From Blastococcus sp. CT_GayMR19 (GTDB lineage: Bacteria; Actinomycetota; Actinomycetes; Mycobacteriales; Geodermatophilaceae): a stretch of DNA of 64,000 bases. The notes under the pieces are model-generated. The model was not told where the DNA came from. It saw only the letters and a program-made list of their open reading frames with translations, and did no database searches. The first letter of the stretch is position 1, and every line of letters begins with the position of its first letter. Below, piece by piece: positions 1 to 64,000 of this stretch. The stretch spans positions 1 through 64,000 of the forward strand of contig NZ_SPQL01000015.1 of the NCBI RefSeq assembly GCF_004570385.1, given 5' to 3'. The position numbers and the translations under genes are program-made.

Positions 1-1735
1 CACCCGCCGGGATGACCGGCAGCAGCAGGTGCGGTGCGTCCTCGCCACCACCCGTGTGCAGGGTGACGGTGCCGCCGAAGATCTCCCGTGGACGGTCGCT
101 CGGGTCGTCGTGGTTGAACGCCCCGGAGCCCTTCATGACGAACCAGCCGACGTTGATCGGCTCCCCGCCGTAGTCGAAGTCCGTTCCGCGGACCGTCAGC
201 GCGATCCGGTACCCCGCCGGCACCACGATGCAGGTCGGCCACACCTCCACGTCGACGTCGTAGCGGTCGCCAGGAACCAGCGGCTGCACCTCGTCGTGCG
301 CGTGGTACGGCCGGTAGGGCAGCGTCAGCTCAGGGTCGAGCTTGCGGTGCGAGGCGCGCAGCCAGCCCTGACCCACCGGGGTGTGCGGGTCGAGAGTCCC
401 GGCGAACAGCACCTCCTCCCCCTGCGGGTCGAACACCCGCAGGACCAGGAAGAGGTCGGCGTCCGTCGTCGCGGAGGAGAGCGCGACCCGCGCGGCCACC
501 GGACCGGTGATCTCGGTCTCCTGCTCGAGCGGCGGCGTCCAGAACGTGATCCCGTCGCTGTTCAGCGGCTCGTACGCGGCGCTGCTCTCGGCCGGCGGTT
601 CGGTGGTCAGCGCCTCGCCTGCGGCGTCGAGATAGAACTTCGTCCACTGCGTGCGGGCCAGCGGCCACTCCTGCTCGGTGCGCTCGACGAAGCGCTCCCC
701 GGGAGAACGCACCTGCAGCAGGACCGGCGGCTGCTCGTTCCAGCCGTTGTCCTCACCCTTGAGGTAGTAGTCGAAGAAGCGCTTCTGCAGCAGCCGCCCG
801 TAGTCGGTGTAGAAGTGCGTCCAGTGCTCCAGGCCGTGCCCCTCCAGCCACTTCTCCTTCGACGCGGCCCGCATGAACGCCTCGAAGTTGCCGCGCGGGT
901 GCAGCCCCTGCCCGCCCCAGCTGGCGCAGGACAGGAACGGCACGGTGATCTTCGACCAGTCGGCCGATCGGCTGCGCGCGTGCTCGTCGTCGAGCGGGTG
1001 CTCGAGAACCTGCCGACCGAGGTCGACCCGGTTGCGGATGAGTTCGTCGTCCGGCAACGTCTCCGGACCGGCCACGAGCTCACCGGTGTTGGGGTTGCGC
1101 GGCGCGTTCTCCCCCATCCCGTGCTGCACGCTGAGGATCTGCTCCGGATACCACATGGTGAAGAACGTGCTGAGGATCCCGCCGTGGTGCGTCATGTCCC
1201 GGTACCAGTCGGCCGCCCCTTCCCATGGGCACATCGCGGCCAGGTGGGGCGGCTGCAGGGCGGCGACGTGCCACTGGTTCCAGGCGTAGTACGAGATCCC
1301 GTTGAGGCCGACCTTGCCGTTGCTCCAGTTCTGCGTGCCCGCCCACTCGATGCACTCGTAGTAGTCCTGGTTCTCCTGGGGGGACACCGGGTCGAGAAAG
1401 CCCGGTGAGCGCCCGGCGCCGCGGCCGTCGACACGCACGCAGGCGTAGCCGTCCGGCACCCACTTCTCCGGGTCGACGACCTCCCAGCTCTGGTACTTGC
1501 CCACCGAGCCGGCGGTGACGTCGGGGTGCTCGGTCACCATCGCCTTCCACTGGTCCGGATACCCCTCCTGGAAGGACAGCCCCTTGGCGTACGGCCCGTA
1601 GGTCAGGATGACCGGATAGCGCCCCAGCGGGAGGGGACGGTAGACGTCCGCGCGGAGCACGGTCCCGTCGGACATGAGGATCGGGACGTCCCAGTCGATC
1701 CTCATGGTCTTGGTCTTCTCGGTGCGCTGGCCCAT
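1..1735 (-). CDS. CocE/NonD family alpha/beta hydrolase (3' end cut by window)
   Basis: This is an X-Pro dipeptidyl-peptidase/cocaine-esterase type serine hydrolase. About 578 codons are visible and the C-terminus lies beyond base 1. The N-terminal half has the CocE hydrolase pattern: a substrate region RIDWDVPILMSDGTVLRADVYRP, then VRVDGRGAGRSPG, then NGISYYAWNQ with the presumed nucleophile Ser near residue 148. The visible C-terminal part is the jelly-roll domain typical of the family (EITGPVAARVALSSATTDADLF). The ATG at 1735 is preceded by GAGGAG about ten bases upstream. It lies downstream of the SDR and alpha/beta hydrolase genes on the same strand and is probably their last operon partner. 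The family cleaves esters or amides; the real substrate cannot be read from sequence. Confidence 0.85.
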   Translation of the reverse strand, partial: MGQRTEKTKTMRIDWDVPILMSDGTVLRADVYRPLPLGRYPVILTYGPYAKGLSFQEGYPDQWKAMVTEHPDVTAGSVGKYQSWEVVDPEKWVPDGYACVRVDGRGAGRSPGFLDPVSPQENQDYYECIEWAGTQNWSNGKVGLNGISYYAWNQWHVAALQPPHLAAMCPWEGAADWYRDMTHHGGILSTFFTMWYPEQILSVQHGMGENAPRNPNTGELVAGPETLPDDELIRNRVDLGRQVLEHPLDDEHARSRSADWSKITVPFLSCASWGGQGLHPRGNFEAFMRAASKEKWLEGHGLEHWTHFYTDYGRLLQKRFFDYYLKGEDNGWNEQPPVLLQVRSPGERFVERTEQEWPLARTQWTKFYLDAAGEALTTEPPAESSAAYEPLNSDGITFWTPPLEQETEITGPVAARVALSSATTDADLFLVLRVFDPQGEEVLFAGTLDPHTPVGQGWLRASHRKLDPELTLPYRPYHAHDEVQPLVPGDRYDVDVEVWPTCIVVPAGYRIALTVRGTDFDYGGEPINVGWFVMKGSGAFNHDDPSDRPREIFGGTVTLHTGGGEDAPHLLLPVIPAG

Positions 1736-1868
1736 CAGGTGGCTCTCCTCGTGCTCGGGTCGTGGTGACTGGGGCGGGCAGGTCCGCGCCGGTGCCGCGC
1801 CGGCCGCCGGGGCCGGTGGCGCAAACCTGTGTCCGGTCGCGAGTCGGACCGGGACATTCGGGGGCGGG

Positions 1869-2654
1869 TCAGCCCATGAAGCGACCGCCGTTGACGTCGA
1901 GGGTCGCGCCGGTGATGTAGCCGGCGTCCGGGCCGGCGAGGAAGCAGATGGCGGCGGCGACCTCCTCCGGTGTGCCGGCCCGCTGCATCGGAGTCGCCCG
2001 GGCCACCTCCGCCAGTAACTCCGGGCCGCGCCGCTCCACGCGCGGGGAGAGCACCACACCCGGGGCGACCGCGTTCACGGTCACGCCGTCGGCGGCCACC
2101 TCGAGGGCCAGCTGACGGGTCAGTCCCACGACGGCGGCCTTCGCCGCGGAATAGGGGTGCGCGGCCTGCGGCAGCGCGGTGCGCGCCGCCATGGAGGAGA
2201 CGGTGACGATCCGTCCGTACCGTCGTCGGCGCATGGTGGGCACCACCGCCCGGCAGGCCAGGAAGGTGGCGGTCAGGTTGGCCGTGACGAGGTCGTTCCA
2301 CTCGTCCAGGCCCACGTCCGGCAGCGGGTCCGCGCGGGAGAATCCTCCGGCGCACGTCACCAGGATGTCCAGGCGTCGCCTGCGGTCGAGGGTGGTCGCC
2401 ACCGCGTCGGCCACGACACCCTCCTCGGTCGCGTCCCCGACGACGACGTCGACGTCCCCTCCGGACCGGCCGATCGCCGCGGCCACGTCCGCCGCCCGGG
2501 CCCGGTTGCGGTCGAACAGCGTCACGAGGGCTCCGGACGCGGCCAGCCGCTCCACGCAGGCCCGGCCGATGCCCGCACCGCCACCGGTGACGAGGGCGAC
2601 CTGGTCACGGAGCGGCGGGGGTGTCCCCTTCCCCGCGCCGGGGCCGGCACTCAC
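1869..2654 (-). CDS. SDR family oxidoreductase
   Basis: Classical short-chain dehydrogenase/reductase of about 261 residues. It carries the Rossmann glycine motif TGGGAGIGR, the TCAGG motif of the coenzyme-binding core, a catalytic Ser in VSSMA and the YSAAK active-site pair. The C-terminus GATLDVNGGRFMG is typical of FabG-like members. I take the GTG at 2654 because it overlaps the TGA of the upstream hydrolase gene (GTGA); an in-frame start exists at 2675 but would lie deeper in the neighbour. It should oxidise an alcohol or reduce a carbonyl with NAD(P)(H). Its place between two hydrolases suggests it handles an alcohol released by ester cleavage (inference). Confidence 0.88.
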   Translation of the reverse strand: MSAGPGAGKGTPPPLRDQVALVTGGGAGIGRACVERLAASGALVTLFDRNRARAADVAAAIGRSGGDVDVVVGDATEEGVVADAVATTLDRRRRLDILVTCAGGFSRADPLPDVGLDEWNDLVTANLTATFLACRAVVPTMRRRRYGRIVTVSSMAARTALPQAAHPYSAAKAAVVGLTRQLALEVAADGVTVNAVAPGVVLSPRVERRGPELLAEVARATPMQRAGTPEEVAAAICFLAGPDAGYITGATLDVNGGRFMG

Positions 2655-3472
2655 CCCAGGACCTCGTCCAGCCATCCGGCGACGATGCGGCCCACCTCGT
2701 CCTCGAGGCCGGTGTAGAAGTGGTCGCAGCCCTCGAGGATGCGCACGTCGACCGGGCCGCCGGCCACCTCGGCGAACCGCTCGGCCGGGTACATCTCCCG
2801 GTCCTCCTGGTCACCGCGGATGTACAGCACCGGACAGGTGATCCGGGCGGCGTTGTCCAGGAGCACCGGCAGGTTGCTCTCCAGGTCCACGAACGACCCG
2901 GCGGTGATCACGTAGTACCAGCCAGGGAGGAGCATGAGCTCCTCCGGGCGCCCGGCGTCCACCAGCTCGTGGGCCCGGCGGGAGATCTCCGCGAGCCGGT
3001 CACCGGCCAGCAGGCCGAGCTCGGAACCGCGTCGCAGCATGTCCCGTCCACCCAGGTGGGCCGAGAGCAGGACCAGGGCCGGCGTCTCGGGGTGGCGGGC
3101 CACGTGCTCGGAGGCCAGCATCCCGCCGTTGCTGTGACCGATGACGACCGGCGCGGCGAAGCCCCGCTCCCCCAGCCACTGCGCCGCACGCTCGTTGTCC
3201 TCGATCGCCTCGGCCGTCGTCTGGTAGGCGTTGCCCTCGGCCACGCGGGTGCGCGCGCTGACCGTGTCGTGACCGTGTCGGTTGTAGGACAGCGCCGCCA
3301 GCCCGATGCCGGTGAGATGGGACGGGAGGAAGCCCGGTGCGCCGTAGTAGAAGTTCATGCCATTGCCGTGCATGAGCATGGCCGCACCTCGCGCCGGTCG
3401 ACCCGGGGGTTCGTAGAAGAGCCCGTCCAGAGGCGTGCTCGGCGTAGGGACGGACACGAGTTCAGCCAGCAC
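2651..3472 (-). CDS. alpha/beta hydrolase
   Basis: Alpha/beta-hydrolase-fold protein of 273 residues. It shows the oxyanion region AMLMHGNGMNF, the nucleophile elbow IGHSNGG, a late Asp in YIRGDQEDRE and a terminal catalytic His in GCDHFYTG. The start is the GTG at 3472, which has GAGGAG five bases upstream; the longer open frame to 3697 runs into the promoter region of the divergent transporter and has no better start. It is the first gene of the minus-strand hydrolase-SDR-CocE unit. The substrate is unknown. Confidence 0.85.
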   Translation of the reverse strand: MLAELVSVPTPSTPLDGLFYEPPGRPARGAAMLMHGNGMNFYYGAPGFLPSHLTGIGLAALSYNRHGHDTVSARTRVAEGNAYQTTAEAIEDNERAAQWLGERGFAAPVVIGHSNGGMLASEHVARHPETPALVLLSAHLGGRDMLRRGSELGLLAGDRLAEISRRAHELVDAGRPEELMLLPGWYYVITAGSFVDLESNLPVLLDNAARITCPVLYIRGDQEDREMYPAERFAEVAGGPVDVRILEGCDHFYTGLEDEVGRIVAGWLDEVLG

Positions 3473-3596
3473 AGGAACTCCTCGATCGGACCGGCGGTCA
3501 GGGGTCAGGGGATGCCGTGCACACCACGTCCCCTGGAGCGGACATCCCGATCGCCGACCACGGCGACCTCGGCTCGCGCCACGTTTTCGTGGGCCG

Positions 3597-3625
3597 TTGA
3601 CGGCGACCTGAATGTCTCGTACGTT
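3597..3625 (+). promoter_or_regulatory. Predicted sigma-70-type promoter of the liv transporter operon
   Basis: TTGACG (3597-3602) and TACGTT (3620-3625) are separated by exactly 17 bases, which is canonical spacing. A transcript starting near 3632 would read into the livH gene. This is the only strong promoter seen in the 311-base divergent gap 3473-3783, which otherwise holds no gene I can support. Confidence 0.5.
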
Positions 3626-3647
3626 GTGCCGCACGTCACCATACATA

Positions 3648-3659
3648 CGCATGCATGCG
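3648..3659. promoter_or_regulatory. 12-bp perfect palindrome, candidate operator
   Basis: CGCATGCATGCG is a perfect 12-base palindrome next to a direct repeat (ATACATAC, 3641-3648). It lies just downstream of the start site expected from the promoter at 3597-3625, where a bound repressor would block elongation. The cognate regulator is unknown; the window encodes PucR and two GntR-type candidates. Confidence 0.35.
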
Positions 3660-3783
3660 GAGTCACGAAGTTCATCCGCCGTCCTCACGGCATCCACCGG
3701 GGGGCTCGGCGAATGACGAGGTGCGACCGCACGCGGCCCAGCAACCGCCCAGGGACAGCACCGGCCGGGCAGTGAGGATTCGC

Positions 3784-4647
3784 GTGAATCAGTTCATCGT
3801 GCAGACCCTGAACGGGTTGACGCTGGCGGGAATCATGTTCCTGGTCTCCAGCGGCTTCACCCTGGTCTTCGGGGTCATGCGGATCACCAACCTGGCCCAC
3901 GGCGCGATCTACCTCCTGGGCGGGTACATCGCGTACTCCACGATCCAGCTGGTCGGGAACTTCTTCGTGGGCGTGATCGTCGCCGGGCTGGCCATGGCGC
4001 TGCTGGGCATCGTGCTGGAGCGCACGCTGATCAAGCGCATGCGCGGGCAGGTCATGGCCGAGCTGCTCGCGACCCTGGGTCTGGTGTACGTGATGAACGA
4101 CCTGGCGCTGGCGGTCTGGGGCGGCGACCCGCTGTCCCTGCGGCTGCCCGGAGTCCTGCGGGAGTCCACGACCTTGCCCGGCGGGATCATCTACCCCAAC
4201 GGCCGCATGTTCATCCTGTTCCTGGCCGTGGTCATCGGCCTGGCGCTGTACTTCCTGCTGCGCCGGACGCGGGTGGGCGCCATCGTCCGCGCCGGCGTCG
4301 ACAACAAGGCGATGGTCAGCGCCATGGGGATCAACGTCCGGCTGGTCTTCACCATGGTGTTCGCCCTCGGCGCCCTGCTCGCCGGCGTCGGCGGCGCGCT
4401 GGGCGGGACCGTACTGAGCCTGGCACCCAACGCCGACGCCGAGATCCTGACCTTCGCGCTGATCGTCGTGATCGTCGGTGGCCTGGGCAGCTTCGAGGGG
4501 GCGGTCCTCGGCAGTCTGATCGTCGGGCTGCTGTCGAACTACGGCCAGGCCTATTTCCCGGCCCTGGCCTACTTCGCCCTGTTCGCGCCACTGGTGCTCG
4601 TCCTGCTCGTGCGGCCCCAGGGACTCCTCGGAAGGACGGCAGCATGA
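3784..4647 (+). CDS. livH: Branched-chain amino acid-type ABC transporter permease LivH
   Basis: Integral membrane permease of 287 residues with about eight hydrophobic helices and the LivH signature region VMRITNLAHGAIYLLGGY near the N-terminus. I choose the GTG at 3784, which has GAGGA five bases upstream; a GTG at 3772 is also in frame. It forms the inner-membrane channel with LivM. Its stop overlaps the livM start (ATGA). Family members import branched-chain amino acids, amides, urea or small aromatic acids, so in this catabolic setting the cargo need not be an amino acid. Confidence 0.92.
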   Translation: MNQFIVQTLNGLTLAGIMFLVSSGFTLVFGVMRITNLAHGAIYLLGGYIAYSTIQLVGNFFVGVIVAGLAMALLGIVLERTLIKRMRGQVMAELLATLGLVYVMNDLALAVWGGDPLSLRLPGVLRESTTLPGGIIYPNGRMFILFLAVVIGLALYFLLRRTRVGAIVRAGVDNKAMVSAMGINVRLVFTMVFALGALLAGVGGALGGTVLSLAPNADAEILTFALIVVIVGGLGSFEGAVLGSLIVGLLSNYGQAYFPALAYFALFAPLVLVLLVRPQGLLGRTAA

Positions 4648-5747
4648 GCACCCACACTCCGGGCGCCGGTGCCGGCGTCGCCGGCTGGCAGGGCCTGCTG
4701 GCGCGTCAGCAGCGCTGGCTCATGCTGCTCATCGGCCTCGTGTTCCTCCTGATCGTCTCGTCCTACCTGTACCGGGGCGGCTTCTACGGCCAGCTCGTGA
4801 CGCAGATGCTCATCTTCGCGATCGCCGCGATGGGAGTGGGCTTCCTCGGCGGCTACGGCGGAATGGTCTCCCTCGGCCAGGCGAGCTTCCTGGGCCTGGG
4901 CGCCTACGGCGTGGCCGTCCCCATGTCGGACGGTGCTGATCCCTGGACCGCCATCGTGATCTCCCTCGTGGTGACGCTGGCGGTGGCCCTGCTCACCGGC
5001 CTGCTGGCGGTCCGGGTGAGAGGGATCAGCTTCGTCATCATGACGCTGGCGCTCGGTCAGATCCTGTTCGGCCTCGCCTCCAGCTGGGTCGACCTCAGCG
5101 GTGGGGACAACGGGCTCATCATCCCGGTCGCCCCGACGCTCGGTCCCCTGGACCTCAACGACCCCATCGTGCTGTCGTTCACGGTCCTCGTGGTGTTCGT
5201 CCTCGCCGTGCTCGCCCTGCGCACGTTCGTCGCATCCCCCTTCGGACTGGCCCTGCGGGGCATCAAGTCCAACGAGCAGCGGCTGAAGACGCTCGGCTAC
5301 GCCACCCGGCTGCACCTGTACATCAGCTGGGTCATCTCGGTGATGTTCGCCGGCGTCGCCGGCATCCTGTTCGTCTTCACCAACGGCCTGATCACACCGA
5401 CGGCCCTGGACTTCGGCCACAACGGGATCGTCACGCTGATGGCCGTGATCGGCGGGCTGGGCACCCTGTGGGGCCCGACCGTCGGTGCGATCGTGATCAT
5501 GCTCTTCCAGAACTACCTCAGCCTCTACTTCGAGCGCTGGGCCACCGTGATGGGCATCGTCTTCGTCGCCGTCGTCATCTTCGCCCCCGAGGGGCTCTGG
5601 GGCCTCGTCACCAAGTTCGCTCGACGACTCACCCGGCAGAAGGCGGCGCGGGGGCAGCTGGGCATCAACGAGGTCCCGGTGGGCGATGCGGGCGCGGAAA
5701 CCGAGTCCGAGTTGCCCGACCCCACGACCGAGAAGGTGCAGCAGTGA
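4644..5747 (+). CDS. livM: Branched-chain amino acid-type ABC transporter permease LivM
   Basis: Second permease of the importer, 367 residues with about ten hydrophobic segments. It has the typical GGYGGMVSLGQASFLGLGAY stretch and the VRVRGISFVIMTLALGQI region of LivM. The ATG overlaps the livH stop by four bases and the TGA overlaps the GTG of livG, so translation of the four transport genes is coupled. The C-terminal tail after the last helix is hydrophilic and longer than the core family needs, with no recognised motif. Confidence 0.92.
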   Translation: MSTHTPGAGAGVAGWQGLLARQQRWLMLLIGLVFLLIVSSYLYRGGFYGQLVTQMLIFAIAAMGVGFLGGYGGMVSLGQASFLGLGAYGVAVPMSDGADPWTAIVISLVVTLAVALLTGLLAVRVRGISFVIMTLALGQILFGLASSWVDLSGGDNGLIIPVAPTLGPLDLNDPIVLSFTVLVVFVLAVLALRTFVASPFGLALRGIKSNEQRLKTLGYATRLHLYISWVISVMFAGVAGILFVFTNGLITPTALDFGHNGIVTLMAVIGGLGTLWGPTVGAIVIMLFQNYLSLYFERWATVMGIVFVAVVIFAPEGLWGLVTKFARRLTRQKAARGQLGINEVPVGDAGAETESELPDPTTEKVQQ

Positions 5748-6598
5748 CCACCAGTACTGCATCCGCCGTCCCCCCGGCTCCAGCCGCCGCCGACGGCATC
5801 GCCCTGAGCGTCGACGACCTGGGCCGGCACTTCGCGGGGGTGAAGGCCGTGGAGGGTGTGACGCTGAGCGTGGCGAGCGGCTCCCGCCTCGGGATCATCG
5901 GCCCGAACGGCGCCGGCAAGACGACGTTCTTCAACATGCTCTCCGGCGAGCTCAAGCCGACGAGCGGCCGGATCCACCTGTTCGGCCGCGACGTCACGTC
6001 CCTGGCATCGCACAAGCGGGTGGCCCTGGGCCTCGGCCGCACGTATCAGATCACCCGCGTGCTGCGGGGGATGACCGTGCTGGAGAACCTCGCCGTCGCC
6101 ACCCATGGGCTCTCCGGCTCCAAGCTCGACCTCCTGCGGCCGTGGCGGAGGTACTCGGCCAAGGTCGAGGAGGCCGAGGCGCTCGGCGCGTCCTTCGGGC
6201 TGCGCCACCGGCTCAACGCCTACGCCGAGGAGCTCTCCCACGGCGAGGTGCGTCAGCTCGAGGTGTGTCTCGCCCTGGCCCTCAAGCCGAAGATCCTGCT
6301 CCTCGACGAGCCGGCAGCCGGACTCTCGCCCGCGGAGCGGGTCGACATCCGGAACCTGCTCAACGGCCTGCCCAAGGAACTGACGCTGGTGATGATCGAG
6401 CACGACATGGACGTGCTGCGGGGAGCGGTGGACGACATCGCGGTCCTGCACCTGGGCGAGCTGGTGACGCGCGGCTCGGTGGCGGAGATCCAGCGCAACG
6501 AGCTGGTGCGAGAGCTGTACCTCGGCAAGCGCCGGCAGATCGACCGGACCGCCGGCGCCGACCCGGCGGACAGCGACGGAAAGGCGCCGCACGCGTGA
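5744..6598 (+). CDS. livG: ABC transporter ATP-binding protein LivG
   Basis: ATPase of 284 residues. It carries Walker A GPNGAGKTT, Q-loop region GRTYQITRV, signature LSHGEVRQLE (a variant of LSGGQ), Walker B ILLLDEPAAGLSP and the switch His in MIEHDMD. The N-terminal tail of about 22 residues before the fold is Ala/Pro-rich. The GTG start overlaps the livM stop and the gene ends in a GTGA overlap with livF. It powers import by LivHM together with LivF. Confidence 0.92.
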   Translation: MTTSTASAVPPAPAAADGIALSVDDLGRHFAGVKAVEGVTLSVASGSRLGIIGPNGAGKTTFFNMLSGELKPTSGRIHLFGRDVTSLASHKRVALGLGRTYQITRVLRGMTVLENLAVATHGLSGSKLDLLRPWRRYSAKVEEAEALGASFGLRHRLNAYAEELSHGEVRQLEVCLALALKPKILLLDEPAAGLSPAERVDIRNLLNGLPKELTLVMIEHDMDVLRGAVDDIAVLHLGELVTRGSVAEIQRNELVRELYLGKRRQIDRTAGADPADSDGKAPHA

Positions 6599-7293
6599 TC
6601 ACAGTCGACGACGTCCACACCTACCGCGGACTGAGCTACGTCCTGCAGGGCATCAGCCTGCAGGCGGAGGACGCCCAGTGCACGGCACTGCTCGGCCGCA
6701 ACGGTATGGGCAAGACCACGCTGATCGAGACGATGATGGGCCTGCTCAGCGCCCGCGACGGCGACATCACGCTGGACGGGACGTCGCTCCGGGGCAAGGA
6801 GCCGTTCCAGATCGCCAAGCGAGGAGTGGCCCTCGTCCCTCAGGGCCGGCACGTCTTCTCCTCGTTGACCGTCGAGGAGAACCTGACGCTGGCGGCCCGG
6901 GGCAACGGCGAGCCGGGCGCTTGGACCCTGGAGCGGGTCTACGACCTCTTCCCCAACCTCAACCGGCGGCGGAAGAACCGGGGCAGCGATCTGTCCGGCG
7001 GCGAGCAGCAGATGCTCGCGATCGGCCGCGCGGTCATGACCAACCCCCGGGTCCTGCTGATGGACGAGCCCTCGGAAGGGCTGGCGCCGGTCATCGTCGA
7101 CAAGGTGGGCGAGGTCATCCGGCTGCTCAAGCAGGAGGGCCTGTGCGTCTTCCTCGTCGAGCAGAACTACGGGCTGGCCATCGAGACCGCCGACCGGCTC
7201 TACGTCCTCGCCGGCGGCCAGGTCGTCTGGCAGGGCTCCCCCGCGGAGCTCGAGGCAGCCGACGACGTGCGCCACCTGCACCTGGGGGTCTAG
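6595..7293 (+). CDS. livF: ABC transporter ATP-binding protein LivF
   Basis: Second ATPase of the importer, 232 residues, the usual LivF length. It shows Walker A GRNGMGKTT, signature LSGGEQQ, Walker B VLLMDEPSEGLAP and the LivF-type VEQNYGLAIETADR region. The GTG overlaps the livG stop. The next gene, encoding the binding protein, begins about 180 bases downstream, so it may be transcribed both by readthrough and separately. Confidence 0.92.
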   Translation: MITVDDVHTYRGLSYVLQGISLQAEDAQCTALLGRNGMGKTTLIETMMGLLSARDGDITLDGTSLRGKEPFQIAKRGVALVPQGRHVFSSLTVEENLTLAARGNGEPGAWTLERVYDLFPNLNRRRKNRGSDLSGGEQQMLAIGRAVMTNPRVLLMDEPSEGLAPVIVDKVGEVIRLLKQEGLCVFLVEQNYGLAIETADRLYVLAGGQVVWQGSPAELEAADDVRHLHLGV

Positions 7294-7375
7294 GCGAGGC
7301 ATGGCGCACCGAGGAATGCGGGCGGCGGAGGCGCGTCCCGGTTCACCCGTCGTCGGGGCCGCCGTACCGAGAGAA

Positions 7376-7394
7376 CTGAACGGAACGGGTTCAG
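7376..7394. promoter_or_regulatory. Small inverted repeat between livF and the binding protein
   Basis: CTGAAC and GTTCAG flank a 7-base loop (GGAACGG). It could be a weak mRNA hairpin separating livF from the more highly needed binding protein, or an operator. There is no T-run, so a classical terminator is unlikely. Confidence 0.25.
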
Positions 7395-7475
7395 CAGGGT
7401 CCGGGCGATCGCGCCAGGACCGGATGGCACGGGAGCGGGTACACCGCCCCCCTTCACAGAATCGGCGGTAGTCGC

Positions 7476-8753
7476 GTGGTGTCCAGGATCAGCGGGTCTC
7501 GAAAGCGGCGGACGGGAGTGGCGGTCGCCACGCTCGTGGCCCTCAGCCTCGGTGCGTGCGGTGAGGGCCCCGGCGGGGGTGCAGACACGTCCGAGCCCGG
7601 CAGCCCAATCAAGGTGGCGTTCGAAGTGCCGTTGACCGGCGCGTTCGCGGCGAACGGCCTGAACCAGAAGAACGGCTTCGAGCTCGGGCTCGACACGTTC
7701 GGCCGCGAGGTCGACGGCCACCCCATCGAGGTGCGCTACATCGACACCAAGGGCGACCCGGCGACGGCGCTCACTAGTGCGCGCCAGATCGTCCAGGAGG
7801 GCGTCACCGTCTTCCAGGGCCCGCTGGTCTCCAGCGAGTCCGCGGCGGTCACCCCGTACCTGGCGCAGCAGAAGGTGCCGGTCGACGACCTGACCCTCTG
7901 CAGCGAGGTCCAGCTCGACTCCTGGCAGAAGAACGGCAACGGGTACTCGTCCGGATGGTCGTGCGACCACCCGGCCCTGATGGCCGCGCAGTGGGCCTAC
8001 GAGGACATGGGCTGGCGCAACATCACCATCGCCGCCCAGGACTTCTCCTTCGGGTGGGAGGTGGCCGGCGGCTTCAAGGCGGCCTTCGAGAGCCTCGGCG
8101 GCACGGTCGACCAGGCGATCTGGGTGCCCCTCAACGCCACGGACGTCAGCTCCTACGTCTCCCAGATCTCGCAGGACACCGACGCGGTCTACGCCGAGAT
8201 GTCCGGCGTGTTCGCGGTGCGGTTCATCGACGCGTACAAGTCCTACGGGCTGACCGGCGCGATCCCCCTGGTCGGCATCACCCAGCTGACCGACCAGTCC
8301 GTGCTCCCGCAGCTCAACCGTGACGCGGCTCTGGGGGTCATGACGGGCGCGCAGTACTGCGACGGCATCGACACCCCGGAGAACGAGGAGTTCGTCGCCG
8401 CCTACAAGGAGAAGTTCGACCTCTACCCCGGCTACTACTCCGACGCCGGCTACGTGAAGGCGCAGATCATGGTGGAGGCGCTGAAGTCGCTCGACGGTGA
8501 CTACTCCGACCCCGAGGCCATCGCCGAGGCGCTCCAGTCGGTGAACATCGAGGCCCCGCGCGGACCGGTGGAGATCAGCGACAAGACCCACTCGCCGGTC
8601 CAGAACGTCTACATCTGCGAGGTCCAGGAGATCGACGGCGACCTGCGCAACGTGCCGATCAAGACCTTCGAGAGCGTGCCGCCGGAGGGTCCGCTGGAGT
8701 ACGAGGAGTGGGAGGCCCACTTCCGTCACGACAGCGCCGGCCGACCGGAGTAG
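7476..8753 (+). CDS. ABC transporter substrate-binding lipoprotein (LivK-like)
   Basis: Periplasmic-type binding protein of 425 residues, membrane-anchored as a lipoprotein: basic N-terminus, hydrophobic core and lipobox LSLGAC with the lipid-bearing Cys at residue 28. The mature part has the Leu/Ile/Val-binding fold, opening IKVAFEVPLTGAFAANGLNQKNGFELGL. It completes the five-part importer. GTG codons at 7476 and 7479 are equivalent starts. The mature N-terminus after Cys is Gly/Glu-rich, a normal tether. The ligand is unknown and could be the compound broken down by the neighbouring enzymes. Confidence 0.9.
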   Translation: MVSRISGSRKRRTGVAVATLVALSLGACGEGPGGGADTSEPGSPIKVAFEVPLTGAFAANGLNQKNGFELGLDTFGREVDGHPIEVRYIDTKGDPATALTSARQIVQEGVTVFQGPLVSSESAAVTPYLAQQKVPVDDLTLCSEVQLDSWQKNGNGYSSGWSCDHPALMAAQWAYEDMGWRNITIAAQDFSFGWEVAGGFKAAFESLGGTVDQAIWVPLNATDVSSYVSQISQDTDAVYAEMSGVFAVRFIDAYKSYGLTGAIPLVGITQLTDQSVLPQLNRDAALGVMTGAQYCDGIDTPENEEFVAAYKEKFDLYPGYYSDAGYVKAQIMVEALKSLDGDYSDPEAIAEALQSVNIEAPRGPVEISDKTHSPVQNVYICEVQEIDGDLRNVPIKTFESVPPEGPLEYEEWEAHFRHDSAGRPE

Positions 8754-8848
8754 CCGGAGCGCGGTGGGCGGACAGGGACATGCCTGTCCGCTCACCGCGC
8801 CCCGCGCCGCCGGGGAAGCCGGGGGCATGCCACGACAGCAGGAGAACC

Positions 8849-9475
8849 GTGTCGCAGGGACATGACCAGACGTCCAGGCCCGAGTGGACCCGGCCACGCG
8901 CCGTCCCCGAGCCGGAGGCCGTCTTCCGCCTCCAGGTCAACGGGAGCAGTCGTGAGGTCACGTGCCGTCGGGACACCCCGATGCTCTACGTGCTGCGCAA
9001 CGATCTGGGCCTGACGGGATCCCGCTTCGGCTGCGGGCTCGCCCAGTGCGGCGCCTGCATGGTCCTGCTCGACGGCCACCCGACGCCCTCTTGCGATCTG
9101 CCCGTCTGGGCGGCCGAGGGCCACGAGGTGACCACCGTCGAAGGTCTCTCCGACGACCCGGTCATGCGGACCCTCCAGGATGCGTTCATCGACCGGCAGG
9201 CGGCGCAGTGCGGCTACTGCATGTCCGGGATCCTCGTCTCGGCCTGCGCCCTCCTGCACAGCGACGACGAGCCCCCGCGGCACGCCATCGCCGAGGCCCT
9301 GGACCGGAACCTGTGCCGCTGCGGCAGCCATGGCCGGGTCCTGGCTGCGGTGACGGACGCCGCCCGGACGATGCGCGCGCACGGGTCCGGTGACGAGCCG
9401 ACGCAGGACGGCGACCGACCGCAGCACGACGACCGACCGCAGGGCGCCGCGCGCCCACTGGGGAGCACACCATGA
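8849..9475 (+). CDS. (2Fe-2S)-binding small subunit of a molybdenum hydroxylase (IorA-like)
   Basis: Electron-transfer subunit of 208 residues. The N-terminal plant-ferredoxin cluster uses Cys62, 67, 70 and 82 (CGLAQCGAC, then SC). The second cluster uses Cys121, 124, 156 and 158 (CGYC and LCRCG). This two-cluster layout is that of isoquinoline 1-oxidoreductase/nicotinate-dehydrogenase alpha subunits. The GTG start has AGGAG just upstream. The 50-residue tail after the fold is Asp/Gln/Arg-rich and unusual. The gene overlaps the amidase gene (ATGA), and the molybdenum subunit follows that. No FAD subunit is present, as expected for the IorAB type, where electrons go to another acceptor. Confidence 0.9.
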   Translation: MSQGHDQTSRPEWTRPRAVPEPEAVFRLQVNGSSREVTCRRDTPMLYVLRNDLGLTGSRFGCGLAQCGACMVLLDGHPTPSCDLPVWAAEGHEVTTVEGLSDDPVMRTLQDAFIDRQAAQCGYCMSGILVSACALLHSDDEPPRHAIAEALDRNLCRCGSHGRVLAAVTDAARTMRAHGSGDEPTQDGDRPQHDDRPQGAARPLGSTP

Positions 9476-11838
9476 GCCAGACGAGGTACGACATCGAGGA
9501 CGCGGCCGGGGTGTCCGGGGAACCGCCGTTCCGGCTGGAAGAGGCGACGATCGACGACCTCCACCGAGCGATCCGCTCCGGTGCGACCACCTGCGTGGAG
9601 GTTGTGCAGCAGTACATCGACCGGGCCCGCGCCTACAACGGGGTCGCCAGCGCCCTGATGACCGAGGACGGCAACCCCGTCCCGCCGGTCAGCGGTGCGG
9701 TCCGCGCCCTCGATGCCCTCACCTTCCCCACCGAGACCGTCGCCGCCTCCACCCTGCTGCCGGACCTGGACAAGTACGAGGGGCCGCCCCTCGAGTTCGG
9801 CCGCATGGAGCCGACGGCCTCCGACCCGGAGGTGTACCAGCAGTTCGGGATGCTGGTCGGCCTGCCCGACGCCGGCCAGCTGAACGCCCTGGCCACGCTG
9901 AACATCCGTGGCGAGCGGTCGGTCACCTGCAAGGGCGACTTCGACCGCCACCCCGATGACGGGCCCCTTCCGGTCGGGGCGCCTCCGGTCTGCGAGATGT
10001 TCCGGCACCAGCCCGACGCCCTGGAGCGCGCCGCGGAGCTCGATGCGACCTACGGCCGCAACCCGGACCTCGAGGCGATGCCCATGTACGGCGTCGTCTT
10101 CTCCTTCAAGGACCCGTTCGACACCACGGACATGCGCTCCACCGGTGGCGCCGACGCCCGCTTCGACATCGACTTCCCCGCCCGCGACCACGTGCTGGTG
10201 GAGCAGCTGCGGGCCAAGGGCGCGATCATCTACGCCAAGGCGATCAACACCGAGTACAACGGCCGCATCGGCGACCCCGGTGGCCGGCACGCACCGGAGA
10301 AGGTCCTCCCCTCCACGCTCGGGTACCAGCGCAGCACCTGGGCCGGCAATCCGGCCAACGTCTACGACACCACCCGGTCGGCCTCCCTGGGGTCCAGCTC
10401 GGGGTCCGGTGTGTCGGTGAGCGCCAACCTCGTCATGGTCAGCCTCGGCGAGGAGACGCGGGCGTCGTGTCGGGGACCGGCCAACCACAACGCCGTCGCG
10501 CTCGTCCTCCCGCACAAGGCGATGCTGGGCTTCGACGGTGGCGCCATCGGCGCGGACATCCACGTCGACCGCAGTGGGGTCCTCGCCCGAACCCTGGAGG
10601 ACGCCACCAAGGTCCTCGACGCCCTCCGGGACCCGACCGAGGAGTACTACGACCCGCGCGACCCGTTCACGACGGTGCCGCGCTCCTCGGTGCTGCCGTC
10701 CTACGCCGTGCACGCTCGGGGATCGGGGGAGCCCGGAGCGTTGAGCGGCATGCGGATCGGCATCGTGCGGGAGTCGATGCCCGTCCGCCCGGGCGCCTTC
10801 GCTTCCTCGGTGATCCCGCCGGCAGCCGCGGCCGAGATCAAGGCCGTGCTGGGGGACCGGCTCGGGGCGACTCTGGTGGAGTCCGGTGACCCGCTCTGGG
10901 CACGCGATCCCGATCTCGAGGTCATGCAACCCGACTTCCGGCGCGCGCTCGCCCGGTTGGTGCCCGTCTTCATGCCCGACCTGCTCTTCCGGCTGGGCCG
11001 GGACGGCACGCCGGTGTTCCCGGACTTCGCCGCCGCCGTCGAACCGACGGAGTTCATGCCGGGCGAGATCTTCGGTACCGGCACGATGGCGCCGATCGAC
11101 TACTTCGTGGAGCTGGCCGAGGGCCGGATCGAGCCGCCGGCCAACCTCGACATCGCCACCGTCCAGGACCAGCAGCTGTCGATGACGTTCCGGTACCACA
11201 TCCCGCAGTACCTCAGGGCGCGTGCGGCGGACTGGGCCGAACTCGGCTTCACCGAGACGCTGGTGGACTTCCCCTCCCTCAACGCCCGGTCCAAGTTCTG
11301 GGGCGACGACCAGCGCGCCTGGTGGCGGAACTGGGAGGAGGTGCGCGACATGCGCAACCCCCTCTCCGGGCGCCAGGGCGTGCACGAGCGGTTGCTGCTA
11401 CGGGAACTGCTCCGCCGCGTGGACATGATGGTCCTGCTCGAGAACCACCTCGACGTCCTCGTCCGCCTGCACACCCCCCTCCCGCCCGCCCGGATCGGGG
11501 ACCCGGCAGAGTTCAACAACCCGCACAACCTGCCGCCGGAGTCGATGTACGGGCCCAACGCCGGATTGACGGAGGTTCTCGTCCCGGCCGGTTACGTGCG
11601 CACGGCCTACGATCCCGTCTTCGTGCTCAGCGACGACCGCATGCGGTACGTGCACAGCGAGTCCGACCGGGCCACCGAACTCCCCGAACCAGGGCTGCCC
11701 TTCTCCCTCGTCTTCCGTGCGGAGCCGGGCAAGGAGGACGTGCTGCTCCGGGTGGCGTCGAGTTACGAGGCGGCCTCCCGGCGTCGCGTCCCGCCGCCGG
11801 CGTTCGGGCCCCTCCCCGTGCACGGGGGCACGGTGTGA
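9472..11838 (+). CDS. Large amidase-signature family protein
   Basis: A 788-residue protein with the amidase-signature core in the middle: Lys213 in SFKDPFDT, the serine-rich loop GSSSGSG (cis-Ser near 310) and Ser332 in RASCRGPA aligning with the nucleophile of the TGGSIR motif. All three triad positions therefore seem present, although the motif wording differs strongly from typical amidases. It is far longer than the usual 450-510 residues: about 130 extra residues precede the Lys and about 250 extra follow the core. It overlaps both neighbours by four bases, so it is made together with the two subunits of the molybdenum hydroxylase. It probably hydrolyses an amide that is the substrate or product of that hydroxylase (inference). 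Confidence 0.8.
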   Translation: MSQTRYDIEDAAGVSGEPPFRLEEATIDDLHRAIRSGATTCVEVVQQYIDRARAYNGVASALMTEDGNPVPPVSGAVRALDALTFPTETVAASTLLPDLDKYEGPPLEFGRMEPTASDPEVYQQFGMLVGLPDAGQLNALATLNIRGERSVTCKGDFDRHPDDGPLPVGAPPVCEMFRHQPDALERAAELDATYGRNPDLEAMPMYGVVFSFKDPFDTTDMRSTGGADARFDIDFPARDHVLVEQLRAKGAIIYAKAINTEYNGRIGDPGGRHAPEKVLPSTLGYQRSTWAGNPANVYDTTRSASLGSSSGSGVSVSANLVMVSLGEETRASCRGPANHNAVALVLPHKAMLGFDGGAIGADIHVDRSGVLARTLEDATKVLDALRDPTEEYYDPRDPFTTVPRSSVLPSYAVHARGSGEPGALSGMRIGIVRESMPVRPGAFASSVIPPAAAAEIKAVLGDRLGATLVESGDPLWARDPDLEVMQPDFRRALARLVPVFMPDLLFRLGRDGTPVFPDFAAAVEPTEFMPGEIFGTGTMAPIDYFVELAEGRIEPPANLDIATVQDQQLSMTFRYHIPQYLRARAADWAELGFTETLVDFPSLNARSKFWGDDQRAWWRNWEEVRDMRNPLSGRQGVHERLLLRELLRRVDMMVLLENHLDVLVRLHTPLPPARIGDPAEFNNPHNLPPESMYGPNAGLTEVLVPAGYVRTAYDPVFVLSDDRMRYVHSESDRATELPEPGLPFSLVFRAEPGKEDVLLRVASSYEAASRRRVPPPAFGPLPVHGGTV

Positions 11839-13976
11839 GCACCCCCCTGCCGCCGCAGGCCGTGCCCTTCGGGTACAGCCTGCAGCGCAACCCGCTGCTC
11901 TCCCACTGGGTCGGGTTTCCTCACGGGGGGCAGGTGGAGGTCCGGGTCGGCAAGGTCGAGCTGGGGCAGGGCATCGTCACCGCGCTCGGCCAGATCGCGG
12001 CCGAGGAGCTCGACGTGGCCTGGTCGCGCGTCCAGGTGGTGCCGGCCGCCACCGACCGCAGCCCGGACGAGGGGCTCACCGCCGGGAGCCGGTCGATCAT
12101 GGACTCGGGCAGCGCCCTGCGCGCCGTCTGCGCAGAGGTCCGCCGCCTGCTGCTGAGCCTCGCGTCCGCCCGCTCAGGAGCCCCCGTGGAGGGCCTCGAG
12201 GTCCACGACGGCGAGGTGCGCGACGCGGCCGGCACCGTGCAGGGCAGCTACTGGACCCTGCTCCGGCGCGAGCAGCTGGACGTGCCCGTCACCGGCGAGG
12301 CGGCGGCCAAGGCACCGGCCCGGCACGGGATCGTGGGACACAGCGTCCGCAGGCGTGATCTCGACCGGAAGCTCACCGGCGCACCCTCCTTCGTCCACGA
12401 CCTCCGTCTACCCGGCCAGTTGTACGGCCGGGTGGTGCGGCCGCCCTCCCCTGGCGCCTGCCTGCTCGACGTGGACGACTCCGCCGCGCGAGCGCTCCCG
12501 TCGGTGTGCGGCGTGGTCCGCCAGGGCAGCTTCCTGGGCGTCGTGGCCGACCGCGAGGAGGAGGCGATCCGGGCCACCGAGCTGCTGCGGGCCGGCGCCC
12601 GGTGGCAGGAGCAGGAGACCCTGCCCGTGGACCCGGACTGGCTCGACAGCCTCCCCGGCCACCCGGCGGAGGTCAGCCAGGTCGAGCGACGGGAGGATCC
12701 GGACGCCGCGGCCCGCGTCGTCGACGTGCACCGGGCCTCCTACGGCCGGGCCTACCTCGCGCACGGCTCCCTCGGGCCCGGCGCCGCCGTCGCCCGATGG
12801 GACGGGGACGACGTCTCGGTGTGGACGCACACCCAGGGCATCTTCCCCCTACGGCGCGCCCTCGCGGCCGCCCTGGACATGGATCCCGACCAGTTCACCG
12901 TGCAGCACGTCGAGGGAGCCGGCTGCTACGGCCACAACAGCGCGGACGACGTGGCGCTCGACGCCGTGCTCCTCGCCCGCGCCATGCCCGGACGCCCGGT
13001 CCAGGTCGTCTGGTCACGCGAGGACGAGTTCGCCTGGGAGCCCTTCAGCCCGGCCATGGTGGCGGAGGTGTCCGCGGGGATCGACGAGGCCGGCGATCTG
13101 GTCACCTGGGAGCAGCACGCCTGGAGCAACGGCCACGACAGCCGTCCCGGCTTCTTCGGGCAACCCGGCCTGCTGGGCTACTGGCACGCCGCCGACGTAC
13201 CGGCACCTGCTGCGTCCGACCCCTCCCTGGCCATCGGCGGGGGGACAGGCCGCAACGCCGTCCCCCCGTACGTCGTCGCGGACCTGGACGTCCAGGCCCA
13301 CCGCCTCCTGGTGGCGCCGCTGCGCACCTCGGCCCTGCGTGGGCTGGGGGCCACTGTCAACGTGTTCGCGATCGAGTCGGCCATGGACGAGCTCGCCGAG
13401 CGCGCCGGCGCCGATCCTGTCGAGTACCGCATGCGGCACCTTCCCGACGAGCGTGCCCGAACCGTGCTCCGCACCGCTGCCGAGCAGGCCGGCTGGTACG
13501 ACCGGCCGACCGAGGACTCCGTCGGGTGGGGTGTCGGTTACTCGCGCTACAAGGACGTCTGCGGGTACTGCGCGGTGGTCGCCCGAGTGGAGGCGGTGTC
13601 GGAGGTCCGGGTGACCGACCTGTGGGTGACCGTCGACGCAGGGCAGGTCATCAACCCCGACGGCCTGGTCAACCAGATCGAGGGCGGCGCGATCCAGGCC
13701 GCGAGCTGGAGCCTCCTGGAGGAGGTCACCTTCGACGCGCGGACCGTCACCAGCCGGGACTGGGAGGGCTATCCCATCCTCCGGTTCGCCGACGTGCCGC
13801 AGGTCCATGTCACGGTGCTCCCCCGGCCCGACGATCCGCCGCTCGGCGTCGGCGAGGTGGCCGGTGGTCCGGTCGCCGCCGCCCTGGCGAATGGGCTGGC
13901 CGACGCCATCGGCGTGCGGGTCCGCCGGTTGCCGCTGACTCCCGAACGCATCGCTGCGGTCATCGAGGCGGGTTGA
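11835..13976 (+). CDS. Molybdopterin-binding large subunit of a molybdenum hydroxylase (IorB/xanthine dehydrogenase family)
   Basis: Catalytic subunit of 713 residues. It opens with the cofactor-binding region VEVRVGKVELGQGIVTAL, has GAGCYGHNSADDVALDA and APLRTSALRGLGA in the middle, and near the C-terminus GVGEVAGGP, which contains the Glu that acts as base in this family. The order of segments is that of IorB-type enzymes, which hydroxylate the carbon next to nitrogen in N-heterocycles or oxidise aldehydes using water. The GTG start overlaps the amidase stop. Its electron partner is the two-cluster subunit at 8849-9475. No XdhC-type maturation gene is in view. Confidence 0.88.
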   Translation: MSTPLPPQAVPFGYSLQRNPLLSHWVGFPHGGQVEVRVGKVELGQGIVTALGQIAAEELDVAWSRVQVVPAATDRSPDEGLTAGSRSIMDSGSALRAVCAEVRRLLLSLASARSGAPVEGLEVHDGEVRDAAGTVQGSYWTLLRREQLDVPVTGEAAAKAPARHGIVGHSVRRRDLDRKLTGAPSFVHDLRLPGQLYGRVVRPPSPGACLLDVDDSAARALPSVCGVVRQGSFLGVVADREEEAIRATELLRAGARWQEQETLPVDPDWLDSLPGHPAEVSQVERREDPDAAARVVDVHRASYGRAYLAHGSLGPGAAVARWDGDDVSVWTHTQGIFPLRRALAAALDMDPDQFTVQHVEGAGCYGHNSADDVALDAVLLARAMPGRPVQVVWSREDEFAWEPFSPAMVAEVSAGIDEAGDLVTWEQHAWSNGHDSRPGFFGQPGLLGYWHAADVPAPAASDPSLAIGGGTGRNAVPPYVVADLDVQAHRLLVAPLRTSALRGLGATVNVFAIESAMDELAERAGADPVEYRMRHLPDERARTVLRTAAEQAGWYDRPTEDSVGWGVGYSRYKDVCGYCAVVARVEAVSEVRVTDLWVTVDAGQVINPDGLVNQIEGGAIQAASWSLLEEVTFDARTVTSRDWEGYPILRFADVPQVHVTVLPRPDDPPLGVGEVAGGPVAAALANGLADAIGVRVRRLPLTPERIAAVIEAG

Positions 13977-14016
13977 TGCCACCGGCCGACGACGTCGCAG
14001 GGGCCGGGCCGGACGC

Positions 14017-14871
14017 GTGACCGCTGTCGTCCTGGGGCTGGTGACGGCCCTGTTCTTCGGCGTGGCCAGCTATCTCGGGCCCGTGCTCAGCCGCACCAAC
14101 ACGCCTTCGGCCGTCCTGGCGGTCGGGCAGGCGGCGGCCGTGGCGGCGGCCGCGGTGCTGCTCCTCGCACAGGATGCGCCCGACCCGACCTCACGGACAC
14201 TGGTGCTGGGGCTGCTCGCCGGAGTCGCCAACGGCGTCGCCCTCACGGCGATGTTCGAGGCCGCGCGCTTCCTGCCGATCAGCGTCATGGCGCCCATCGG
14301 CGCGACCGGCGGCGGGGTCCCGGTCGTGGTCGCGCTGGCCCTCGGCGAGCGGCCCCACGTCCTGCAGCTGGTCGGCATCCCGGTGGCGATGATCGGCGTG
14401 GTGCTCGTTGCTGCGGGCAGCAGCGGCGGGTCGCTGATGCGGAACCTGACTGCCGTGCCCTCGGTCGGGCTGTGGCTGGCCGCGACGTGGGCGGTCTCCT
14501 ACGGCGTCTTCCTCAGCCTCTTCGCCGAGGCATCGGACGGCGGCGGGCAGCCGTGGGCCCTCTTCAGCAGCCGTGTGTCGCTGCTGGCGACGGCGCTCGT
14601 CTTGCCGCTCGCTCGGCGCACGTCGCTCAGGCTGCCCTGGCGGATGGTGCCACTGGTCGCGCTCAACGGCCTGCTCATCCTCGCCGGGGTGGCCACGTTC
14701 GGCTGGGCGGCGGCCATCGGCCCGGTCAGCGTCGTGTCCGTCCTCGCCACGCTCTCCCCGGTGATCACCGTTGCCATGGCCGTCCTGCTGCTGCGGGAGC
14801 GACTCGGCGGCCGGCAACGGATCGGCCTGGCGGCCGCCATCGTCGGCGTCGTGCTCCTCGCGGCGGGCTGA
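14017..14871 (+). CDS. EamA/DMT family transporter
   Basis: Integral membrane protein of 284 residues with ten hydrophobic segments in two homologous halves, the drug/metabolite transporter layout. The second half ends in the usual VLATLSPVITVAMAVLLLRERL region with a charged pair before the last helix. GTG start. It lies 40 bases after the molybdenum subunit gene, so it probably shares its operon and may export an intermediate or by-product. Substrate unknown. Confidence 0.85.
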   Translation: MTAVVLGLVTALFFGVASYLGPVLSRTNTPSAVLAVGQAAAVAAAAVLLLAQDAPDPTSRTLVLGLLAGVANGVALTAMFEAARFLPISVMAPIGATGGGVPVVVALALGERPHVLQLVGIPVAMIGVVLVAAGSSGGSLMRNLTAVPSVGLWLAATWAVSYGVFLSLFAEASDGGGQPWALFSSRVSLLATALVLPLARRTSLRLPWRMVPLVALNGLLILAGVATFGWAAAIGPVSVVSVLATLSPVITVAMAVLLLRERLGGRQRIGLAAAIVGVVLLAAG

Positions 14872-14891
14872 CGCCGGGCTGGGCCCGAGGG

Positions 14892-16172
14892 CTACGGCCG
14901 GGTCCCCTCCCCCGTCGTCCGGAGCACGAAGAGTCCGTGGTTCTTGTCCGTGCAGTAGATGTAGCCCCGCGCGTCCACGAGGACGTCCTCGAACTGGGTG
15001 ACCAGCGTGCTCGGCAGCGTTCCGCGCCGTTCCGGAGGGTCCTCGGGCACGTACCAGCCCGTCTCCACCGGCACGTAGGGGTCGGCGATGTCGAAGACGC
15101 GCAGCCCGGCGTTGAAGTACGCCATGACGATCTGGTCGTCGGGGATGGCCAGGTCCGGGTGGCCCTGGTGCTGGTGCTGGTTGTGCGGCCCGAACCGGCC
15201 GCCCTTGGCGTAGTAGCTGTCGTACGGTGCGCCCGGCTCGGGGCGCGGCATCGGGAAGGTCGAGATGATCCTGGGGTGGGCCTCGTCGGCGATGTCGACC
15301 ACGCAGGTGTAGTTGACCGGATCGCCGTCGCCTTCCAGGATCGCCTCGCTGTTCGCGACGACCAGGTCCCGGCCCGGGAGCGGTACGGCCGAGTGGCACC
15401 CCAGCATGCTCCCGAGGTCGCCGAAGGACACCCGGCCGACCAGCCGTGGATCCGTCGGGTCCTCCACGTCGAGGATCACCATGCCCACGCGCCCGTAGCC
15501 GAGGTAGGCGCGTCCGTCGACGACGTACGCGGGGCCGTGCAGGTAGAAGTCGTGCTCCGGCTTCTCCCCACCCGCGACGTGCTGCCCCGGCCACCACCAC
15601 CGACCGACCTCCGTCGGGTGGGCCGGGTCGCCGATGTCGACGACAGCCAGGAGGTGACCGACGTAGCCCTCGGGATTGGCGGTCATGTAGGCCAGGTCCC
15701 CGCCGGCGTAGAAGTTCCGGTGGGTCCCCGTGCCCCCGGTGCGCCAGTGCCCGAGCAGCTGCGGGTCCTCGGGGTCGTGCGCGACGTCCCAGATGTAGGC
15801 GCCCTCCTCGAACGGCCTCCCGGGTTCGATCCCCCACCCCTCGTTCGGCTTCTCGAGGGCGGTCACCATGCGTCCGTCGGCCACCTGGACCTGGATCGTC
15901 CAGGTGTCCGCCGGCCCCTCCAGGAAGCGGCAGAGCGTCGGGGACCGGGGGTCGGTCACGTCGAGGACCGACCACCCCCGGTGCCACAGGTGCCCGAGGT
16001 AGAGGTACCAGCGGTCGCCGTGGCGCTGCATCGCCATCTTGAAACCCGGGCGGCCGGCCAGGTCGTGGTAGCCGACGAACTCGACGCCCCGCTGTTCGAG
16101 GACGCCCGGCGCCCGGACCTCATCAGCTCCCGGCGCCGCTGTGCCGACCGGTTCCGCGGTGTTCGACCCCAT
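14892..16172 (-). CDS. LVIVD-repeat beta-propeller protein
   Basis: A 426-residue protein built from repeated strands of the type LLAVVDIGDPAHP, MVILDVEDPTDP, CVVDIADEAHP and LRVFDIADPYVP, the LVIVD repeat that forms a beta-propeller. It is rich in His and Tyr in conserved-looking spots (GPHNQHQHQGHP), which may bind metal. I take the ATG at 16172, which has AGGAGGAG seven bases upstream, rather than an upstream ATG that lacks a ribosome site. No signal peptide is seen. Function is unknown; related propellers occur next to oxidoreductases. It is divergent from the old-yellow-enzyme gene. Confidence 0.75.
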   Translation of the reverse strand: MGSNTAEPVGTAAPGADEVRAPGVLEQRGVEFVGYHDLAGRPGFKMAMQRHGDRWYLYLGHLWHRGWSVLDVTDPRSPTLCRFLEGPADTWTIQVQVADGRMVTALEKPNEGWGIEPGRPFEEGAYIWDVAHDPEDPQLLGHWRTGGTGTHRNFYAGGDLAYMTANPEGYVGHLLAVVDIGDPAHPTEVGRWWWPGQHVAGGEKPEHDFYLHGPAYVVDGRAYLGYGRVGMVILDVEDPTDPRLVGRVSFGDLGSMLGCHSAVPLPGRDLVVANSEAILEGDGDPVNYTCVVDIADEAHPRIISTFPMPRPEPGAPYDSYYAKGGRFGPHNQHQHQGHPDLAIPDDQIVMAYFNAGLRVFDIADPYVPVETGWYVPEDPPERRGTLPSTLVTQFEDVLVDARGYIYCTDKNHGLFVLRTTGEGTRP

Positions 16173-16276
16173 GCTCGGGCTCCTCCTGTCGCTGGCACCC
16201 TCGACGGTGGCGGACGACGTCGACCTGCTGCACCCCGGCGCACGAGCATTCAAGAGGGCCCGGGAGGGCGCCACCA

Positions 16277-16290
16277 TGTGTGCTGACACA
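16277..16290. promoter_or_regulatory. Inverted repeat in the divergent LVIVD/OYE promoter region
   Basis: TGTGT and ACACA flank four bases (GCTG). The site is midway between the two divergent genes, a typical place for a shared operator. No more is visible in the 185-base gap apart from a -10 box at 16346. Confidence 0.3.
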
Positions 16291-16345
16291 AACTGCGCAG
16301 CGACCGTCGGTGCCCTGGGCCCTCAAGTACGGCGCGCCGCCCCCT

Positions 16346-16351
16346 TATCGT
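16346..16351 (+). promoter_or_regulatory. Predicted -10 box for a leaderless OYE transcript
   Basis: TATCGT fits TANNNT and is six bases before the ATG at 16358, so transcription should begin at or next to the start codon. This agrees with the absence of a ribosome-binding site. Confidence 0.4.
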
Positions 16352-16357
16352 CCGGCC

Positions 16358-18285
16358 ATGGGAACCACCCCGTCTCCAGGCGTCGACGACCGCGCAGCAG
16401 ATCAGCCGTACCCGCTGATCCGCCGTCCGATCACGGTCGGCGGTCTGCACCTGCCCAACCGGATCGTGATGTCACCGATGACGACCTACGGCCTGGCCGA
16501 TCCTGACGGCGCGTCCAACGACCGCCACCGCGCCTACTACGACCGACGGGCGGCCAGCGGCATCGGGCTGGTTATCGTCGAGTCCGCCATGGTGCACCCT
16601 TCGGGCCAGTGCTGGCCCAACCACCTGGCCGTGCACGACGACCGCTTCGTCCCCGGGCTGGCGCAGCTCGCCTCGACGATCAAACGGCACGGGCCTGCAG
16701 CGGTCCTCCAGTTGCATCACGGCGGCCGCGTCGCCGTGGCGGAGCTCAGCGGCCGGCCGGTGTTGCGCCCTCGCCGCTCGCCGCCCCGGGGCGACCGGTC
16801 CCCACCGAGATGTCCCACGCCGACATCGACACGATGCTGGAGGCCTTTGCGCAGGGCGCACGACGCGCCCGCGAGGCCGGCTTCGACGGCGTCGAGCTGC
16901 ACATGGGCACGGCCTACCTGCTGCTGAGCTTCTTGTCCCCGGCCCAGAACCTGCGCCAGGACGAGTACGGCGGCGACTTCGAGGGCCGGATGCGGTTCCC
17001 CCTGCGCATCATCGAGCGGATCCGAGAGGTGGTGGGGGCAGACTTCCCCGTGGGCGCACGGATCGTCGGCTCCGACTACCACGACGGCGGCGTGGACGTG
17101 GCCTACTGCCAGCGGGTGGCCGCTCGCCTCGAGCAGGCGGGGCTGGCGTTCCTCGACGTCTCTGCGGGCATCGGGCCCAACGCGCTCAGGGACTCGCCCC
17201 TGACCATGGGCGGAGGGACCGCGGTCTTCCGCGACTTCGCCGCGGCCGTGAAGTCGGTCGTCTCCGTCCCGGTGATCTCGGTGGGCCGGTACTACACGAT
17301 GGACTCGGCCGAGGCCGCGGTGGTCGAGGGCACGACCGACCTCGTCGCGTTCGCGCGGGCGCTCATCGCCGATCCGGACTTCGTGGGCAAGTCGCTGGCC
17401 GGCCGTGAGTCCGAGATCGTCCCGTGCATCGGTTGTCAGGCCTGCCACGGCGGCGTCACCACGGCCCTGGGCGTCTCGTGCGTCCTCAACCCGGAGACGG
17501 GGCACGAGCGGGAGCTGGGCCTGGCAGCGGCGGCTCCTCCGCGCCGCGTCCTCGTGCTCGGCAGCGGAGTCGCCGGGCTGGAACTGGCCCGCGTCGCAGC
17601 GATGCGCGGTCACCAGGTCACGGTCGCCACCGGGGACCTGCCCTTCGGGGGCCTGCTCGCGCTCCGGGCTCGGGTGCCCGGGGCGGCGGAGGTCGCCGGC
17701 GGTGTGACCTACTTCAGGGGCGCCCTGGAGCGGCTCGGAGTCCGCGTGGTGGAGCGTGCCCGGCCCGGCGACCACGAGGTGACCATCGATGCGACACCGG
17801 GCAGGCCGGTCGTGCCGGAACTCGCCGGGCCGGACGGTCCGGACGTCGTCCTGGCCGAGGACGTCCTGGCGTCCCGCGTGGACCTGGCCGGCCACGGCGA
17901 CCGCGTCGCGGTGCTGGGTTCGGGGATCTTCGCGGGCGAGACGGCGCTCTTCCTCGCCGCGGCCGGGAAGAGCGTCACGCTGCTGGCGACGGGGGACCGC
18001 GCCATGGTGGACGCGCATCCCCTCGTCGCGGGCACCACGGCCCTCCGCTTCGCCGGGCACGGGGGCACCACGATCACCGGCGTCCTGCTGCGGGGAGCCG
18101 CCGGCGGACACCTGGACGTGACCGTCGACGGCGAGCCGCGCCGCCTGGGGCCGTTCGACCTGCTGGTGTCGGGGCTCGGCTGGACGGCACCGCCGGCCTC
18201 GCCGACCGCGGTGGGCGACACCTGGGACGCCTTCGCGCAACGGCTGCTCGTCGCCCATGCCGCCCGCTTGGCGCGGCTGGTGTAG
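16358..18285 (+). pseudogene. Old yellow enzyme/2,4-dienoyl-CoA reductase family oxidoreductase with an apparent frameshift
   Basis: The first part (16358 to about 16765) encodes the start of an FMN barrel: RRPITVGGLHLPNRIVMSPM, YYDRRAASGIGLVIVES and LQLHHGGR. The protein then continues in another frame from about 16760: SHADIDTMLEAFAQGARRAR, GFDGVELH, an iron-sulfur Cys set CIGCQAC...C, and a C-terminal nucleotide-binding domain with VLVLGSGVAGLE. Joined, the two parts give a normal protein of about 642 residues. The break is at the GGTGTTGCG stretch; one missing base there would restore RPVVAPS, as the family expects. The first frame ends in unrelated sequence and stops at 16927. It may be a true pseudogene, a sequencing error, or less likely a recoding site. 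The gene looks otherwise intact, so decay, if real, is recent. Confidence 0.8.
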
Positions 18286-18318
18286 CCGGACGCGGCCACC
18301 GATCGCGCGGCGGCGGCG

Positions 18319-19377
18319 TCAGGAGGCGCCGGCGGGGGCAGCGCAGTCGACGACGACGCGGCCGAACACCTCGTTGGCACGGATGGCCGCGAAGGCGCTG
18401 TCGAGTTCCACGAGGGGCAGGACCGACCCGATCACCGGCTCCACCCGCCCCGTCCGGACGAGCTCGAGCGAGGCGGCGATCTCCGCGCGCGTGGCGTACC
18501 GGTTGCCGGTCACCACCAGCTCCCCCAGGAGCAGCCGGGTCGACGGCACGCGGACCTGGGTGTCCGCCCGGTGGCCCACCACGACGAACGTGCCACCCGC
18601 GTCCAACGCGTCGATACCGCCGTCCAGCGTCTCCTGGCTGCTCACCATGTCCACGCAGGCGGTCAGGCGGCCTCCGGCTGCCCGGACCACCTGCGCGGAC
18701 CAGTCCGGCGCCCCCGAGTCGACCAGGACGTCGGCGAGTCCCCGCTTCTCCAGCTCGGCCAGCTTCGCCCCGTCCCGCTCGATCCCGATGACGCGGGCAC
18801 CGAACGCGCGGGCGACCTGCAGCATGTGCACGCCCACCCCGCCACCCGCCCCTATGACGGCGACGTGCTGGCCCGGGCGGATCCCGATCCGCTGGGCGGC
18901 CACGTGGTACGGCGTGGCGACGGCGTCGGCCACCAGGCCGGCCTCGCGCAGGCCGACGCCATCCGGCACCGGGACGAGGCTGTGCGCCGGCACGATCGCC
19001 TGCTCGGCGAAGGCACCGTCCACGGCGAGTCCGTAGAAGCCGCCATTGTTGCGGCACAGCGTCTCCCGGCCCGAGGCACACATGTCGCAGCTGCCGCACA
19101 GCAGGTAGAACGAGGCCGTCACGCGATCGCCGGGGGCCCACAACCGCACGCCCGGTCCCACGACTGCGACCTGACCGGCCAGCTCGTGACCCAGCACGCG
19201 GGGCGTGCTGCCGCCCAGCAACCCGAGCCGGCCGTGCTCGAGGGTCAGCCCGACGCCGCAGGAGTCGATGTCGACCAGGACCTCACCGGGACCGGGCCGT
19301 GGCACGGGTCGGCTCTCCGCCCGGAAGCTGCCGCCGAACCGGTCGAGCACCATCGCCGTCATCGTGTCGGGTGGCAT
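18319..19377 (-). CDS. Zinc-dependent alcohol dehydrogenase (MDR superfamily)
   Basis: Medium-chain dehydrogenase of 352 residues. It has the structural-zinc loop CGSCDMCASGRETLC, the GHELAGQV motif with the zinc-binding His-Glu, and the coenzyme fold IGAGGGVGVHMLQ. The usual CGVCHTD active-site segment reads CGVGLTLEHG, so the first zinc-site Cys is kept but its surroundings are altered. It heads toward a catabolic run with an SDR, a cyclase-family hydrolase and an FAD monooxygenase on the same strand. It probably oxidises an alcohol intermediate with NAD(P). Start ATG at 19377 with nearby AGGAG. Confidence 0.88.
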   Translation of the reverse strand: MPPDTMTAMVLDRFGGSFRAESRPVPRPGPGEVLVDIDSCGVGLTLEHGRLGLLGGSTPRVLGHELAGQVAVVGPGVRLWAPGDRVTASFYLLCGSCDMCASGRETLCRNNGGFYGLAVDGAFAEQAIVPAHSLVPVPDGVGLREAGLVADAVATPYHVAAQRIGIRPGQHVAVIGAGGGVGVHMLQVARAFGARVIGIERDGAKLAELEKRGLADVLVDSGAPDWSAQVVRAAGGRLTACVDMVSSQETLDGGIDALDAGGTFVVVGHRADTQVRVPSTRLLLGELVVTGNRYATRAEIAASLELVRTGRVEPVIGSVLPLVELDSAFAAIRANEVFGRVVVDCAAPAGAS

Positions 19378-19455
19378 GTGCCCTCCTCAGTCGGGACCGG
19401 CCGTCACAGCGGTGGCGCGGGCCGTGGACCCCGCACCCACGGACAGTGGGAACGG

Positions 19456-20235
19456 TCAGTACATGGCCAGCCCGGCAGACACGTTGATGTCGTCGCCGGT
19501 GATCGCGGCTGCCCGCGAGGAGGCCAGATAGGCCACCGTGTCCGCGACGTCGCCGGCATCGACCAGTCGCTTCAGCGGCGACCCCTCGGCGAAGTCGGCC
19601 CGCGCCTGCTCGACCGTGATGTTTCGTGCCGCCGCCTGCTGCTCGAGGACCCAGTTGATCCGCTCGCCCTCGACCCCGCCGGGCGACACGAGATTGACCC
19701 GGATCCCGTAGGCGCCGACCTCCCAGGCCAGGGTGCGCACCATGCCGATCAGCGCCGTCTTGGAGGCGGCGTAGGGCGTCCGGTTGACCAGCGGACGCTT
19801 CCCGGTGACCGAGCCGACGACGACCACGGAGCCGGACTTCCGGGCCACCATCCCCGGGAGGAAGGCCTTGCAGGCCAGGAACGTGCCGGTGACGTTGACG
19901 CGGAAGGTGTCCTCCCACTCCTCGAGGTCGATCTCCCACATCGGCTTGCTCGGCCCGCCCACCCCGCTGTTGTTGACCAGCACGTCGACCCGGCCGAACT
20001 CGGCCTCGGCCGCGCGGGCGGCCGCCTCGATCGAGGCCGGGTCGCGCAGGTCCATGGCGACCGGCAGCGCCCGCCGGCCTGCGGACCTGACCAGCTCGGC
20101 GACCTCCTCCATGGCCTCGGTCGACCGGCCGGTGAGCACCACGTCGGCGCCGTCGGCGGCCAGCCGCAGCGAGATCTCCCGCCCGATCCCGGTTCCTGCG
20201 CCGGTCACCACCGCGACCGCTCCGTCCAGCAACAT
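19456..20235 (-). CDS. SDR family oxidoreductase
   Basis: Classical SDR of 259 residues: TGAGTGIGR glycine motif, NNSG, catalytic Ser in VVGSVTG and YAASK, and C-terminal ITGDDINVSAGLAMY. The last motif with VSAGLAMY differs from common FabG endings and is seen in catabolic SDRs. It lies between the alcohol dehydrogenase and the cyclase-family gene on the same strand with gaps of under 100 bases, so co-transcription is likely. Substrate unknown. Confidence 0.88.
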   Translation of the reverse strand: MLLDGAVAVVTGAGTGIGREISLRLAADGADVVLTGRSTEAMEEVAELVRSAGRRALPVAMDLRDPASIEAAARAAEAEFGRVDVLVNNSGVGGPSKPMWEIDLEEWEDTFRVNVTGTFLACKAFLPGMVARKSGSVVVVGSVTGKRPLVNRTPYAASKTALIGMVRTLAWEVGAYGIRVNLVSPGGVEGERINWVLEQQAAARNITVEQARADFAEGSPLKRLVDAGDVADTVAYLASSRAAAITGDDINVSAGLAMY

Positions 20236-20329
20236 TCGTCCACTCCGTCCCGCGGCTGCGACGCCGCATGTGTCATGACCTGTGCCGCGGTGCGGCGCCG
20301 ATCCACCGGGGAACCGGCGCCGCCACGCG

Positions 20330-21310
20330 CTACTTGATGGCGACCGGGTTCAGCGGGGACCCGGCAGCACCGGTGACCGGGAGCGGCACCGCGGACAGGA
20401 GGAACTCGTACACGCCGTCCGCGGCGCAGTCCTCCCCGAGAGCCTGGAGGTCCCAGATCTCGCCGAAGCAGATACCCATGTGCACGAGCGCCACGATGTG
20501 CAGCGGCTGGAACAGCCCGATCTCGTTGGGCCGGACCTCGCACCCCCACGTGTCCGTGGCCAGGGCGGCGATGTCGTGCTCGTACAGCCAGGGCGCGGTG
20601 TGCAGCGAGAAGCCGGGCGCGGAGCCGCCGTTGTAGTCGCCCCACTTGCCGCGCCGGGTCTCGGTCATGCCCGTGCGGACGACGATCGCGTCACCCGTGC
20701 GGATCTCGACCCCCTGGGCCTCCGCCGTGGCGTCCAGCTCGTCGGCGGTGATCGCGTAGCCGGGCTCCAAGCACTCGACGCCGCGGAAGCGCGCCACGTC
20801 CAGGAGCACCCCGCGCATGACGAGTCGGTTCTTCAGCACCTCGATGCCGCACGTCGACGCGCCCTTGGCGGTGACGTTGCCGGCGTCGAAGCCGTTGTAC
20901 ATCTTCCCCTTCCAGAAGATGTGCGCGAGGCCGTCCCACTGGCTGCCCGACTGGTTGGGGGTCACGAGCACGTCGTCGGAGAAGCCGAAGCCCTTCGACG
21001 GGCCGAACCCACCGGGCAACGGGTCCTGCTTGCCGGCGAGGTAGTCCGTCCCGGTCGCGGTCATCATGTTCAGCGGGTTTGCCCGGAAGCCGCCGGACTG
21101 GGGGCCGTTGAGATCCAGGGGCAGGCCCATCGAGATGACCTTGCCCTGGCGGACGAGGCCGGCGGCCGCCGTGATCTGCTCCGGACCGACGTGGTTGAGC
21201 GCGCCGATCTGGTCGTCGTCCCCCCATCGGCCCCAGTTGGAGAACCGTTCGATGTAGTCGCGGATGACGTCGTCACCCTCGAACGGCACGTCCTCGGCCG
21301 GCAGGGCCAT
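20330..21310 (-). CDS. Cyclase family protein (kynurenine formamidase/isatin hydrolase superfamily)
   Basis: A 326-residue metal-dependent hydrolase of the Cyclase family. The family metal motif HxGTHxDxPxH appears as the longer-subfamily variant SGSQWDGLAHIFWKG, keeping Asp and His. GALNHVGPEQI and DALVVRTG-like strands (DAIVVRTGM) fit the fold. Family members hydrolyse amide or lactam bonds such as formyl-kynurenine and isatin. The start at 21310 has AGGAGG six bases upstream. It follows the FAD monooxygenase gene directly (42-base gap), so it could open or process the ring product of that enzyme (inference). Confidence 0.85.
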   Translation of the reverse strand: MALPAEDVPFEGDDVIRDYIERFSNWGRWGDDDQIGALNHVGPEQITAAAGLVRQGKVISMGLPLDLNGPQSGGFRANPLNMMTATGTDYLAGKQDPLPGGFGPSKGFGFSDDVLVTPNQSGSQWDGLAHIFWKGKMYNGFDAGNVTAKGASTCGIEVLKNRLVMRGVLLDVARFRGVECLEPGYAITADELDATAEAQGVEIRTGDAIVVRTGMTETRRGKWGDYNGGSAPGFSLHTAPWLYEHDIAALATDTWGCEVRPNEIGLFQPLHIVALVHMGICFGEIWDLQALGEDCAADGVYEFLLSAVPLPVTGAAGSPLNPVAIK

Positions 21311-21352
21311 GGTTCCTCCTGGTGTGTCGGTTGTGATGGGCGGTGTTCTTCG

Positions 21353-22561
21353 TCAGGTGACCCGCATGTCGGCGGAGTCCCCCGGTTCGCGCAGGCCGAA
21401 GGTCAGCCCGATGTCCCCGGGCACCCAGTCGCCGCGGAACTGGGCACCCTCCCCGAGGTCGCGGGTGCGGGCCAGCAGGGCCCGCCCCAGCTCCAGCTGC
21501 GCCGGTTCCCAGAGACGCAGGGCCTCGGGCACGTCGCCGCCGCTGCGGCGCAGGGCGTCGGACAGCGCCCAGACGTCGTCGGCACCCTTGGCCGTCGCCG
21601 CCGCCGCGTGCGGGCGCACGGAGAAGGCGGCGTCCCCGACGATGCAGGCCCGGCCGAAGGCCATGCGGGACACCTCGACGTCGATCATCACCTGCAGGAA
21701 CGGCTCGGCGGTCTTGAGCGCGACCTCGGCGATCGGCGGCGGGAGCTGGGCGACCGCGGTGTCGCGGAAGTCGGTCAGGTACTCGTCCCGGACCGCACCC
21801 GGCGGCAGGGACACGTCGCGCTGCCGTCCCGACCGGTCGGTGAGCAGGTCCGCGAGCGGCTGCCCCTCGGGCACGTTGCGGTACCAGACCAGGTTCATCA
21901 GGCGTCGTCCCGGCTCGACGGCGCCGTCGTAGTTGGGGATCGGATACGTGAGCGCGTGCGTGCCCGGCCGGAAGTAGTAGGTCAGGGAGTCGTCGAGCGC
22001 GGCGAAGGTCTCCGGGGTGAGGTCCTTCTCGTCGACGACGCCCCGCCACGCGACGTACCCGCCGTAGCGCGGCTGCACGTCCGGGACCATCGCGCGCCGG
22101 ACGAAGGACGAGACGCCGTCGGCGCCCACCAGCAGGTCGGCGGTCACCCGCTCGCCCGCGGCGAACTCGATCTCCACCCCGTCCTCGGACTGCGTGATCC
22201 CGGTGGCCTCGGAGGCGAGGTGGTAGCGCTCCCGGCCGAAGGCGCGCAGCAGGGTGCCGTAGAGGGTGTTGTACCCGGTGAAGTGGTGGCGGCGTCCGTC
22301 CTCGGAGAGCACCGAGCCGTCGTCGGCCAGGTAGCGGTGGTAGGCCGCGGAGGTGCTCACCGCGGAGAGGTCGAGCAGCCGGTTGTCCAGCAGGTAGCGG
22401 ACGGTCTGGGGGTGCAGCACGATGCCGACCCCCCGTCCCTCCAGCGGTACGCGGGACCGCTCGTAGACGTCGACCTCGCAGCCCAGATCGCGGAGCACGA
22501 GGCCCGCCGTGAGGCCGATCATCGATCCGCCGACCACTGCCACCTTCGGCATGGGACTCAC
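21353..22561 (-). CDS. FAD-dependent aromatic-ring monooxygenase, 2,6-dihydroxypyridine 3-hydroxylase-like
   Basis: Flavoprotein hydroxylase of 402 residues: dinucleotide-binding motif VAVVGGSMIGLTAG, YERS, GADGVSSFVRR, YGGYVAWRGVV and the second FAD motif IVGDAAFSVRPHAAAATAKGADD. From memory of the nicotine-pathway enzyme of Arthrobacter, the segments YGGYVAWRGV, YPIPN, WYRNV-EG and RPHAAAATAKGADD match that dihydroxypyridine hydroxylase better than other members. The GTG at 22561 has AGGAGG seven bases upstream; an ATG three codons later is possible. It would insert one oxygen atom into a hydroxylated aromatic or pyridine ring using NADH. Gene order puts it upstream of the cyclase-family hydrolase. 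Confidence 0.85.
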   Translation of the reverse strand: MSPMPKVAVVGGSMIGLTAGLVLRDLGCEVDVYERSRVPLEGRGVGIVLHPQTVRYLLDNRLLDLSAVSTSAAYHRYLADDGSVLSEDGRRHHFTGYNTLYGTLLRAFGRERYHLASEATGITQSEDGVEIEFAAGERVTADLLVGADGVSSFVRRAMVPDVQPRYGGYVAWRGVVDEKDLTPETFAALDDSLTYYFRPGTHALTYPIPNYDGAVEPGRRLMNLVWYRNVPEGQPLADLLTDRSGRQRDVSLPPGAVRDEYLTDFRDTAVAQLPPPIAEVALKTAEPFLQVMIDVEVSRMAFGRACIVGDAAFSVRPHAAAATAKGADDVWALSDALRRSGGDVPEALRLWEPAQLELGRALLARTRDLGEGAQFRGDWVPGDIGLTFGLREPGDSADMRVT

Positions 22562-22782
22562 GGGTGTACCTCCTGCGATCGAGGGATGGGGGCAGGGGCC
22601 GGGCCTGGAGCGTGGCCGAGGTCACGCGTATGGTTCCCGCGGACCGGGCGGGGACGTCGCCCACGGACCGGGCCACCGACCCCGACGGATCGAGAGGGAT
22701 TCCGCTGAGCGAGCCGACCACCAGCGGCCGGGCAGGAGCCGCCGAGGCACCCGCGATCGACCGCCCGGCAGCGGAGTAGGCC

Positions 22783-24030
22783 GTGCTGCCCGGCTCCTCC
22801 GCCGGGGTCGCCGCCCGGCCGCTGCCCGGCTGGGTCCGGGAGACGGCCGCCGGTGTCGACCTCGAGGCCCTGTGCGAGCGCGTCGTCGTCCGGGACATCG
22901 CCGTCGCTTTCCCCGACCTCGCGGACGACCACGGGTTCGTCGACCACCTCCGGGCGAGCGTCCGGGAGAACCTGTCCCTGCTGCAGCAGGTGCTCACCGG
23001 CCGGCTCCCCCTCGCGGCGGTCCGGCTCGAGCAGCCCCTGGCGTTCGCCCGTGTCCAGGCCGAGCTGCGCATCCCGCAGACGGCGCTGCAGCGCTCCTAC
23101 CGGGTCGGCTTCACGGTCATGTGGGAGGCATGGGCCGAGCAGCTGCAGGCCGCGGCCGAGGCCTCGGACGTGCCGCGCGCGGAGGCGGTCCGGGGCCTCG
23201 CCGAGCTGACCGCGGCCATCTTCACCTACCAGGACCACGTCGCCTCCCAGGTCGCGGAGAGCTACGCCCGGGTCGACGACGCCCTGGGGCGGTCGCGGGC
23301 ATCGGTCCGGCAGGGCCTGGTGCGCGAGATCCTCCGGGGGGACCGGCCGTCGCTGGCCCCCTCGGACCTGATCACGCTGGACCACGACCTCGGCGGCCAC
23401 CACGTCGCGGTGGTGCTGCCGGCGGTGCCCGAGGGAGCCGCCGGCCAGCTCGTCATCGGGCTGCGTGCCGGGACCGGCGTGCGGCAGACCCTGGTCCACC
23501 CGCTCGACCTCGCCCGGACGGCGATCTGGCTCACCACCCCGGGCGGCTGGACCCCGGACATGCTGCGGCGGCTGACCGGCGCACTCGCCGGGACCGGTGT
23601 CGAGGCGTCGGTCAGCGAGCCGCTGTGCGGGCTGGAGGGCTTCCGGACGGCCGTCGAGCAGGCGCAGGACGTGGAGCGGGTGCGGCGGGCGTGGGGCAGG
23701 ACCCAGTCGCCCCGGGTCCTGGCCCACGGGGACGTGGCGCTGGAGATCCTGCTGCTGCGCGACCCCGACCACGCGGGCCGGTTCGTGCGCGCGGAGCTCG
23801 GCCCGCTCGCCGAGGACACCCCCGAGGCCGCGCGGCTGCGCGAGACCCTGGAGGCGTCGTTCCGGCTGGGCAGCCACGTCTCGGCCGCCGAGCACCTGCA
23901 GCTGCACGAGCACACCGTGCGCAACCGCCTGCACCGCGCCGAGGAGCACCTCGGGCGCCCGCTGGCCGAGCGACGGACCGAGCTCCAGGTGGCGCTGCGC
24001 CTGCAGCGCCTGCTCGCCAGCGGGGACTGA
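22783..24030 (+). CDS. PucR family transcriptional regulator
   Basis: A 415-residue regulator. The N-terminal and middle parts have the helical and GGDEF-like region of the CdaR/PucR family. The C-terminus (from about residue 365) has the PucR helix-turn-helix: GSHVSAAEHLQLHEHTVRNRLHRAEEHLGRPL. PucR proteins control purine, allantoin and other nitrogen-compound catabolism as activators. It is divergent from the FAD monooxygenase operon and convergent with the hydroxyisobutyrate-dehydrogenase-like gene, so it probably controls one of these units. The GTG start follows an in-frame TAG by one codon, which rules out a longer form. Confidence 0.85.
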   Translation: MLPGSSAGVAARPLPGWVRETAAGVDLEALCERVVVRDIAVAFPDLADDHGFVDHLRASVRENLSLLQQVLTGRLPLAAVRLEQPLAFARVQAELRIPQTALQRSYRVGFTVMWEAWAEQLQAAAEASDVPRAEAVRGLAELTAAIFTYQDHVASQVAESYARVDDALGRSRASVRQGLVREILRGDRPSLAPSDLITLDHDLGGHHVAVVLPAVPEGAAGQLVIGLRAGTGVRQTLVHPLDLARTAIWLTTPGGWTPDMLRRLTGALAGTGVEASVSEPLCGLEGFRTAVEQAQDVERVRRAWGRTQSPRVLAHGDVALEILLLRDPDHAGRFVRAELGPLAEDTPEAARLRETLEASFRLGSHVSAAEHLQLHEHTVRNRLHRAEEHLGRPLAERRTELQVALRLQRLLASGD

Positions 24031-24031
24031 G

Positions 24032-24050
24032 CGGCCCCGGCGCCGGGCCG
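24032..24050. terminator. Possible bidirectional terminator hairpin
   Basis: CGGCCC and GGGCCG enclose seven bases exactly between the convergent pucR-like gene and the gene ending at 24051. The stem is GC-only and has no T-run, so terminator function is only suggested by position. Confidence 0.35.
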
Positions 24051-24935
24051 TCACTGCCCGGCGAGCCGCTGGAGGACGCCGAACACGCAGGCGGTGTCCT
24101 CCTGGAGCCGGTCCTGGGCCACCGCTGCCTGGTACAGGACGGCCGTCGCCGAGAAGAGGGGCGTGGGGCTCGCGACGCTGCCCGCGAAGGCGGCGATGAG
24201 GGCGTTGTCCTTCTGCATGGTCGCGACGGTCGCGGTCGCCGGGTCGTACCGGCCGGCCGCCATGAGCGGCCCGCGGACCTGCAGCATGCGGGAGCCCCCG
24301 GCGCCGTCACCGACCGCGGCCAGCACGTCCTGCAGGTCCAGCCCGGCGCGCTGGGCGAGGAGGAGGGCCTCTGCCGCGGCCGCGTTGTGCACCGCGACGA
24401 GCAGGTTGGCGACCAGTTTCATCGCGGTGCCCCGGCCGAACGGGCCCAGGTCGTACTGGGCGCGGGTGAAGGCCGCCAGGACCGGCAGGGCGCGCTCCTT
24501 GGCCTCGTCCTCGCCGCTCAGGTACGCCACGAGGTCGCCGTCCCGGGCCTGCTGGCCGGTGCCGCTCATCGGGCAGTCCAGCAGCGTGGCCCCGAAGGCC
24601 TGCGCGCGGTCGTGCCCGTCCTCCTTGGTGTCCGGACCGAGGGTGCTCGTCTCGAGGACGACCAGGCCGGGGCGGGCGCCGGCGGCGAGCCCGTCCGGCC
24701 CGTCCAGCACCGCGGCCAGGGCCGCGGCGCTGGGCAGCGAGGTGACGACGACGTCGGCGCCGCGCGCGACCTCGGCCGGGTTCGCGCAGACGGTCCCGCC
24801 GCGCGCCGCGTGGTCGGCCCGGCGGCCGGCGTCGGGGTCGAAGCCGAGGACGGGGAAGCCGGCGTCGAGCAGGTGCCCGCTCATCGCCGACCCCATGACG
24901 CCGAGGCCGAGGAAGCCGACCGGTCCCCGGCTCAC
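24051..24935 (-). CDS. NAD(P)-dependent beta-hydroxyacid dehydrogenase (3-hydroxyisobutyrate dehydrogenase family)
   Basis: A 294-residue protein with the Rossmann motif VGFLGLGVMGSAMSGHLL, the substrate region DCPMSGTGQQARDGDL (family DAPVSGG) and the helix GRGTAMKLVANLLVAVHN with the catalytic Lys. The GTG overlaps the stop of the upstream hydrolase (GTGA). It should oxidise a short beta-hydroxy acid to the semialdehyde with NAD(P)+. It is the last gene of the minus operon that starts with the luciferase-like monooxygenase, and methylmalonate-semialdehyde dehydrogenase downstream in the window could accept such a product (inference). Confidence 0.87.
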   Translation of the reverse strand: MSRGPVGFLGLGVMGSAMSGHLLDAGFPVLGFDPDAGRRADHAARGGTVCANPAEVARGADVVVTSLPSAAALAAVLDGPDGLAAGARPGLVVLETSTLGPDTKEDGHDRAQAFGATLLDCPMSGTGQQARDGDLVAYLSGEDEAKERALPVLAAFTRAQYDLGPFGRGTAMKLVANLLVAVHNAAAAEALLLAQRAGLDLQDVLAAVGDGAGGSRMLQVRGPLMAAGRYDPATATVATMQKDNALIAAFAGSVASPTPLFSATAVLYQAAVAQDRLQEDTACVFGVLQRLAGQ

Positions 24936-25717
24936 CGGAGGCCCTCGGCCCGGGTCTCGCGCAGGAAGCCGACGAGGGCGTCGCGGAACTGCTCCGGCTG
25001 CTCGAGGACGCCGGCGTGCCGGGCCGGGGAGAGCCACACCACGCGGGCGTCGGGCAGCCGCTCCCCGAGGTCCCGCGCCGCCGCGACGAAGGGCGGCGCG
25101 TCGTCCTCGCCGCACACGACGAGGGTGGGCGCCGTGATGCGGTCCAGGACGCCGGTGACGTCGGCCTGCTCGAGGGCCCGGCAGGCGAGCGCGTAACCGC
25201 GGGCGTCCCCGCCCAGGAAGGCGCGGCGGGCGGACTCCACGACCGGGCCGCCCTCGGCCAGCCGGTCGGCGGTGAACCACAGGGCGAGCGTCGGGTCGAG
25301 GAACGGCTCGACGCCCTCGACGGGGGCGCGGGCCGCGCGGTCGCGCCACATCTCCCGCATCGGCTCCGGGTACACGACCACGGCGTCGACCACGACCAGC
25401 CGCCGCACGAGGTCGGGGGCGTCGGCCGCCAGCCGCTGCGCCACCAGCCCGCCGAGGGAGACGCCGACGACGTCGACCTGCTGGTACCCCGCGTCGGCCA
25501 GCAGCTGCCGCGCCTGGTCGGCGAGGTCCTCGATCGTGTACGGCTCCTCGGGCACGGGCGTGCGCCCGTGCCCCGGGAAGTCGTAGGTCAGCACCTCGAA
25601 GCCGTCGAGCGCGGGCAGGACGCCGTCCCAGAAGGAGCGGTCCACACCCAGGGGGTGCAGCAGGAGGACCGGCGTCCCCTCCCCGGTGCGGTGCAGCACC
25701 GGCGCGGCCAGGCTCAC
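24932..25717 (-). CDS. Alpha/beta hydrolase (3-oxoadipate enol-lactonase-like)
   Basis: A 261-residue hydrolase: oxyanion region LLLHPLGVDRSFWDGVLPAL, nucleophile elbow VVGVSLGGLVAQ, catalytic Asp in CGEDD and His in PARHAGVLEQP. The size and the HPLGVDRSFWDG opening resemble enol-lactonase (PcaD)-type enzymes. The GTG overlaps the stop of the carboxymuconolactone-decarboxylase-like gene. In protocatechuate operons PcaC and PcaD are paired, but here the rest of that pathway is missing, so a related lactone or carbon-nitrogen hydrolysis is equally likely. Confidence 0.87.
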   Translation of the reverse strand: MSLAAPVLHRTGEGTPVLLLHPLGVDRSFWDGVLPALDGFEVLTYDFPGHGRTPVPEEPYTIEDLADQARQLLADAGYQQVDVVGVSLGGLVAQRLAADAPDLVRRLVVVDAVVVYPEPMREMWRDRAARAPVEGVEPFLDPTLALWFTADRLAEGGPVVESARRAFLGGDARGYALACRALEQADVTGVLDRITAPTLVVCGEDDAPPFVAAARDLGERLPDARVVWLSPARHAGVLEQPEQFRDALVGFLRETRAEGLR

Positions 25718-26304
25718 CGCGCGTCCCCCGCGCCGGCCCCGCGGACGTCGGGCAGGAACGGTCCCCCGGGCGCCGGCGTCCGCGCCGCCTGCATGACGAC
25801 CGCCAGCGTCGTGTAGTAGCCGGACGTCGCCACCACCTCGACCACCCCGGCCTCGCCCAGCTCGGCGAGAACCCGGGCGTAGACGTCGTCGGAGACGGCG
25901 CGGGTGCGGAACAGCTCGTCGAGCAGCTCCCAGACCGCCTCCGCCGCCGCGTCCATGCCCTCCGGGCGGCGGTCCTCGGCGATGGCGTCCGCGATCGCCG
26001 GGTCGAGGCCCGCCTCGAGGGCGAGCGGGTGGTGGAACGTCCACTCGAACTGCTGGTCCCACCACCGGGCCACGTAGAGGATCGTCATCTCGAACAGCCG
26101 ACGGTCCAGGGGGCTCTCGAAGCGCAGGTACTCCCCGACCTTCTGCAGCCGGGTCATCAGCTCGGGACTGCGCAGCAGGGGGGCGAAGGGCCCGATCACC
26201 GCGCCGCGGGGACCCGAGCTGATCTCGGCGGCGGCGGCCCGCTGCTCCGCCGTCATCTGCTCCTCGGCCAGCGGGGGCAGACGGTCGGCCGCGACGTCAG
26301 GCAT
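25714..26304 (-). CDS. Carboxymuconolactone decarboxylase family protein
   Basis: A 196-residue helical protein with the CMD fold region FEMTILYVARWWDQQFEWTFHHPLALEAGL. It lacks the CxxC pair of AhpD-type peroxidase members, so it is closer to the decarboxylase-like branch. It begins inside the 3' end of the luciferase-like monooxygenase gene (8-base overlap) and overlaps the next hydrolase gene by four bases, so it is tightly coupled. The function in this operon is not known; a decarboxylation or lactone step after ring opening is possible. Confidence 0.83.
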   Translation of the reverse strand: MPDVAADRLPPLAEEQMTAEQRAAAAEISSGPRGAVIGPFAPLLRSPELMTRLQKVGEYLRFESPLDRRLFEMTILYVARWWDQQFEWTFHHPLALEAGLDPAIADAIAEDRRPEGMDAAAEAVWELLDELFRTRAVSDDVYARVLAELGEAGVVEVVATSGYYTTLAVVMQAARTPAPGGPFLPDVRGAGAGDAR

Positions 26305-27409
26305 TCGCCCGACCGGAGCCGAGCGCGTCGTTCACCTGCGGCATGACCTTGGTGGCCATGAGCTCCATCGAGCGCTTCGCCAGGTCGGGGTCGATCCAGT
26401 CCAGGCCGGCGTAGACCAGCTCGCCGAAGTCGCCGGTCTGCTCGCGGAAGGCCAGGATCTGCTCCGCCACCGAGTCGGGCGTCCCGCAGATCACCAGGTC
26501 GTCCAGCACGCCGTCGAGGGTGATCTCCTCGTCCGGCTGCTCCCGGGAGGTCTTGAACAGGCCGAGCCGGCCCAGCCGGCGCATCTTGCCGAGCATCTTC
26601 CCGTAGTAGTAGCGGTAGGGGCTGTTCGCGTCGCCCCTCCCGTAGGCCTCGGCGACGCCGGCGTCGTCGGCCACGAACACCGTCCGCGCGATGCGCCAGT
26701 CCTCGGCCGCGGCGGTCTGCCCGGCGGATTCCTTGCCCTCGACGTAGTTCGGCCAGTGCGTGGCGACCCACTGCGGCAGGAGGAAGTTCGCCGAGAGGGG
26801 GTGGAAGTCGCGGGCGCCCATGGCGACGACGCCCTTGGAGAAGGGCGCCACCACGGTGCCGACGATCTCCGGCCGGGGGGTCTGCAGCGGCTTCCCGACG
26901 ATCCCGACGCCGACCTCGTCGTCGAACGTGGTGGCGGTGGTGACCCTGAACCGATTGCCCGGCAGGTCGATGTCGTAGGGCGGGTCGAGCTCCCAGAGGC
27001 GGGTGATCACGTCGATCGCCTCGGCGAAGATCTGGTTGCGGTCCTCGTCGAGGAGGCCGAGGAGCTCGGCGTCCGAGGGAAGGGCGCCGGGGCTGACGCC
27101 GAGGATGAACCGGCCGCCGGAGAGGTGGTCGAACATCGCGCTGTTGACGGCCACGAGCGCCGGGTGCATGTGGGAGAGGTTCGTCGTCCCCGTGCCCAGG
27201 CGGATCTGGGTGGTGTCGTGGATCAGCGTGGCCAGGAAGACCAGGCTGTTGGTGATGTTCTCGTGCCGGTCGGTGAGGTGCTCGCCGATGAAGGCGTCGT
27301 GGAACCCCAGCCGGTCGGCGAGGATGACCGCCTCCCGGTCCTCGCGCAGGGTGTCGGCCCAGGTCCGCCCCTGCGGGTGCATCGGCATGGCGAAGTAGCC
27401 CAGTCTCAC
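26297..27409 (-). CDS. LLM class flavin-dependent monooxygenase
   Basis: Bacterial-luciferase-like TIM-barrel protein of 370 residues: opening MRLGYFAMPMHPQGR, DAFIGEHLTDRHENI, IRLGTGTTNLSHMHPALVA and SGGRFILGVSPGALPSD, all family landmarks. Such enzymes use reduced FMN supplied by a separate reductase. A flavin reductase domain is encoded by the divergent gene at 27731, strongly suggesting a two-component system. Known systems of this kind open pyrimidine (RutA/RutF) and pyridine rings or oxidise terpenes and sulfonates. GTG start with GAGGAG seven bases upstream. First gene of a four-gene minus operon. Confidence 0.9.
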   Translation of the reverse strand: MRLGYFAMPMHPQGRTWADTLREDREAVILADRLGFHDAFIGEHLTDRHENITNSLVFLATLIHDTTQIRLGTGTTNLSHMHPALVAVNSAMFDHLSGGRFILGVSPGALPSDAELLGLLDEDRNQIFAEAIDVITRLWELDPPYDIDLPGNRFRVTTATTFDDEVGVGIVGKPLQTPRPEIVGTVVAPFSKGVVAMGARDFHPLSANFLLPQWVATHWPNYVEGKESAGQTAAAEDWRIARTVFVADDAGVAEAYGRGDANSPYRYYYGKMLGKMRRLGRLGLFKTSREQPDEEITLDGVLDDLVICGTPDSVAEQILAFREQTGDFGELVYAGLDWIDPDLAKRSMELMATKVMPQVNDALGSGRANA

Positions 27410-27498
27410 GACGATCTCCTCGGAGGTCGGCAGGTGGTCCCTGTCACTGCTCCCGGTCAGTCAAGAGCCGCGACGCCGCGCGGGCAGTGTCGGCGGCT

Positions 27499-27509
27499 GT
27501 CAACTTGAC
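27499..27509. promoter_or_regulatory. GTCAA-C-TTGAC inverted repeat in the LLM/flavin-reductase divergent region
   Basis: A perfect 5+1+5 palindrome about 90 bases from the LLM start and 220 from the flavin reductase start. The 321-base gap 27410-27730 holds no gene I can support. The repeat is a candidate operator for the GntR half of the fusion protein or for PucR; no matched -10 box was found beside it. Confidence 0.3.
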
Positions 27510-27730
27510 CGGCGCCCGATGACGCAGGCCGTGAGTCGGCCCCGGTGGGCAGCGGTCGGCTGACGGCCCCCGGCATCGCCACGGCTCCGAGGTGACGCCC
27601 ACCGCCATCCCCTGGGCGCCGGGCCACAGGTGTACTCGGCATTCGCCCGCGTCCGCCCCGTGCGCCGCGGACCGGCTCGTCCCCTGATGGACCACGTCCT
27701 GCTGGACACGGCGCGGAAGGAGCGGTGCTC

Positions 27731-28879
27731 GTGACGACACCGGAGACGGCGGGGACCCCGGAGGTCGACTCCGCGACGTTCCGCCACGTCGTGGGTCATC
27801 TCCCCAGCGGGGTCACGCTCGTGACCACCCACGGGCCCGAGGGCGACTTCGGCATGACGGCGAGCTCGGTGACCTCGCTGTCGGTCGACCCGCCGATGAT
27901 GCTGGCCTGCCTCAACCGCTCGTCGTCGACGTGCACCGCGGTCTCGCGGTCGGGCGCCTACGTCGTGAACGTCCTGGGCCAGGGCCACGGGCACCTCGCC
28001 TCGCAGTTCGCCACGCAGGGCGCCGACAAGTTCTCCGGCCTCCGGCTGACCCGGGGGGTGCGGGGCGCGCCGGTCCTCGCCGACGCGCTGGCGCGCATCG
28101 AGTGCGAGGTGGTGGAGGAGGTGAGCGCCGCGACGCACACGATCTTCCTCGGCCGGGTGGTGCGGGCCGAGGCCGAGGAGGGCAGCCCGCTCACGTACTT
28201 CCGCGGCGGCTTCGGCCGCTTCGAGTTCGACCGCGACGACGAGGTCTACCTGCACGCCCGGCAACGCGTGCTCGAGCGCATGTACGCCGCCGACGCGGTG
28301 CTGCAGCTCGACGACCTCGCCTTCCAGCTCGGGGTGGACAAGGCGGCGGCGTTCTACGCGCTCACCCGGCTCACCGCCGACGGCCTGGTGCGCCGCGACC
28401 CCAACCGGGGCTACGTGGTCGTCCCCTTCGACGCCCGCACCTCCGATGCGACGTTCGACGCGCGGGCCGCGATCGAGCTGGGGGTCATCGACATGGTCGT
28501 CGGGCGGGTGCCGGCCGACGAGCTGACCGAGCTGCGCAGCCGGTTCGAGGCCATGGCCGCCCTCCTCGTGGGCGAGCGCTTCGTCGACTTCGACCGCTAC
28601 CTGGACGCCAACTACGCCTTCCACGAGGGGCTGGTCTCGCTGGCCCACAGCGCGCCGCTCACGACCGCGTTCGCCCAGCTGCACATCAAGAGCGTCATGA
28701 CCCGCAGCTTCGGCGTCACGCCGGTCACCTCGCAGAGCTTCGTGGAGGCGCAGCGCGGCATCACCGAGGGCGTGGAGCGTGGCGACTCCGACGCGGCCCG
28801 CGCCGCGGTGTACCGGTACACGGACCTCGCCAAGCAGCGCGTGCGGCAGATCCTGGACCAGACCGGCGGCCGGCTCTGA
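27731..28879 (+). CDS. Flavin reductase domain fused to a GntR/FCD transcriptional regulator
   Basis: A 382-residue fusion. Residues about 15-165 are a complete FMN-binding flavin reductase domain: LPSGVTLVTT, FGMTASSVTSLSVDPPMMLACLNRSSST, GAYVVNVL and HTIFLGRVVRAE. Residues about 178-236 are a winged helix (LDDLAFQLGVDKAAAFYALTRL, then DGLVRRDPNRGYVV). Residues about 243-375 are an FCD-type ligand domain. In FCD the metal-binding residues appear mostly replaced (Asn-Tyr-Ala-Phe-His keeps one His; the EH and HL positions read Gln and Tyr), so an organic ligand is more likely than metal. GTG 27731 has AAGGAG eight bases upstream and is preferred over GTG 27725. It faces the LLM monooxygenase, its likely electron client. 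It may serve as both reductase and regulator. Confidence 0.88.
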   Translation: MTTPETAGTPEVDSATFRHVVGHLPSGVTLVTTHGPEGDFGMTASSVTSLSVDPPMMLACLNRSSSTCTAVSRSGAYVVNVLGQGHGHLASQFATQGADKFSGLRLTRGVRGAPVLADALARIECEVVEEVSAATHTIFLGRVVRAEAEEGSPLTYFRGGFGRFEFDRDDEVYLHARQRVLERMYAADAVLQLDDLAFQLGVDKAAAFYALTRLTADGLVRRDPNRGYVVVPFDARTSDATFDARAAIELGVIDMVVGRVPADELTELRSRFEAMAALLVGERFVDFDRYLDANYAFHEGLVSLAHSAPLTTAFAQLHIKSVMTRSFGVTPVTSQSFVEAQRGITEGVERGDSDAARAAVYRYTDLAKQRVRQILDQTGGRL

Positions 28880-28890
28880 CGCGGCCGGGC

Positions 28891-29919
28891 TCAGGCCGGC
28901 GGACCGCCGGGGGCCCGGCCGCGCGCCGTCACGGACGCCCGGACGGTGTCGGGGTCGGCTCCCGCGGCGAGCAGGGCCCACAGCAGCAGCCGTGCCTTGC
29001 GCGGGTCGAGCCAGCCGGCCGGCAGCACGCCGCGGGCCAGCAGGTCCTGCTCGGAGCCGATGAAGCCGTAGGTCGCGGTGAGCACCGGCCCCGCGCCCGT
29101 GCGGCTGGCCAGGACGACCGGACAGCGCCGGACCACGTCGCTCACCACCTCGGCCATCGCCGCCGACACGTGACCGGCGCCGAAGCCCGCCAGCACCACG
29201 CCGTCGTAGCCGTCCTCGGCGACCAGGCGGAGCAGGTCGCCGCGGTCGCCGAGATGGGTCTCCAGCAGGGCGACACGGGGAGCGCGGCCGCCGGCGGGCA
29301 GCGGGAGGGCCGGCCAGCACGCCGGCCGGGCGGCGAAGGTCACGGCGCGCTCGTGCACGCGGCCCACCGGCCCGAACGGCCCCGAGGCGAAGGTGTGCAG
29401 GGCGACGGTGTCGGTCTTGCGCACGCGGGCGGCGGCGTGCACCTCGTCGTTGAGGACCACCAGCGCCCCCCGGTCCCGGGCGTCCGCGCTCGCGGCGACG
29501 ACGGTCGCCGCCAGCAGGTTCGCCGGGCCGTCGGCGCCGGCCGCCGTCGGCGCCCGCATGGCGCCGGACACCACCAGGGGCTCGGGCCGGTCCCAGTACA
29601 GGTCGAGCAGGTACGCGGTCTCCTCGATGGTGTCCGTCCCCTGGACCACCACGACCCCGTCGACGCCGCCGTCCACCACCTGGCCGCGGGCCCACTCCCC
29701 CACGGCCACGACGTCGGGCGGGGTGAGCCAGGCGCCGGGCTCGGTCCTGAGCGTGGCGACGGTCAGCTCGGCCACCTCGCCGAGCCCTGGGACGGCCGCG
29801 ACCAGGTCGGCCGCCTGCAGCGTCGGGGTCACGGCGCCCCCGCCGGACGCCGGTGTCATCGTGATCGTGCCGCCGAGCGACGCGACGGCCACCCGTCGTC
29901 CGCGGACCTCTGCTGCCAC
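28891..29919 (-). CDS. Asparaginase family amidohydrolase
   Basis: A 342-residue protein of the L-asparaginase/glutaminase family: first catalytic motif VASLGGTITM with its Thr, second motif VVVQGTDTIEETAYLLDL with the Thr-Asp pair, and the distal KTDTVALHTFASGPFGPVG and LAGFGAGHVSAAM segments. The GTG at 29919 is chosen because it begins directly before the first strand; the longer frame to 29979 adds Arg/Pro-rich sequence and enters the promoter of the divergent gene. No signal peptide, so cytoplasmic. It would release ammonia from an amide. Placed convergent with the flavin reductase gene (12-base gap). Confidence 0.86.
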   Translation of the reverse strand: MAAEVRGRRVAVASLGGTITMTPASGGGAVTPTLQAADLVAAVPGLGEVAELTVATLRTEPGAWLTPPDVVAVGEWARGQVVDGGVDGVVVVQGTDTIEETAYLLDLYWDRPEPLVVSGAMRAPTAAGADGPANLLAATVVAASADARDRGALVVLNDEVHAAARVRKTDTVALHTFASGPFGPVGRVHERAVTFAARPACWPALPLPAGGRAPRVALLETHLGDRGDLLRLVAEDGYDGVVLAGFGAGHVSAAMAEVVSDVVRRCPVVLASRTGAGPVLTATYGFIGSEQDLLARGVLPAGWLDPRKARLLLWALLAAGADPDTVRASVTARGRAPGGPPA

Positions 29920-30008
29920 CCGTCCTGCCCCCCGCCCGTCCGCCGGCCGCTCCGGCGGGGCACTTACCGTACGGCCCACCCGGCCGCCGTTCCCAGGAGG
30001 ACGTCCCC

Positions 30009-31364
30009 ATGACCGATCTCGACCTGCTGATCGCCGGAGGCACCGTGGTGACCTCGACCGGCCGCCGGCGGCTGCACGTGGGAGTGCGCGACGGCAGCGT
30101 CGCCTACCTCGGCCCGGAGACGCCCGCTGCCGGCCGCACGGTGGACGCCACCGGTCTCTTCGTGCTGCCCGGCGGGGTGGACACCCACGTGCACCTGATG
30201 GACCCCGGCAGCCCGGAACGCGAGGACTTCCCGACCGGCACCTCGGCCGCGGCCGCCTCCGGAGTGACGACGATCGTGGAGCACAGCCACGGCACCCCGG
30301 TCCGGACGGTCGGCGACCTGCGGGACAAGACGGCGTACCTGCGGGAGCGGTCCAACGTGGACTTCGGGCTCGCCGCCCACGCGTGGCCCGGTGCCGCCGA
30401 CGAGGTCGCGGGGCTGTGGGCCGCGGGGGTCACCTTCTTCAAGGTCTTCACCTGCACCACGCACGGCGTGCCCGGACACGACGCCGCGCGCCTCTCCGCG
30501 CACCTGACCGCCTCGGCGCAGGCCGGCGCGGTCAGCTTGCTGCACTGCGAGGACGAGTCGCTCACCGAGGCGGCCGAGACGCTGCTGCGGGCCGAGGGAC
30601 GTACCGACGGCGGCATTCTCCCCGACTGGCGGAGCCGGGACGCCGAGCTCGTGGCGGCCGTCGTCGCCGGCCTGCTGGTGCGGCGGACCGGCGCCCGCGC
30701 GACGGTTGCGCACGTGAGCCATCCGGAGGTCGCCGACTACCTGATGCGCGAGCGGACGCGGGGTGCCGCGCTGAGTGCCGAGGGCTGCCCCCAGTACTTC
30801 CTGCTGCGCGAGGAGGAGGTCCTCGAGCACGGCGCACTCCGCAAGTTCACCCCGCCCGCCCGCGCCCGCACCGACGACGACGAGGCGGAGATGTGGCGGC
30901 TGCTGCGCACCGGGACGCTCACCCACATGTCCAGCGACCACGCGCCGTCGACCCTCGAGCAGAAGCGCGCCGGGGACATCTGGAACGTGCACTTCGGGCT
31001 GCCGGGGCTGGACAGCACGATGGCCCTGCTGCTCGACGCGGTGGCGCGCGGCCACCTCGCCTACGAGGACGTCGTGCGGGTCTACAGCGAGCGCCCGGCA
31101 CAGGTCTACGGCCTGTGGCCGCGCAAGGGCCGCATCGCGGTCGGCGCGGATGCCGACGTCGTGCTGGTCGATCCCGGCGCAGAGCGGACCCTCCGGTCGG
31201 AGGACGTGCTCTCGAAGGCCGGCTGGACGCCGTTCGACGGCCGGACGGTGCGCGGCCGCGTCGTCCTGACCTTCCTCCGGGGGACGCCGGTCGCCGAGGA
31301 GGGCCGCCCGCTGGACGAGCGGACCGGGCGCTTCGTCGCGGGGCGGGGTGCCGCCGTCGGCTGA
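30009..31364 (+). CDS. Cyclic amidohydrolase (dihydropyrimidinase/allantoinase family)
   Basis: A 451-residue metal-dependent amidohydrolase: GGVDTHVHLMDPG metal site, FFKVFTCTT with the Lys that is carbamylated in this family, SLLHCEDES and ATVAHVSHPE metal His, and HMSSDHAP with the metal Asp. Family members open hydantoin, dihydropyrimidine or allantoin rings at a cyclic amide bond. ATG with AGGAGG upstream; a -10-like TACCGT (29965-29970) lies in the 89-base divergent gap. First gene of the plus operon with two dehydrogenases, a crotonase and a GntR regulator. Confidence 0.9.
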   Translation: MTDLDLLIAGGTVVTSTGRRRLHVGVRDGSVAYLGPETPAAGRTVDATGLFVLPGGVDTHVHLMDPGSPEREDFPTGTSAAAASGVTTIVEHSHGTPVRTVGDLRDKTAYLRERSNVDFGLAAHAWPGAADEVAGLWAAGVTFFKVFTCTTHGVPGHDAARLSAHLTASAQAGAVSLLHCEDESLTEAAETLLRAEGRTDGGILPDWRSRDAELVAAVVAGLLVRRTGARATVAHVSHPEVADYLMRERTRGAALSAEGCPQYFLLREEEVLEHGALRKFTPPARARTDDDEAEMWRLLRTGTLTHMSSDHAPSTLEQKRAGDIWNVHFGLPGLDSTMALLLDAVARGHLAYEDVVRVYSERPAQVYGLWPRKGRIAVGADADVVLVDPGAERTLRSEDVLSKAGWTPFDGRTVRGRVVLTFLRGTPVAEEGRPLDERTGRFVAGRGAAVG

Positions 31365-31367
31365 GTC

Positions 31368-31396
31368 TTGCGTTCTCCGTCGGGTGGTCCTATCTT
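31368..31396 (+). promoter_or_regulatory. Predicted sigma-70-type promoter of the aldehyde dehydrogenase operon
   Basis: TTGCGT (31368-31373) and TATCTT (31391-31396) are 17 bases apart, giving a start near 31403. It would drive the genes from 31454 onward independently of the amidohydrolase gene. Confidence 0.5.
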
Positions 31397-31400
31397 CCGT

Positions 31401-31432
31401 ATGCAGCAGCGCGTTTGTGTATACGGCTGCAT
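31401..31432. promoter_or_regulatory. Inverted repeat at the aldehyde dehydrogenase promoter, candidate operator
   Basis: ATGCAGC and GCTGCAT are arranged 18 bases apart over the predicted start site. Between them is TGTATACG with the palindrome GTATAC (31419-31424), which resembles FCD-type GntR sites (core TNGTNNNACNA). Likely regulator: the GntR protein encoded at the end of this operon, or the fusion at 27731. Confidence 0.45.
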
Positions 31433-31453
31433 CCCGACGCTTCAGGAGCACCC

Positions 31454-32992
31454 GTGACCCTCACGCCTTCTCCCCCGACCGTGGTGGAGCTGCCGGTGGC
31501 CTCGCTGCCGACCGGACTCCGGATCGGCGGCGACCTGCTGCCCGGGGGCGCCGAGCCCATCGACGTCGTCAACCCGGCCACCGGCGAGGCCTTCGCCTCC
31601 GTGGCCGCGGCCGATGCCGACGACATCGATCACGCCGTCCGCGTCGCCGACGAGACCTTCCGCTCCGGAGTGTGGAGCCGTATGGCGATCCACGACCGGG
31701 CGCTCCTCATGCAGCGCTTCGCCGACGGCATCGAGGCCCGCATGGAGGACCTCTACAAGATCGAGACCATGAACAACGGGCGGCCGATCACCGAGACGAA
31801 GGCGCAGATCACCCGCCTCCCCGAGTGGTACCGGTACAACGCCTCGCTGCTGCTGGCCGACCGGGACGCCGTCGTCCCGCTGCGTGGCGATTACCACGCC
31901 TACACCAGCCGCTTCCCGCTCGGCGTCGTCGGCATCCTGGCCTCGTTCAACCACCCCATGATGATCACGTCGAAGAGCCTGGCGCCCGCGCTGGCGACCG
32001 GGAACAGCGTCGTCCTCAAGCCGTCGGAGCAGACCCCGCTCACGGCCATGCTGCTCGGCGACATCGCCGCGGCCGCCGGCATCCCCCCAGGTGTGCTGAA
32101 TGTCGTCAACGGGATCGGCGCCACCGCCGGCGCGGCCCTGACCGAGCATCCGTTGGTCAAGAAGGTGGTCTTCACCGGCGGCACGGAGGTGGGCCGGGCG
32201 ATCTCCGTGGCCGCCGCGCGACGCTTCGCGAAGGCCACCCTGGAGCTCGGCGGGAAGTCCCCCGTCCTGGTCTTCGACGACACCCCGATCGACACGGCGG
32301 CCCGCGGGGCGGCCTTCGCCGGGTTCATCGGCGCCGGGCAGACCTGCATCGCCGGGAGCCGGCTGCTGGTGCAGCGCGGCATCTACGACGAGGTGGTCGA
32401 CGCGCTCGCCGCCCAGGCGCAGCAGATCCGGATCGGCGACCCGACGCTCGCGGAGACCCAGCTCGGCCCGGTCATCTCCGAGCGGGCCCGCACGCGCATC
32501 CTGGGCCACATCGAGAGCGGCGTCGCCGAGGGAGCGCGCGTGGTGACCGGTGGCCGCGCCGCCGACGTCCCGGGCCTGCCGGGCGGTTACTTTCTCGAGC
32601 CGACCGTCCTGGCCGACGTCACCAACGACATGCAGATCGCGCAGCAGGAGATCTTCGGGCCGGTCGTCGTCGTCATCCCCTTCGACGACGAGGACGACGC
32701 GATCCGCCAGGCCAACGACTCGCCCTTCGCGCTGGGCTCGGCGATCTGGACCCGCGACGTCGCCCGGGCGCACCGGGTGGCACAACAGTTGGAGATGGGC
32801 ATGGTCTGGATCAACGACCACCACCGGCTCGACCCCTCCTCCCCCTGGGGCGGTCTCAAGGAGAGCGGCACCGGCCGGGAGGGCGGGTGGGAGTCGTTCC
32901 ACGACTTCACCCACGTCCGGGCGATCACGGTGCGCACCGCCGCCGACGACGTCGACTGGTACGGCGGCCGCGCGACGGGACGGCTGAACTGA
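31454..32992 (+). CDS. Aldehyde dehydrogenase family protein
   Basis: NAD(P)-dependent aldehyde dehydrogenase of 512 residues: ASFNHPMMI and LKPSEQTPL coenzyme region, FTGGTEVG, general base Glu in LELGGKSP, nucleophile Cys in GQTCIAGSR and QEIFGPVVVV. It should oxidise an aldehyde to its acid. The GTG has AGGAG five bases upstream and follows a probable regulated promoter. It overlaps the next gene by one base. The VWINDHHRLDPSSPWGG segment in place of the common VNxxxxxxPxxPFGG region may reflect an unusual substrate. Confidence 0.9.
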   Translation: MTLTPSPPTVVELPVASLPTGLRIGGDLLPGGAEPIDVVNPATGEAFASVAAADADDIDHAVRVADETFRSGVWSRMAIHDRALLMQRFADGIEARMEDLYKIETMNNGRPITETKAQITRLPEWYRYNASLLLADRDAVVPLRGDYHAYTSRFPLGVVGILASFNHPMMITSKSLAPALATGNSVVLKPSEQTPLTAMLLGDIAAAAGIPPGVLNVVNGIGATAGAALTEHPLVKKVVFTGGTEVGRAISVAAARRFAKATLELGGKSPVLVFDDTPIDTAARGAAFAGFIGAGQTCIAGSRLLVQRGIYDEVVDALAAQAQQIRIGDPTLAETQLGPVISERARTRILGHIESGVAEGARVVTGGRAADVPGLPGGYFLEPTVLADVTNDMQIAQQEIFGPVVVVIPFDDEDDAIRQANDSPFALGSAIWTRDVARAHRVAQQLEMGMVWINDHHRLDPSSPWGGLKESGTGREGGWESFHDFTHVRAITVRTAADDVDWYGGRATGRLN

Positions 32993-33705
32993 TGGCCGGC
33001 TTCTCGATCTCCCCCGTCAGCGACGGCGTCGTCGTCGCCGAGCTCGACCGCGGGCCGGAGAACCTCTGGACCCTCGCCGACCTCCGCGAGCTCACCGCGC
33101 TGCTCACCTCCCCGCCCGAGGGCGCGCACGTGCTGCGGGTCCGCTCGGTCGGCGAGGCGTTCTGCCTGGGCCGCGAGCGCGGCGGGACCAGCACCGCGCC
33201 CGGCGTCGTCCGCGGCGAGGCCGAGACCCTCGTCGCGGTCACCCGGGCCTTCCGGAACACCCGGCTGGTCACCGTCGCCGAGGTCCAGGGCGACGCCGCG
33301 GGCTTCGGCGTCGGCGTCCTGGCCGCCTGCGACGTGGCGGTCGGGGTGGCCGACGCCCGGATCTTCTTCCCGGAGGTGGGGATCGGGCTGGCGCCGGCGC
33401 TCGTGCTGGCCTGGCTGCCGCGGAAGATCGGCGAGCGCCAGGCGTTCTGGCTCACCGCGACCGGCGAGAAGATCACCGCGGCGCGGGCGACCGAGCTGGG
33501 CCTGCTCAACGCCGTGGTCGGATCCGCCGAGGAGCTGCGCAAGGACGTCGACGAGCGGGTCGCCCTGCTGCGGGCCCGCAGCCCCCGGGTGCACGCCGAC
33601 ATCCGCGACATGCTCCGGGCCTTCGGTGCCGTCGGTGACGACCAGGCCCTGGACATGAGCATCGACCGCCTGGTCGTCGGCTCGCTGCGCCGCGGGGAAA
33701 CGTGA
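32992..33705 (+). CDS. Enoyl-CoA hydratase/isomerase family protein
   Basis: A crotonase-fold protein of 237 residues. The CoA/oxyanion regions GEAFCLGRERGG and VQGDAAGFGVGVLAACDVAVG are present, as is FPEVGIGLAPALV, where the Glu sits near the usual catalytic position. It is short at the C-terminus compared with 255-260-residue members. The ATG shares one base with the upstream stop (TGATG), so it is translationally coupled. It probably hydrates or rearranges an unsaturated CoA intermediate on the way to the semialdehyde used by the next enzyme. Confidence 0.83.
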   Translation: MAGFSISPVSDGVVVAELDRGPENLWTLADLRELTALLTSPPEGAHVLRVRSVGEAFCLGRERGGTSTAPGVVRGEAETLVAVTRAFRNTRLVTVAEVQGDAAGFGVGVLAACDVAVGVADARIFFPEVGIGLAPALVLAWLPRKIGERQAFWLTATGEKITAARATELGLLNAVVGSAEELRKDVDERVALLRARSPRVHADIRDMLRAFGAVGDDQALDMSIDRLVVGSLRRGET

Positions 33706-33787
33706 CCGAGCTCGCGAGGTCACCAGAGGACACAGCACCGTCGGTCACGGAGCCGACGAGCGCCAGCGAGGAGGAGCAGTGACCGGC

Positions 33788-35284
33788 ATGCGCACCATCG
33801 AGCACTGGATCGGCGGCAAGTCGACCTCCGGGAGCCCGAGCGGCACCGCACCGGTCTGGGACCCGGCCACCGGCGCCCAGCAGGCCGAGGTGGTCCTGGG
33901 CTCGGCCGCCGACGTGGCCGAGGCGGTCCGGGTGGCCGCCGCCGCCTTCGAGGAGTGGTCCCAGTCATCGCTCTCGCGGCGGGCGAAGGTCCTCTTCGCG
34001 TTCCGCGAGCTGGCCACCGCCCGCGCCGGCGAGCTGGCCGAGCTGGTCAGCTCCGAGCACGGGAAGGTGCTCTCCGACGCCCGCGGCGAGGTCGACCGGG
34101 GCCTGGAGGTGGTGGAGTTCGCGTGCGGCATCCCCCACCTGCTGAAGGGGTCCTTCTCCGACCAGGCGTCCACCGACGTCGACGTCTTCTCGTTCCGGTC
34201 GCCGCTGGGCGTCGTCGCCGGGATCACGCCGTTCAACTTCCCGGTGATGGTCCCGATGTGGATGCACCCGGTGGCGATCGCGTGCGGCAACACGTTCATC
34301 CTCAAGCCGAGCGAGCGCGACCCGTCCCCCTCCCAGCTCGTCGCCGAGCTGTGGCAGGAGGCCGGGCTGCCGGACGGCGTCTTCAACGTCGTCCAGGGCG
34401 GCAAGGAGGTGGTCGACGCGCTGCTGGACGACCCCGGTGTCGCGGCCGTCTCCTTCGTGGGCTCGACGCCCATCGCGCGCTACGTGCACGAGCGGGGCAC
34501 GGCGACCGGCAAGCGGGTCCAGGCCCTCGGTGGCGCCAAGAACCACGCCGTCGTGCTGCCCGACGCCGACGTCGACTACGCGTCCGACCACCTGGTGGCC
34601 GCGGCCTTCGGGTCCGCCGGCGAGCGCTGCATGGCGATCTCGGCCGCGGTGACCGTCGGGGGCGCCGGCGACGCGCTGGTCGAGGCCGTGTCCGCGAAGG
34701 CGTCCGCGATGAAGGTCGGCCCCGGCCGGGACCCGTCGAGCGAGATGGGTCCGATCGTGACCCGCGAGGCCCGCGACCGGATCGCCGGCTACATCGGCTC
34801 GGGCGCAGAGCAGGGTGCACGGGTGGCGGTGGACGGGCGAGGCCTCGTCGTGCCCGGGCACGAGGACGGGTTCTTCATCGGCCCGTCGGTGCTCGATCAC
34901 GTGACGCCGTCGATGGACGCCTACCGCGACGAGATCTTCGGTCCGGTGCTGTCGGTGGTCCGTGCCGACACCGTCGACGAGGCGATCGCGCTGATCAACG
35001 CCAATCCGTACGGCAACGGCACCGCGATCTTCACCTCCAGCGGCGAGGCGGCCCGCCGCTTCAAGCGCGGGGTCACCGTCGGCATGATCGGCGTGAACGT
35101 GCCGATCCCCGTGCCGATGGCCTACTACTCCTTCGGCGGCTGGAAGGACTCGCTGTTCGGTCAGAGCCGCATCCACGGCCCGGACGGGGTGGACTTCTAC
35201 ACCCGCACCAAGGTGGTCACGGAGCGCTGGCCGACGGTGTCGGCCCACAGCGCCGCCAGCTACCACTTCCCGACGTCGACGTGA
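33788..35284 (+). CDS. mmsA: CoA-acylating methylmalonate-semialdehyde dehydrogenase
   Basis: A 498-residue aldehyde dehydrogenase of the MmsA subgroup: opening RTIEHWIGGK, SPLGVVAGITPFNFPVMVPMWM, KPSERDPSPSQL, FVGSTPIARYVHERGTATGKRVQALGGAKNHAVVLPDAD, nucleophile Cys in GSAGERCMAIS and GVNVPIPVPMAYYSFGG. Members turn methylmalonate or malonate semialdehyde plus CoA into propionyl- or acetyl-CoA with CO2 release. Either GTG 33779 or ATG 33788 may start it; the ATG gives the usual N-terminus. Its stop overlaps the GntR start. It is the likely exit of this pathway into central metabolism. Confidence 0.92.
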   Translation: MRTIEHWIGGKSTSGSPSGTAPVWDPATGAQQAEVVLGSAADVAEAVRVAAAAFEEWSQSSLSRRAKVLFAFRELATARAGELAELVSSEHGKVLSDARGEVDRGLEVVEFACGIPHLLKGSFSDQASTDVDVFSFRSPLGVVAGITPFNFPVMVPMWMHPVAIACGNTFILKPSERDPSPSQLVAELWQEAGLPDGVFNVVQGGKEVVDALLDDPGVAAVSFVGSTPIARYVHERGTATGKRVQALGGAKNHAVVLPDADVDYASDHLVAAAFGSAGERCMAISAAVTVGGAGDALVEAVSAKASAMKVGPGRDPSSEMGPIVTREARDRIAGYIGSGAEQGARVAVDGRGLVVPGHEDGFFIGPSVLDHVTPSMDAYRDEIFGPVLSVVRADTVDEAIALINANPYGNGTAIFTSSGEAARRFKRGVTVGMIGVNVPIPVPMAYYSFGGWKDSLFGQSRIHGPDGVDFYTRTKVVTERWPTVSAHSAASYHFPTST

Positions 35285-35961
35285 CCACGGCGTCGGAGTC
35301 GGCGGGCAGCCGGGTCGCCCAGGGGCTGCGTGACCGGTTGCGGACCGGCGCGCTGGCTCCCGGGACGGTGCTGTCGCAGGCGGAGATCGCCGCGGAGTAC
35401 GGCGTCAGCCGCATCCCGGTCCGCGACGCGCTGCACATCCTCTCCACCGAGGGGCTGGTCGACCTGGGCGTGTCCGGCGCGGTGGTGACCGGCCTGTCGA
35501 TCGCCGAGCTCCAGGAGCTCTACGAGCTCCGGGAGGCGGTCGAGCCGGTCGTCACCGCCATCGCGGTGCCCAACGTCGGCCGCGCCGAGACCCGGCAGAT
35601 GGCGACCATCCTCGATCGCATGGAGGCCGAGGGCATCAGTCCCGCGGAGTGGCTGGAGGCCAACGCGACCTTCCACGCCCTGATCTACACCCGGGCGAAC
35701 CGGCCCCGGATGGTCGAGCTGACCGAGCAGCTGCGGCGGCTCACCGACCGGTACGTCTACCTGCACCTCGAGGTCATCGGCGACGTGGAGCACCTGCGCG
35801 AGGAGCACCGCCAGATCCTGGCGGCCGTGCGCGGGGGCGACCCGCGGCTGGTCGCGGAGCTGACCCGCCTCCACCTGGCGACCTCGCACGAGTTCATCCT
35901 GCGATACCTGCTCAGGACGGCCACCGACGGTGCCGTCCCGGCGACCGGCGTGGCGGGCTAG
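35281..35961 (+). CDS. GntR family transcriptional regulator (FCD domain)
   Basis: A 226-residue regulator: N-terminal winged helix LSQAEIAAEYGVSRIPVRDALHILSTEGLVDL and C-terminal FCD domain with metal-site candidates His in NATFHALIY, EEHRQI and TRLHLATSH. Three His are kept while the usual Asp position reads Asn. It overlaps the mmsA stop by four bases, so it is made with the enzymes it probably controls, perhaps at the inverted repeat at 31401-31432. The ligand should be a pathway acid (inference). Confidence 0.9.
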   Translation: MTTASESAGSRVAQGLRDRLRTGALAPGTVLSQAEIAAEYGVSRIPVRDALHILSTEGLVDLGVSGAVVTGLSIAELQELYELREAVEPVVTAIAVPNVGRAETRQMATILDRMEAEGISPAEWLEANATFHALIYTRANRPRMVELTEQLRRLTDRYVYLHLEVIGDVEHLREEHRQILAAVRGGDPRLVAELTRLHLATSHEFILRYLLRTATDGAVPATGVAG

Positions 35962-36560
35962 TCCGGGTCCGGCCCCGCCCCGTCGGCAGCCGCCTGGGCG
36001 AGCCGGCGGATGTCACCCAGGTGATGCTGCCCCTCGTGGAGGGCCTGCCGCACCAGCCAGCGAGCGGTGCGCTCCTCGCCGGGCAGCCGGGTGACCGTGC
36101 GCGCCCAGCCGTCCGGGCCGACGCGGGCCACCTCGTCGCAGAAGCCGGCGGTGTTCGCGTCGAGCTCGTCGAGGACGGCGTGGACGTCGCGCTCGTTGTA
36201 GCGGAAGCGGCGTGCCCGCAGGTCGTTGAGCATGGGCTCGAGGACGGGCCGGTCCTCGGTCCGCGCCCGGTGCAGCCGGATCGTGTAGACGGCGTACACG
36301 TCACGCAGATGGCAGACGTACTCGGCGACCGACCAGGCGCCGGTGCCGGGCCGCCACCGGTGCGCGCCCGCCGGTATGCCCGCCACCGCATCGCGGACCG
36401 CGGTGGGCACCCTGCGGATCAGATCGACGGCGCTCTCCGCCGGGAGCTGCGCGTAGGAGAGCCCGCACTCGGGGCACACGTGGTCCTCATCGGCGAGCGG
36501 CGGCACGGCGACGCCCCGGTTCGCCCGCTCCGCCCGCTCGTCCTCGCGCACGACGACCAT
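35958..36560 (-). CDS. DinB superfamily protein with an N-terminal CxxC motif
   Basis: A 200-residue four-helix-bundle protein of the DinB/maleylpyruvate-isomerase-like superfamily: WSVAEYVCHLRDVY and ALHEGQHHLGDIRRL supply the metal-binding His. The N-terminus has HVCPECGLSY, a CxxC resembling half a zinc ribbon. Its stop overlaps the GntR stop tail to tail. Some DinB proteins are mycothiol-dependent transferases or isomerases, which would fit an actinobacterium and a neighbouring catabolic operon, but the role is unproven. Upstream (36561-36752) no gene is seen. Confidence 0.78.
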   Translation of the reverse strand: MVVVREDERAERANRGVAVPPLADEDHVCPECGLSYAQLPAESAVDLIRRVPTAVRDAVAGIPAGAHRWRPGTGAWSVAEYVCHLRDVYAVYTIRLHRARTEDRPVLEPMLNDLRARRFRYNERDVHAVLDELDANTAGFCDEVARVGPDGWARTVTRLPGEERTARWLVRQALHEGQHHLGDIRRLAQAAADGAGPDPD

Positions 36561-36752
36561 GGTGGACCCCGTGGGTGAGGATGCCGACGTCGATCCTCAG
36601 GTCGTCGCTCGGTTGCACCCGCCGGCGGCCCACCGGGGGTCGATCTCGAGCGCCCCGTCGCCTTGTCGCCAGGTCGCCGGCCCGGCCCGGCCATCGGGTG
36701 CCCGGGTGATCATGGCGGCGGCCCCACCCCGGTCGGCGAACCGAGCGCCTGT

Positions 36753-37220
36753 CTACTTTCTGTCGTCCTTCTTGTTCGTGAAGGTCACGGTGCACTTGTG
36801 CTTCTCGGGAACGTCGACCACGACCTTGGCGTCATGGTCGTTCCGGTCCTTGTAGTAGCAACCCTTGACCTCGATGTCGTGGAGCTTGTACCCGTTGGCG
36901 ACCTTCTCCCGGACGACATACGCGCCCTTGTCGACCTTGAACTTGTCGCTGCACTTCTTGTCATCCTTGGCCTTGACCGTGATGTCGAACTTGTACTTGT
37001 CCCTTTCGCCGTTCGCCTTCTTCTCACGGATGACGAACACGAATGTCGCATCGCCCTTGTCGTACTTACCGTCCTTGCCGTCCTTGAGAACCTTGCAGAC
37101 TCTGATCTCGCCCTGCTTGTCGCTGTAGTCGGCACCGGACGCGGCGGCCGGTGTACTGGTCACCAGTGTCAAGCCGAACACCATCAACATCGCGAAGGCC
37201 AGTCTCCGCAGAATCGACAT
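36753..37220 (-). CDS. Small secreted lysine-rich protein with prealbumin-like domain
   Basis: A 155-residue exported protein. Residues 1-28 are a signal peptide (SILRRLAFAMLMVFGLTLV, then TSTPAAAS). The mature 127 residues contain 27 Lys and many Asp, and four Cys (about 42, 90, 121 and 143) that could form two disulfides. IRVCKVL, AYVVREKVANGYKL and CTVTFTNKK match the strand pattern of single prealbumin-like/SpaA-type domains. Start ATG 37220 with GGAGAGG six bases upstream. Base composition is visibly less GC-rich than its neighbours. No sortase motif or membrane anchor, so it should be released. Function unknown. Confidence 0.75.
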   Translation of the reverse strand: MSILRRLAFAMLMVFGLTLVTSTPAAASGADYSDKQGEIRVCKVLKDGKDGKYDKGDATFVFVIREKKANGERDKYKFDITVKAKDDKKCSDKFKVDKGAYVVREKVANGYKLHDIEVKGCYYKDRNDHDAKVVVDVPEKHKCTVTFTNKKDDRK

Positions 37221-37789
37221 CGTGAACCTCTCCCCCTGGTTGTGCCTGGTTTGCCCTGGTCGTCCATGTCGTCGTGACAGTCGTCGTGAAGCACGTCGCA
37301 TCGTTCGGTACGGGCGGGCGGATTCGCGCCGGACGCCGCTGTCGTCACCGGATGACTGCGATCCCCGGCCCGAGGAGTTCGTGAGATCGACGGGTGACCG
37401 GGGCACCGCGAGGCCGGAGCACGGATACCGACCGCATCGGCCGGATGTGTCGTAGAGCTACGAGGCCGGCGCAGACAATGCGGACGTCATCGCCGCAGTG
37501 GGTATGCCGGCGGCGGGACTCGCACGCATTGAAGCCGAATTGATGGGCTCGACATTGGCGCCCCCAGGGACGGATTCCAACGGGTCACGGTAAGCCGCCC
37601 AATTGCGACGTGTCAACCACTGTCGGCGCCGCCTGAAACCGCACGTCAGACGCCCGTGCGGCTATTCGACCGCTTCTCCGGACGGCCGGTCCGGACTCCC
37701 GCCGACCCGGGCCGGGGTGTCCCCGCGCACCCGCGAGGCCGCTCGCACAGGTGCCGGGAGCCCCGTGACGCGGCAGGCCGGCCGGGCGA
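37221..37789. other. Long intergenic stretch with one hairpin and no supported gene
   Basis: These 569 bases lie between the end of the acyl-CoA synthetase gene and the start of the secreted protein gene. Short open frames are present on both strands, but none has a ribosome site, family motif or sensible composition. Part of the stretch around 37,450-37,600 is less GC-rich than average. The promoter of the secreted protein must lie in its left part, but I find no convincing -35/-10 pair. Confidence 0.5.
37639..37661. terminator. Possible terminator hairpin downstream of the acyl-CoA synthetase gene
   Basis: CCGCACG and CGTGCGG flank nine bases, 130 bases beyond the synthetase stop on the minus strand. 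There is no T-run. It may terminate that transcript or be a regulatory palindrome. Confidence 0.3.
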
Positions 37790-39448
37790 TCACTTCTCGC
37801 GAGCGCGCAGTTCCCGACGCAGCAGCTTGCCGGTGACTGTCTTGGGGAGCTCGTCGAGGATCTCGACCTGGCGGGGGTACTTGTAGGCCGCCATGCGCTC
37901 CCGGCAGAAGGCGATCAGCTCGTCCGCGGTGGTGCTCGTGCCCGGGCGGAGGCTGACGAACGCCTTGACCGTCTCCCCGCGGTACTCGTCCGGCACACCG
38001 ACCACTGAGGCCTCGCGAACGGCCTCGTGCTCGTACAGCACGTCCTCGACCTCGCGCGGCCAGACCTTGTAGCCGCCGGCGTTGATCTGGTCCTTCTTCC
38101 GATCGACGATGTAGAACCAGCCGCGCTCGTCCATGTAGCCGACGTCGCCGGTGCGCAGGGCCCCACCGGGGAGCGCCCGCGCCGTCTCCTCGGGCTTCCC
38201 CCAGTAACCGGGCACCACCTGCGGTCCGCTGGTGACGAGTTCGCCGACCTCCCCCGGCGGCAGGTCCTGCCCGTCGTCGCCGACGATGCGCACCATGGTG
38301 TCGTAGAGGGGCGCACCGACGGAGAGCGCTCCCGAGGCCTCGTCCACGGGCGCCTCGGCGGAGAAGGGGACGGCGTGCGAGGGCGACGTGGTCTCGGTCA
38401 GCCCGTAGATGTTGTGGATGTAGTGGCCGAAGGCCCGGGAGAACGCCGTGACGGTGCTCGGTGGGATGGGCGCCCCCCCGGACCAGATCCGCTTCAGCGA
38501 CGCCAGCGCCTCCTTCTCGACGTCCGGCACGTTCATCAGCGCGATGAACACCGTGATCGCACCGACGGTGAACGTCGGACGCTCGGCGCGGATGGTGTCG
38601 ATCGCCAGCGACGGCTCGAAGCGGTGGAACAGCACGAGGGGCACGCCCAGGAGCAGGCTCACCGTGACGTGCCCGATCAGGCCGGTGATGTGGAACAGCG
38701 GGGCGACGCCGAGGACGACGTCCTCGGGCCCCAGGCCGCACCACTGCCGGTAGGTCTGGCTGTTGAAGACCACGTTGCCGTGGCTGTTCATCGCGCCCTT
38801 GGGCGGCCCGGTCGTCCCCGAGGTGTACGTGAGGACGGCGGTGTCCCCCCGGTCGAACGTGACCGGCGGCGGTGTCGTCCCCCGGAAGCGCGCCAGCAGG
38901 TCCTCGAGGTCGACGGTGTCGTCTGACGGGATCCGCTCCGAGCCGGGGAATGCCCGGGGGTCGTTCCGCGTCTGGTACTCGAGCTCCGAGGTGGTGAGCA
39001 CGGTCTGCACCCCGGTCCTGGCCACGACCTTCGACGCCACGTCGCGGTACAGGCTCTGCAGGCAGACCAGCACCCGCGCGCCCGAGTCGTTGAGCAGCAG
39101 CTCGAGTTCCCTTTCGCGGTTCATCGGGTTGATGTTCACCGCGACCCCGCCGGCCTTCCACGTCCCGACGAGGCCGATCACGAACTGGGGGACGTTCTGG
39201 AGGTACAGGCCCACCCGGTCGCCCCGGGAGAAGCCGGCGTCCAGCAGGCCGACGGCAAATGCGTCGCTGAGCTCGTCGAGCTCCCGCAGGGTGACGCGGC
39301 CGTCGAAGTAGCGGAGAGCGTCACCGCCGGGGTTCCGCTCGACCGACGCCTTGAACATGGCCAGCGCGTCCTCGAACTCGAGAGCGAGCCCGGTCGGCTG
39401 GCCCTCGTCGTAGAGGGCCAACCACGGCCTGTCGTCGTAGACGCTCAC
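37790..39448 (-). CDS. AMP-dependent acyl-CoA synthetase/ligase
   Basis: ANL-superfamily enzyme of 552 residues: AMP-binding P-loop YTSGTTGPPKGAMNS, A5 motif YGLTETTSPS, A7/A8 region TGDVGYMDERGWFYIVDRKKDQINAGGYKVWPREVE and the adenylation Lys in TVTGKLLRRELR. It should activate a carboxylic acid, probably a fatty acid, with ATP and CoA. GTG start with GGGGAG five bases upstream. It lies 16 bases after leuB on the same strand and may be co-transcribed with serA and leuB, though it is not an amino-acid-biosynthesis gene. Confidence 0.9.
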   Translation of the reverse strand: MSVYDDRPWLALYDEGQPTGLALEFEDALAMFKASVERNPGGDALRYFDGRVTLRELDELSDAFAVGLLDAGFSRGDRVGLYLQNVPQFVIGLVGTWKAGGVAVNINPMNRERELELLLNDSGARVLVCLQSLYRDVASKVVARTGVQTVLTTSELEYQTRNDPRAFPGSERIPSDDTVDLEDLLARFRGTTPPPVTFDRGDTAVLTYTSGTTGPPKGAMNSHGNVVFNSQTYRQWCGLGPEDVVLGVAPLFHITGLIGHVTVSLLLGVPLVLFHRFEPSLAIDTIRAERPTFTVGAITVFIALMNVPDVEKEALASLKRIWSGGAPIPPSTVTAFSRAFGHYIHNIYGLTETTSPSHAVPFSAEAPVDEASGALSVGAPLYDTMVRIVGDDGQDLPPGEVGELVTSGPQVVPGYWGKPEETARALPGGALRTGDVGYMDERGWFYIVDRKKDQINAGGYKVWPREVEDVLYEHEAVREASVVGVPDEYRGETVKAFVSLRPGTSTTADELIAFCRERMAAYKYPRQVEILDELPKTVTGKLLRRELRAREK

Positions 39449-39464
39449 GGCACTCCCCGTCTGC

Positions 39465-40487
39465 TCAGCCGCTGACCAGTGCAGCCAGCCGGTCGCCCAC
39501 CTCGGCGGTGCGCAGTTGCTCCGTGGCGCCCCGCGTCGAGAGGTCGAACGCCACCGCGGCGTTGACCTTCCTGGCCTGGTCGACCCGGCCCAGGTGCTCG
39601 AGCAGCAGCCCCACGGAGAGCACCGTGGCGGTCGGGTCGGCGATCCCCTGACCGGCGATGTCGGGGGCCGAGCCGTGCACGGGCTCGAACATGCTGGGGT
39701 GGGTGCCCGAGGTGTCCAGGTTTCCGCTGGCGGCCAGCCCGATGCCCCCGGTCACTGCCGCCGCGACGTCGGTGATGATGTCGCCGAAGAGGTTGTCCGT
39801 GACGATGACGTCGTAGCGGCCGGGGTCGGTGATGAAGAACATCGAGGCGGCGTCGACGTGCTGATAGGCGACCGTCACCTCGGGGAACTCCGCGCCGAGC
39901 TCCTCGACCGTCCGTGACCACAGACCACCGGCGTGGGTGAGCACGTTGGTCTTGTGGATCAGCGTGAGGTGCCTGCGCGGGCGGGCGATCGCGCGCTCGA
40001 AGGCGTACCGCACGACCCGCTCGACGCCGAACGCGGTGTTGAGCGAGACCTCGGTGGCGATCTCCTGCGGGGTGTCGCGGCGGATCACTCCCCCGTTGCC
40101 CGCGTACAGCCCCTCGGTGCCCTCGCGGATGCAGAGCATGTCGATCGTGCCGGGGTCGGCCAGCGGGCTGACGGCCCCGTCGTAGAGCTTCGCCGGGCGG
40201 AGGTTGACGTGGTGGTCGAGCTCGAACCGCAACCGCAGCAGCAGGCCCCGCTCCAGGATGCCGCTCGGCACCCCCGGATCGCCGATGGCACCCAGCAGGA
40301 TCGCGTCGTGCTGACGCAGCTCGTCCAGCACCGTGTCGGGCAGCAGCTCGCCCGTGCGCTGCCAGCGCGCCGCGCCGAGGTCGTACGGGGTGGTCTCGAG
40401 GTCGGGTGCGACCTCGCGGAGGACCTTCAGCCCCTCGTCCACCACCTCGGGACCGATTCCGTCTCCAGCGATCACTGCCAGGCGCAT
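39465..40487 (-). CDS. leuB: 3-isopropylmalate dehydrogenase
   Basis: Leucine-pathway enzyme of 340 residues that oxidatively decarboxylates 3-isopropylmalate with NAD+. It has the opening [13 protein letters not shown], the substrate-binding Arg region [32 protein letters not shown], the HKTNVL Lys, the metal-binding [10 protein letters not shown] and the coenzyme loop [20 protein letters not shown]. The ATG at 40487 starts at the first strand; a frame extension to 40538 is not needed. It lies 16 bases downstream of serA on the same strand. Confidence 0.95.
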
Positions 40488-40503
40488 GGGAAGGAACCCT
40501 AGG

Positions 40504-42105
40504 TCAGAGCGGGTTGAGGTCGGCCGAGTGGGCCTCACGGGCGCCGATCCGGCCGGCGATGTCCTCGAGCAGCTCCGTCGAGACCGGGCTGTCGACGGTG
40601 ACCGCCATCAGCGCCTCGCCCCCGCGGGTGGTCCGGCTGACCTGGGCGCCGGCGATGTTGATCCCGGCCTCCCCGAGGGCCGCACCCACCGTCCCGACGA
40701 CGCCCGGGCGGTCGGTGTAGGTGAAGAACAGCAGGTAGCCCGACAGGTCGAGGTCGATGTCGAAGCCGTCGACCTCGGTCAGCTTGGGCACCTGGTTCTT
40801 GCCGAACAGGGTGCCCGAGACGGTCACCTGGGTGCCGTCGGCCATCGCGCCGCGGACGGTGACGAGGTTCCGGTAGTCGGGGCTCTCGACGTCACTGGTC
40901 AGGGCGACCTCGAGCCCGCGCTGGTCGGCCAGCAGCGGTGCGTTCACGTAGGTGACCTGCTCCTCGACGACGTCGGAGAACACGCCCTTGAGGACGGCGA
41001 GCTGGACGACGGACACGTCGAACTCGGCGATCTTGCCGCGCACCTCGACGGTGACCGACTGGGCCAGTCCCCCGGCGACCGCGGTGAACACCCGGCCCAG
41101 CTTCTCCGCCAGCGGCAGGCCGGGCCGCACGTCCTCGGCCACCACGCCGCCGGCCTGCACGTTGACCGCGTCCGGGACGAACTCGCCCTGGAGCGCCAGC
41201 CGGACGGACCGGGCGACGGCGGTGCCCGCCTTGTCCTGCGCCTCGGTGGTCGAGGCACCCAGGTGCGGCGTCACGACGGTGTTGGGCAGCCCGAAGAGCG
41301 GGCTGTCGGTGGTGGGCTCCTTGGCGTAGACGTCGAGACCGGCGGCGCCCACCTGACCCGACTTCAGCGCATCGGCAAGGGCTTCCTCGTCGACGAGCCC
41401 GCCGCGCGCGGCGTTGACGATGATCACGCCGCGCTTGGTGGTCGCCAGCTCGGCGGCGCCGATCAGGCCCACGGTCTCCGGCGTCTTCGGCAGGTGGATC
41501 GTGATGAAGTCCGACTCCCGGAGCAGCTCCTCCAGCGAGACCAGCCGGACGCCGAGCTGCGCGGCCCGGCCGGGCTGGATGTAGGGGTCGTAGGCGATCA
41601 GCGTGACGCCGAAGGCAGCCAGGCGCTGGGCCACGAGGATGCCGATCCGGCCGAGGCCGACGACGCCGACCGTCTTGTCGGTGACCTCCACGCCCATGAA
41701 CTTCGACCGCTTCCAGGCGCCCTCGCGCAGGGAGGCGTCGGCCGCCGGGATCTGCCGGGCCGCGGCCAGCAGCAGGGCGACGGCGTGCTCGGCCGCGCTG
41801 ACGATGTTGGACGTCGGCGCGTTGACGACCATGACGCCCCGCTCCGTGGCGGCGGCGACGTCGACGTTGTCCAGGCCGATGCCGGCGCGGGCGACCACCT
41901 TCAGGTTCGGGGCCGCGGACAGCGCCTCGGTGTCGATCTGGGTCGCGCTGCGGACCAGCACCGCCGCGGCGTCGGCCAGCGCGGGCAGCAGCGCGGCCCG
42001 GTCGGTCCCGTCGACGTGCCGGATCTCGACGTCCGTGCCGAGCACCTCCAGGACGCTCGGCGCGAGCTCTTCGGCGATCAGGACGACGGGCAGAGTCGTG
42101 GTCAC
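40504..42105 (-). CDS. serA: D-3-phosphoglycerate dehydrogenase
   Basis: First enzyme of serine synthesis, 533 residues, the long actinobacterial form. Catalytic and Rossmann domains fill residues about 1-315 ([30 protein letters not shown] with catalytic Arg; TPHLGAS with catalytic His). An intervening domain (about 320-455) and a C-terminal ACT domain ([35 protein letters not shown]) follow, the layout that gives serine feedback control in this group. GTG start; a TAGGCT -10 box ends eight bases upstream, so the mRNA is probably leaderless or nearly so. It heads the serA-leuB unit. Confidence 0.95.
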
Positions 42106-42113
42106 GGGGCGTC

Positions 42114-42119
42114 AGCCTA
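42114..42119 (-). promoter_or_regulatory. Predicted -10 box of serA
   Basis: TAGGCT on the minus strand is eight bases before the GTG of serA. No ribosome site is present between them, which supports a leaderless or very short 5' end. Confidence 0.4.
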
Positions 42120-42309
42120 ACCGGGGGGTCCGTGGCCCCGACGGTCCACCCGGACGACCGAGCCGCCGGTGGGCTCGAACTCGCCCCGCCGGGGTCGCTG
42201 AGACGGGTCACAAGCAGGTTGCAGAACCCCCACCGCGCTCGCAGCGGTCCTACACTCCGCCACCGGTCCGCCACCGCGGCGGAATGGACGTCCAGGAGGA
42301 AATCACCCC

Positions 42310-42870
42310 ATGTCCAGTCCCACGCCGCCCGGGTCCGACCCGAACTATCCGCAGGGGAACGCTCCGCAGGGGCAGCCCGGGTGGAACGCCCCCCAGGGGC
42401 CTCCCCAGGGCTACGGCGGCCCCGCGCCGGCCTACTCCGGCCCGGTGGGACCGGGGGGCACCGGCCAGCGCCCGGGCACGGTGACCGCAGCCGCGGTCAC
42501 CGGCATCGCCTGGGGCGGCCTCGGCACCCTGTTCGGGCTGCTCGGCATCTTCGGGGCATCCGTCGCCGAGGACCTCGGGATCGAGCTGTCGGCCCTCGAC
42601 GTCGTCCTGGGCATCCTCAGCATCGCCGCCGCCGTCGCGCTGCTCGTGGGCGGCATCCAGGTGTTCCAGGGCAAGGCGCCCAAGCTGCTCCTGTACGCCG
42701 CCTACGCCGGCCTGGCCCTCTGGGTGCTCGGTGTCCTCCTGAGCATCACGCAGGGCTACGGCTTCTCGGCCCTCAGCCTGGTCAGCCTGATCGTCCTGGG
42801 CGCGATCGTGGCCCTGCTGGTGCAGCCGCAGTCCAAGGAGTACTTCGCCGCACGGGGGCAGAGCGTCTGA
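42310..42870 (+). CDS. Small membrane protein with Pro/Gln/Gly-rich N-terminus
   Basis: A 186-residue protein. Residues 1-58 are disordered and rich in Pro, Gln and Gly (PQGNAPQGQPGWNAPQG). Four hydrophobic helices follow (about 60-80, 90-115, 125-145 and 150-170) and a short charged tail. AGGAGG precedes the ATG by nine bases, and TACACT at 42251-42256 could be its -10 box. The layout is common in actinobacterial envelope proteins of unknown role. It faces a similar protein across a shared terminator, which suggests related origin. Confidence 0.75.
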   Translation: MSSPTPPGSDPNYPQGNAPQGQPGWNAPQGPPQGYGGPAPAYSGPVGPGGTGQRPGTVTAAAVTGIAWGGLGTLFGLLGIFGASVAEDLGIELSALDVVLGILSIAAAVALLVGGIQVFQGKAPKLLLYAAYAGLALWVLGVLLSITQGYGFSALSLVSLIVLGAIVALLVQPQSKEYFAARGQSV

Positions 42871-42878
42871 CGTCCCGA

Positions 42879-42927
42879 GAACGCGGAACGGCCCCCGCTG
42901 CCTGGCAGCGGGGGCCGTTCCGCGTTC
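42879..42927. terminator. Strong bidirectional terminator hairpin
   Basis: Two perfectly complementary 24-base arms around a single T (42903), giving a stem of about 22-23 pairs. It starts nine bases after the stop of the gene ending at 42870 and ends 14 bases before the stop of the convergent gene at 42941. Its core (GGCCCCCGCTGCC and its complement) is almost the same as the core of the hairpin at 43620. Confidence 0.8.
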
Positions 42928-42940
42928 GTGGGGTGAGCGG

Positions 42941-43495
42941 TCAGGGAGACGTACTCAGCGAGAACACCGCGACGAGAAAGATCAGCGACGGGATCAGGGC
43001 CAGGATGCCGAGCACCAGCCCGGCGATCGCCAGACCGTTGCTCGCCCCGGTGCGCTTGGCCTGGGACATCCCGAGCGCGCCCAAGGCGATCCCGCATGCG
43101 GCAAGGATCAGCCCCAGGAACGGCACCCAGCAGAGCAGCAGACCGACCAGGCCGGTGACGAACCCGGCGATGCCCATGCCGTTGGAAGGCGCCGGCTGTC
43201 CCGCCGACCCCGGCTGGGCCTGGTAGGCCTGGGCCGGATATCCCTGCGGCTGGTAACCCTGCGGCTGGTAGCCCTGCGGCTGGTAACCCTGCGGCTGGTA
43301 ACCCTGCGGCTGGTAGCCCTGCGATGGGTAACCCTGGGGCTGGTGACCCTGCGATGGGTAGCCCTGCGGCTGGTAGCCCTGCCCCAGGTCGGGCGGTCCC
43401 GGGTACCCGGCCGATTCGCCATAGGGCGTCGGCGGCTGCTGCGCCTGGCCGTAGGGGACCTGCTGGTCGCCCCGGTCGTCGCTGTCGTTGCTCAC
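42941..43495 (-). CDS. DUF4190-type membrane protein with QPQGY repeats
   Basis: A 184-residue protein. Residues about 40-95 hold pentapeptide repeats of the type GYQPQ/GYPSQ/GHQPQ, followed by a Pro/Gly linker and two hydrophobic helices with the DUF4190 pattern (GIAGFVTGLVGLLLCW; GLILAACGIALGALGMSQAKR; NGLAIAGLVLGILAL). The tail is probably cytoplasmic and disordered. Function unknown. The DNA under the repeats is a 15-base tandem array that may change copy number between strains. Confidence 0.8.
   Translation of the reverse strand: MSNDSDDRGDQQVPYGQAQQPPTPYGESAGYPGPPDLGQGYQPQGYPSQGHQPQGYPSQGYQPQGYQPQGYQPQGYQPQGYQPQGYPAQAYQAQPGSAGQPAPSNGMGIAGFVTGLVGLLLCWVPFLGLILAACGIALGALGMSQAKRTGASNGLAIAGLVLGILALIPSLIFLVAVFSLSTSP
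43242..43376. repeat. 15-bp tandem repeat, nine copies
   Basis: Nine head-to-tail units of consensus CCCTGCGGCTGGTAA lie in the coding region of the DUF4190 protein; units five to seven carry a few substitutions and a tenth (43377-43391) is badly degenerate. Each unit encodes one GYQPQ-like pentapeptide in reverse. It is not a CRISPR array: there are no spacers. Confidence 0.9.
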
Positions 43496-43619
43496 GACTG
43501 TCCCTCGATCCGTCGTCGGCGCTTCCGACTCGGGAGCACAGTGGATGGCGCGGCGACCGCTGGCAAGGGGGCGCGCTGTGGGCAGGTGGGCGGCGTCGGT
43601 CTCCCGCCGCCCGCTCGCC

Positions 43620-43654
43620 GGACGGCCCCGCTGCCCGTGGCAGCGGGGCCGTCC
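43620..43654 (-). terminator. Terminator of the ilvBNC operon
   Basis: A perfect 16-base stem with a 3-base loop (43636-43638), 17 bases beyond the ilvC stop. It can also end transcripts from the other strand. Confidence 0.75.
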
Positions 43655-43670
43655 TGCGTGGCGGCAGCGG

Positions 43671-44765
<1,095 letters not shown>

Positions 44766-45293
44766 TCAGGCGGAGCGTTCGACCGGGCGCAACGTACCCG
44801 CGCCGCTCATCGACCGCGGGCCGCGGCCCAGCGCGACGGTGCCCGACTGCGCCATCTCCTTGATGCCCAGCGGGGCGAGGACGGCCAGCAGCGCCTGGAG
44901 CTTGTCGGGGGTCCCGGTGGCCTCCAGGGTCACCGTGTCGGTGTTGACGTCGACCACGCGGGCGCGGAAGAGCTCGGCGGTCTGCAGCACCTGGGTGCGC
45001 TCGGCCATCGGCGCGCGGACCTTGACAAGCAGCAGCTCGCGCTGGACCGCGGCGCTGCCGTCCAGCTCCACGATCTTGATGACCTCGATCAGCTTGTTCA
45101 GCTGCTTGGTGATCTGCTCGAGCGGCTGGCTCTCCGCCTCGGCGACGATCGTCATCCGGGAGAGGTCGGGGTTCTCCGTCGGCCCGACGGCGAGGGACTC
45201 GATGTTGAACCCGCGGCGGCTGAACAGCGCCGAGACGCGGGCCAGGACACCGGACTTGTTCTCGACCAGCACGGACAGCGTGTGTCTGCTCAT
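44766..45293 (-). CDS. ilvN: Acetolactate synthase small (regulatory) subunit
   Basis: A 175-residue regulatory partner of IlvB. The N-terminal ACT domain reads HTLSVLVENKSGVLARVSALFSRRGFNIESLAVGPTENPDLSRMTIV, and a second ACT-like region follows with RARVVDVNTDTVTLEATG. It confers valine feedback inhibition. It lies 25 bases downstream of ilvB on the same strand. Length and motifs are normal for actinobacteria. Confidence 0.95.
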   Translation of the reverse strand: MSRHTLSVLVENKSGVLARVSALFSRRGFNIESLAVGPTENPDLSRMTIVAEAESQPLEQITKQLNKLIEVIKIVELDGSAAVQRELLLVKVRAPMAERTQVLQTAELFRARVVDVNTDTVTLEATGTPDKLQALLAVLAPLGIKEMAQSGTVALGRGPRSMSGAGTLRPVERSA

Positions 45294-45318
45294 CTGTTCT
45301 CTCCCACCCTGCCCACCC

Positions 45319-47202
45319 TCAGACCTGCCCTTCGCCGAAGACCGGGCGCACGTCGCGCGCGGCCAGGATGTCGTCGTTGCTGGCGCCCGCGGCCACCATC
45401 GGCCAGACCTGCGCGTCGTGGCCGACGACGAAGTCGATGACCACCGGGGCGTCGTCGATCGCCATGGCCTTCTCGATCACCGCGTCCACGTCCTCCCTGC
45501 TCTCGCAGCGCAGGCCGACGCAGCCCAGCGCCTCGGCCAGGGTGACGAAGTCGGGGATCCGGACGGGCTTGGGCTTCCCGTCGGCGTCCAGGGCGTGCAG
45601 CTTGGTGCTGGAGTACCGCCCCTCGTAGAAGAGGGTCTGCCACTGCCGCACCATGCCGAGGTTGCCGTTGTTGATGACGGCGACCTTGATCGGGATGCCC
45701 TCGATGGCGCAGGTGGCCAGCTCCTGGTTGGTCATCTGGAAGCAGCCGTCGCCGTCGATCGCCCAGACGGTGGTCTCCGGGCGGCCGTACTTGGCGCCCA
45801 TCGCCGCGGGGACGGCGTAGCCCATGGTCCCGAGGCCGCCGCTGTTGAGCCACGTGTTCGGCTTCTCGTACTTCACGAACTGGGCCGCCCACATCTGGTG
45901 CTGGCCGACGCCCGCGGCGTAGATCGCGTCCGGCCCGGCGATCGCACCGAGCCGCTCGATGACGTACTGCGGCGAGAGCGAGCCGTCCTCGGGCCAGTCG
46001 TAGCCCAGCGGGTAGCGCGACCGCCAGTCGTCCAGCTGCGCCCACCAGGCGGCCAGGTCGGGCGTCCGGCCGGCCTCGTGCTCGCCGCGCAGCGCCTCGA
46101 TCAGCTGGAGGATGGTCTCGCGGGCGTCGCCGACGATCGGCACGTCGGCCTTGCGGTTCTTGCCGATCTCGGCGGGGTCGATGTCGGCGTGCACGACCAG
46201 CGCGTCGGGCGCGAAGCTGGACAGCTGCCCGGTGACCCGGTCGTCGAAGCGCGCGCCGAGCGCGACCAGGAGGTCCGCCTTCTGCAGCGCCGTCACCGCG
46301 GTGACGTTGCCGTGCATGCCGGGCATGCCCAGGTTCAGCGGGTGGCTGTCGGGGAAGGCACCGCGGGCCATCAGGGTCGTGACGACCGGCGCGCCGGTGA
46401 GCTCGGCCAGCTCGGCGAGCTCCTCCGTGGCGCCGGCCTTGAGCACACCGCCCCCCACGTACAGGACGGGGCGGCTGGCGCCGGCGATCAGCGAGGCCGC
46501 CTCGCGCACCTGCTTGCCGTGCGGGCGGGTCGTGGGCTTGTAGCCGGGGAGGTCCATCCGCGGCGGCCAGGCGAAGTTCGTGCGTGCCTGCAGCACGTCC
46601 TTCGGGATGTCGACCAGCACCGGTCCCGGCCGCCCGGTCGAGGCCAGGTGGAAGGCCTCGGCGATCCGCTGCGGGATCTCGTCGGCCCGGGTCACCAGGA
46701 AGTTGTGCTTCGTCACCGGCATGGTGATGCCGCGGATGTCGGCCTCCTGGAAGGCGTCGGTCCCGATGGCGTGGCTGGGCACCTGGCCGGTGATCGCGAC
46801 CATCGGCACGGAGTCCATGTGCGCGTCGGCGAGGGGGGTCACCAGGTTGGTCGCGCCCGGCCCCGAGGTCGCCATGCAGACCCCGACCTTGCCCGTCGCC
46901 TGCGCGTACCCGGTGGCCGCGTGCCCCGCACCCTGCTCGTGCCGGACCAGGACGTGGCGGACCTTCGAGTCGAACAGCGGGTCGTAGGCGGGCAGGATCG
47001 CCCCGCCCGGGATGCCGAAGATCACCTCGACCCCCATGGCCTCCAGCGAGCGGATGAGGCTCTGCGCTCCGGTGATCCCCGTGGCCGGCTCGACCGCGGC
47101 GGCGCCGACGGAGGAAGCCGTGGTCTCGACGCCGGCGAGGGACGCCGCCGCCTCACGGGTGGCGGCCTCGGGGTTGGCGGGCTCGCGCGGGGTGGTGGTC
47201 AT
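45319..47202 (-). CDS. ilvB: Acetolactate synthase large subunit
   Basis: Thiamine-diphosphate- and FAD-dependent enzyme of 627 residues, first committed step of branched-chain amino acid synthesis. It has the catalytic Glu in [32 protein letters not shown] and the TPP motif from [14 protein letters not shown] to VINN. The first 55 residues are a low-complexity Ala/Glu-rich extension usual in actinobacteria. ATG 47202 has AGGAGA eight bases upstream; the longer frame to 47259 would run into the attenuator. Transcription is probably controlled by the leader and terminator at 47258-47370. Confidence 0.96.
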
Positions 47203-47257
47203 CTCGGCGTTCTCCTGGCCTTGCTGTGTTCTGGCTGGATGGTTCGGGCCGGGCAAC

Positions 47258-47290
47258 AAAAAACCCCTCGTGCCACAGGCACGGAGGGGT
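47258..47290 (-). terminator. Transcription attenuator (intrinsic terminator) upstream of ilvB
   Basis: On the minus strand a stem ACCCCTCCGTGCC/GGCACGAGGGGT with one bulged base and a 3-base loop is followed by six T. This is a textbook intrinsic terminator standing between the promoter and ilvB, so most transcripts would stop here unless it is prevented from folding. Confidence 0.85.
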
Positions 47291-47291
47291 C

Positions 47292-47318
47292 AGCGCGTCG
47301 GTCGGCGACCGACGCGCT
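47292..47318 (-). promoter_or_regulatory. Leader-RNA hairpin adjoining the ilv leader peptide stop
   Basis: AGCGCGTCGGTC and its perfect complement flank three bases. The hairpin starts within the stop codon of the leader peptide, as expected for the pause hairpin of an attenuation system. I could not identify the alternative antiterminator pairing by eye. Confidence 0.6.
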
Positions 47319-47370
47319 AGGCGACTACGAGGCTGCGGGGGCAGCGGGCGTGCAGACAGGGGCGAGGCAC
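47317..47370 (-). CDS. Probable ilv leader peptide (17 codons)
   Basis: GTG-initiated frame encoding 17 residues ending Ser-Leu-Val-Val-Ala before TAG. The regulatory Leu-Val-Val codons are the last before Ala-stop and abut the hairpin at 47292-47318, where ribosome stalling could steer RNA folding. The GTG is six bases from a -10-like box, so the leader may be translated from a leaderless mRNA; a second in-frame GTG is at 47376. It is short and low in Ile codons, so it would sense mainly valine and leucine. Confidence 0.55.
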   Translation of the reverse strand: MPRPCLHARCPRSLVVA

Positions 47371-47376
47371 GGACAC

Positions 47377-47406
47377 ACTGTGCGCCCTGCCGGGCGGGGG
47401 CGTCAA
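47377..47406 (-). promoter_or_regulatory. Predicted promoter of the ilvBNC leader
   Basis: On the minus strand TTGACG (47406-47401) and CACAGT (47382-47377) are 18 bases apart. The -10 is weak at its first base. A start near 47370 coincides with the leader peptide GTG. Confidence 0.45.
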
Positions 47407-47495
47407 CCAGCCTGTCCCACACAGTGGACTCTGCTGTCCATTTTCGGCGACCGCACGCCGGGTCGGCGCAGGACGGGGCCGCCTCTGGACACCGG

Positions 47496-50141
47496 TCAGG
47501 CTCGGCTCACCATGCCCGGCCAGAGAGCTCCCGCGTTGTCGGACAGGATCGCCGTCAGCTCCCCCAGCGGCACGGGGCGCGAGATGAGGTACCCCTGCGC
47601 GAATCCGACGCCGAACTCGCACAGGGCCGTGAGCTGGGCCGCGGTCTCGACGCCCTCGGCGACGACGTCCAGGTTCAGCGCCAGGCCCACGCCGACGACC
47701 GACGCGCAGAGCGCACGCATCTGCGGGTCGCGGTCGATCCGGGTGATCAGCGCCCGGTCCAGCTTGACGATGTTGGTCGGCAGCCGGGTCAGGTCCGACA
47801 GTGCCGAGGAGCCGCCGCCGAAGCCCTCCACCGCGACGTTCACACCCAGGAAGCGCAGGGCGGAGACGTCGAGGCCGACCCGCTCGTCCGCCACGGCGAC
47901 GGCGGCGGCGTTGAGCTGCAGGACCAGCCGCTCCGGCGCCAGGCCCGAGCGGTCGAGTGCGTTCCGCACATCGGTGACCAGCGTGCCGGTCGCGACGTAG
48001 CCGGCCGGGAGCTTCATGCCCATCCGCAGGGGGGCCCCGGAGGACGGCAGCGTGACGACGGCGGCCGTGGCCTGTTGGAGCGCCCACCGCAGCAGGTCCC
48101 CGATCACGCCGGCCCGCTCCGCGACGAGGAGGAACTCCGCGGGCGGGATCTCCCCCAGCGTGGGGTGCCGCCAGCGCAGCATCGCCTCGATGCCGGTGAT
48201 CCGGCGCTCCTGCAGCGAGACGATCGGCTGGAAGAGCAGGAACAGCTCCTCCCGGGCGCAGGCGCCCGCCAGGTCGTTCCGCAGCCGGTCCAGGCGATCG
48301 GCGGCCTCGCCGAGCTCCGGGCGGAAGCGCACGGCCGAGCCGACGCCGGCCGCGTGCGCGGCGCGGACCGCGAGGTCCGCGCGGGCCAGCAGCGCCTCGA
48401 CGCCCAGGCCGTCGTCCAGCGGCACGAGTCCGATCCCGGCTGTCAGTTCGACGATCCCGGACGGCGTGGGGATGGGCCGCTCCACCACGGCCAGGCAGCG
48501 TGCGGCGAGGCGGTCGACGTCGGCGTCGTCCCCGGACGCGAGGACGGCGAAGGCGCCTCCGCCCATGCGCGCCACGACGTCCTCGACGCGGACCGTGCCG
48601 CGCAACCGCTGCCCGATCTCGGTGACCATCATGCGGACGCGCTCGCGGCCGGCGTGCTCGCGGGCGGCGGCCAGCCCGTTCAGCTCGATCGTGAGCAGGG
48701 TGGACGGCGCCGCAGCGGGTTCCCCCACCGCCGCCTGGAGCTCCCGGAGGAGGCCGGCCCGATTGGGGAGGCCGGTCATGGGGTCGGTGTAGGCGACGCT
48801 CTGCAGCGCCTGCTCGCGCGCGTGGCGGTCGGTCATGTCGCGGCAGTGCAGCACCACGGCACCGACGTCCACGTGGTCCCGCAGGTCGGAGATGCCCGCT
48901 TCCAGGTAGCGCCAGACGCCCTCGGCGTCGGCCAGCCGCAGGAGCAGCAGGCCGGCGCCGGGCTCCGGCCCGGAGGACGTGGGCACCGCCAGGGCGGCCG
49001 CGAGCGTGGCGGCGTCGTCGGGGTGCACGGCGTCCAGCAGCGGGCGGCCGACAAGGTCCCCGGCGGCGCCACCGAGGGCCCGCTCGAGAGCGGGTGAGGC
49101 CCAGCTCACGGTGAGCGCGTCGTCCACGATGACGACGGCGTCCCCGCTCGAGCGGACCAGCGAGCGGAAGTAGGCCTCGCTGCGGCGGAGGCGGGCGGCC
49201 ATGCGCCGCTCGTCGCGGGCGGAGACCCACCGGTGGGCGGCGGCCAGCACGACGCACAGCACGGCGCCGGCGACGGTCACCCCGCTCGGCACGTGCCCGA
49301 GCATGGTCGCGGCGCCGACGACGGTCACCGCGAGGACCATCGCGACGTGCGGGAGCAGCTGCCCCAGCTCCGTGGACCGGCCGGAGGCCGGCGCGTCGGC
49401 GGGAGCGGAGTCGGCACCACGGTCGACCAGCGGGGCCAGGGCGAGCAGGCACAGCCCGCCGGCGAGCAGGAACCGGCTGGCCTCGACCCCGCCCGGCGTA
49501 CCGGACAGCATCGCGGAGGTGCCCAGTCCCCGGCCGCCGGTGAGCAGCACGGTGGCGCCGAACAGGGCGAGCGCCATCGTCTGCCGGCGCCCCTCGATGA
49601 CGCCCAGCAGCGTCAGCGCGGCGGCCATGGTGGCCGAGGTGGCGACGACCGCCCCGCCGAGGACGAACTGCTCGCCCAGGCCGAAGGAGGACCAGCGGCC
49701 GCCGGGGCCGACCACGAGCAGCTGCACGCCCACGAGGCAGGCGGTGAGGAACAGGGCGACCTCGACGCCCACCCGGAGCCCGCCCGCGCGCAGCCGGTCG
49801 CGGCCCACCAGCGTCAGGACGGCCACGATGGCGACGAGGTAGGCGGGCACCGTGGGCAGCCAGCGCAGGACGACGAGCTGCAGGACGTCGGCCGGCCCGA
49901 CGAGGACGGCGACGAGGTGCCCGAGCGCGGGCAGCAGCGGGGCGACGGCGAGCAGCTGCCAGCTCCGCCGGTGCTCGTCCCGGGACCGCGCCGCGCACCG
50001 GATCACGACGGCGGCGGCCAGGCCGGCGAGCGCGACCGCGGCGTCGCCCAGGGGGCGCAGCGCGGGGTTGCCGACGGGCGCCGCGCAGGCGAGCGCCACC
50101 GGCACGGCGCCCGCGAGCAGCCACCATCGACGCGGTTCCAT
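47496..50141 (-). CDS. Membrane PAS-GGDEF-EAL protein with degenerate catalytic motifs
   Basis: An 881-residue protein of the c-di-GMP signalling class. Residues about 5-305 hold eight to nine hydrophobic helices, 320-440 a PAS domain, 445-605 a GGDEF domain and 615-870 an EAL domain. The GGDEF loop reads GGGAF (527-531), so the metal Asp/Glu are lost. In EAL, EAL reads EAM (652-654), the metal Asn is Lys710, the LEITE Glu region reads LQLNA (741-745) and DDFG reads EGFG (772-775), while Lys793 and EGVE (829-832) remain. Both enzyme activities are probably gone, leaving a c-di-GMP receptor or a membrane signalling scaffold. ATG start; located between ilvD and ilvB. Confidence 0.9.
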   Translation of the reverse strand: MEPRRWWLLAGAVPVALACAAPVGNPALRPLGDAAVALAGLAAAVVIRCAARSRDEHRRSWQLLAVAPLLPALGHLVAVLVGPADVLQLVVLRWLPTVPAYLVAIVAVLTLVGRDRLRAGGLRVGVEVALFLTACLVGVQLLVVGPGGRWSSFGLGEQFVLGGAVVATSATMAAALTLLGVIEGRRQTMALALFGATVLLTGGRGLGTSAMLSGTPGGVEASRFLLAGGLCLLALAPLVDRGADSAPADAPASGRSTELGQLLPHVAMVLAVTVVGAATMLGHVPSGVTVAGAVLCVVLAAAHRWVSARDERRMAARLRRSEAYFRSLVRSSGDAVVIVDDALTVSWASPALERALGGAAGDLVGRPLLDAVHPDDAATLAAALAVPTSSGPEPGAGLLLLRLADAEGVWRYLEAGISDLRDHVDVGAVVLHCRDMTDRHAREQALQSVAYTDPMTGLPNRAGLLRELQAAVGEPAAAPSTLLTIELNGLAAAREHAGRERVRMMVTEIGQRLRGTVRVEDVVARMGGGAFAVLASGDDADVDRLAARCLAVVERPIPTPSGIVELTAGIGLVPLDDGLGVEALLARADLAVRAAHAAGVGSAVRFRPELGEAADRLDRLRNDLAGACAREELFLLFQPIVSLQERRITGIEAMLRWRHPTLGEIPPAEFLLVAERAGVIGDLLRWALQQATAAVVTLPSSGAPLRMGMKLPAGYVATGTLVTDVRNALDRSGLAPERLVLQLNAAAVAVADERVGLDVSALRFLGVNVAVEGFGGGSSALSDLTRLPTNIVKLDRALITRIDRDPQMRALCASVVGVGLALNLDVVAEGVETAAQLTALCEFGVGFAQGYLISRPVPLGELTAILSDNAGALWPGMVSRA

Positions 50142-50240
50142 GCCGGAGATCTCGGCATCCGGACCGAGGGGAACGAGCCGGGCCCCTCCGGCCTCACCCC
50201 TCCGAGGGGGTGTCCTCGACCGGGCGGACCCGCGGCCCGG

Positions 50241-51965
50241 TCAGCCGCAGATGGCGCCCTGCGCCGCGGAGCCGACCAGCTTGGCGTACTTGGCGAGCAC
50301 GCCGCGGGTGTACCGGGGGGCGGGCGGGGCCCAGCCCTCGGCCCGGCGGGCCAGGTCGGCCTCGTCGACCAGCAGGTCCAGCGTCCGGGCCGCGAGGTCG
50401 AGGCGGATCGGGTCGCCGTCCCGGACGAACGCCATGGGGCCGCCGTCAGCGGCCTCCGGCGCCACGTGCCCGATGCACAGTCCCGTAGTGCCCCCGGAGA
50501 AGCGGCCGTCGGTCACCAGCAGGACGTCCTTGCCGAGCCCAGCGCCCTTGATCGCGCCGGTCACGGCCAGCATCTCGCGCATGCCCGGCCCACCCCGGGG
50601 GCCCTCGTACCGGATGACGACGACGTCACCGGGCTTGAGCGTCCCCTCGGTGAGGGCGTCCATCGCGCCCTGCTCCCCGTCGAAGACGCGGGCGGTGCCC
50701 TCGAAGACCTCCGCGTCGAAGCCCGCGGACTTCACGACCGCGCCGTCGGGGGCCAGGGAGCCGCGCAGGATGGAGAGCCCGCCCGTCTTGTGGATCGGGT
50801 CGCTCATCGCGTGGATGATCGCGCCGTCGACGTCCGGCGGGGCGATCTCGGCGAGGTTCTCGGCCATCGTCTTGCCCGTGACGGTGAGCGCGTCGCCGTG
50901 CAGCAGGCCCGCGTCGAGCAGCGCGCGCAGGACGACGGGGACGCCGCCGATCCGGTCGACGTCGGTCATCACGAAGCGGCCGAACGGCTTGACGTCGGCG
51001 AGATGCGGCGTGCGGTCGCCGATCCGGTTGAAGTCGTCGAGGGTCAGCTCGACCTCCGCCTCGTGCGCGATGGCCATGAGGTGCAGGACGGCGTTGGTCG
51101 AGCCGCCCAGTGCCATGCACACGGTGATCGCGTTCTCGAACGCCTTCTTGGTCATGATCTGGCGGGCGGTGATGCCCTTGCGGAGCAGGTTGACCACCGC
51201 CTCGCCGGAGGCGATCGCGACGGCGTCGCGACGGCTGTCGACGGCCGGGGGCGCGGCGCTGCCGGGCAGCGCCATCCCCAGCGCCTCGGCGACGCTGGCC
51301 ATCGTGTTGGCGGTGTACATGCCGCCGCAGGACCCCATGCCCGGGCAGGCGGCCTTCTCGATCGCGGTGAGCTCGTCGCGGGTGATCTTCCCGGCCGCGC
51401 ATGCGCCGACGCCCTCGAAGACGTCGATCAGCGTGAGGTCCTTGTCGCCCAGCTTCCCGGGCAGCGTCGAGCCGGAGTAGACGAAGACGCTGGCCAGGTC
51501 CAGGCGCGCGGCGGCCATGAGCATGCCGGGCAGGGACTTGTCGCAGCCGGCCAGCAGCACCGAGCCGTCGAGCCGCTCGGCGAACATGACCGTCTCCACC
51601 GAGTCGGCGATGACCTCCCGGGAGACCAGCGAGGCGCGCATGCCCTCGTGGCCCATCGAGATGCCGTCGGAGACCGAAATGGTGCCGAACTCGAGCGGGT
51701 AGCCGCCGGCGGCGTGCACGCCCTCCTTGGCCCGCTTGGCCAGCCGGTCGAGGGAGAGGTTGCACGGGGTGATCTCGTTCCAGGACGAGGCGACGCCGAT
51801 CTGCGGCTTCTCCCAGTCGTCGTCCCCCATGCCGACGGCGCGCAGCATGGCGCGGGCCGGGGCCCTGGCGTCCCCGTCGGTCACCTCGCGGCTGCGGGGC
51901 TTCACATCGGGGGCTCCGGTGCCTGCGGTCGCACTGCCGGTCGGGCGTTCCTCCACCGTGGTCAC
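50241..51965 (-). CDS. ilvD: Dihydroxy-acid dehydratase
   Basis: Fe-S enzyme of 574 residues that dehydrates dihydroxyisovalerate and dihydroxymethylvalerate in valine and isoleucine synthesis. Cluster Cys candidates lie in [20 protein letters not shown] and [16 protein letters not shown]; the end region has [22 protein letters not shown] with the catalytic Ser area. GTG start, eight bases after a TAGCAT -10 box. It is separated from ilvBNC by the c-di-GMP protein gene. The order completes the branched-chain set in this window (ilvB, N, C, D and leuB). Confidence 0.95.
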
Positions 51966-51973
51966 GAGCAGCG

Positions 51974-51979
51974 ATGCTA
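51974..51979 (-). promoter_or_regulatory. Predicted -10 box of ilvD
   Basis: TAGCAT on the minus strand is eight bases before the GTG of ilvD, with no ribosome site between, again suggesting a leaderless mRNA. Confidence 0.4.
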
Positions 51980-52006
51980 GGCCCGTTCGCGGCGATCTCC
52001 GAGAGG

Positions 52007-52033
52007 GGTGGTGATACTAGTACCGGCACCACC
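52007..52033. promoter_or_regulatory. Candidate operator between ilvD and the MmyB-type regulator
   Basis: GGTGGTG (52007-52013) and CACCACC (52027-52033) are inverted around a central palindrome TACTAGTA (52015-52022). The site is 16 bases before the regulator start and about 40 from ilvD, well placed for autoregulation and perhaps for control of ilvD. Confidence 0.5.
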
Positions 52034-52048
52034 ACAGAGCGGAGCACG

Positions 52049-52867
52049 ATGACCGCCACCGCCCGCCGCGAGCTCGCCGAGTTCCTCGGCTCCCGGCGCC
52101 GCCAGCTGGACCCCCGGACCCTCGGCCTGCCGGCCGGCGGGAACCGCCGGACGCCGGGGCTCCGCCGGGAGGAGGTCGCGCTCCTCGCCGGGGTGAGCCA
52201 CACCTGGTACACGTGGCTCGAGCAGGGCCGTGACATCCGCCCGTCGCGTTCGGTGATCGACGCCGTGGCCCGGACCCTGACCCTCTCCCCGGCCGAGCAC
52301 GAGTACGTGCTGCAGCTGTCCGGCCACGCCGGGGCCCGGCCGGCCGGGGCCGCCGACGCCATGCCCGGCCACGTGCAGCGGCTGCTGGACGCCCTGGGCC
52401 CCTCCCCCGCCTACGCGATCACCGCGAGCTGGTCCATCGTGGGCTGGAACCAGGCCTACGAGCACCTCTACCCGGGCGTGGCCGCGGTGCCGGCCGCTGA
52501 CCGGAACCTGCTGTGGCTGGTCTTCACCGACCCCGACGTCCGCTCGTTGCTGGACGACTGGACCACCGACAGCCGGCGGTTCCTCACCCAGTTCCGCGCC
52601 GAGGTCGGTCCGCGCCTGGCCGACCGCCGGGTCGTGGACCTGGTGACCCGCCTCCAGGCGGCCAGCCCGCACTTCCGGGAGGGATGGGCCAGTCACGACG
52701 TCGACCGGTTCAGCTCGGGCGAGCGGCGCTTCCGTCATCCCGTGGTCGGCGAGCTCGTGCTGGAGCACCACCAGCTGACGCCGGCCGACGCCCCCGGACT
52801 GCACCTCGTCGTCTACACCGCCGCCGGGAGCGAGACAGCCGCCAGGCTGTCGCGGCTGGCGGCCTGA
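52049..52867 (+). CDS. XRE/MmyB family transcriptional regulator
   Basis: A 272-residue regulator: N-terminal helix-turn-helix with RTPGLRREEVALLAGVSHTWYTWLEQGRDIRPS, the hallmark of this group, then a PAS-like MmyB ligand domain with YAITASWSIVGWNQAYEHLYP and a C-terminal VVGELVLEHHQLTPADAPGLHLVVYTA. MmyB proteins often control an adjacent oxidoreductase and may bind fatty acids. The ATG at 52049 has GGAG four bases upstream; the frame continues upstream into the operator and is not expected to be used. Convergent with the 2-hydroxyacid dehydrogenase gene, divergent from ilvD. Confidence 0.9.
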   Translation: MTATARRELAEFLGSRRRQLDPRTLGLPAGGNRRTPGLRREEVALLAGVSHTWYTWLEQGRDIRPSRSVIDAVARTLTLSPAEHEYVLQLSGHAGARPAGAADAMPGHVQRLLDALGPSPAYAITASWSIVGWNQAYEHLYPGVAAVPAADRNLLWLVFTDPDVRSLLDDWTTDSRRFLTQFRAEVGPRLADRRVVDLVTRLQAASPHFREGWASHDVDRFSSGERRFRHPVVGELVLEHHQLTPADAPGLHLVVYTAAGSETAARLSRLAA

Positions 52868-52880
52868 CCCGCCGGCCGCC

Positions 52881-53828
52881 TCAGTAGCGGTCGACCACGT
52901 TCGCCAGCGGCTCACCCGCCAGGACGCGGGCGATCTGCTCGACGGCGGCGGCGGTGGCGCGGGCGGGCGTCTGCGGCACCTCACCCCCCACGTGCGGGGT
53001 GATGAGCACCCCGGGGGCCGACCACAGCGGGTGCCCCTCGGGCAGCGGCTCCGGGTCGGTGACGTCGAGGGCGGCGCGCAGCCGGCCGGCGGTCAGCTCC
53101 GCCAGCAGCGCGTCGGTGTCGACGACCACCCCGCGGGCCGCGTTGACCAGCAGCGCGCCGTCGGGCATCGCAGCCAGGAACTCGGCGTCGACCATGCCCC
53201 TGGTCTCCGGGGTGACCGGGACGATGAGGATGACGACGTCGGCCTGCGGCAGCAGCTGCGGGAGGTCCGCCGTCGCGCGGACACCCTCCCGCGCGGTGCG
53301 CGCCACATAGGTCAGCTCGACGTCGAAGCCGGCCAGCATGCGCCCGATGGTCGCGCCGATGTCGCCCGCACCGACGATCAGGACCCGGGCACCGACCAGG
53401 GACGACTGCGTCGTGAACGACCACCGGCCGGCGACCTGCTCGCGCACGAAGAAGGGGATCCCGCGCTGTGCGGCGAGGGTGGCCGCCATGGCCCACTCCG
53501 CTGTGGCCGGGGTGTGCGCGCCCCGGGCGTTGCAGAGGACGACCCCCTCGGGCAGCCGCCCGAGGAACCTCTCCGCCCCCGCGGTGAGCAGCTGGACCAG
53601 CTTCAGCTCCGGCAGCGCCGCCAGGAACCCGTTGTCGGGGACGCCCGGGGAGCCGTTCCGCGGGACCCAGACCTGGGCCCGGGTCGCCTCCCCCTCGGGA
53701 GCGCCCGCCTGAGGGTCGAGCGGGTAGGTCCGTACCCGGGGGGAGAGGTCCTCCAGCGCGGCGCCGACCGCCGGGTCGGGGACCAGCACGTGCAGGGTCT
53801 CGTCCGGTTCCAGGAGCAGTCGTGGCAC
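52881..53828 (-). CDS. D-isomer-specific 2-hydroxyacid dehydrogenase
   Basis: A 315-residue NAD(P)-dependent dehydrogenase: Rossmann motif VLIVGAGDIGATIGRML, catalytic Arg in NAARGVVVDTDAL, Glu in DPEPLPEGHPLW and His in LITPHVGGE. It is shorter than SerA and lacks an ACT domain, so it probably reduces a glyoxylate- or phenylpyruvate-like acid. GTG 53828 lies seven bases after a TAGGTT -10 box (minus strand), implying a leaderless mRNA; GTG 53834 is an alternative. Divergent from the sugar dehydrogenase gene. Confidence 0.88.
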   Translation of the reverse strand: MPRLLLEPDETLHVLVPDPAVGAALEDLSPRVRTYPLDPQAGAPEGEATRAQVWVPRNGSPGVPDNGFLAALPELKLVQLLTAGAERFLGRLPEGVVLCNARGAHTPATAEWAMAATLAAQRGIPFFVREQVAGRWSFTTQSSLVGARVLIVGAGDIGATIGRMLAGFDVELTYVARTAREGVRATADLPQLLPQADVVILIVPVTPETRGMVDAEFLAAMPDGALLVNAARGVVVDTDALLAELTAGRLRAALDVTDPEPLPEGHPLWSAPGVLITPHVGGEVPQTPARATAAAVEQIARVLAGEPLANVVDRY

Positions 53829-53876
53829 AGGCACCAACCTAGGGGTCGGCCCGGCCGCCCTGCCGCCCGCCGCACG

Positions 53877-53882
53877 TACCCT
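53877..53882 (+). promoter_or_regulatory. Predicted -10 box for a leaderless sugar dehydrogenase mRNA
   Basis: TACCCT is seven bases from the GTG at 53890. The opposite strand has TAGGTT seven bases from the divergent dehydrogenase GTG, so this 61-base gap seems to carry two back-to-back leaderless promoters. Confidence 0.45.
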
Positions 53883-53889
53883 GAGCCCG

Positions 53890-55029
53890 GTGAGGCGCAG
53901 AGCGGGCGGACGGGAGTCCCGGCTCCTCGCCGCTCTGGTCACCGGCCTGGTGCTGGCCGGCTGCGGCACCGACGGCTACGTCCCCTCCGGCCCGTTCCGG
54001 CCGCTGCCCGAGGGCGCCCCGCCGGAGGTCGGACCGCCGTCGTCGGCGGCCCCCGCACCGTTGCCGGGCGATCCCGCCGAGCCCGGGTCGGGCGAGGAGG
54101 CGGGCGACCCCAACGTCATGGCGTCCGGGCTGGCCGTGCCCACGGGCCTCGTGGTCCTCCCCGACGGCAGCGCGGTCGTCGGCGAGCGGGACACCGGGCG
54201 GCTGCTGCAGGTCTTCCCCGACCGGTCACCGGCCCGCGTGCTGATGACCCTGCCGGGGATCGACACCGCCGGCGACGGCGGACTGCTCGGACTGGCCCTC
54301 TCCCCCACGCACCTCGAGGACGGGCTGTTCTACGCCTACGTCTCCACGGCGACCGACAACCGGGTGGTCCGCTTCCCGATGGGCGGCACGCCGAACCCGG
54401 TGCTGACCGGCATCCCCCGCGGCGAGGTGCACAACGGCGGCGGCCTGATCTTCTCGGCCGACGGCAGCCTGTTCGTCGGCACCGGGGACACCGGCGACCC
54501 GGCGCTGGCCCGCGACCCGCTGTCCCTGGCCGGCAAGGTGCTGCAGATCGATGTCTTCGGCGCCCCGGTCGGGGTCGGCCCGGTGTACAGCCGTGGGCAC
54601 CGGAACGTCACAGCGCTGTGCGCCGGGGGCACGGACACCCTCTACGCGACCGACGACTCGCCCGACGAGCTCAATGCCGTCCTCGAGGGTGCGGACGTCG
54701 CCTCGCGCGCGTCCCGCCCGGCGGTCTCGATCCTGGACGCGGAAGGCGGCCTGGGCGGCTGCACGGCCGCCGGCCGGTTCGTCTTCCTGGGCGCCCTCGA
54801 CGGCCAGCGCATCCACGCGGTGACCCTGGACGAGGCCGGCACGTCCATCGGGGACCCCGAGGAGGTGCTGGGCGGGCAGTACGGCCGGCTGCGGACCGTC
54901 GTGATCGATGCCCAGGGCGGGCTGTGGGTCACCACGTCCAACCGTGACGGGATCGGCACCCCCGCCGAGGACGACGACAAGGTCCTGCGCATCCTGCCGC
55001 CGTCCACCGCGGGCGACTCGCCCTTGTAG
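53890..55029 (+). CDS. PQQ-dependent sugar dehydrogenase-like lipoprotein
   Basis: A 379-residue exported lipoprotein: basic N-terminus, hydrophobic core, lipobox LVLAGC with Cys25, then a Pro/Glu-rich linker. The mature domain has the beta-propeller of soluble aldose/glucose dehydrogenases: LAVPTGLVVLPDGSAVVGERDTGRL, GDGGLLGLALSP, EVHNGGGLIFSADGSLFVGTGDTGD and YSRGHRN, with the conserved GLLG and HNGG-type turns. It may oxidise sugar or another alcohol outside the membrane using PQQ, if PQQ is available. GTG start. Confidence 0.86.
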   Translation: MRRRAGGRESRLLAALVTGLVLAGCGTDGYVPSGPFRPLPEGAPPEVGPPSSAAPAPLPGDPAEPGSGEEAGDPNVMASGLAVPTGLVVLPDGSAVVGERDTGRLLQVFPDRSPARVLMTLPGIDTAGDGGLLGLALSPTHLEDGLFYAYVSTATDNRVVRFPMGGTPNPVLTGIPRGEVHNGGGLIFSADGSLFVGTGDTGDPALARDPLSLAGKVLQIDVFGAPVGVGPVYSRGHRNVTALCAGGTDTLYATDDSPDELNAVLEGADVASRASRPAVSILDAEGGLGGCTAAGRFVFLGALDGQRIHAVTLDEAGTSIGDPEEVLGGQYGRLRTVVIDAQGGLWVTTSNRDGIGTPAEDDDKVLRILPPSTAGDSPL

Positions 55030-55137
55030 TGCAGGGTCATGCCGAGTGGGGCCCGGGGGGTCCCGCGCAGGCATGACGAAGCGGCTCAGCTCACCGGGGG
55101 ACGGCACCCGGCCGCGGTGCGGTCCGGAGGACCGCGA

Positions 55138-56634
55138 TCAGCAGAGCCTTTCCTCGAGCATGCGCTTGACGGTGGCCGCGTCCGCCTTGCCGCGGGTGGT
55201 CTTCATGACCGCGCCGACCAGCGCGCCGATCGCCTGCACCTTGCCGCCGCGCACCTTCTCGGCGACGTCCGGGTTCCCCTCGATCGCGGCGTCCACGGCG
55301 GTGACGAGCTCGTCGGACTCGCCCAGGACGGCCAGGCCGCGGCTCTCCACCACCTGCGCCGGACCGCCCTCACCGGCCAGGACGCCGTCGAGTGCCTGGC
55401 GGGCCAGCTGGTCGTTGATCGTCCCCGCGGACACCAGACCGACCAGCTCGGCCACCTGCGCCGGGGTCACCGCCAGCTCGGCCAGCTCCACCCCCGCGTC
55501 GTTCGCCCGCCGGGCGAGCTCGCCGAGCCACCACTTGCGGGCGTCGGCCGGCGAGGCGCCGGCCGCCACGGTGTCGCCGACGAGCCCCACTGCTCCGGCG
55601 TTGACCAGCCAGGCCATCTCCGTCGGGGCGATCCCCCACTCCTCCGAGAGCCGGGCACGGCGGGCGGCGGGCAGCTCGGGGAGGTCGGCGAGCAGCTTGC
55701 CGACCCACTCCTCGTCCGGGGCCACCGGCACGAGGTCGGGCTCGGGGAAGTACCGGTAGTCGGTCGCCTCCTCCTTGCTCCGGCCGGGTGACGTGGTCCC
55801 GGTGTCCTCGTGGAAGTGCCGGGTCTCCTGCAGGATCCGGACGTCCCCGTCGAGGAGGGCGGCCTGGCGGCGCATCTCGAAGCGGACGGCGCGCTCCACG
55901 GACCGCAGGGAGTTCACGTTCTTGGTCTCGGTCCGGGTGCCCCACTCGAGGCTGCCGATCGGCGCCAGCGAGGTGTTCACGTCGCAGCGCAGGTTGCCCT
56001 GCTCCATGCGCACCTCGGAGACGCCGAGTGCCAGCAGGATCTCGCGCAGCTCGGTGACGTAGGCCTTGGCCACCTCGGGCGCCTTGGCGCCGGCACCGGG
56101 GATCGGCCGGGTGACGATCTCGACCAGCGGGATGCCGGCGCGGTTGTAGTCGATGAGCGAGTGGTCGGCCCCGTGGATGCGCCCGGTGGCGCCACCGACG
56201 TGCAGGTTCTTGCCGGTGTCCTCCTCCAGGTGCACCCGCTCGATCTCCACGCGGTAGGTCTCGCCGTCGACCTCGACGTCCAGGTGGCCGGCCGTGCACA
56301 GGGGCTCGTCGTACTGCGTGGTCTGGAAGCCCTTGGGGATGTCCGGGTAGAAGTAGTTCTTCCGGGCGAAGCGGCACCACGTGGCGATCCGGCAGCCCAG
56401 CGCGAGCCCGATGCGGATGGTCGACTCGATGGCGGCGGCGTTGGCCACGGGCAGCGAGCCGGGCAGGCCCAGGCAGACGGGGCAGGTCTGGGTGTTGGGC
56501 TCCCCGCCGAAGGTCGTGGAGCAGCCGCAGAACATCTTCGACGCCGTGCCGAGCTCGACGTGGGTCTCCAGCCCGATCACCGGCTCGTAGCGGGTGAGGA
56601 CCTCGTCGAAGTCGACGAGTCGGTCGGTGCTCAC
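55138..56634 (-). CDS. gatB: Aspartyl/glutamyl-tRNA amidotransferase subunit B
   Basis: A 498-residue subunit that binds and phosphorylates misacylated Glu-tRNA(Gln) or Asp-tRNA(Asn). It opens with [50 protein letters not shown] with the two zinc-binding Cys pairs, then [20 protein letters not shown]. The C-terminal tail domain ends in [21 protein letters not shown] start overlaps the stop of the small membrane protein gene (GTGA). Last gene of gatC-gatA-x-gatB. Confidence 0.96.
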
Positions 56635-56807
56635 GGGGTGTCCTCCTTGGACGCGGTCCGGCCGGTCAGCACGGCGCCCAGGCCGGTGAGCACGCCCAGG
56701 ACGACGAAGACGGCGAAGACCGCGCGACCGGTGACCAGCCAGCCGACGAGGCCGGCCACGATGACGAACGCGGTGAGGGCCCAGGCTGCCTTGAGCGCCC
56801 CGTTCAC
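56631..56807 (-). CDS. Tiny two-helix membrane protein inside the gat operon
   Basis: A 58-residue protein with two hydrophobic helices (about residues 8-25 and 30-48) separated by a short Thr-Gly-Arg turn, and a charged tail RTASKEDTP. Both ends are GTGA overlaps, with gatA upstream and gatB downstream, so translation is coupled to the amidotransferase subunits. The coupling and the clean hydrophobic pattern argue that it is real. I do not recognise the family; it is not part of the known GatCAB complex. Confidence 0.75.
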
Positions 56808-58339
56808 GCGGCGCCCTCCGGCGTTGCGGCGCGGCGGCTCAGCTGGTCGAGGAACCGGTGCCCGCGGGCGTCGTCCTGGGCCGCCTCGAGCGCCGCGGCC
56901 ACCTGGTAGCAGCGGTCGTCGGCCAGCGCCGGGGCCATGATCTGCAGGCCCACGGGCAGCCCCTCGGACAGCCCGCACGGCACCGAGATGGCCGGGAGGC
57001 CCGCCAGGCTGGCGGGCAGCGTGCAGAGGTCGGCCGCATACATCGCGAGCGGGTCGCCGGTGCGCGCGCCGAGGGGGAAGGCGACGGTCGGCGTCGTGGG
57101 GCTGACCAGCACGTCCACGTCCGCGAACGCGGCCGAGAAGTCGCGGCTGATCAGGGTGCGGACCTTCTGCGCCTGCCCGTAGTAGGCCTCGTAGTAGCCG
57201 CTGGAGAGCGCGTACGTGCCGAGGATGATCCGGCGCTTGACCTCCGCCCCGAAGCCCTGCTCCCGGGTGAGGGCCATGACCTCGTCGAGGTCGCGCGAGC
57301 CGTCGTCGCCGACGCGGAGCCCGTACCGGACGCCGTCGAACCGGGCGAGATTCGACGACGCCTCGCTGGGCGCGATCAGGTAGTAGGCCGCCAGCGCGAG
57401 GTCGAAGGCGGGGCAGGACACCACGCGGACCTCGGCGCCCATGCCCTCGAGGAGGGCGGTGGCCTCGGCGACGCGAGACAGCACGCCGTCCTCGTAGCCG
57501 TCGGTGTGGCCCTCCCCGCCGAGCTCGCGGACGACGCCGACCCGGATGCCCGACAGGTCGCCGGCGGCGCCGCGGCGGGCGCACTCGGCCAGCACCGGCA
57601 CCGGCGCGTCGATGCTCGTGGAGTCCAGCGCGTCGTGCCCGCCGATCGCCTCGTGCAGCAGGGCGGCGTCCAGCACGGTGCGGGCCATGGGACCGGCCTG
57701 GTCCAGGCTGGAGGAGAAGGCGATGAGGCCGTAGCGGGACACCGACCCGTAGGTGGGCTTGTGCCCGACCAGGCCGGTCAGTGCCGCCGGCTGGCGGATG
57801 GAGCCCCCGGTGTCGGTGCCGATCGCCCACGGGGCGAGGCCGGCGGCGACCGCCGCCGACGAGCCGCCGGAGGACCCACCCGGGATGCGGTCGGGGTCCC
57901 ACGGGTTGCGGGTGATCCGGTAGGCGGAGTTCTCGGTGGAGGAGCCCATCGCGAACTCGTCCATGTTGGTCTTGCCGAGCAGCACGGTGCCGGCGGCCTT
58001 CAGCCGCGCGGCGACGGTCGCGTCGTAGGGCGGCCGCCAGCCCTCGAGGATCCTCGACCCGCTGGTCGTGGGCACGCCCTCGGTGACGACGACGTCCTTG
58101 AGTGCGACGGGGACGCCGTTCAGGCCCGTGCCGCGGGTGCCGGCGGCGTCGATCGCGTCGGCCACGGCCACGGCGGCCTCTGGGTCGACGTGCAGGTAGG
58201 CGCCCAGCTCGCCGTCGGCCGACGCGATGCGGTCGAGGTAGGCCTGGGTGATGTCGACCGCGGTCGCGCCGTCGGCCAGTGCCGCCTGGATCTGGTCGAC
58301 GGTCATGGACGTCACGTCGGTGCTCACGGGGATGCTCAC
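56804..58339 (-). CDS. gatA: Aspartyl/glutamyl-tRNA amidotransferase subunit A
   Basis: A 511-residue amidase-signature glutaminase that supplies ammonia to GatB. Triad positions: Lys in [11 protein letters not shown], cis-Ser in [15 protein letters not shown] and nucleophile Ser in [34 protein letters not shown] is also typical. The GTG overlaps the gatC stop by four bases. It is a useful in-window standard for the divergent amidase at 9472-11838. Confidence 0.97.
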
Positions 58340-58653
58340 GCCTCCTCCCCCAGGATGCGCGGCACGCGGATGCGGTCGTCCTCCGCGGCCGGCGCCCCGG
58401 CCAGGACGACCTCGCGGGGCAGGCTGGGCCGGGCCACGTCAGGGCGCATGACGTTGGTCATGGGGACGGCGTGCGTGGTCGGCGGCACGTCCTCGACATC
58501 GGCCTGGCCGACGTGGGCCACCGCGTCGAGCACGGCCTCGAGCTGGCCCGCGAACAGGTCGAGCTCCTCGTCGGTCACGGCCAGGCGGGCCAGGCGCGCG
58601 AGGTGCGCGATGTCCTGCCGGGACAGCGGGTCCTTCCGGGACGGCGTGCTCAT
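58336..58653 (-). CDS. gatC: Aspartyl/glutamyl-tRNA amidotransferase subunit C
   Basis: A 105-residue linker subunit that stabilises Gat[52 protein letters not shown], then [33 protein letters not shown]. First gene of the operon. The ATG at 58653 has GGAG about nine bases upstream. No gene is seen in 58654-58878. Confidence 0.95.
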
Positions 58654-58878
58654 GCTGGGACGGGACTCCACTTCGGCGGTGCTCGTCGGCGCGCGTTCTG
58701 GCGCCGGGATGCGACCGGGCCACTCTACGTGGGGCCGAGGGCACGCCTCCGGCCGTGGAGGGACGTGGAGATCACCGCGGGTACCGGTTGACCGCGGGTG
58801 GCCCGCGTGCGGGAAGCTGGTCCGCGAACGCGATCGACGGAGATCGGCCCGCACCCGAGGACGACCCCCGGAGGAACC

Positions 58879-59544
58879 GTGTCCTATCTCCTGCGACTCG
58901 TCGTGCCCGACCGGCCCGGAACCCTGGGCGCGGTGGCCACCGCGCTGGGCGAGGCGGGGATCGACATCGTGTCCCTCGACGTCTTGGAGCGCACCGGCGG
59001 GTTCGCGGTGGACGACGTCGTGGTCGAGCTCCCCCGTGACCGGCTGCCCGACTCGCTCATCACCGCCGCCCAGGCCGTGCCCGGGGTGACCGTCGAGTCG
59101 CTGCGGCCCTTCGCCGGCCCGCTCGACACCCACCGGGAGCTGGAGCTCCTCGATGCCCTCGCACGGGCCGACGAGACGACGGCGGTGAAGCTGCTGGCCG
59201 CCGAGCTGCCACGGGTCTTCCACGGCAGCTGGTCGGTGGTCCTGGAAGCGGACGACGACAGCTGGCACGTGACCGCCGCCTCCGACGCGGCGCCCGCCTT
59301 CGAGGGGCTGACCCTGCCGTGGATGCCGCTGCGCGCGCCCCGGCTGCTGCCCAGCGAGGACGCCTGGCTGCCGGAGCGCTGGCAGGACATGGCCATCGAG
59401 ATGATGGCGGCGCCCTACGGCGGACCGGGCTGCGCCGTGGTGCTCGGCCGCTCGGGAGGCCCGGCCTTCCGGCGATCGGAGCTCCTGCGCCTGGCGCACC
59501 TCGCCGGCATCGCGTCCACCGTGGTGGTCCTCCCGCCGGCCTGA
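58879..59544 (+). CDS. ACT domain protein
   Basis: A 221-residue protein. Residues about 1-75 form an ACT domain (SYLLRLVVPDRPGTLGAVATALGEAGIDIVSLDVLER). The remainder has a GAF-like stretch with no clear motif (WSVVLEADDDSWHVTAASDAAP; GPGCAVVLGRSGGPAFRRSELLRLAHLAGIAS). The GTG at 58879 has GGAGGA four bases upstream and begins at the first ACT strand. It probably senses an amino acid. Convergent with ligA; function unknown. Confidence 0.8.
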   Translation: MSYLLRLVVPDRPGTLGAVATALGEAGIDIVSLDVLERTGGFAVDDVVVELPRDRLPDSLITAAQAVPGVTVESLRPFAGPLDTHRELELLDALARADETTAVKLLAAELPRVFHGSWSVVLEADDDSWHVTAASDAAPAFEGLTLPWMPLRAPRLLPSEDAWLPERWQDMAIEMMAAPYGGPGCAVVLGRSGGPAFRRSELLRLAHLAGIASTVVVLPPA

Positions 59545-59551
59545 GGCCGGC
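59535..59551. terminator. Hairpin with the ACT-protein stop codon in its loop
   Basis: GCCGGCC and GGCCGGC flank TGA, which is the stop codon of the gene ending at 59544. It is nine bases from the convergent ligA stop, so it may end transcription in both directions. No T-run. Confidence 0.4.
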
Positions 59552-62781
<3,230 letters not shown>

Positions 62782-62795
62782 GAACGGGACGGTAG

Positions 62796-64000
62796 TCAGT
62801 CGCGGGAGGACGGCGTGTCAGCGGGGGGGACCCGCGGCGGGGTGCGGACCCGGCCGACGGGCGCGTAGCCGTACGACTCCCACGCGCGGCGTCGGCGATT
62901 CCGCCGGGCCCGACGGTTCCCCGCGACCGCCAGCACCGCGAGCGAGATCGCACCGAGGATCACCACCCCGATCAGCAGCCGGTTGTCGTCAGCGGCTCCG
63001 CTTCCGGTGTCACCCTCGCCGGGCAGAGCGCCGGCTCCCTCGGCGGGGACCTGGCCCGCGGGCCCGGCGACCCAGTAGTCCACGATGGCCCGCACGCCCG
63101 GGTCCGGCGCCTCCCTGGTCACCGGCACGTTCGTCGCCGCATAGGTGGCCGCCCGGTCGACGTCACCGGTTCCGCGATCGAGGGTCAGCCGGACGTCGGT
63201 CACCATCTGCCCGTACGAGCCGGCCTGGGTGACCAGCCGGGGCTCGCCCCCGGGCACCGGCAGCATGCAGTTGTAGGCCTCGTGCGTGTCCGCGCTCACG
63301 ATGAAGTCGACGGCCGGCGTGATCCGCTGGTTGATGTCGACGACCGCGCCGTCGAGCGCCTCACAGCCGTTGATGTCACCGGCCGGGCGCTGCCCGCCGG
63401 CGTGCAGGAGCACCCCGATCGCCTCGATGCCCTCGGACCGCAGCTGCGGGACCAGGCGGTTGACCGCGTCCGCCTCCTCGCGGAAGACGACGTTGCCGAG
63501 CCCCTCGGGCCGCTCGCTCGTGGCCGTGCTCTCCCTCATCACGCCGATCAGGGCCACCCGCACGCCCCGGGGGGTGAAGAGGACCTCGAACGGCGGGAGG
63601 ATCGGCTCGCCGGTCCCCGCCGAGAGGATGTTCGCCGCCAGGTACGGGAAGTTGGCACCGGTGAAGGCATGCTCGGCCTGCCCGAAGCAGCCGTCCACGC
63701 CCGGGGTGACGCCCTGGCAGGCCGCGATGTCGTCGCCGAACCGGCCGTCGGTCGCGCCCGAGAGGCGGCGCAGTTCCTGGAGGCCGAGGTCGAACTCGTG
63801 GTTGCCCACCGCGGCGACGTCCATCCCGAGGGCGTTGAGCACCTCGACGGTGGGCTCGTCCTTGTAGGTGGCGGACTCGGGGGGCGATTCGCCGATCAGG
63901 TCACCGACCCCGACGAAGAAGGAGGCCGCCGAGCCGCCCGCGCCCCGGCGGAAGTCCGCCCGCCGCTCCTGCACGAGCGTGGCCATGTTGGCCGCGCCGC
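62796..64000 (-). CDS. 5'-nucleotidase/metallophosphoesterase family protein (5' end cut by window)
   Basis: About 400 visible residues of the C-terminal part; the first metal motif and any signal peptide are outside the window. It has the metal motif AAVGNHEFDLGLQELRR, FTGANFPYLAANI, LLHAGGQ and SADTHEAYNC, where the family often has HTH. The tail is a Gly/Ala-rich linker, one membrane helix (about NRLLIGVVILGAISLAVLAVAG) and an Arg-rich cytoplasmic end, so the enzyme should be anchored at the cell surface by its C-terminus. It probably hydrolyses nucleotides or sugar phosphates outside the cell. The apparent ATG at 63986 is internal. Confidence 0.83.
   Translation of the reverse strand, partial: GAANMATLVQERRADFRRGAGGSAASFFVGVGDLIGESPPESATYKDEPTVEVLNALGMDVAAVGNHEFDLGLQELRRLSGATDGRFGDDIAACQGVTPGVDGCFGQAEHAFTGANFPYLAANILSAGTGEPILPPFEVLFTPRGVRVALIGVMRESTATSERPEGLGNVVFREEADAVNRLVPQLRSEGIEAIGVLLHAGGQRPAGDINGCEALDGAVVDINQRITPAVDFIVSADTHEAYNCMLPVPGGEPRLVTQAGSYGQMVTDVRLTLDRGTGDVDRAATYAATNVPVTREAPDPGVRAIVDYWVAGPAGQVPAEGAGALPGEGDTGSGAADDNRLLIGVVILGAISLAVLAVAGNRRARRNRRRRAWESYGYAPVGRVRTPPRVPPADTPSSRD

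Follow-up and report, generated by a model that had tools for sequence, protein, structure and literature searches.

We think it rather probable that the protein described here, a flavin reductase fused to a GntR-FCD module, is the reductase of a two-component monooxygenase in which a captured regulator module has become an integral control domain. Its gene lies in a window (the whole stretch of DNA that was analysed) of 64,000 nucleotides, beside a gene for a luciferase-like (LLM) monooxygenase.

The fusion gene and its relatives

Reductase, winged helix and FCD domain share one intact reading frame, and Pfam matches all three (Table 1), as the sequence-only reading had claimed. The GTG at 27731 is preferred over a longer start at 27725, because of the ribosome-binding site immediately upstream. 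Within the reductase domain, His136 of a THTIFLG stretch is invariant in 33 aligned fusions. The winged helix scores 28.3 bits with the GntR profile (cut-off 27), whereas the MarR_2 (25.2 bits) and MarR (22.6 bits) matches both fall below their own cut-offs, and the domain is, therefore, not assigned to the MarR type. AF2 models give it helices and a two-strand wing; in the model of the whole fusion (pTM 0.50), the linker comprising residues 152–168 is of low confidence.

A search of genome contigs from all phyla, covering close relatives only, found 36 fusion loci, 35 of which are actinobacterial (L037–L071); the actinobacterial relatives have the fusion at 37–84% identity. The match crosses the joint between reductase and regulator in 34 of these 35, and the remaining one, L065, starts at a contig edge. 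A sequencing or assembly error joining two genes at about 28260, which the sequence-only reading had named as a way in which it could fail, is, therefore, excluded; nothing was found in its favour, and its probability is practically nil. The L066 match likewise runs along the whole length, but gene calling there yields two ORFs. Genome searches added eight full-length loci in the host family (four of them identical to loci already named) and four in other families of the phylum. Among phages, 11 records match the fusion, none over more than 80% of the query, and the five matches listed involve the reductase domain only.

No NCBIfam equivalog reaches its cut-off with the fusion (the best, HsaB, scores 116.6 of 230 bits), which speaks against a common, already annotated family of settled role; the three longest-matching plasmid records label the gene only 'flavin reductase'. 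We recognized no description of a GntR-FCD-fused flavin reductase in the open PMC literature, a body of text that leaves subscription papers mostly outside its scope.

Table 1. Features of the window, with strand and supporting evidence
Feature	Position	Strand	Evidence or detail
PucR-type regulator, candidate transcription factor of the cluster	22783..24030	+	PF13556
3-hydroxyisobutyrate-dehydrogenase-like protein, same cluster	24051..24935	-	Pfam
Alpha/beta hydrolase, 3-oxoadipate enol-lactonase-like	24932..25717	-	Pfam; NCBIfam PcaD below its cut-off
CMD-family protein, overlaps LLM gene	25714..26304	-	PF02627, E = 5.5e-6
LLM monooxygenase, presumed oxygenase partner	26297..27409	-	Bac_luciferase, E = 5.1e-38
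LLM–fusion intergenic region	27410..27730	.	Conserved blocks at about 27457–27468, 27483–27499 and 27600–27613 (aligned divergent regions)
AAGGAG ribosome-binding site, 8 nt 5' of GTG 27731	27717..27722	+	Direct sequence reading
Flavin reductase–GntR winged helix–FCD fusion, 382 aa, GTG start	27731..28879	+	Single ORF; Pfam; 35 actinobacterial relatives
Flavin_Reduct domain, residues 22–163	27794..28219	+	PF01613, E = 5.5e-44
GntR-type winged helix, residues 170–230	28238..28420	+	PF00392, E = 1.4e-6; AF2 models
Recognition helix, residues 204–216, KAAAFYALTRLTA	28340..28378	+	Phe208 at the Arg position of stand-alone regulators
FCD domain, residues 242–363	28454..28819	+	PF07729, E = 5.7e-14; Asn294, His298, Gln341 and Tyr363 at the metal positions
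Stand-alone GntR-FCD regulator (locus L074), canonical helix SRIPVRDAL	35281..35961	+	Pfam

Genetic ties to monooxygenases

Across the close clade, an LLM gene is present at 28 of 32 fusion loci, and among 112 genomes of the host family the 6 with an LLM are precisely the 6 with a close-clade fusion (Fisher p = 4e-10, with kinship not corrected for). Three of the four genomes with no LLM on the locus carry one elsewhere; the exception is that of L066, where the fusion gene is present and no LLM was found at E ≤ 1e-60. The picture differs at the 15 distant loci: an HpaB-type oxygenase lies nearby in 11 and an LLM in one, these oxygenases being recognized by Pfam (L067, L124, L125, L126 and L128), by record annotation (L087 and L088) or by BLAST cluster (L068, L069, L071, L129 and L130), whereas none was found near L070, L086 and L127 among the part of the neighbours that was scanned. 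The expectation that the fusion would always sit beside an LLM, therefore, holds for most of the close clade and fails for the distant loci. Given the link to one or other type of oxygenase, the reductase half very probably provides the reduced flavin for a two-component monooxygenase, and this genetic tie, seen at most close-clade loci and in all six LLM-bearing genomes, makes it likely that the window fusion feeds its LLM neighbour, as had been proposed. In two Nocardioidaceae loci (L057 and L059), LLM, CMD, hydrolase and fusion follow one another in a single direction, with a 4 bp overlap between the fusion and hydrolase genes; in L013 and L014, the fusion adjoins RibBA (riboflavin synthesis).

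The best PDB sequence match of the LLM is 3,6-diketocamphane 1,6-monooxygenase (4uwm, E = 2.7e-22), and the CMD-family gene is kept beside the LLM in related loci. Together with the enol-lactonase-like hydrolase and the dehydrogenases, these likenesses hint at oxidative ring opening as the chemistry of the cluster.

The divergent arrangement of LLM and fusion in the window (Table 1) had led to the proposal that the fusion both supplies the LLM with reduced flavin and, by binding the intervening DNA in response to flavin state or a ligand, regulates the two genes. The divergent arrangement is found in only 12 of the 32 close-clade loci, where the shared region has conserved blocks; however, in 16 of the 32 a GFO/IDH/MocA-type gene (cluster c5, one member of which was assigned by Pfam) takes the divergent place. 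Short CGTGA[AG]T-like motifs, where the two genes are apart, occur upstream of the LLM in 6 of 14 cases and of the fusion in 8 of 14, with about one expected in each; as the genomes are related, these counts are not independent. FadR-type sites, TNGTN(2-3)ACNA, are absent from the 12 LLM–fusion intergenic regions, a weak test as only about one would be expected by chance, and a scan of the intergenic region for sigma-70 promoters and terminators found none. Moreover, 21 of the 32 loci, the window included, have kept a PucR regulator, a better candidate transcription factor.

The winged helix and the FCD domain

The winged helix itself also argues against transcriptional control. Of 34 stand-alone FCD regulators, 33 have the near-invariant Arg of the GntR recognition helix, as against 1 of 46 distinct fusions, which mostly have Phe in its place (in a first, narrower set, the Arg was present in 0 of 43). 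The window fusion follows the majority with Phe208, and its helix does not conform to the SRxxVREAL pattern with conserved Arg. In addition, the Ser preceding this position is replaced by Asp or Glu in 40 of the 46 fusions, and the mean net charge of the winged helix is -3.0 in fusions versus +0.8 in controls, that of the window fusion also being net acidic. The GntR-FCD module, thus, seems to have lost its usual DNA-contacting helix, and control of the LLM gene through the intergenic DNA is correspondingly weakened.

There is evidence on the other side. Both the winged helix and the FCD domain are complete by Pfam, and the best structural match of the C-terminal half alone is the DNA-bound repressor VanR/Atu1419 (6za3; TM 0.68/0.62), which counts against our preferred reading. 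A single distant fusion, L086 from a Dietzia plasmid, retains the recognition Arg, and winged helices outside the GntR family bind DNA without it. Mean pairwise identity within the close clade is 66% for the winged helix, near that of the reductase (69%), and a DNA-binding role would also account for such conservation; the FCD domain has 61%. In favour of the control-domain reading, on the other hand, the GntR domain of the distant L067 no longer scores at E = 0.01, whereas its FCD domain gives 9.1e-15. Overall, we regard the dual function, feeding the LLM while controlling both genes, as quite improbable, and we give equally little credence to its more specific form, in which a rebuilt acidic GntR helix would contact DNA and flavin turnover or a ligand of the metal-free FCD domain would set monooxygenase gene transcription directly.

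The FCD domain is unusual in its own right. GntR/FCD regulators have an Asp/Asn-His-His-His metal site, which the window fusion lacks: only His298 is retained, Gln341 and Tyr363 replace the other two histidines, and the Asp position is occupied by Asn294, as it also is by Asn in 10 of 34 controls. The suspicion that the metal residues are mostly lost was, thus, well founded, and the loss of two of the three histidines extends to the close clade; they are kept more fully in distant fusions, such as L013–L015 and L067. His298 is invariant among the aligned fusions. The short relatives L087 and L088 keep the winged helix and have no FCD domain, and FCD sensing cannot, therefore, be general.

These features might also be explained by a structural role, in which winged helix and FCD domain oligomerize the reductase or dock the oxygenase for flavin hand-over, with no ligand sensing. 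FCD regulators are dimers, the close clade has lost two metal ligands, CphB-type relatives manage with the winged helix, and oxygenases as unlike as the LLM and HpaB types go with one architecture, all of which would suit a scaffold. Yet a scaffold would hardly require the FCD bundle to be conserved as it is, with an invariant His298, and the parallel drawn below, the C1 reductase, is reported to be ligand-regulated; we judge the structural role unlikely.

A proposed built-in control domain and its precedents

The first Foldseek match of the whole fusion model is C1, the reductase of p-hydroxyphenylacetate 3-hydroxylase (HPAH) from Acinetobacter baumannii (AbHpaC; PDB 5zc2/5zyr), with 260 alignment columns to 5zyr. 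As a whole-chain superposition the match is poor (TM 0.34/0.42, rmsd 11 Å), which tells against our preferred reading. C1 is likewise the reductase part of a two-component monooxygenase, with the reductase domain followed by a C-terminal winged helix; it differs in that this domain is of MarR type, rather than GntR-FCD, and in its partner, which is HpaB-type, rather than an LLM. According to a review, the MarR domain of C1 is self-inhibitory and 4-HPA relieves the inhibition (PMC10816480), the oxygenase substrate thereby stimulating the reductase.

By analogy, the fused module probably controls the reductase itself. The N-terminal domain is predicted to reduce flavin with NAD(P)H, and the LLM encoded next door would use the reduced flavin to oxidize a catabolic substrate. 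The GntR-FCD module, apparently taken whole from a transcription regulator and without its DNA-contacting helix, would have given up DNA binding and become an on-board control domain. The FCD pocket would bind a compound of the pathway, with the substrate of the LLM as the likeliest candidate, and the signal would pass from FCD domain to winged helix to reductase, such that the enzyme consumes NADH and lets out free reduced flavin, a reactive species, only in the presence of substrate. From the logic of C1, we infer that the module inhibits the reductase until a ligand binds, the FCD domain being the sensor.

If this built-in control is real, a whole transcription-regulator module has been reused for enzyme control, separately from the MarR domain of C1, and the question of how two-component monooxygenases keep NADH from being wasted and reduced flavin from escaping could be tested in another regulatory fold, unrelated to the first. 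It would also warn that a GntR-FCD domain match need not denote a transcription factor, and FCD domains that lack the usual metal site would become a test case for ligand binding. Moreover, the compound sensed would indicate the substrate of an uncharacterized catabolic cluster with an LLM that recurs across several families of Actinobacteria.

Other known systems share parts of this architecture. The FadR/FCD regulators of the GntR family (VanR/Atu1419 and TM0439) have the winged helix and FCD fold in common with the fusion, in which, however, the regulatory half is C-terminal to an enzyme, the recognition Arg is missing and, in the close clade, so are two of the three metal histidines. Stand-alone short-chain flavin reductases (HsaB, FerA, RutF and PheA2 types) have the same reductase domain and no regulator half. 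Also close are the CphB/NpdA2-type reductases of 4-chlorophenol and 4-nitrophenol monooxygenases from Arthrobacter and Rhodococcus, in which a flavin reductase is likewise followed by a C-terminal HTH; PMC6205950 describes such an HTH in the 4-CP, 4-fluorophenol and 4-NP reductases. Unlike the window fusion, the CphB type is about 260 aa long, lacks an FCD domain by both Pfam and tblastn, and has an HpaB-type partner. The L087 protein (plasmid pACHL02), which falls within the fusion group of the tree and is 60% identical to L015, appears from gene order, rather than from a named record, to be CphB. Reductases with a C-terminal HTH of the CphB type are, then, already known, and what is new is the GntR-FCD version with an LLM partner.

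The fusion gene and its distribution

The fusion of a flavin reductase with a GntR-FCD regulator, claimed by the sequence-only reading, is real and conserved: the frame is intact, and all three domains score over the curated Pfam cut-offs. An AAGGAG motif sits 8 nt upstream of the GTG start. A scan of genome contigs matched 36 loci, comprising 35 from actinobacteria (L037–L071) and a single betaproteobacterial one, L072, which matches part of the C-terminal half only; the domain joint is spanned in 34 of the 35 actinobacterial loci, the other (L065) starting at a contig edge. The architecture is rare, as just 5 of 396 genomes drawn evenly across the phylum, counting that of the window, have a match at E ≤ 1e-45. 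Within the host family, Geodermatophilaceae, the full-length fusion is found in nine of 112 genomes (window included), six at 74–100% identity and three at 43–46%.

A tree built from 69 reductase domains places the fusions in a single group, separate from stand-alone reductases, with the exception of L085, a reductase without the regulator half that falls inside it; the support for this group (90/88) is slightly below the tool's star mark, and the tree has several long branches. One genome (G484) holds both L085 and a fusion, L126, which cluster together, and L085 possibly reflects loss of the regulator half.

Features of the window and of related loci
Feature	Position	Strand	Remark
Fusion ORF	27731-28879	+	single intact frame, 382 aa
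Flavin_Reduct domain	residues 22-163		Pfam
GntR domain	residues 170-230		Pfam
FCD domain	residues 242-363		Pfam
LLM (luciferase-like monooxygenase) gene	26297-27409	-	divergent neighbour of the fusion
Region with shared motifs	27410-27730		CAGTG[GT]CG, CGTGA[AG]T, CAGTCAA
PucR regulator gene	22783-24030	+
Asparaginase-like gene	28891-29892	-	adjoins fusion
Allantoinase/hydantoinase-like gene	30009-31364	+	adjoins fusion
ABC transporter (branched-chain type), then molybdenum hydroxylase subunit-like genes	3784-13976		judged by translation starts alone
Split fusion, Acrocarpospora pleiomorpha	L066:1953-3144		two overlapping ORFs
Plasmid-borne short relatives	L087:6001-6780; L088:5968-6747		winged helix without FCD, inside fusion group

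An altered recognition helix and FCD pocket

The 34 controls are stand-alone FCD regulators among the best matches in the host and in 12 genomes related to it; they include seven of the host's eight FCD matches (the fusion is the remaining one) plus 27 others. The recognition-helix Arg, which contacts DNA in GntR proteins, aligns in 33 of the 34 controls versus none of 43 fusion rows, where the position is occupied by Phe (38), Gln (2), Ala (2) or Tyr (1). A widened set of 50 rows (46 distinct over the last 200 residues) has one Arg, in L086 from a Dietzia lutea plasmid, and 34 Phe. Five residues earlier, Ser is present in 30 of 34 controls, whereas Asp or Glu is found in 40 of the 46 distinct fusions. 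The net charge of the winged helix averages +0.8 for the controls, spanning −2 to 5, and −3.0 for the fusions, spanning −7 to 0 (−2 in the window), and residues 208–213 (FYALTR) are invariant across 29 close-clade sequences. On account of the lost Arg, the exchange of Ser for an acidic residue, the acidic charge and the invariant FYALTR, we read the DNA-reading helix as one that may have been turned into an internal contact, although much the same picture would be expected of a helix altered to recognise a different DNA sequence.

The second and third metal-His positions of the FCD domain, whose metal role we take to be that known from TM0439-type FCD proteins, are His in all 34 controls and in only nine and seven, respectively, of the 43 fusion rows; Asn occupies the position of the metal Asp in 42 of the 43 fusions, as it does in 10 of the 34 controls. 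The suggestion that the metal residues are mostly lost holds for the window protein, which has Gln341 and Tyr363 at the two later His positions; the first His is retained in 43 of 43 fusions. Since the distant fusions L013–L015, L067 and L068 retain both later His, the ancestor was probably of the metal type, the close clade having altered its pocket.

The AF2 model of the full protein (pLDDT 79.8, pTM 0.50; linker 152–168 of low confidence) has as its top Foldseek match 5zyr, the C1 reductase of p-hydroxyphenylacetate 3-hydroxylase (HPAH; E = 5.3e-14, 260 columns). The TM scores of 0.34/0.42 and rmsd of 11 Å mean that the domain arrangement differs or is not predicted, and reductase-only structures, e.g. 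8ct0, score nearly equally. Modelled alone (pLDDT 89.0, pTM 0.79), the C-terminal half is predicted to be a genuine FCD regulator fold, as its best matches are VanR/Atu1419 structures, headed by DNA-bound 6za3 (E = 7.5e-10, TM 0.68/0.62). Such a fold favours a dual-function protein, acting as reductase and as DNA-binding control, which we nevertheless consider improbable given the altered helix. A structural or docking role for the regulator half is somewhat less improbable, and a small residue of likelihood falls to something else. Our preferred and reasonably likely reading is a ligand-controlled reductase, in which the fused GntR-FCD module would act as ligand-responsive control of the reductase. 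The sequences show the architecture, its conservation, the tie to oxygenases and the changes in helix and pocket; we infer catalysis, a ligand, the direction of control and an absence of DNA binding.

Oxygenase partners and shared upstream motifs

Loci were split by identity into a close clade (n = 32: window, L012 and L037–L066) and distant loci (n = 15: L067–L071, L086–L088 and L124–L130). An LLM gene is present on 28 of the 32 close-clade loci, divergent and adjacent in 12, and codirectional elsewhere, separated from the fusion by two genes at 2 loci and by three to nine at 14. Three of the four remaining genomes carry an LLM elsewhere; in the genome of L066, none was found at E ≤ 1e-60. 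The split L066 gene is possibly decaying without a partner, or a draft error. Among the 112 family genomes, LLM (E ≤ 1e-100) occurs in exactly the six with a close-clade fusion (Fisher p = 4e-10, kinship uncorrected), and at that threshold it is absent from the three with a distant fusion only. An HpaB-type oxygenase lies near 11 of the 15 distant loci, by Pfam (L067, L124, L125, L128), record annotation (L087, L088) or BLAST similarity (L068, L069, L071, L129, L130); L126 has an LLM nearby (Pfam), L067 has LLM plus HpaB, and no oxygenase was found among the neighbours scanned, part of the neighbourhood, at L070, L086 and L127. The distant fusions L013 and L014 directly adjoin RibBA, a riboflavin-synthesis gene; a large BTAD-like regulator and an HpaB-type gene are also close by. 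Of the proposal that the fusion both feeds the LLM with reduced flavin and controls its gene, the feeding is supported as likely by the association with LLM, and the gene control is weakened, the two genes being divergent neighbours in only 12 of 32 close-clade loci. The set of partners is more in keeping with a protein that supplies flavin than with a regulator devoted to a single LLM gene.

In the window, a CMD gene overlaps the LLM gene and is itself overlapped by an enol-lactonase-like hydrolase gene. The asparaginase-like and allantoinase/hydantoinase-like neighbours, kept in several Geodermatophilaceae and absent from the loci seen in other families, are perhaps a separate amide-hydrolysing branch.

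A PucR regulator gene is found on 21 of 32 close-clade loci. Conserved motifs are common to the regions upstream of the LLM and fusion genes, in the window and related loci: CAGTG[GT]CG precedes LLM in 9 of 14 loci where the two genes are separated and in 7 of the 9 divergent loci tested (~0.5 expected in each case), and CGTGA[AG]T in the separated loci precedes LLM in 6 of 14 and the fusion in 8 of 14 (~1 expected each), occurrences that are not independent because the genomes are related. These shared motifs suggest that the oxygenase and reductase genes may be under shared control by some regulator.

Comparison with known reductases

Our search of the open PMC literature found no description of the GntR-FCD form of reductase or of its link to LLM. 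Reductases with a regulator-like tail are already in print, however. One paper (PMC6205950) describes a C-terminal HTH region in the 4-CP, 4-fluorophenol and 4-NP monooxygenase reductases, for which its authors expect a role in substrate recognition and localization, and refers to cphC-I and cphB of strain A6 as expressed and characterized elsewhere. On plasmid pACHL02 of that strain, the L087 reductase falls within our fusion group, and its gene order (HpaB-type gene, large regulator, reductase) fits CphB, the 4-chlorophenol monooxygenase reductase. Like the window protein, it has a reductase and a winged helix (GntR 21.7 bits, below cut-off); an FCD domain was sought in it by Pfam and tblastn and not found. 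The short relatives L087 and L088 suggest that FCD may have been lost. For C1 of HPAH, a review (PMC10816480) reports that self-inhibition is lifted when 4-HPA binds the C-terminal MarR domain, flavin reduction increasing by a factor of at least 30; there the regulatory tail is a MarR domain, whereas in the window protein it is GntR-FCD. Reuse of a whole GntR-FCD module inside an enzyme would surprise a specialist, and its putative function here would follow a principle known from C1.
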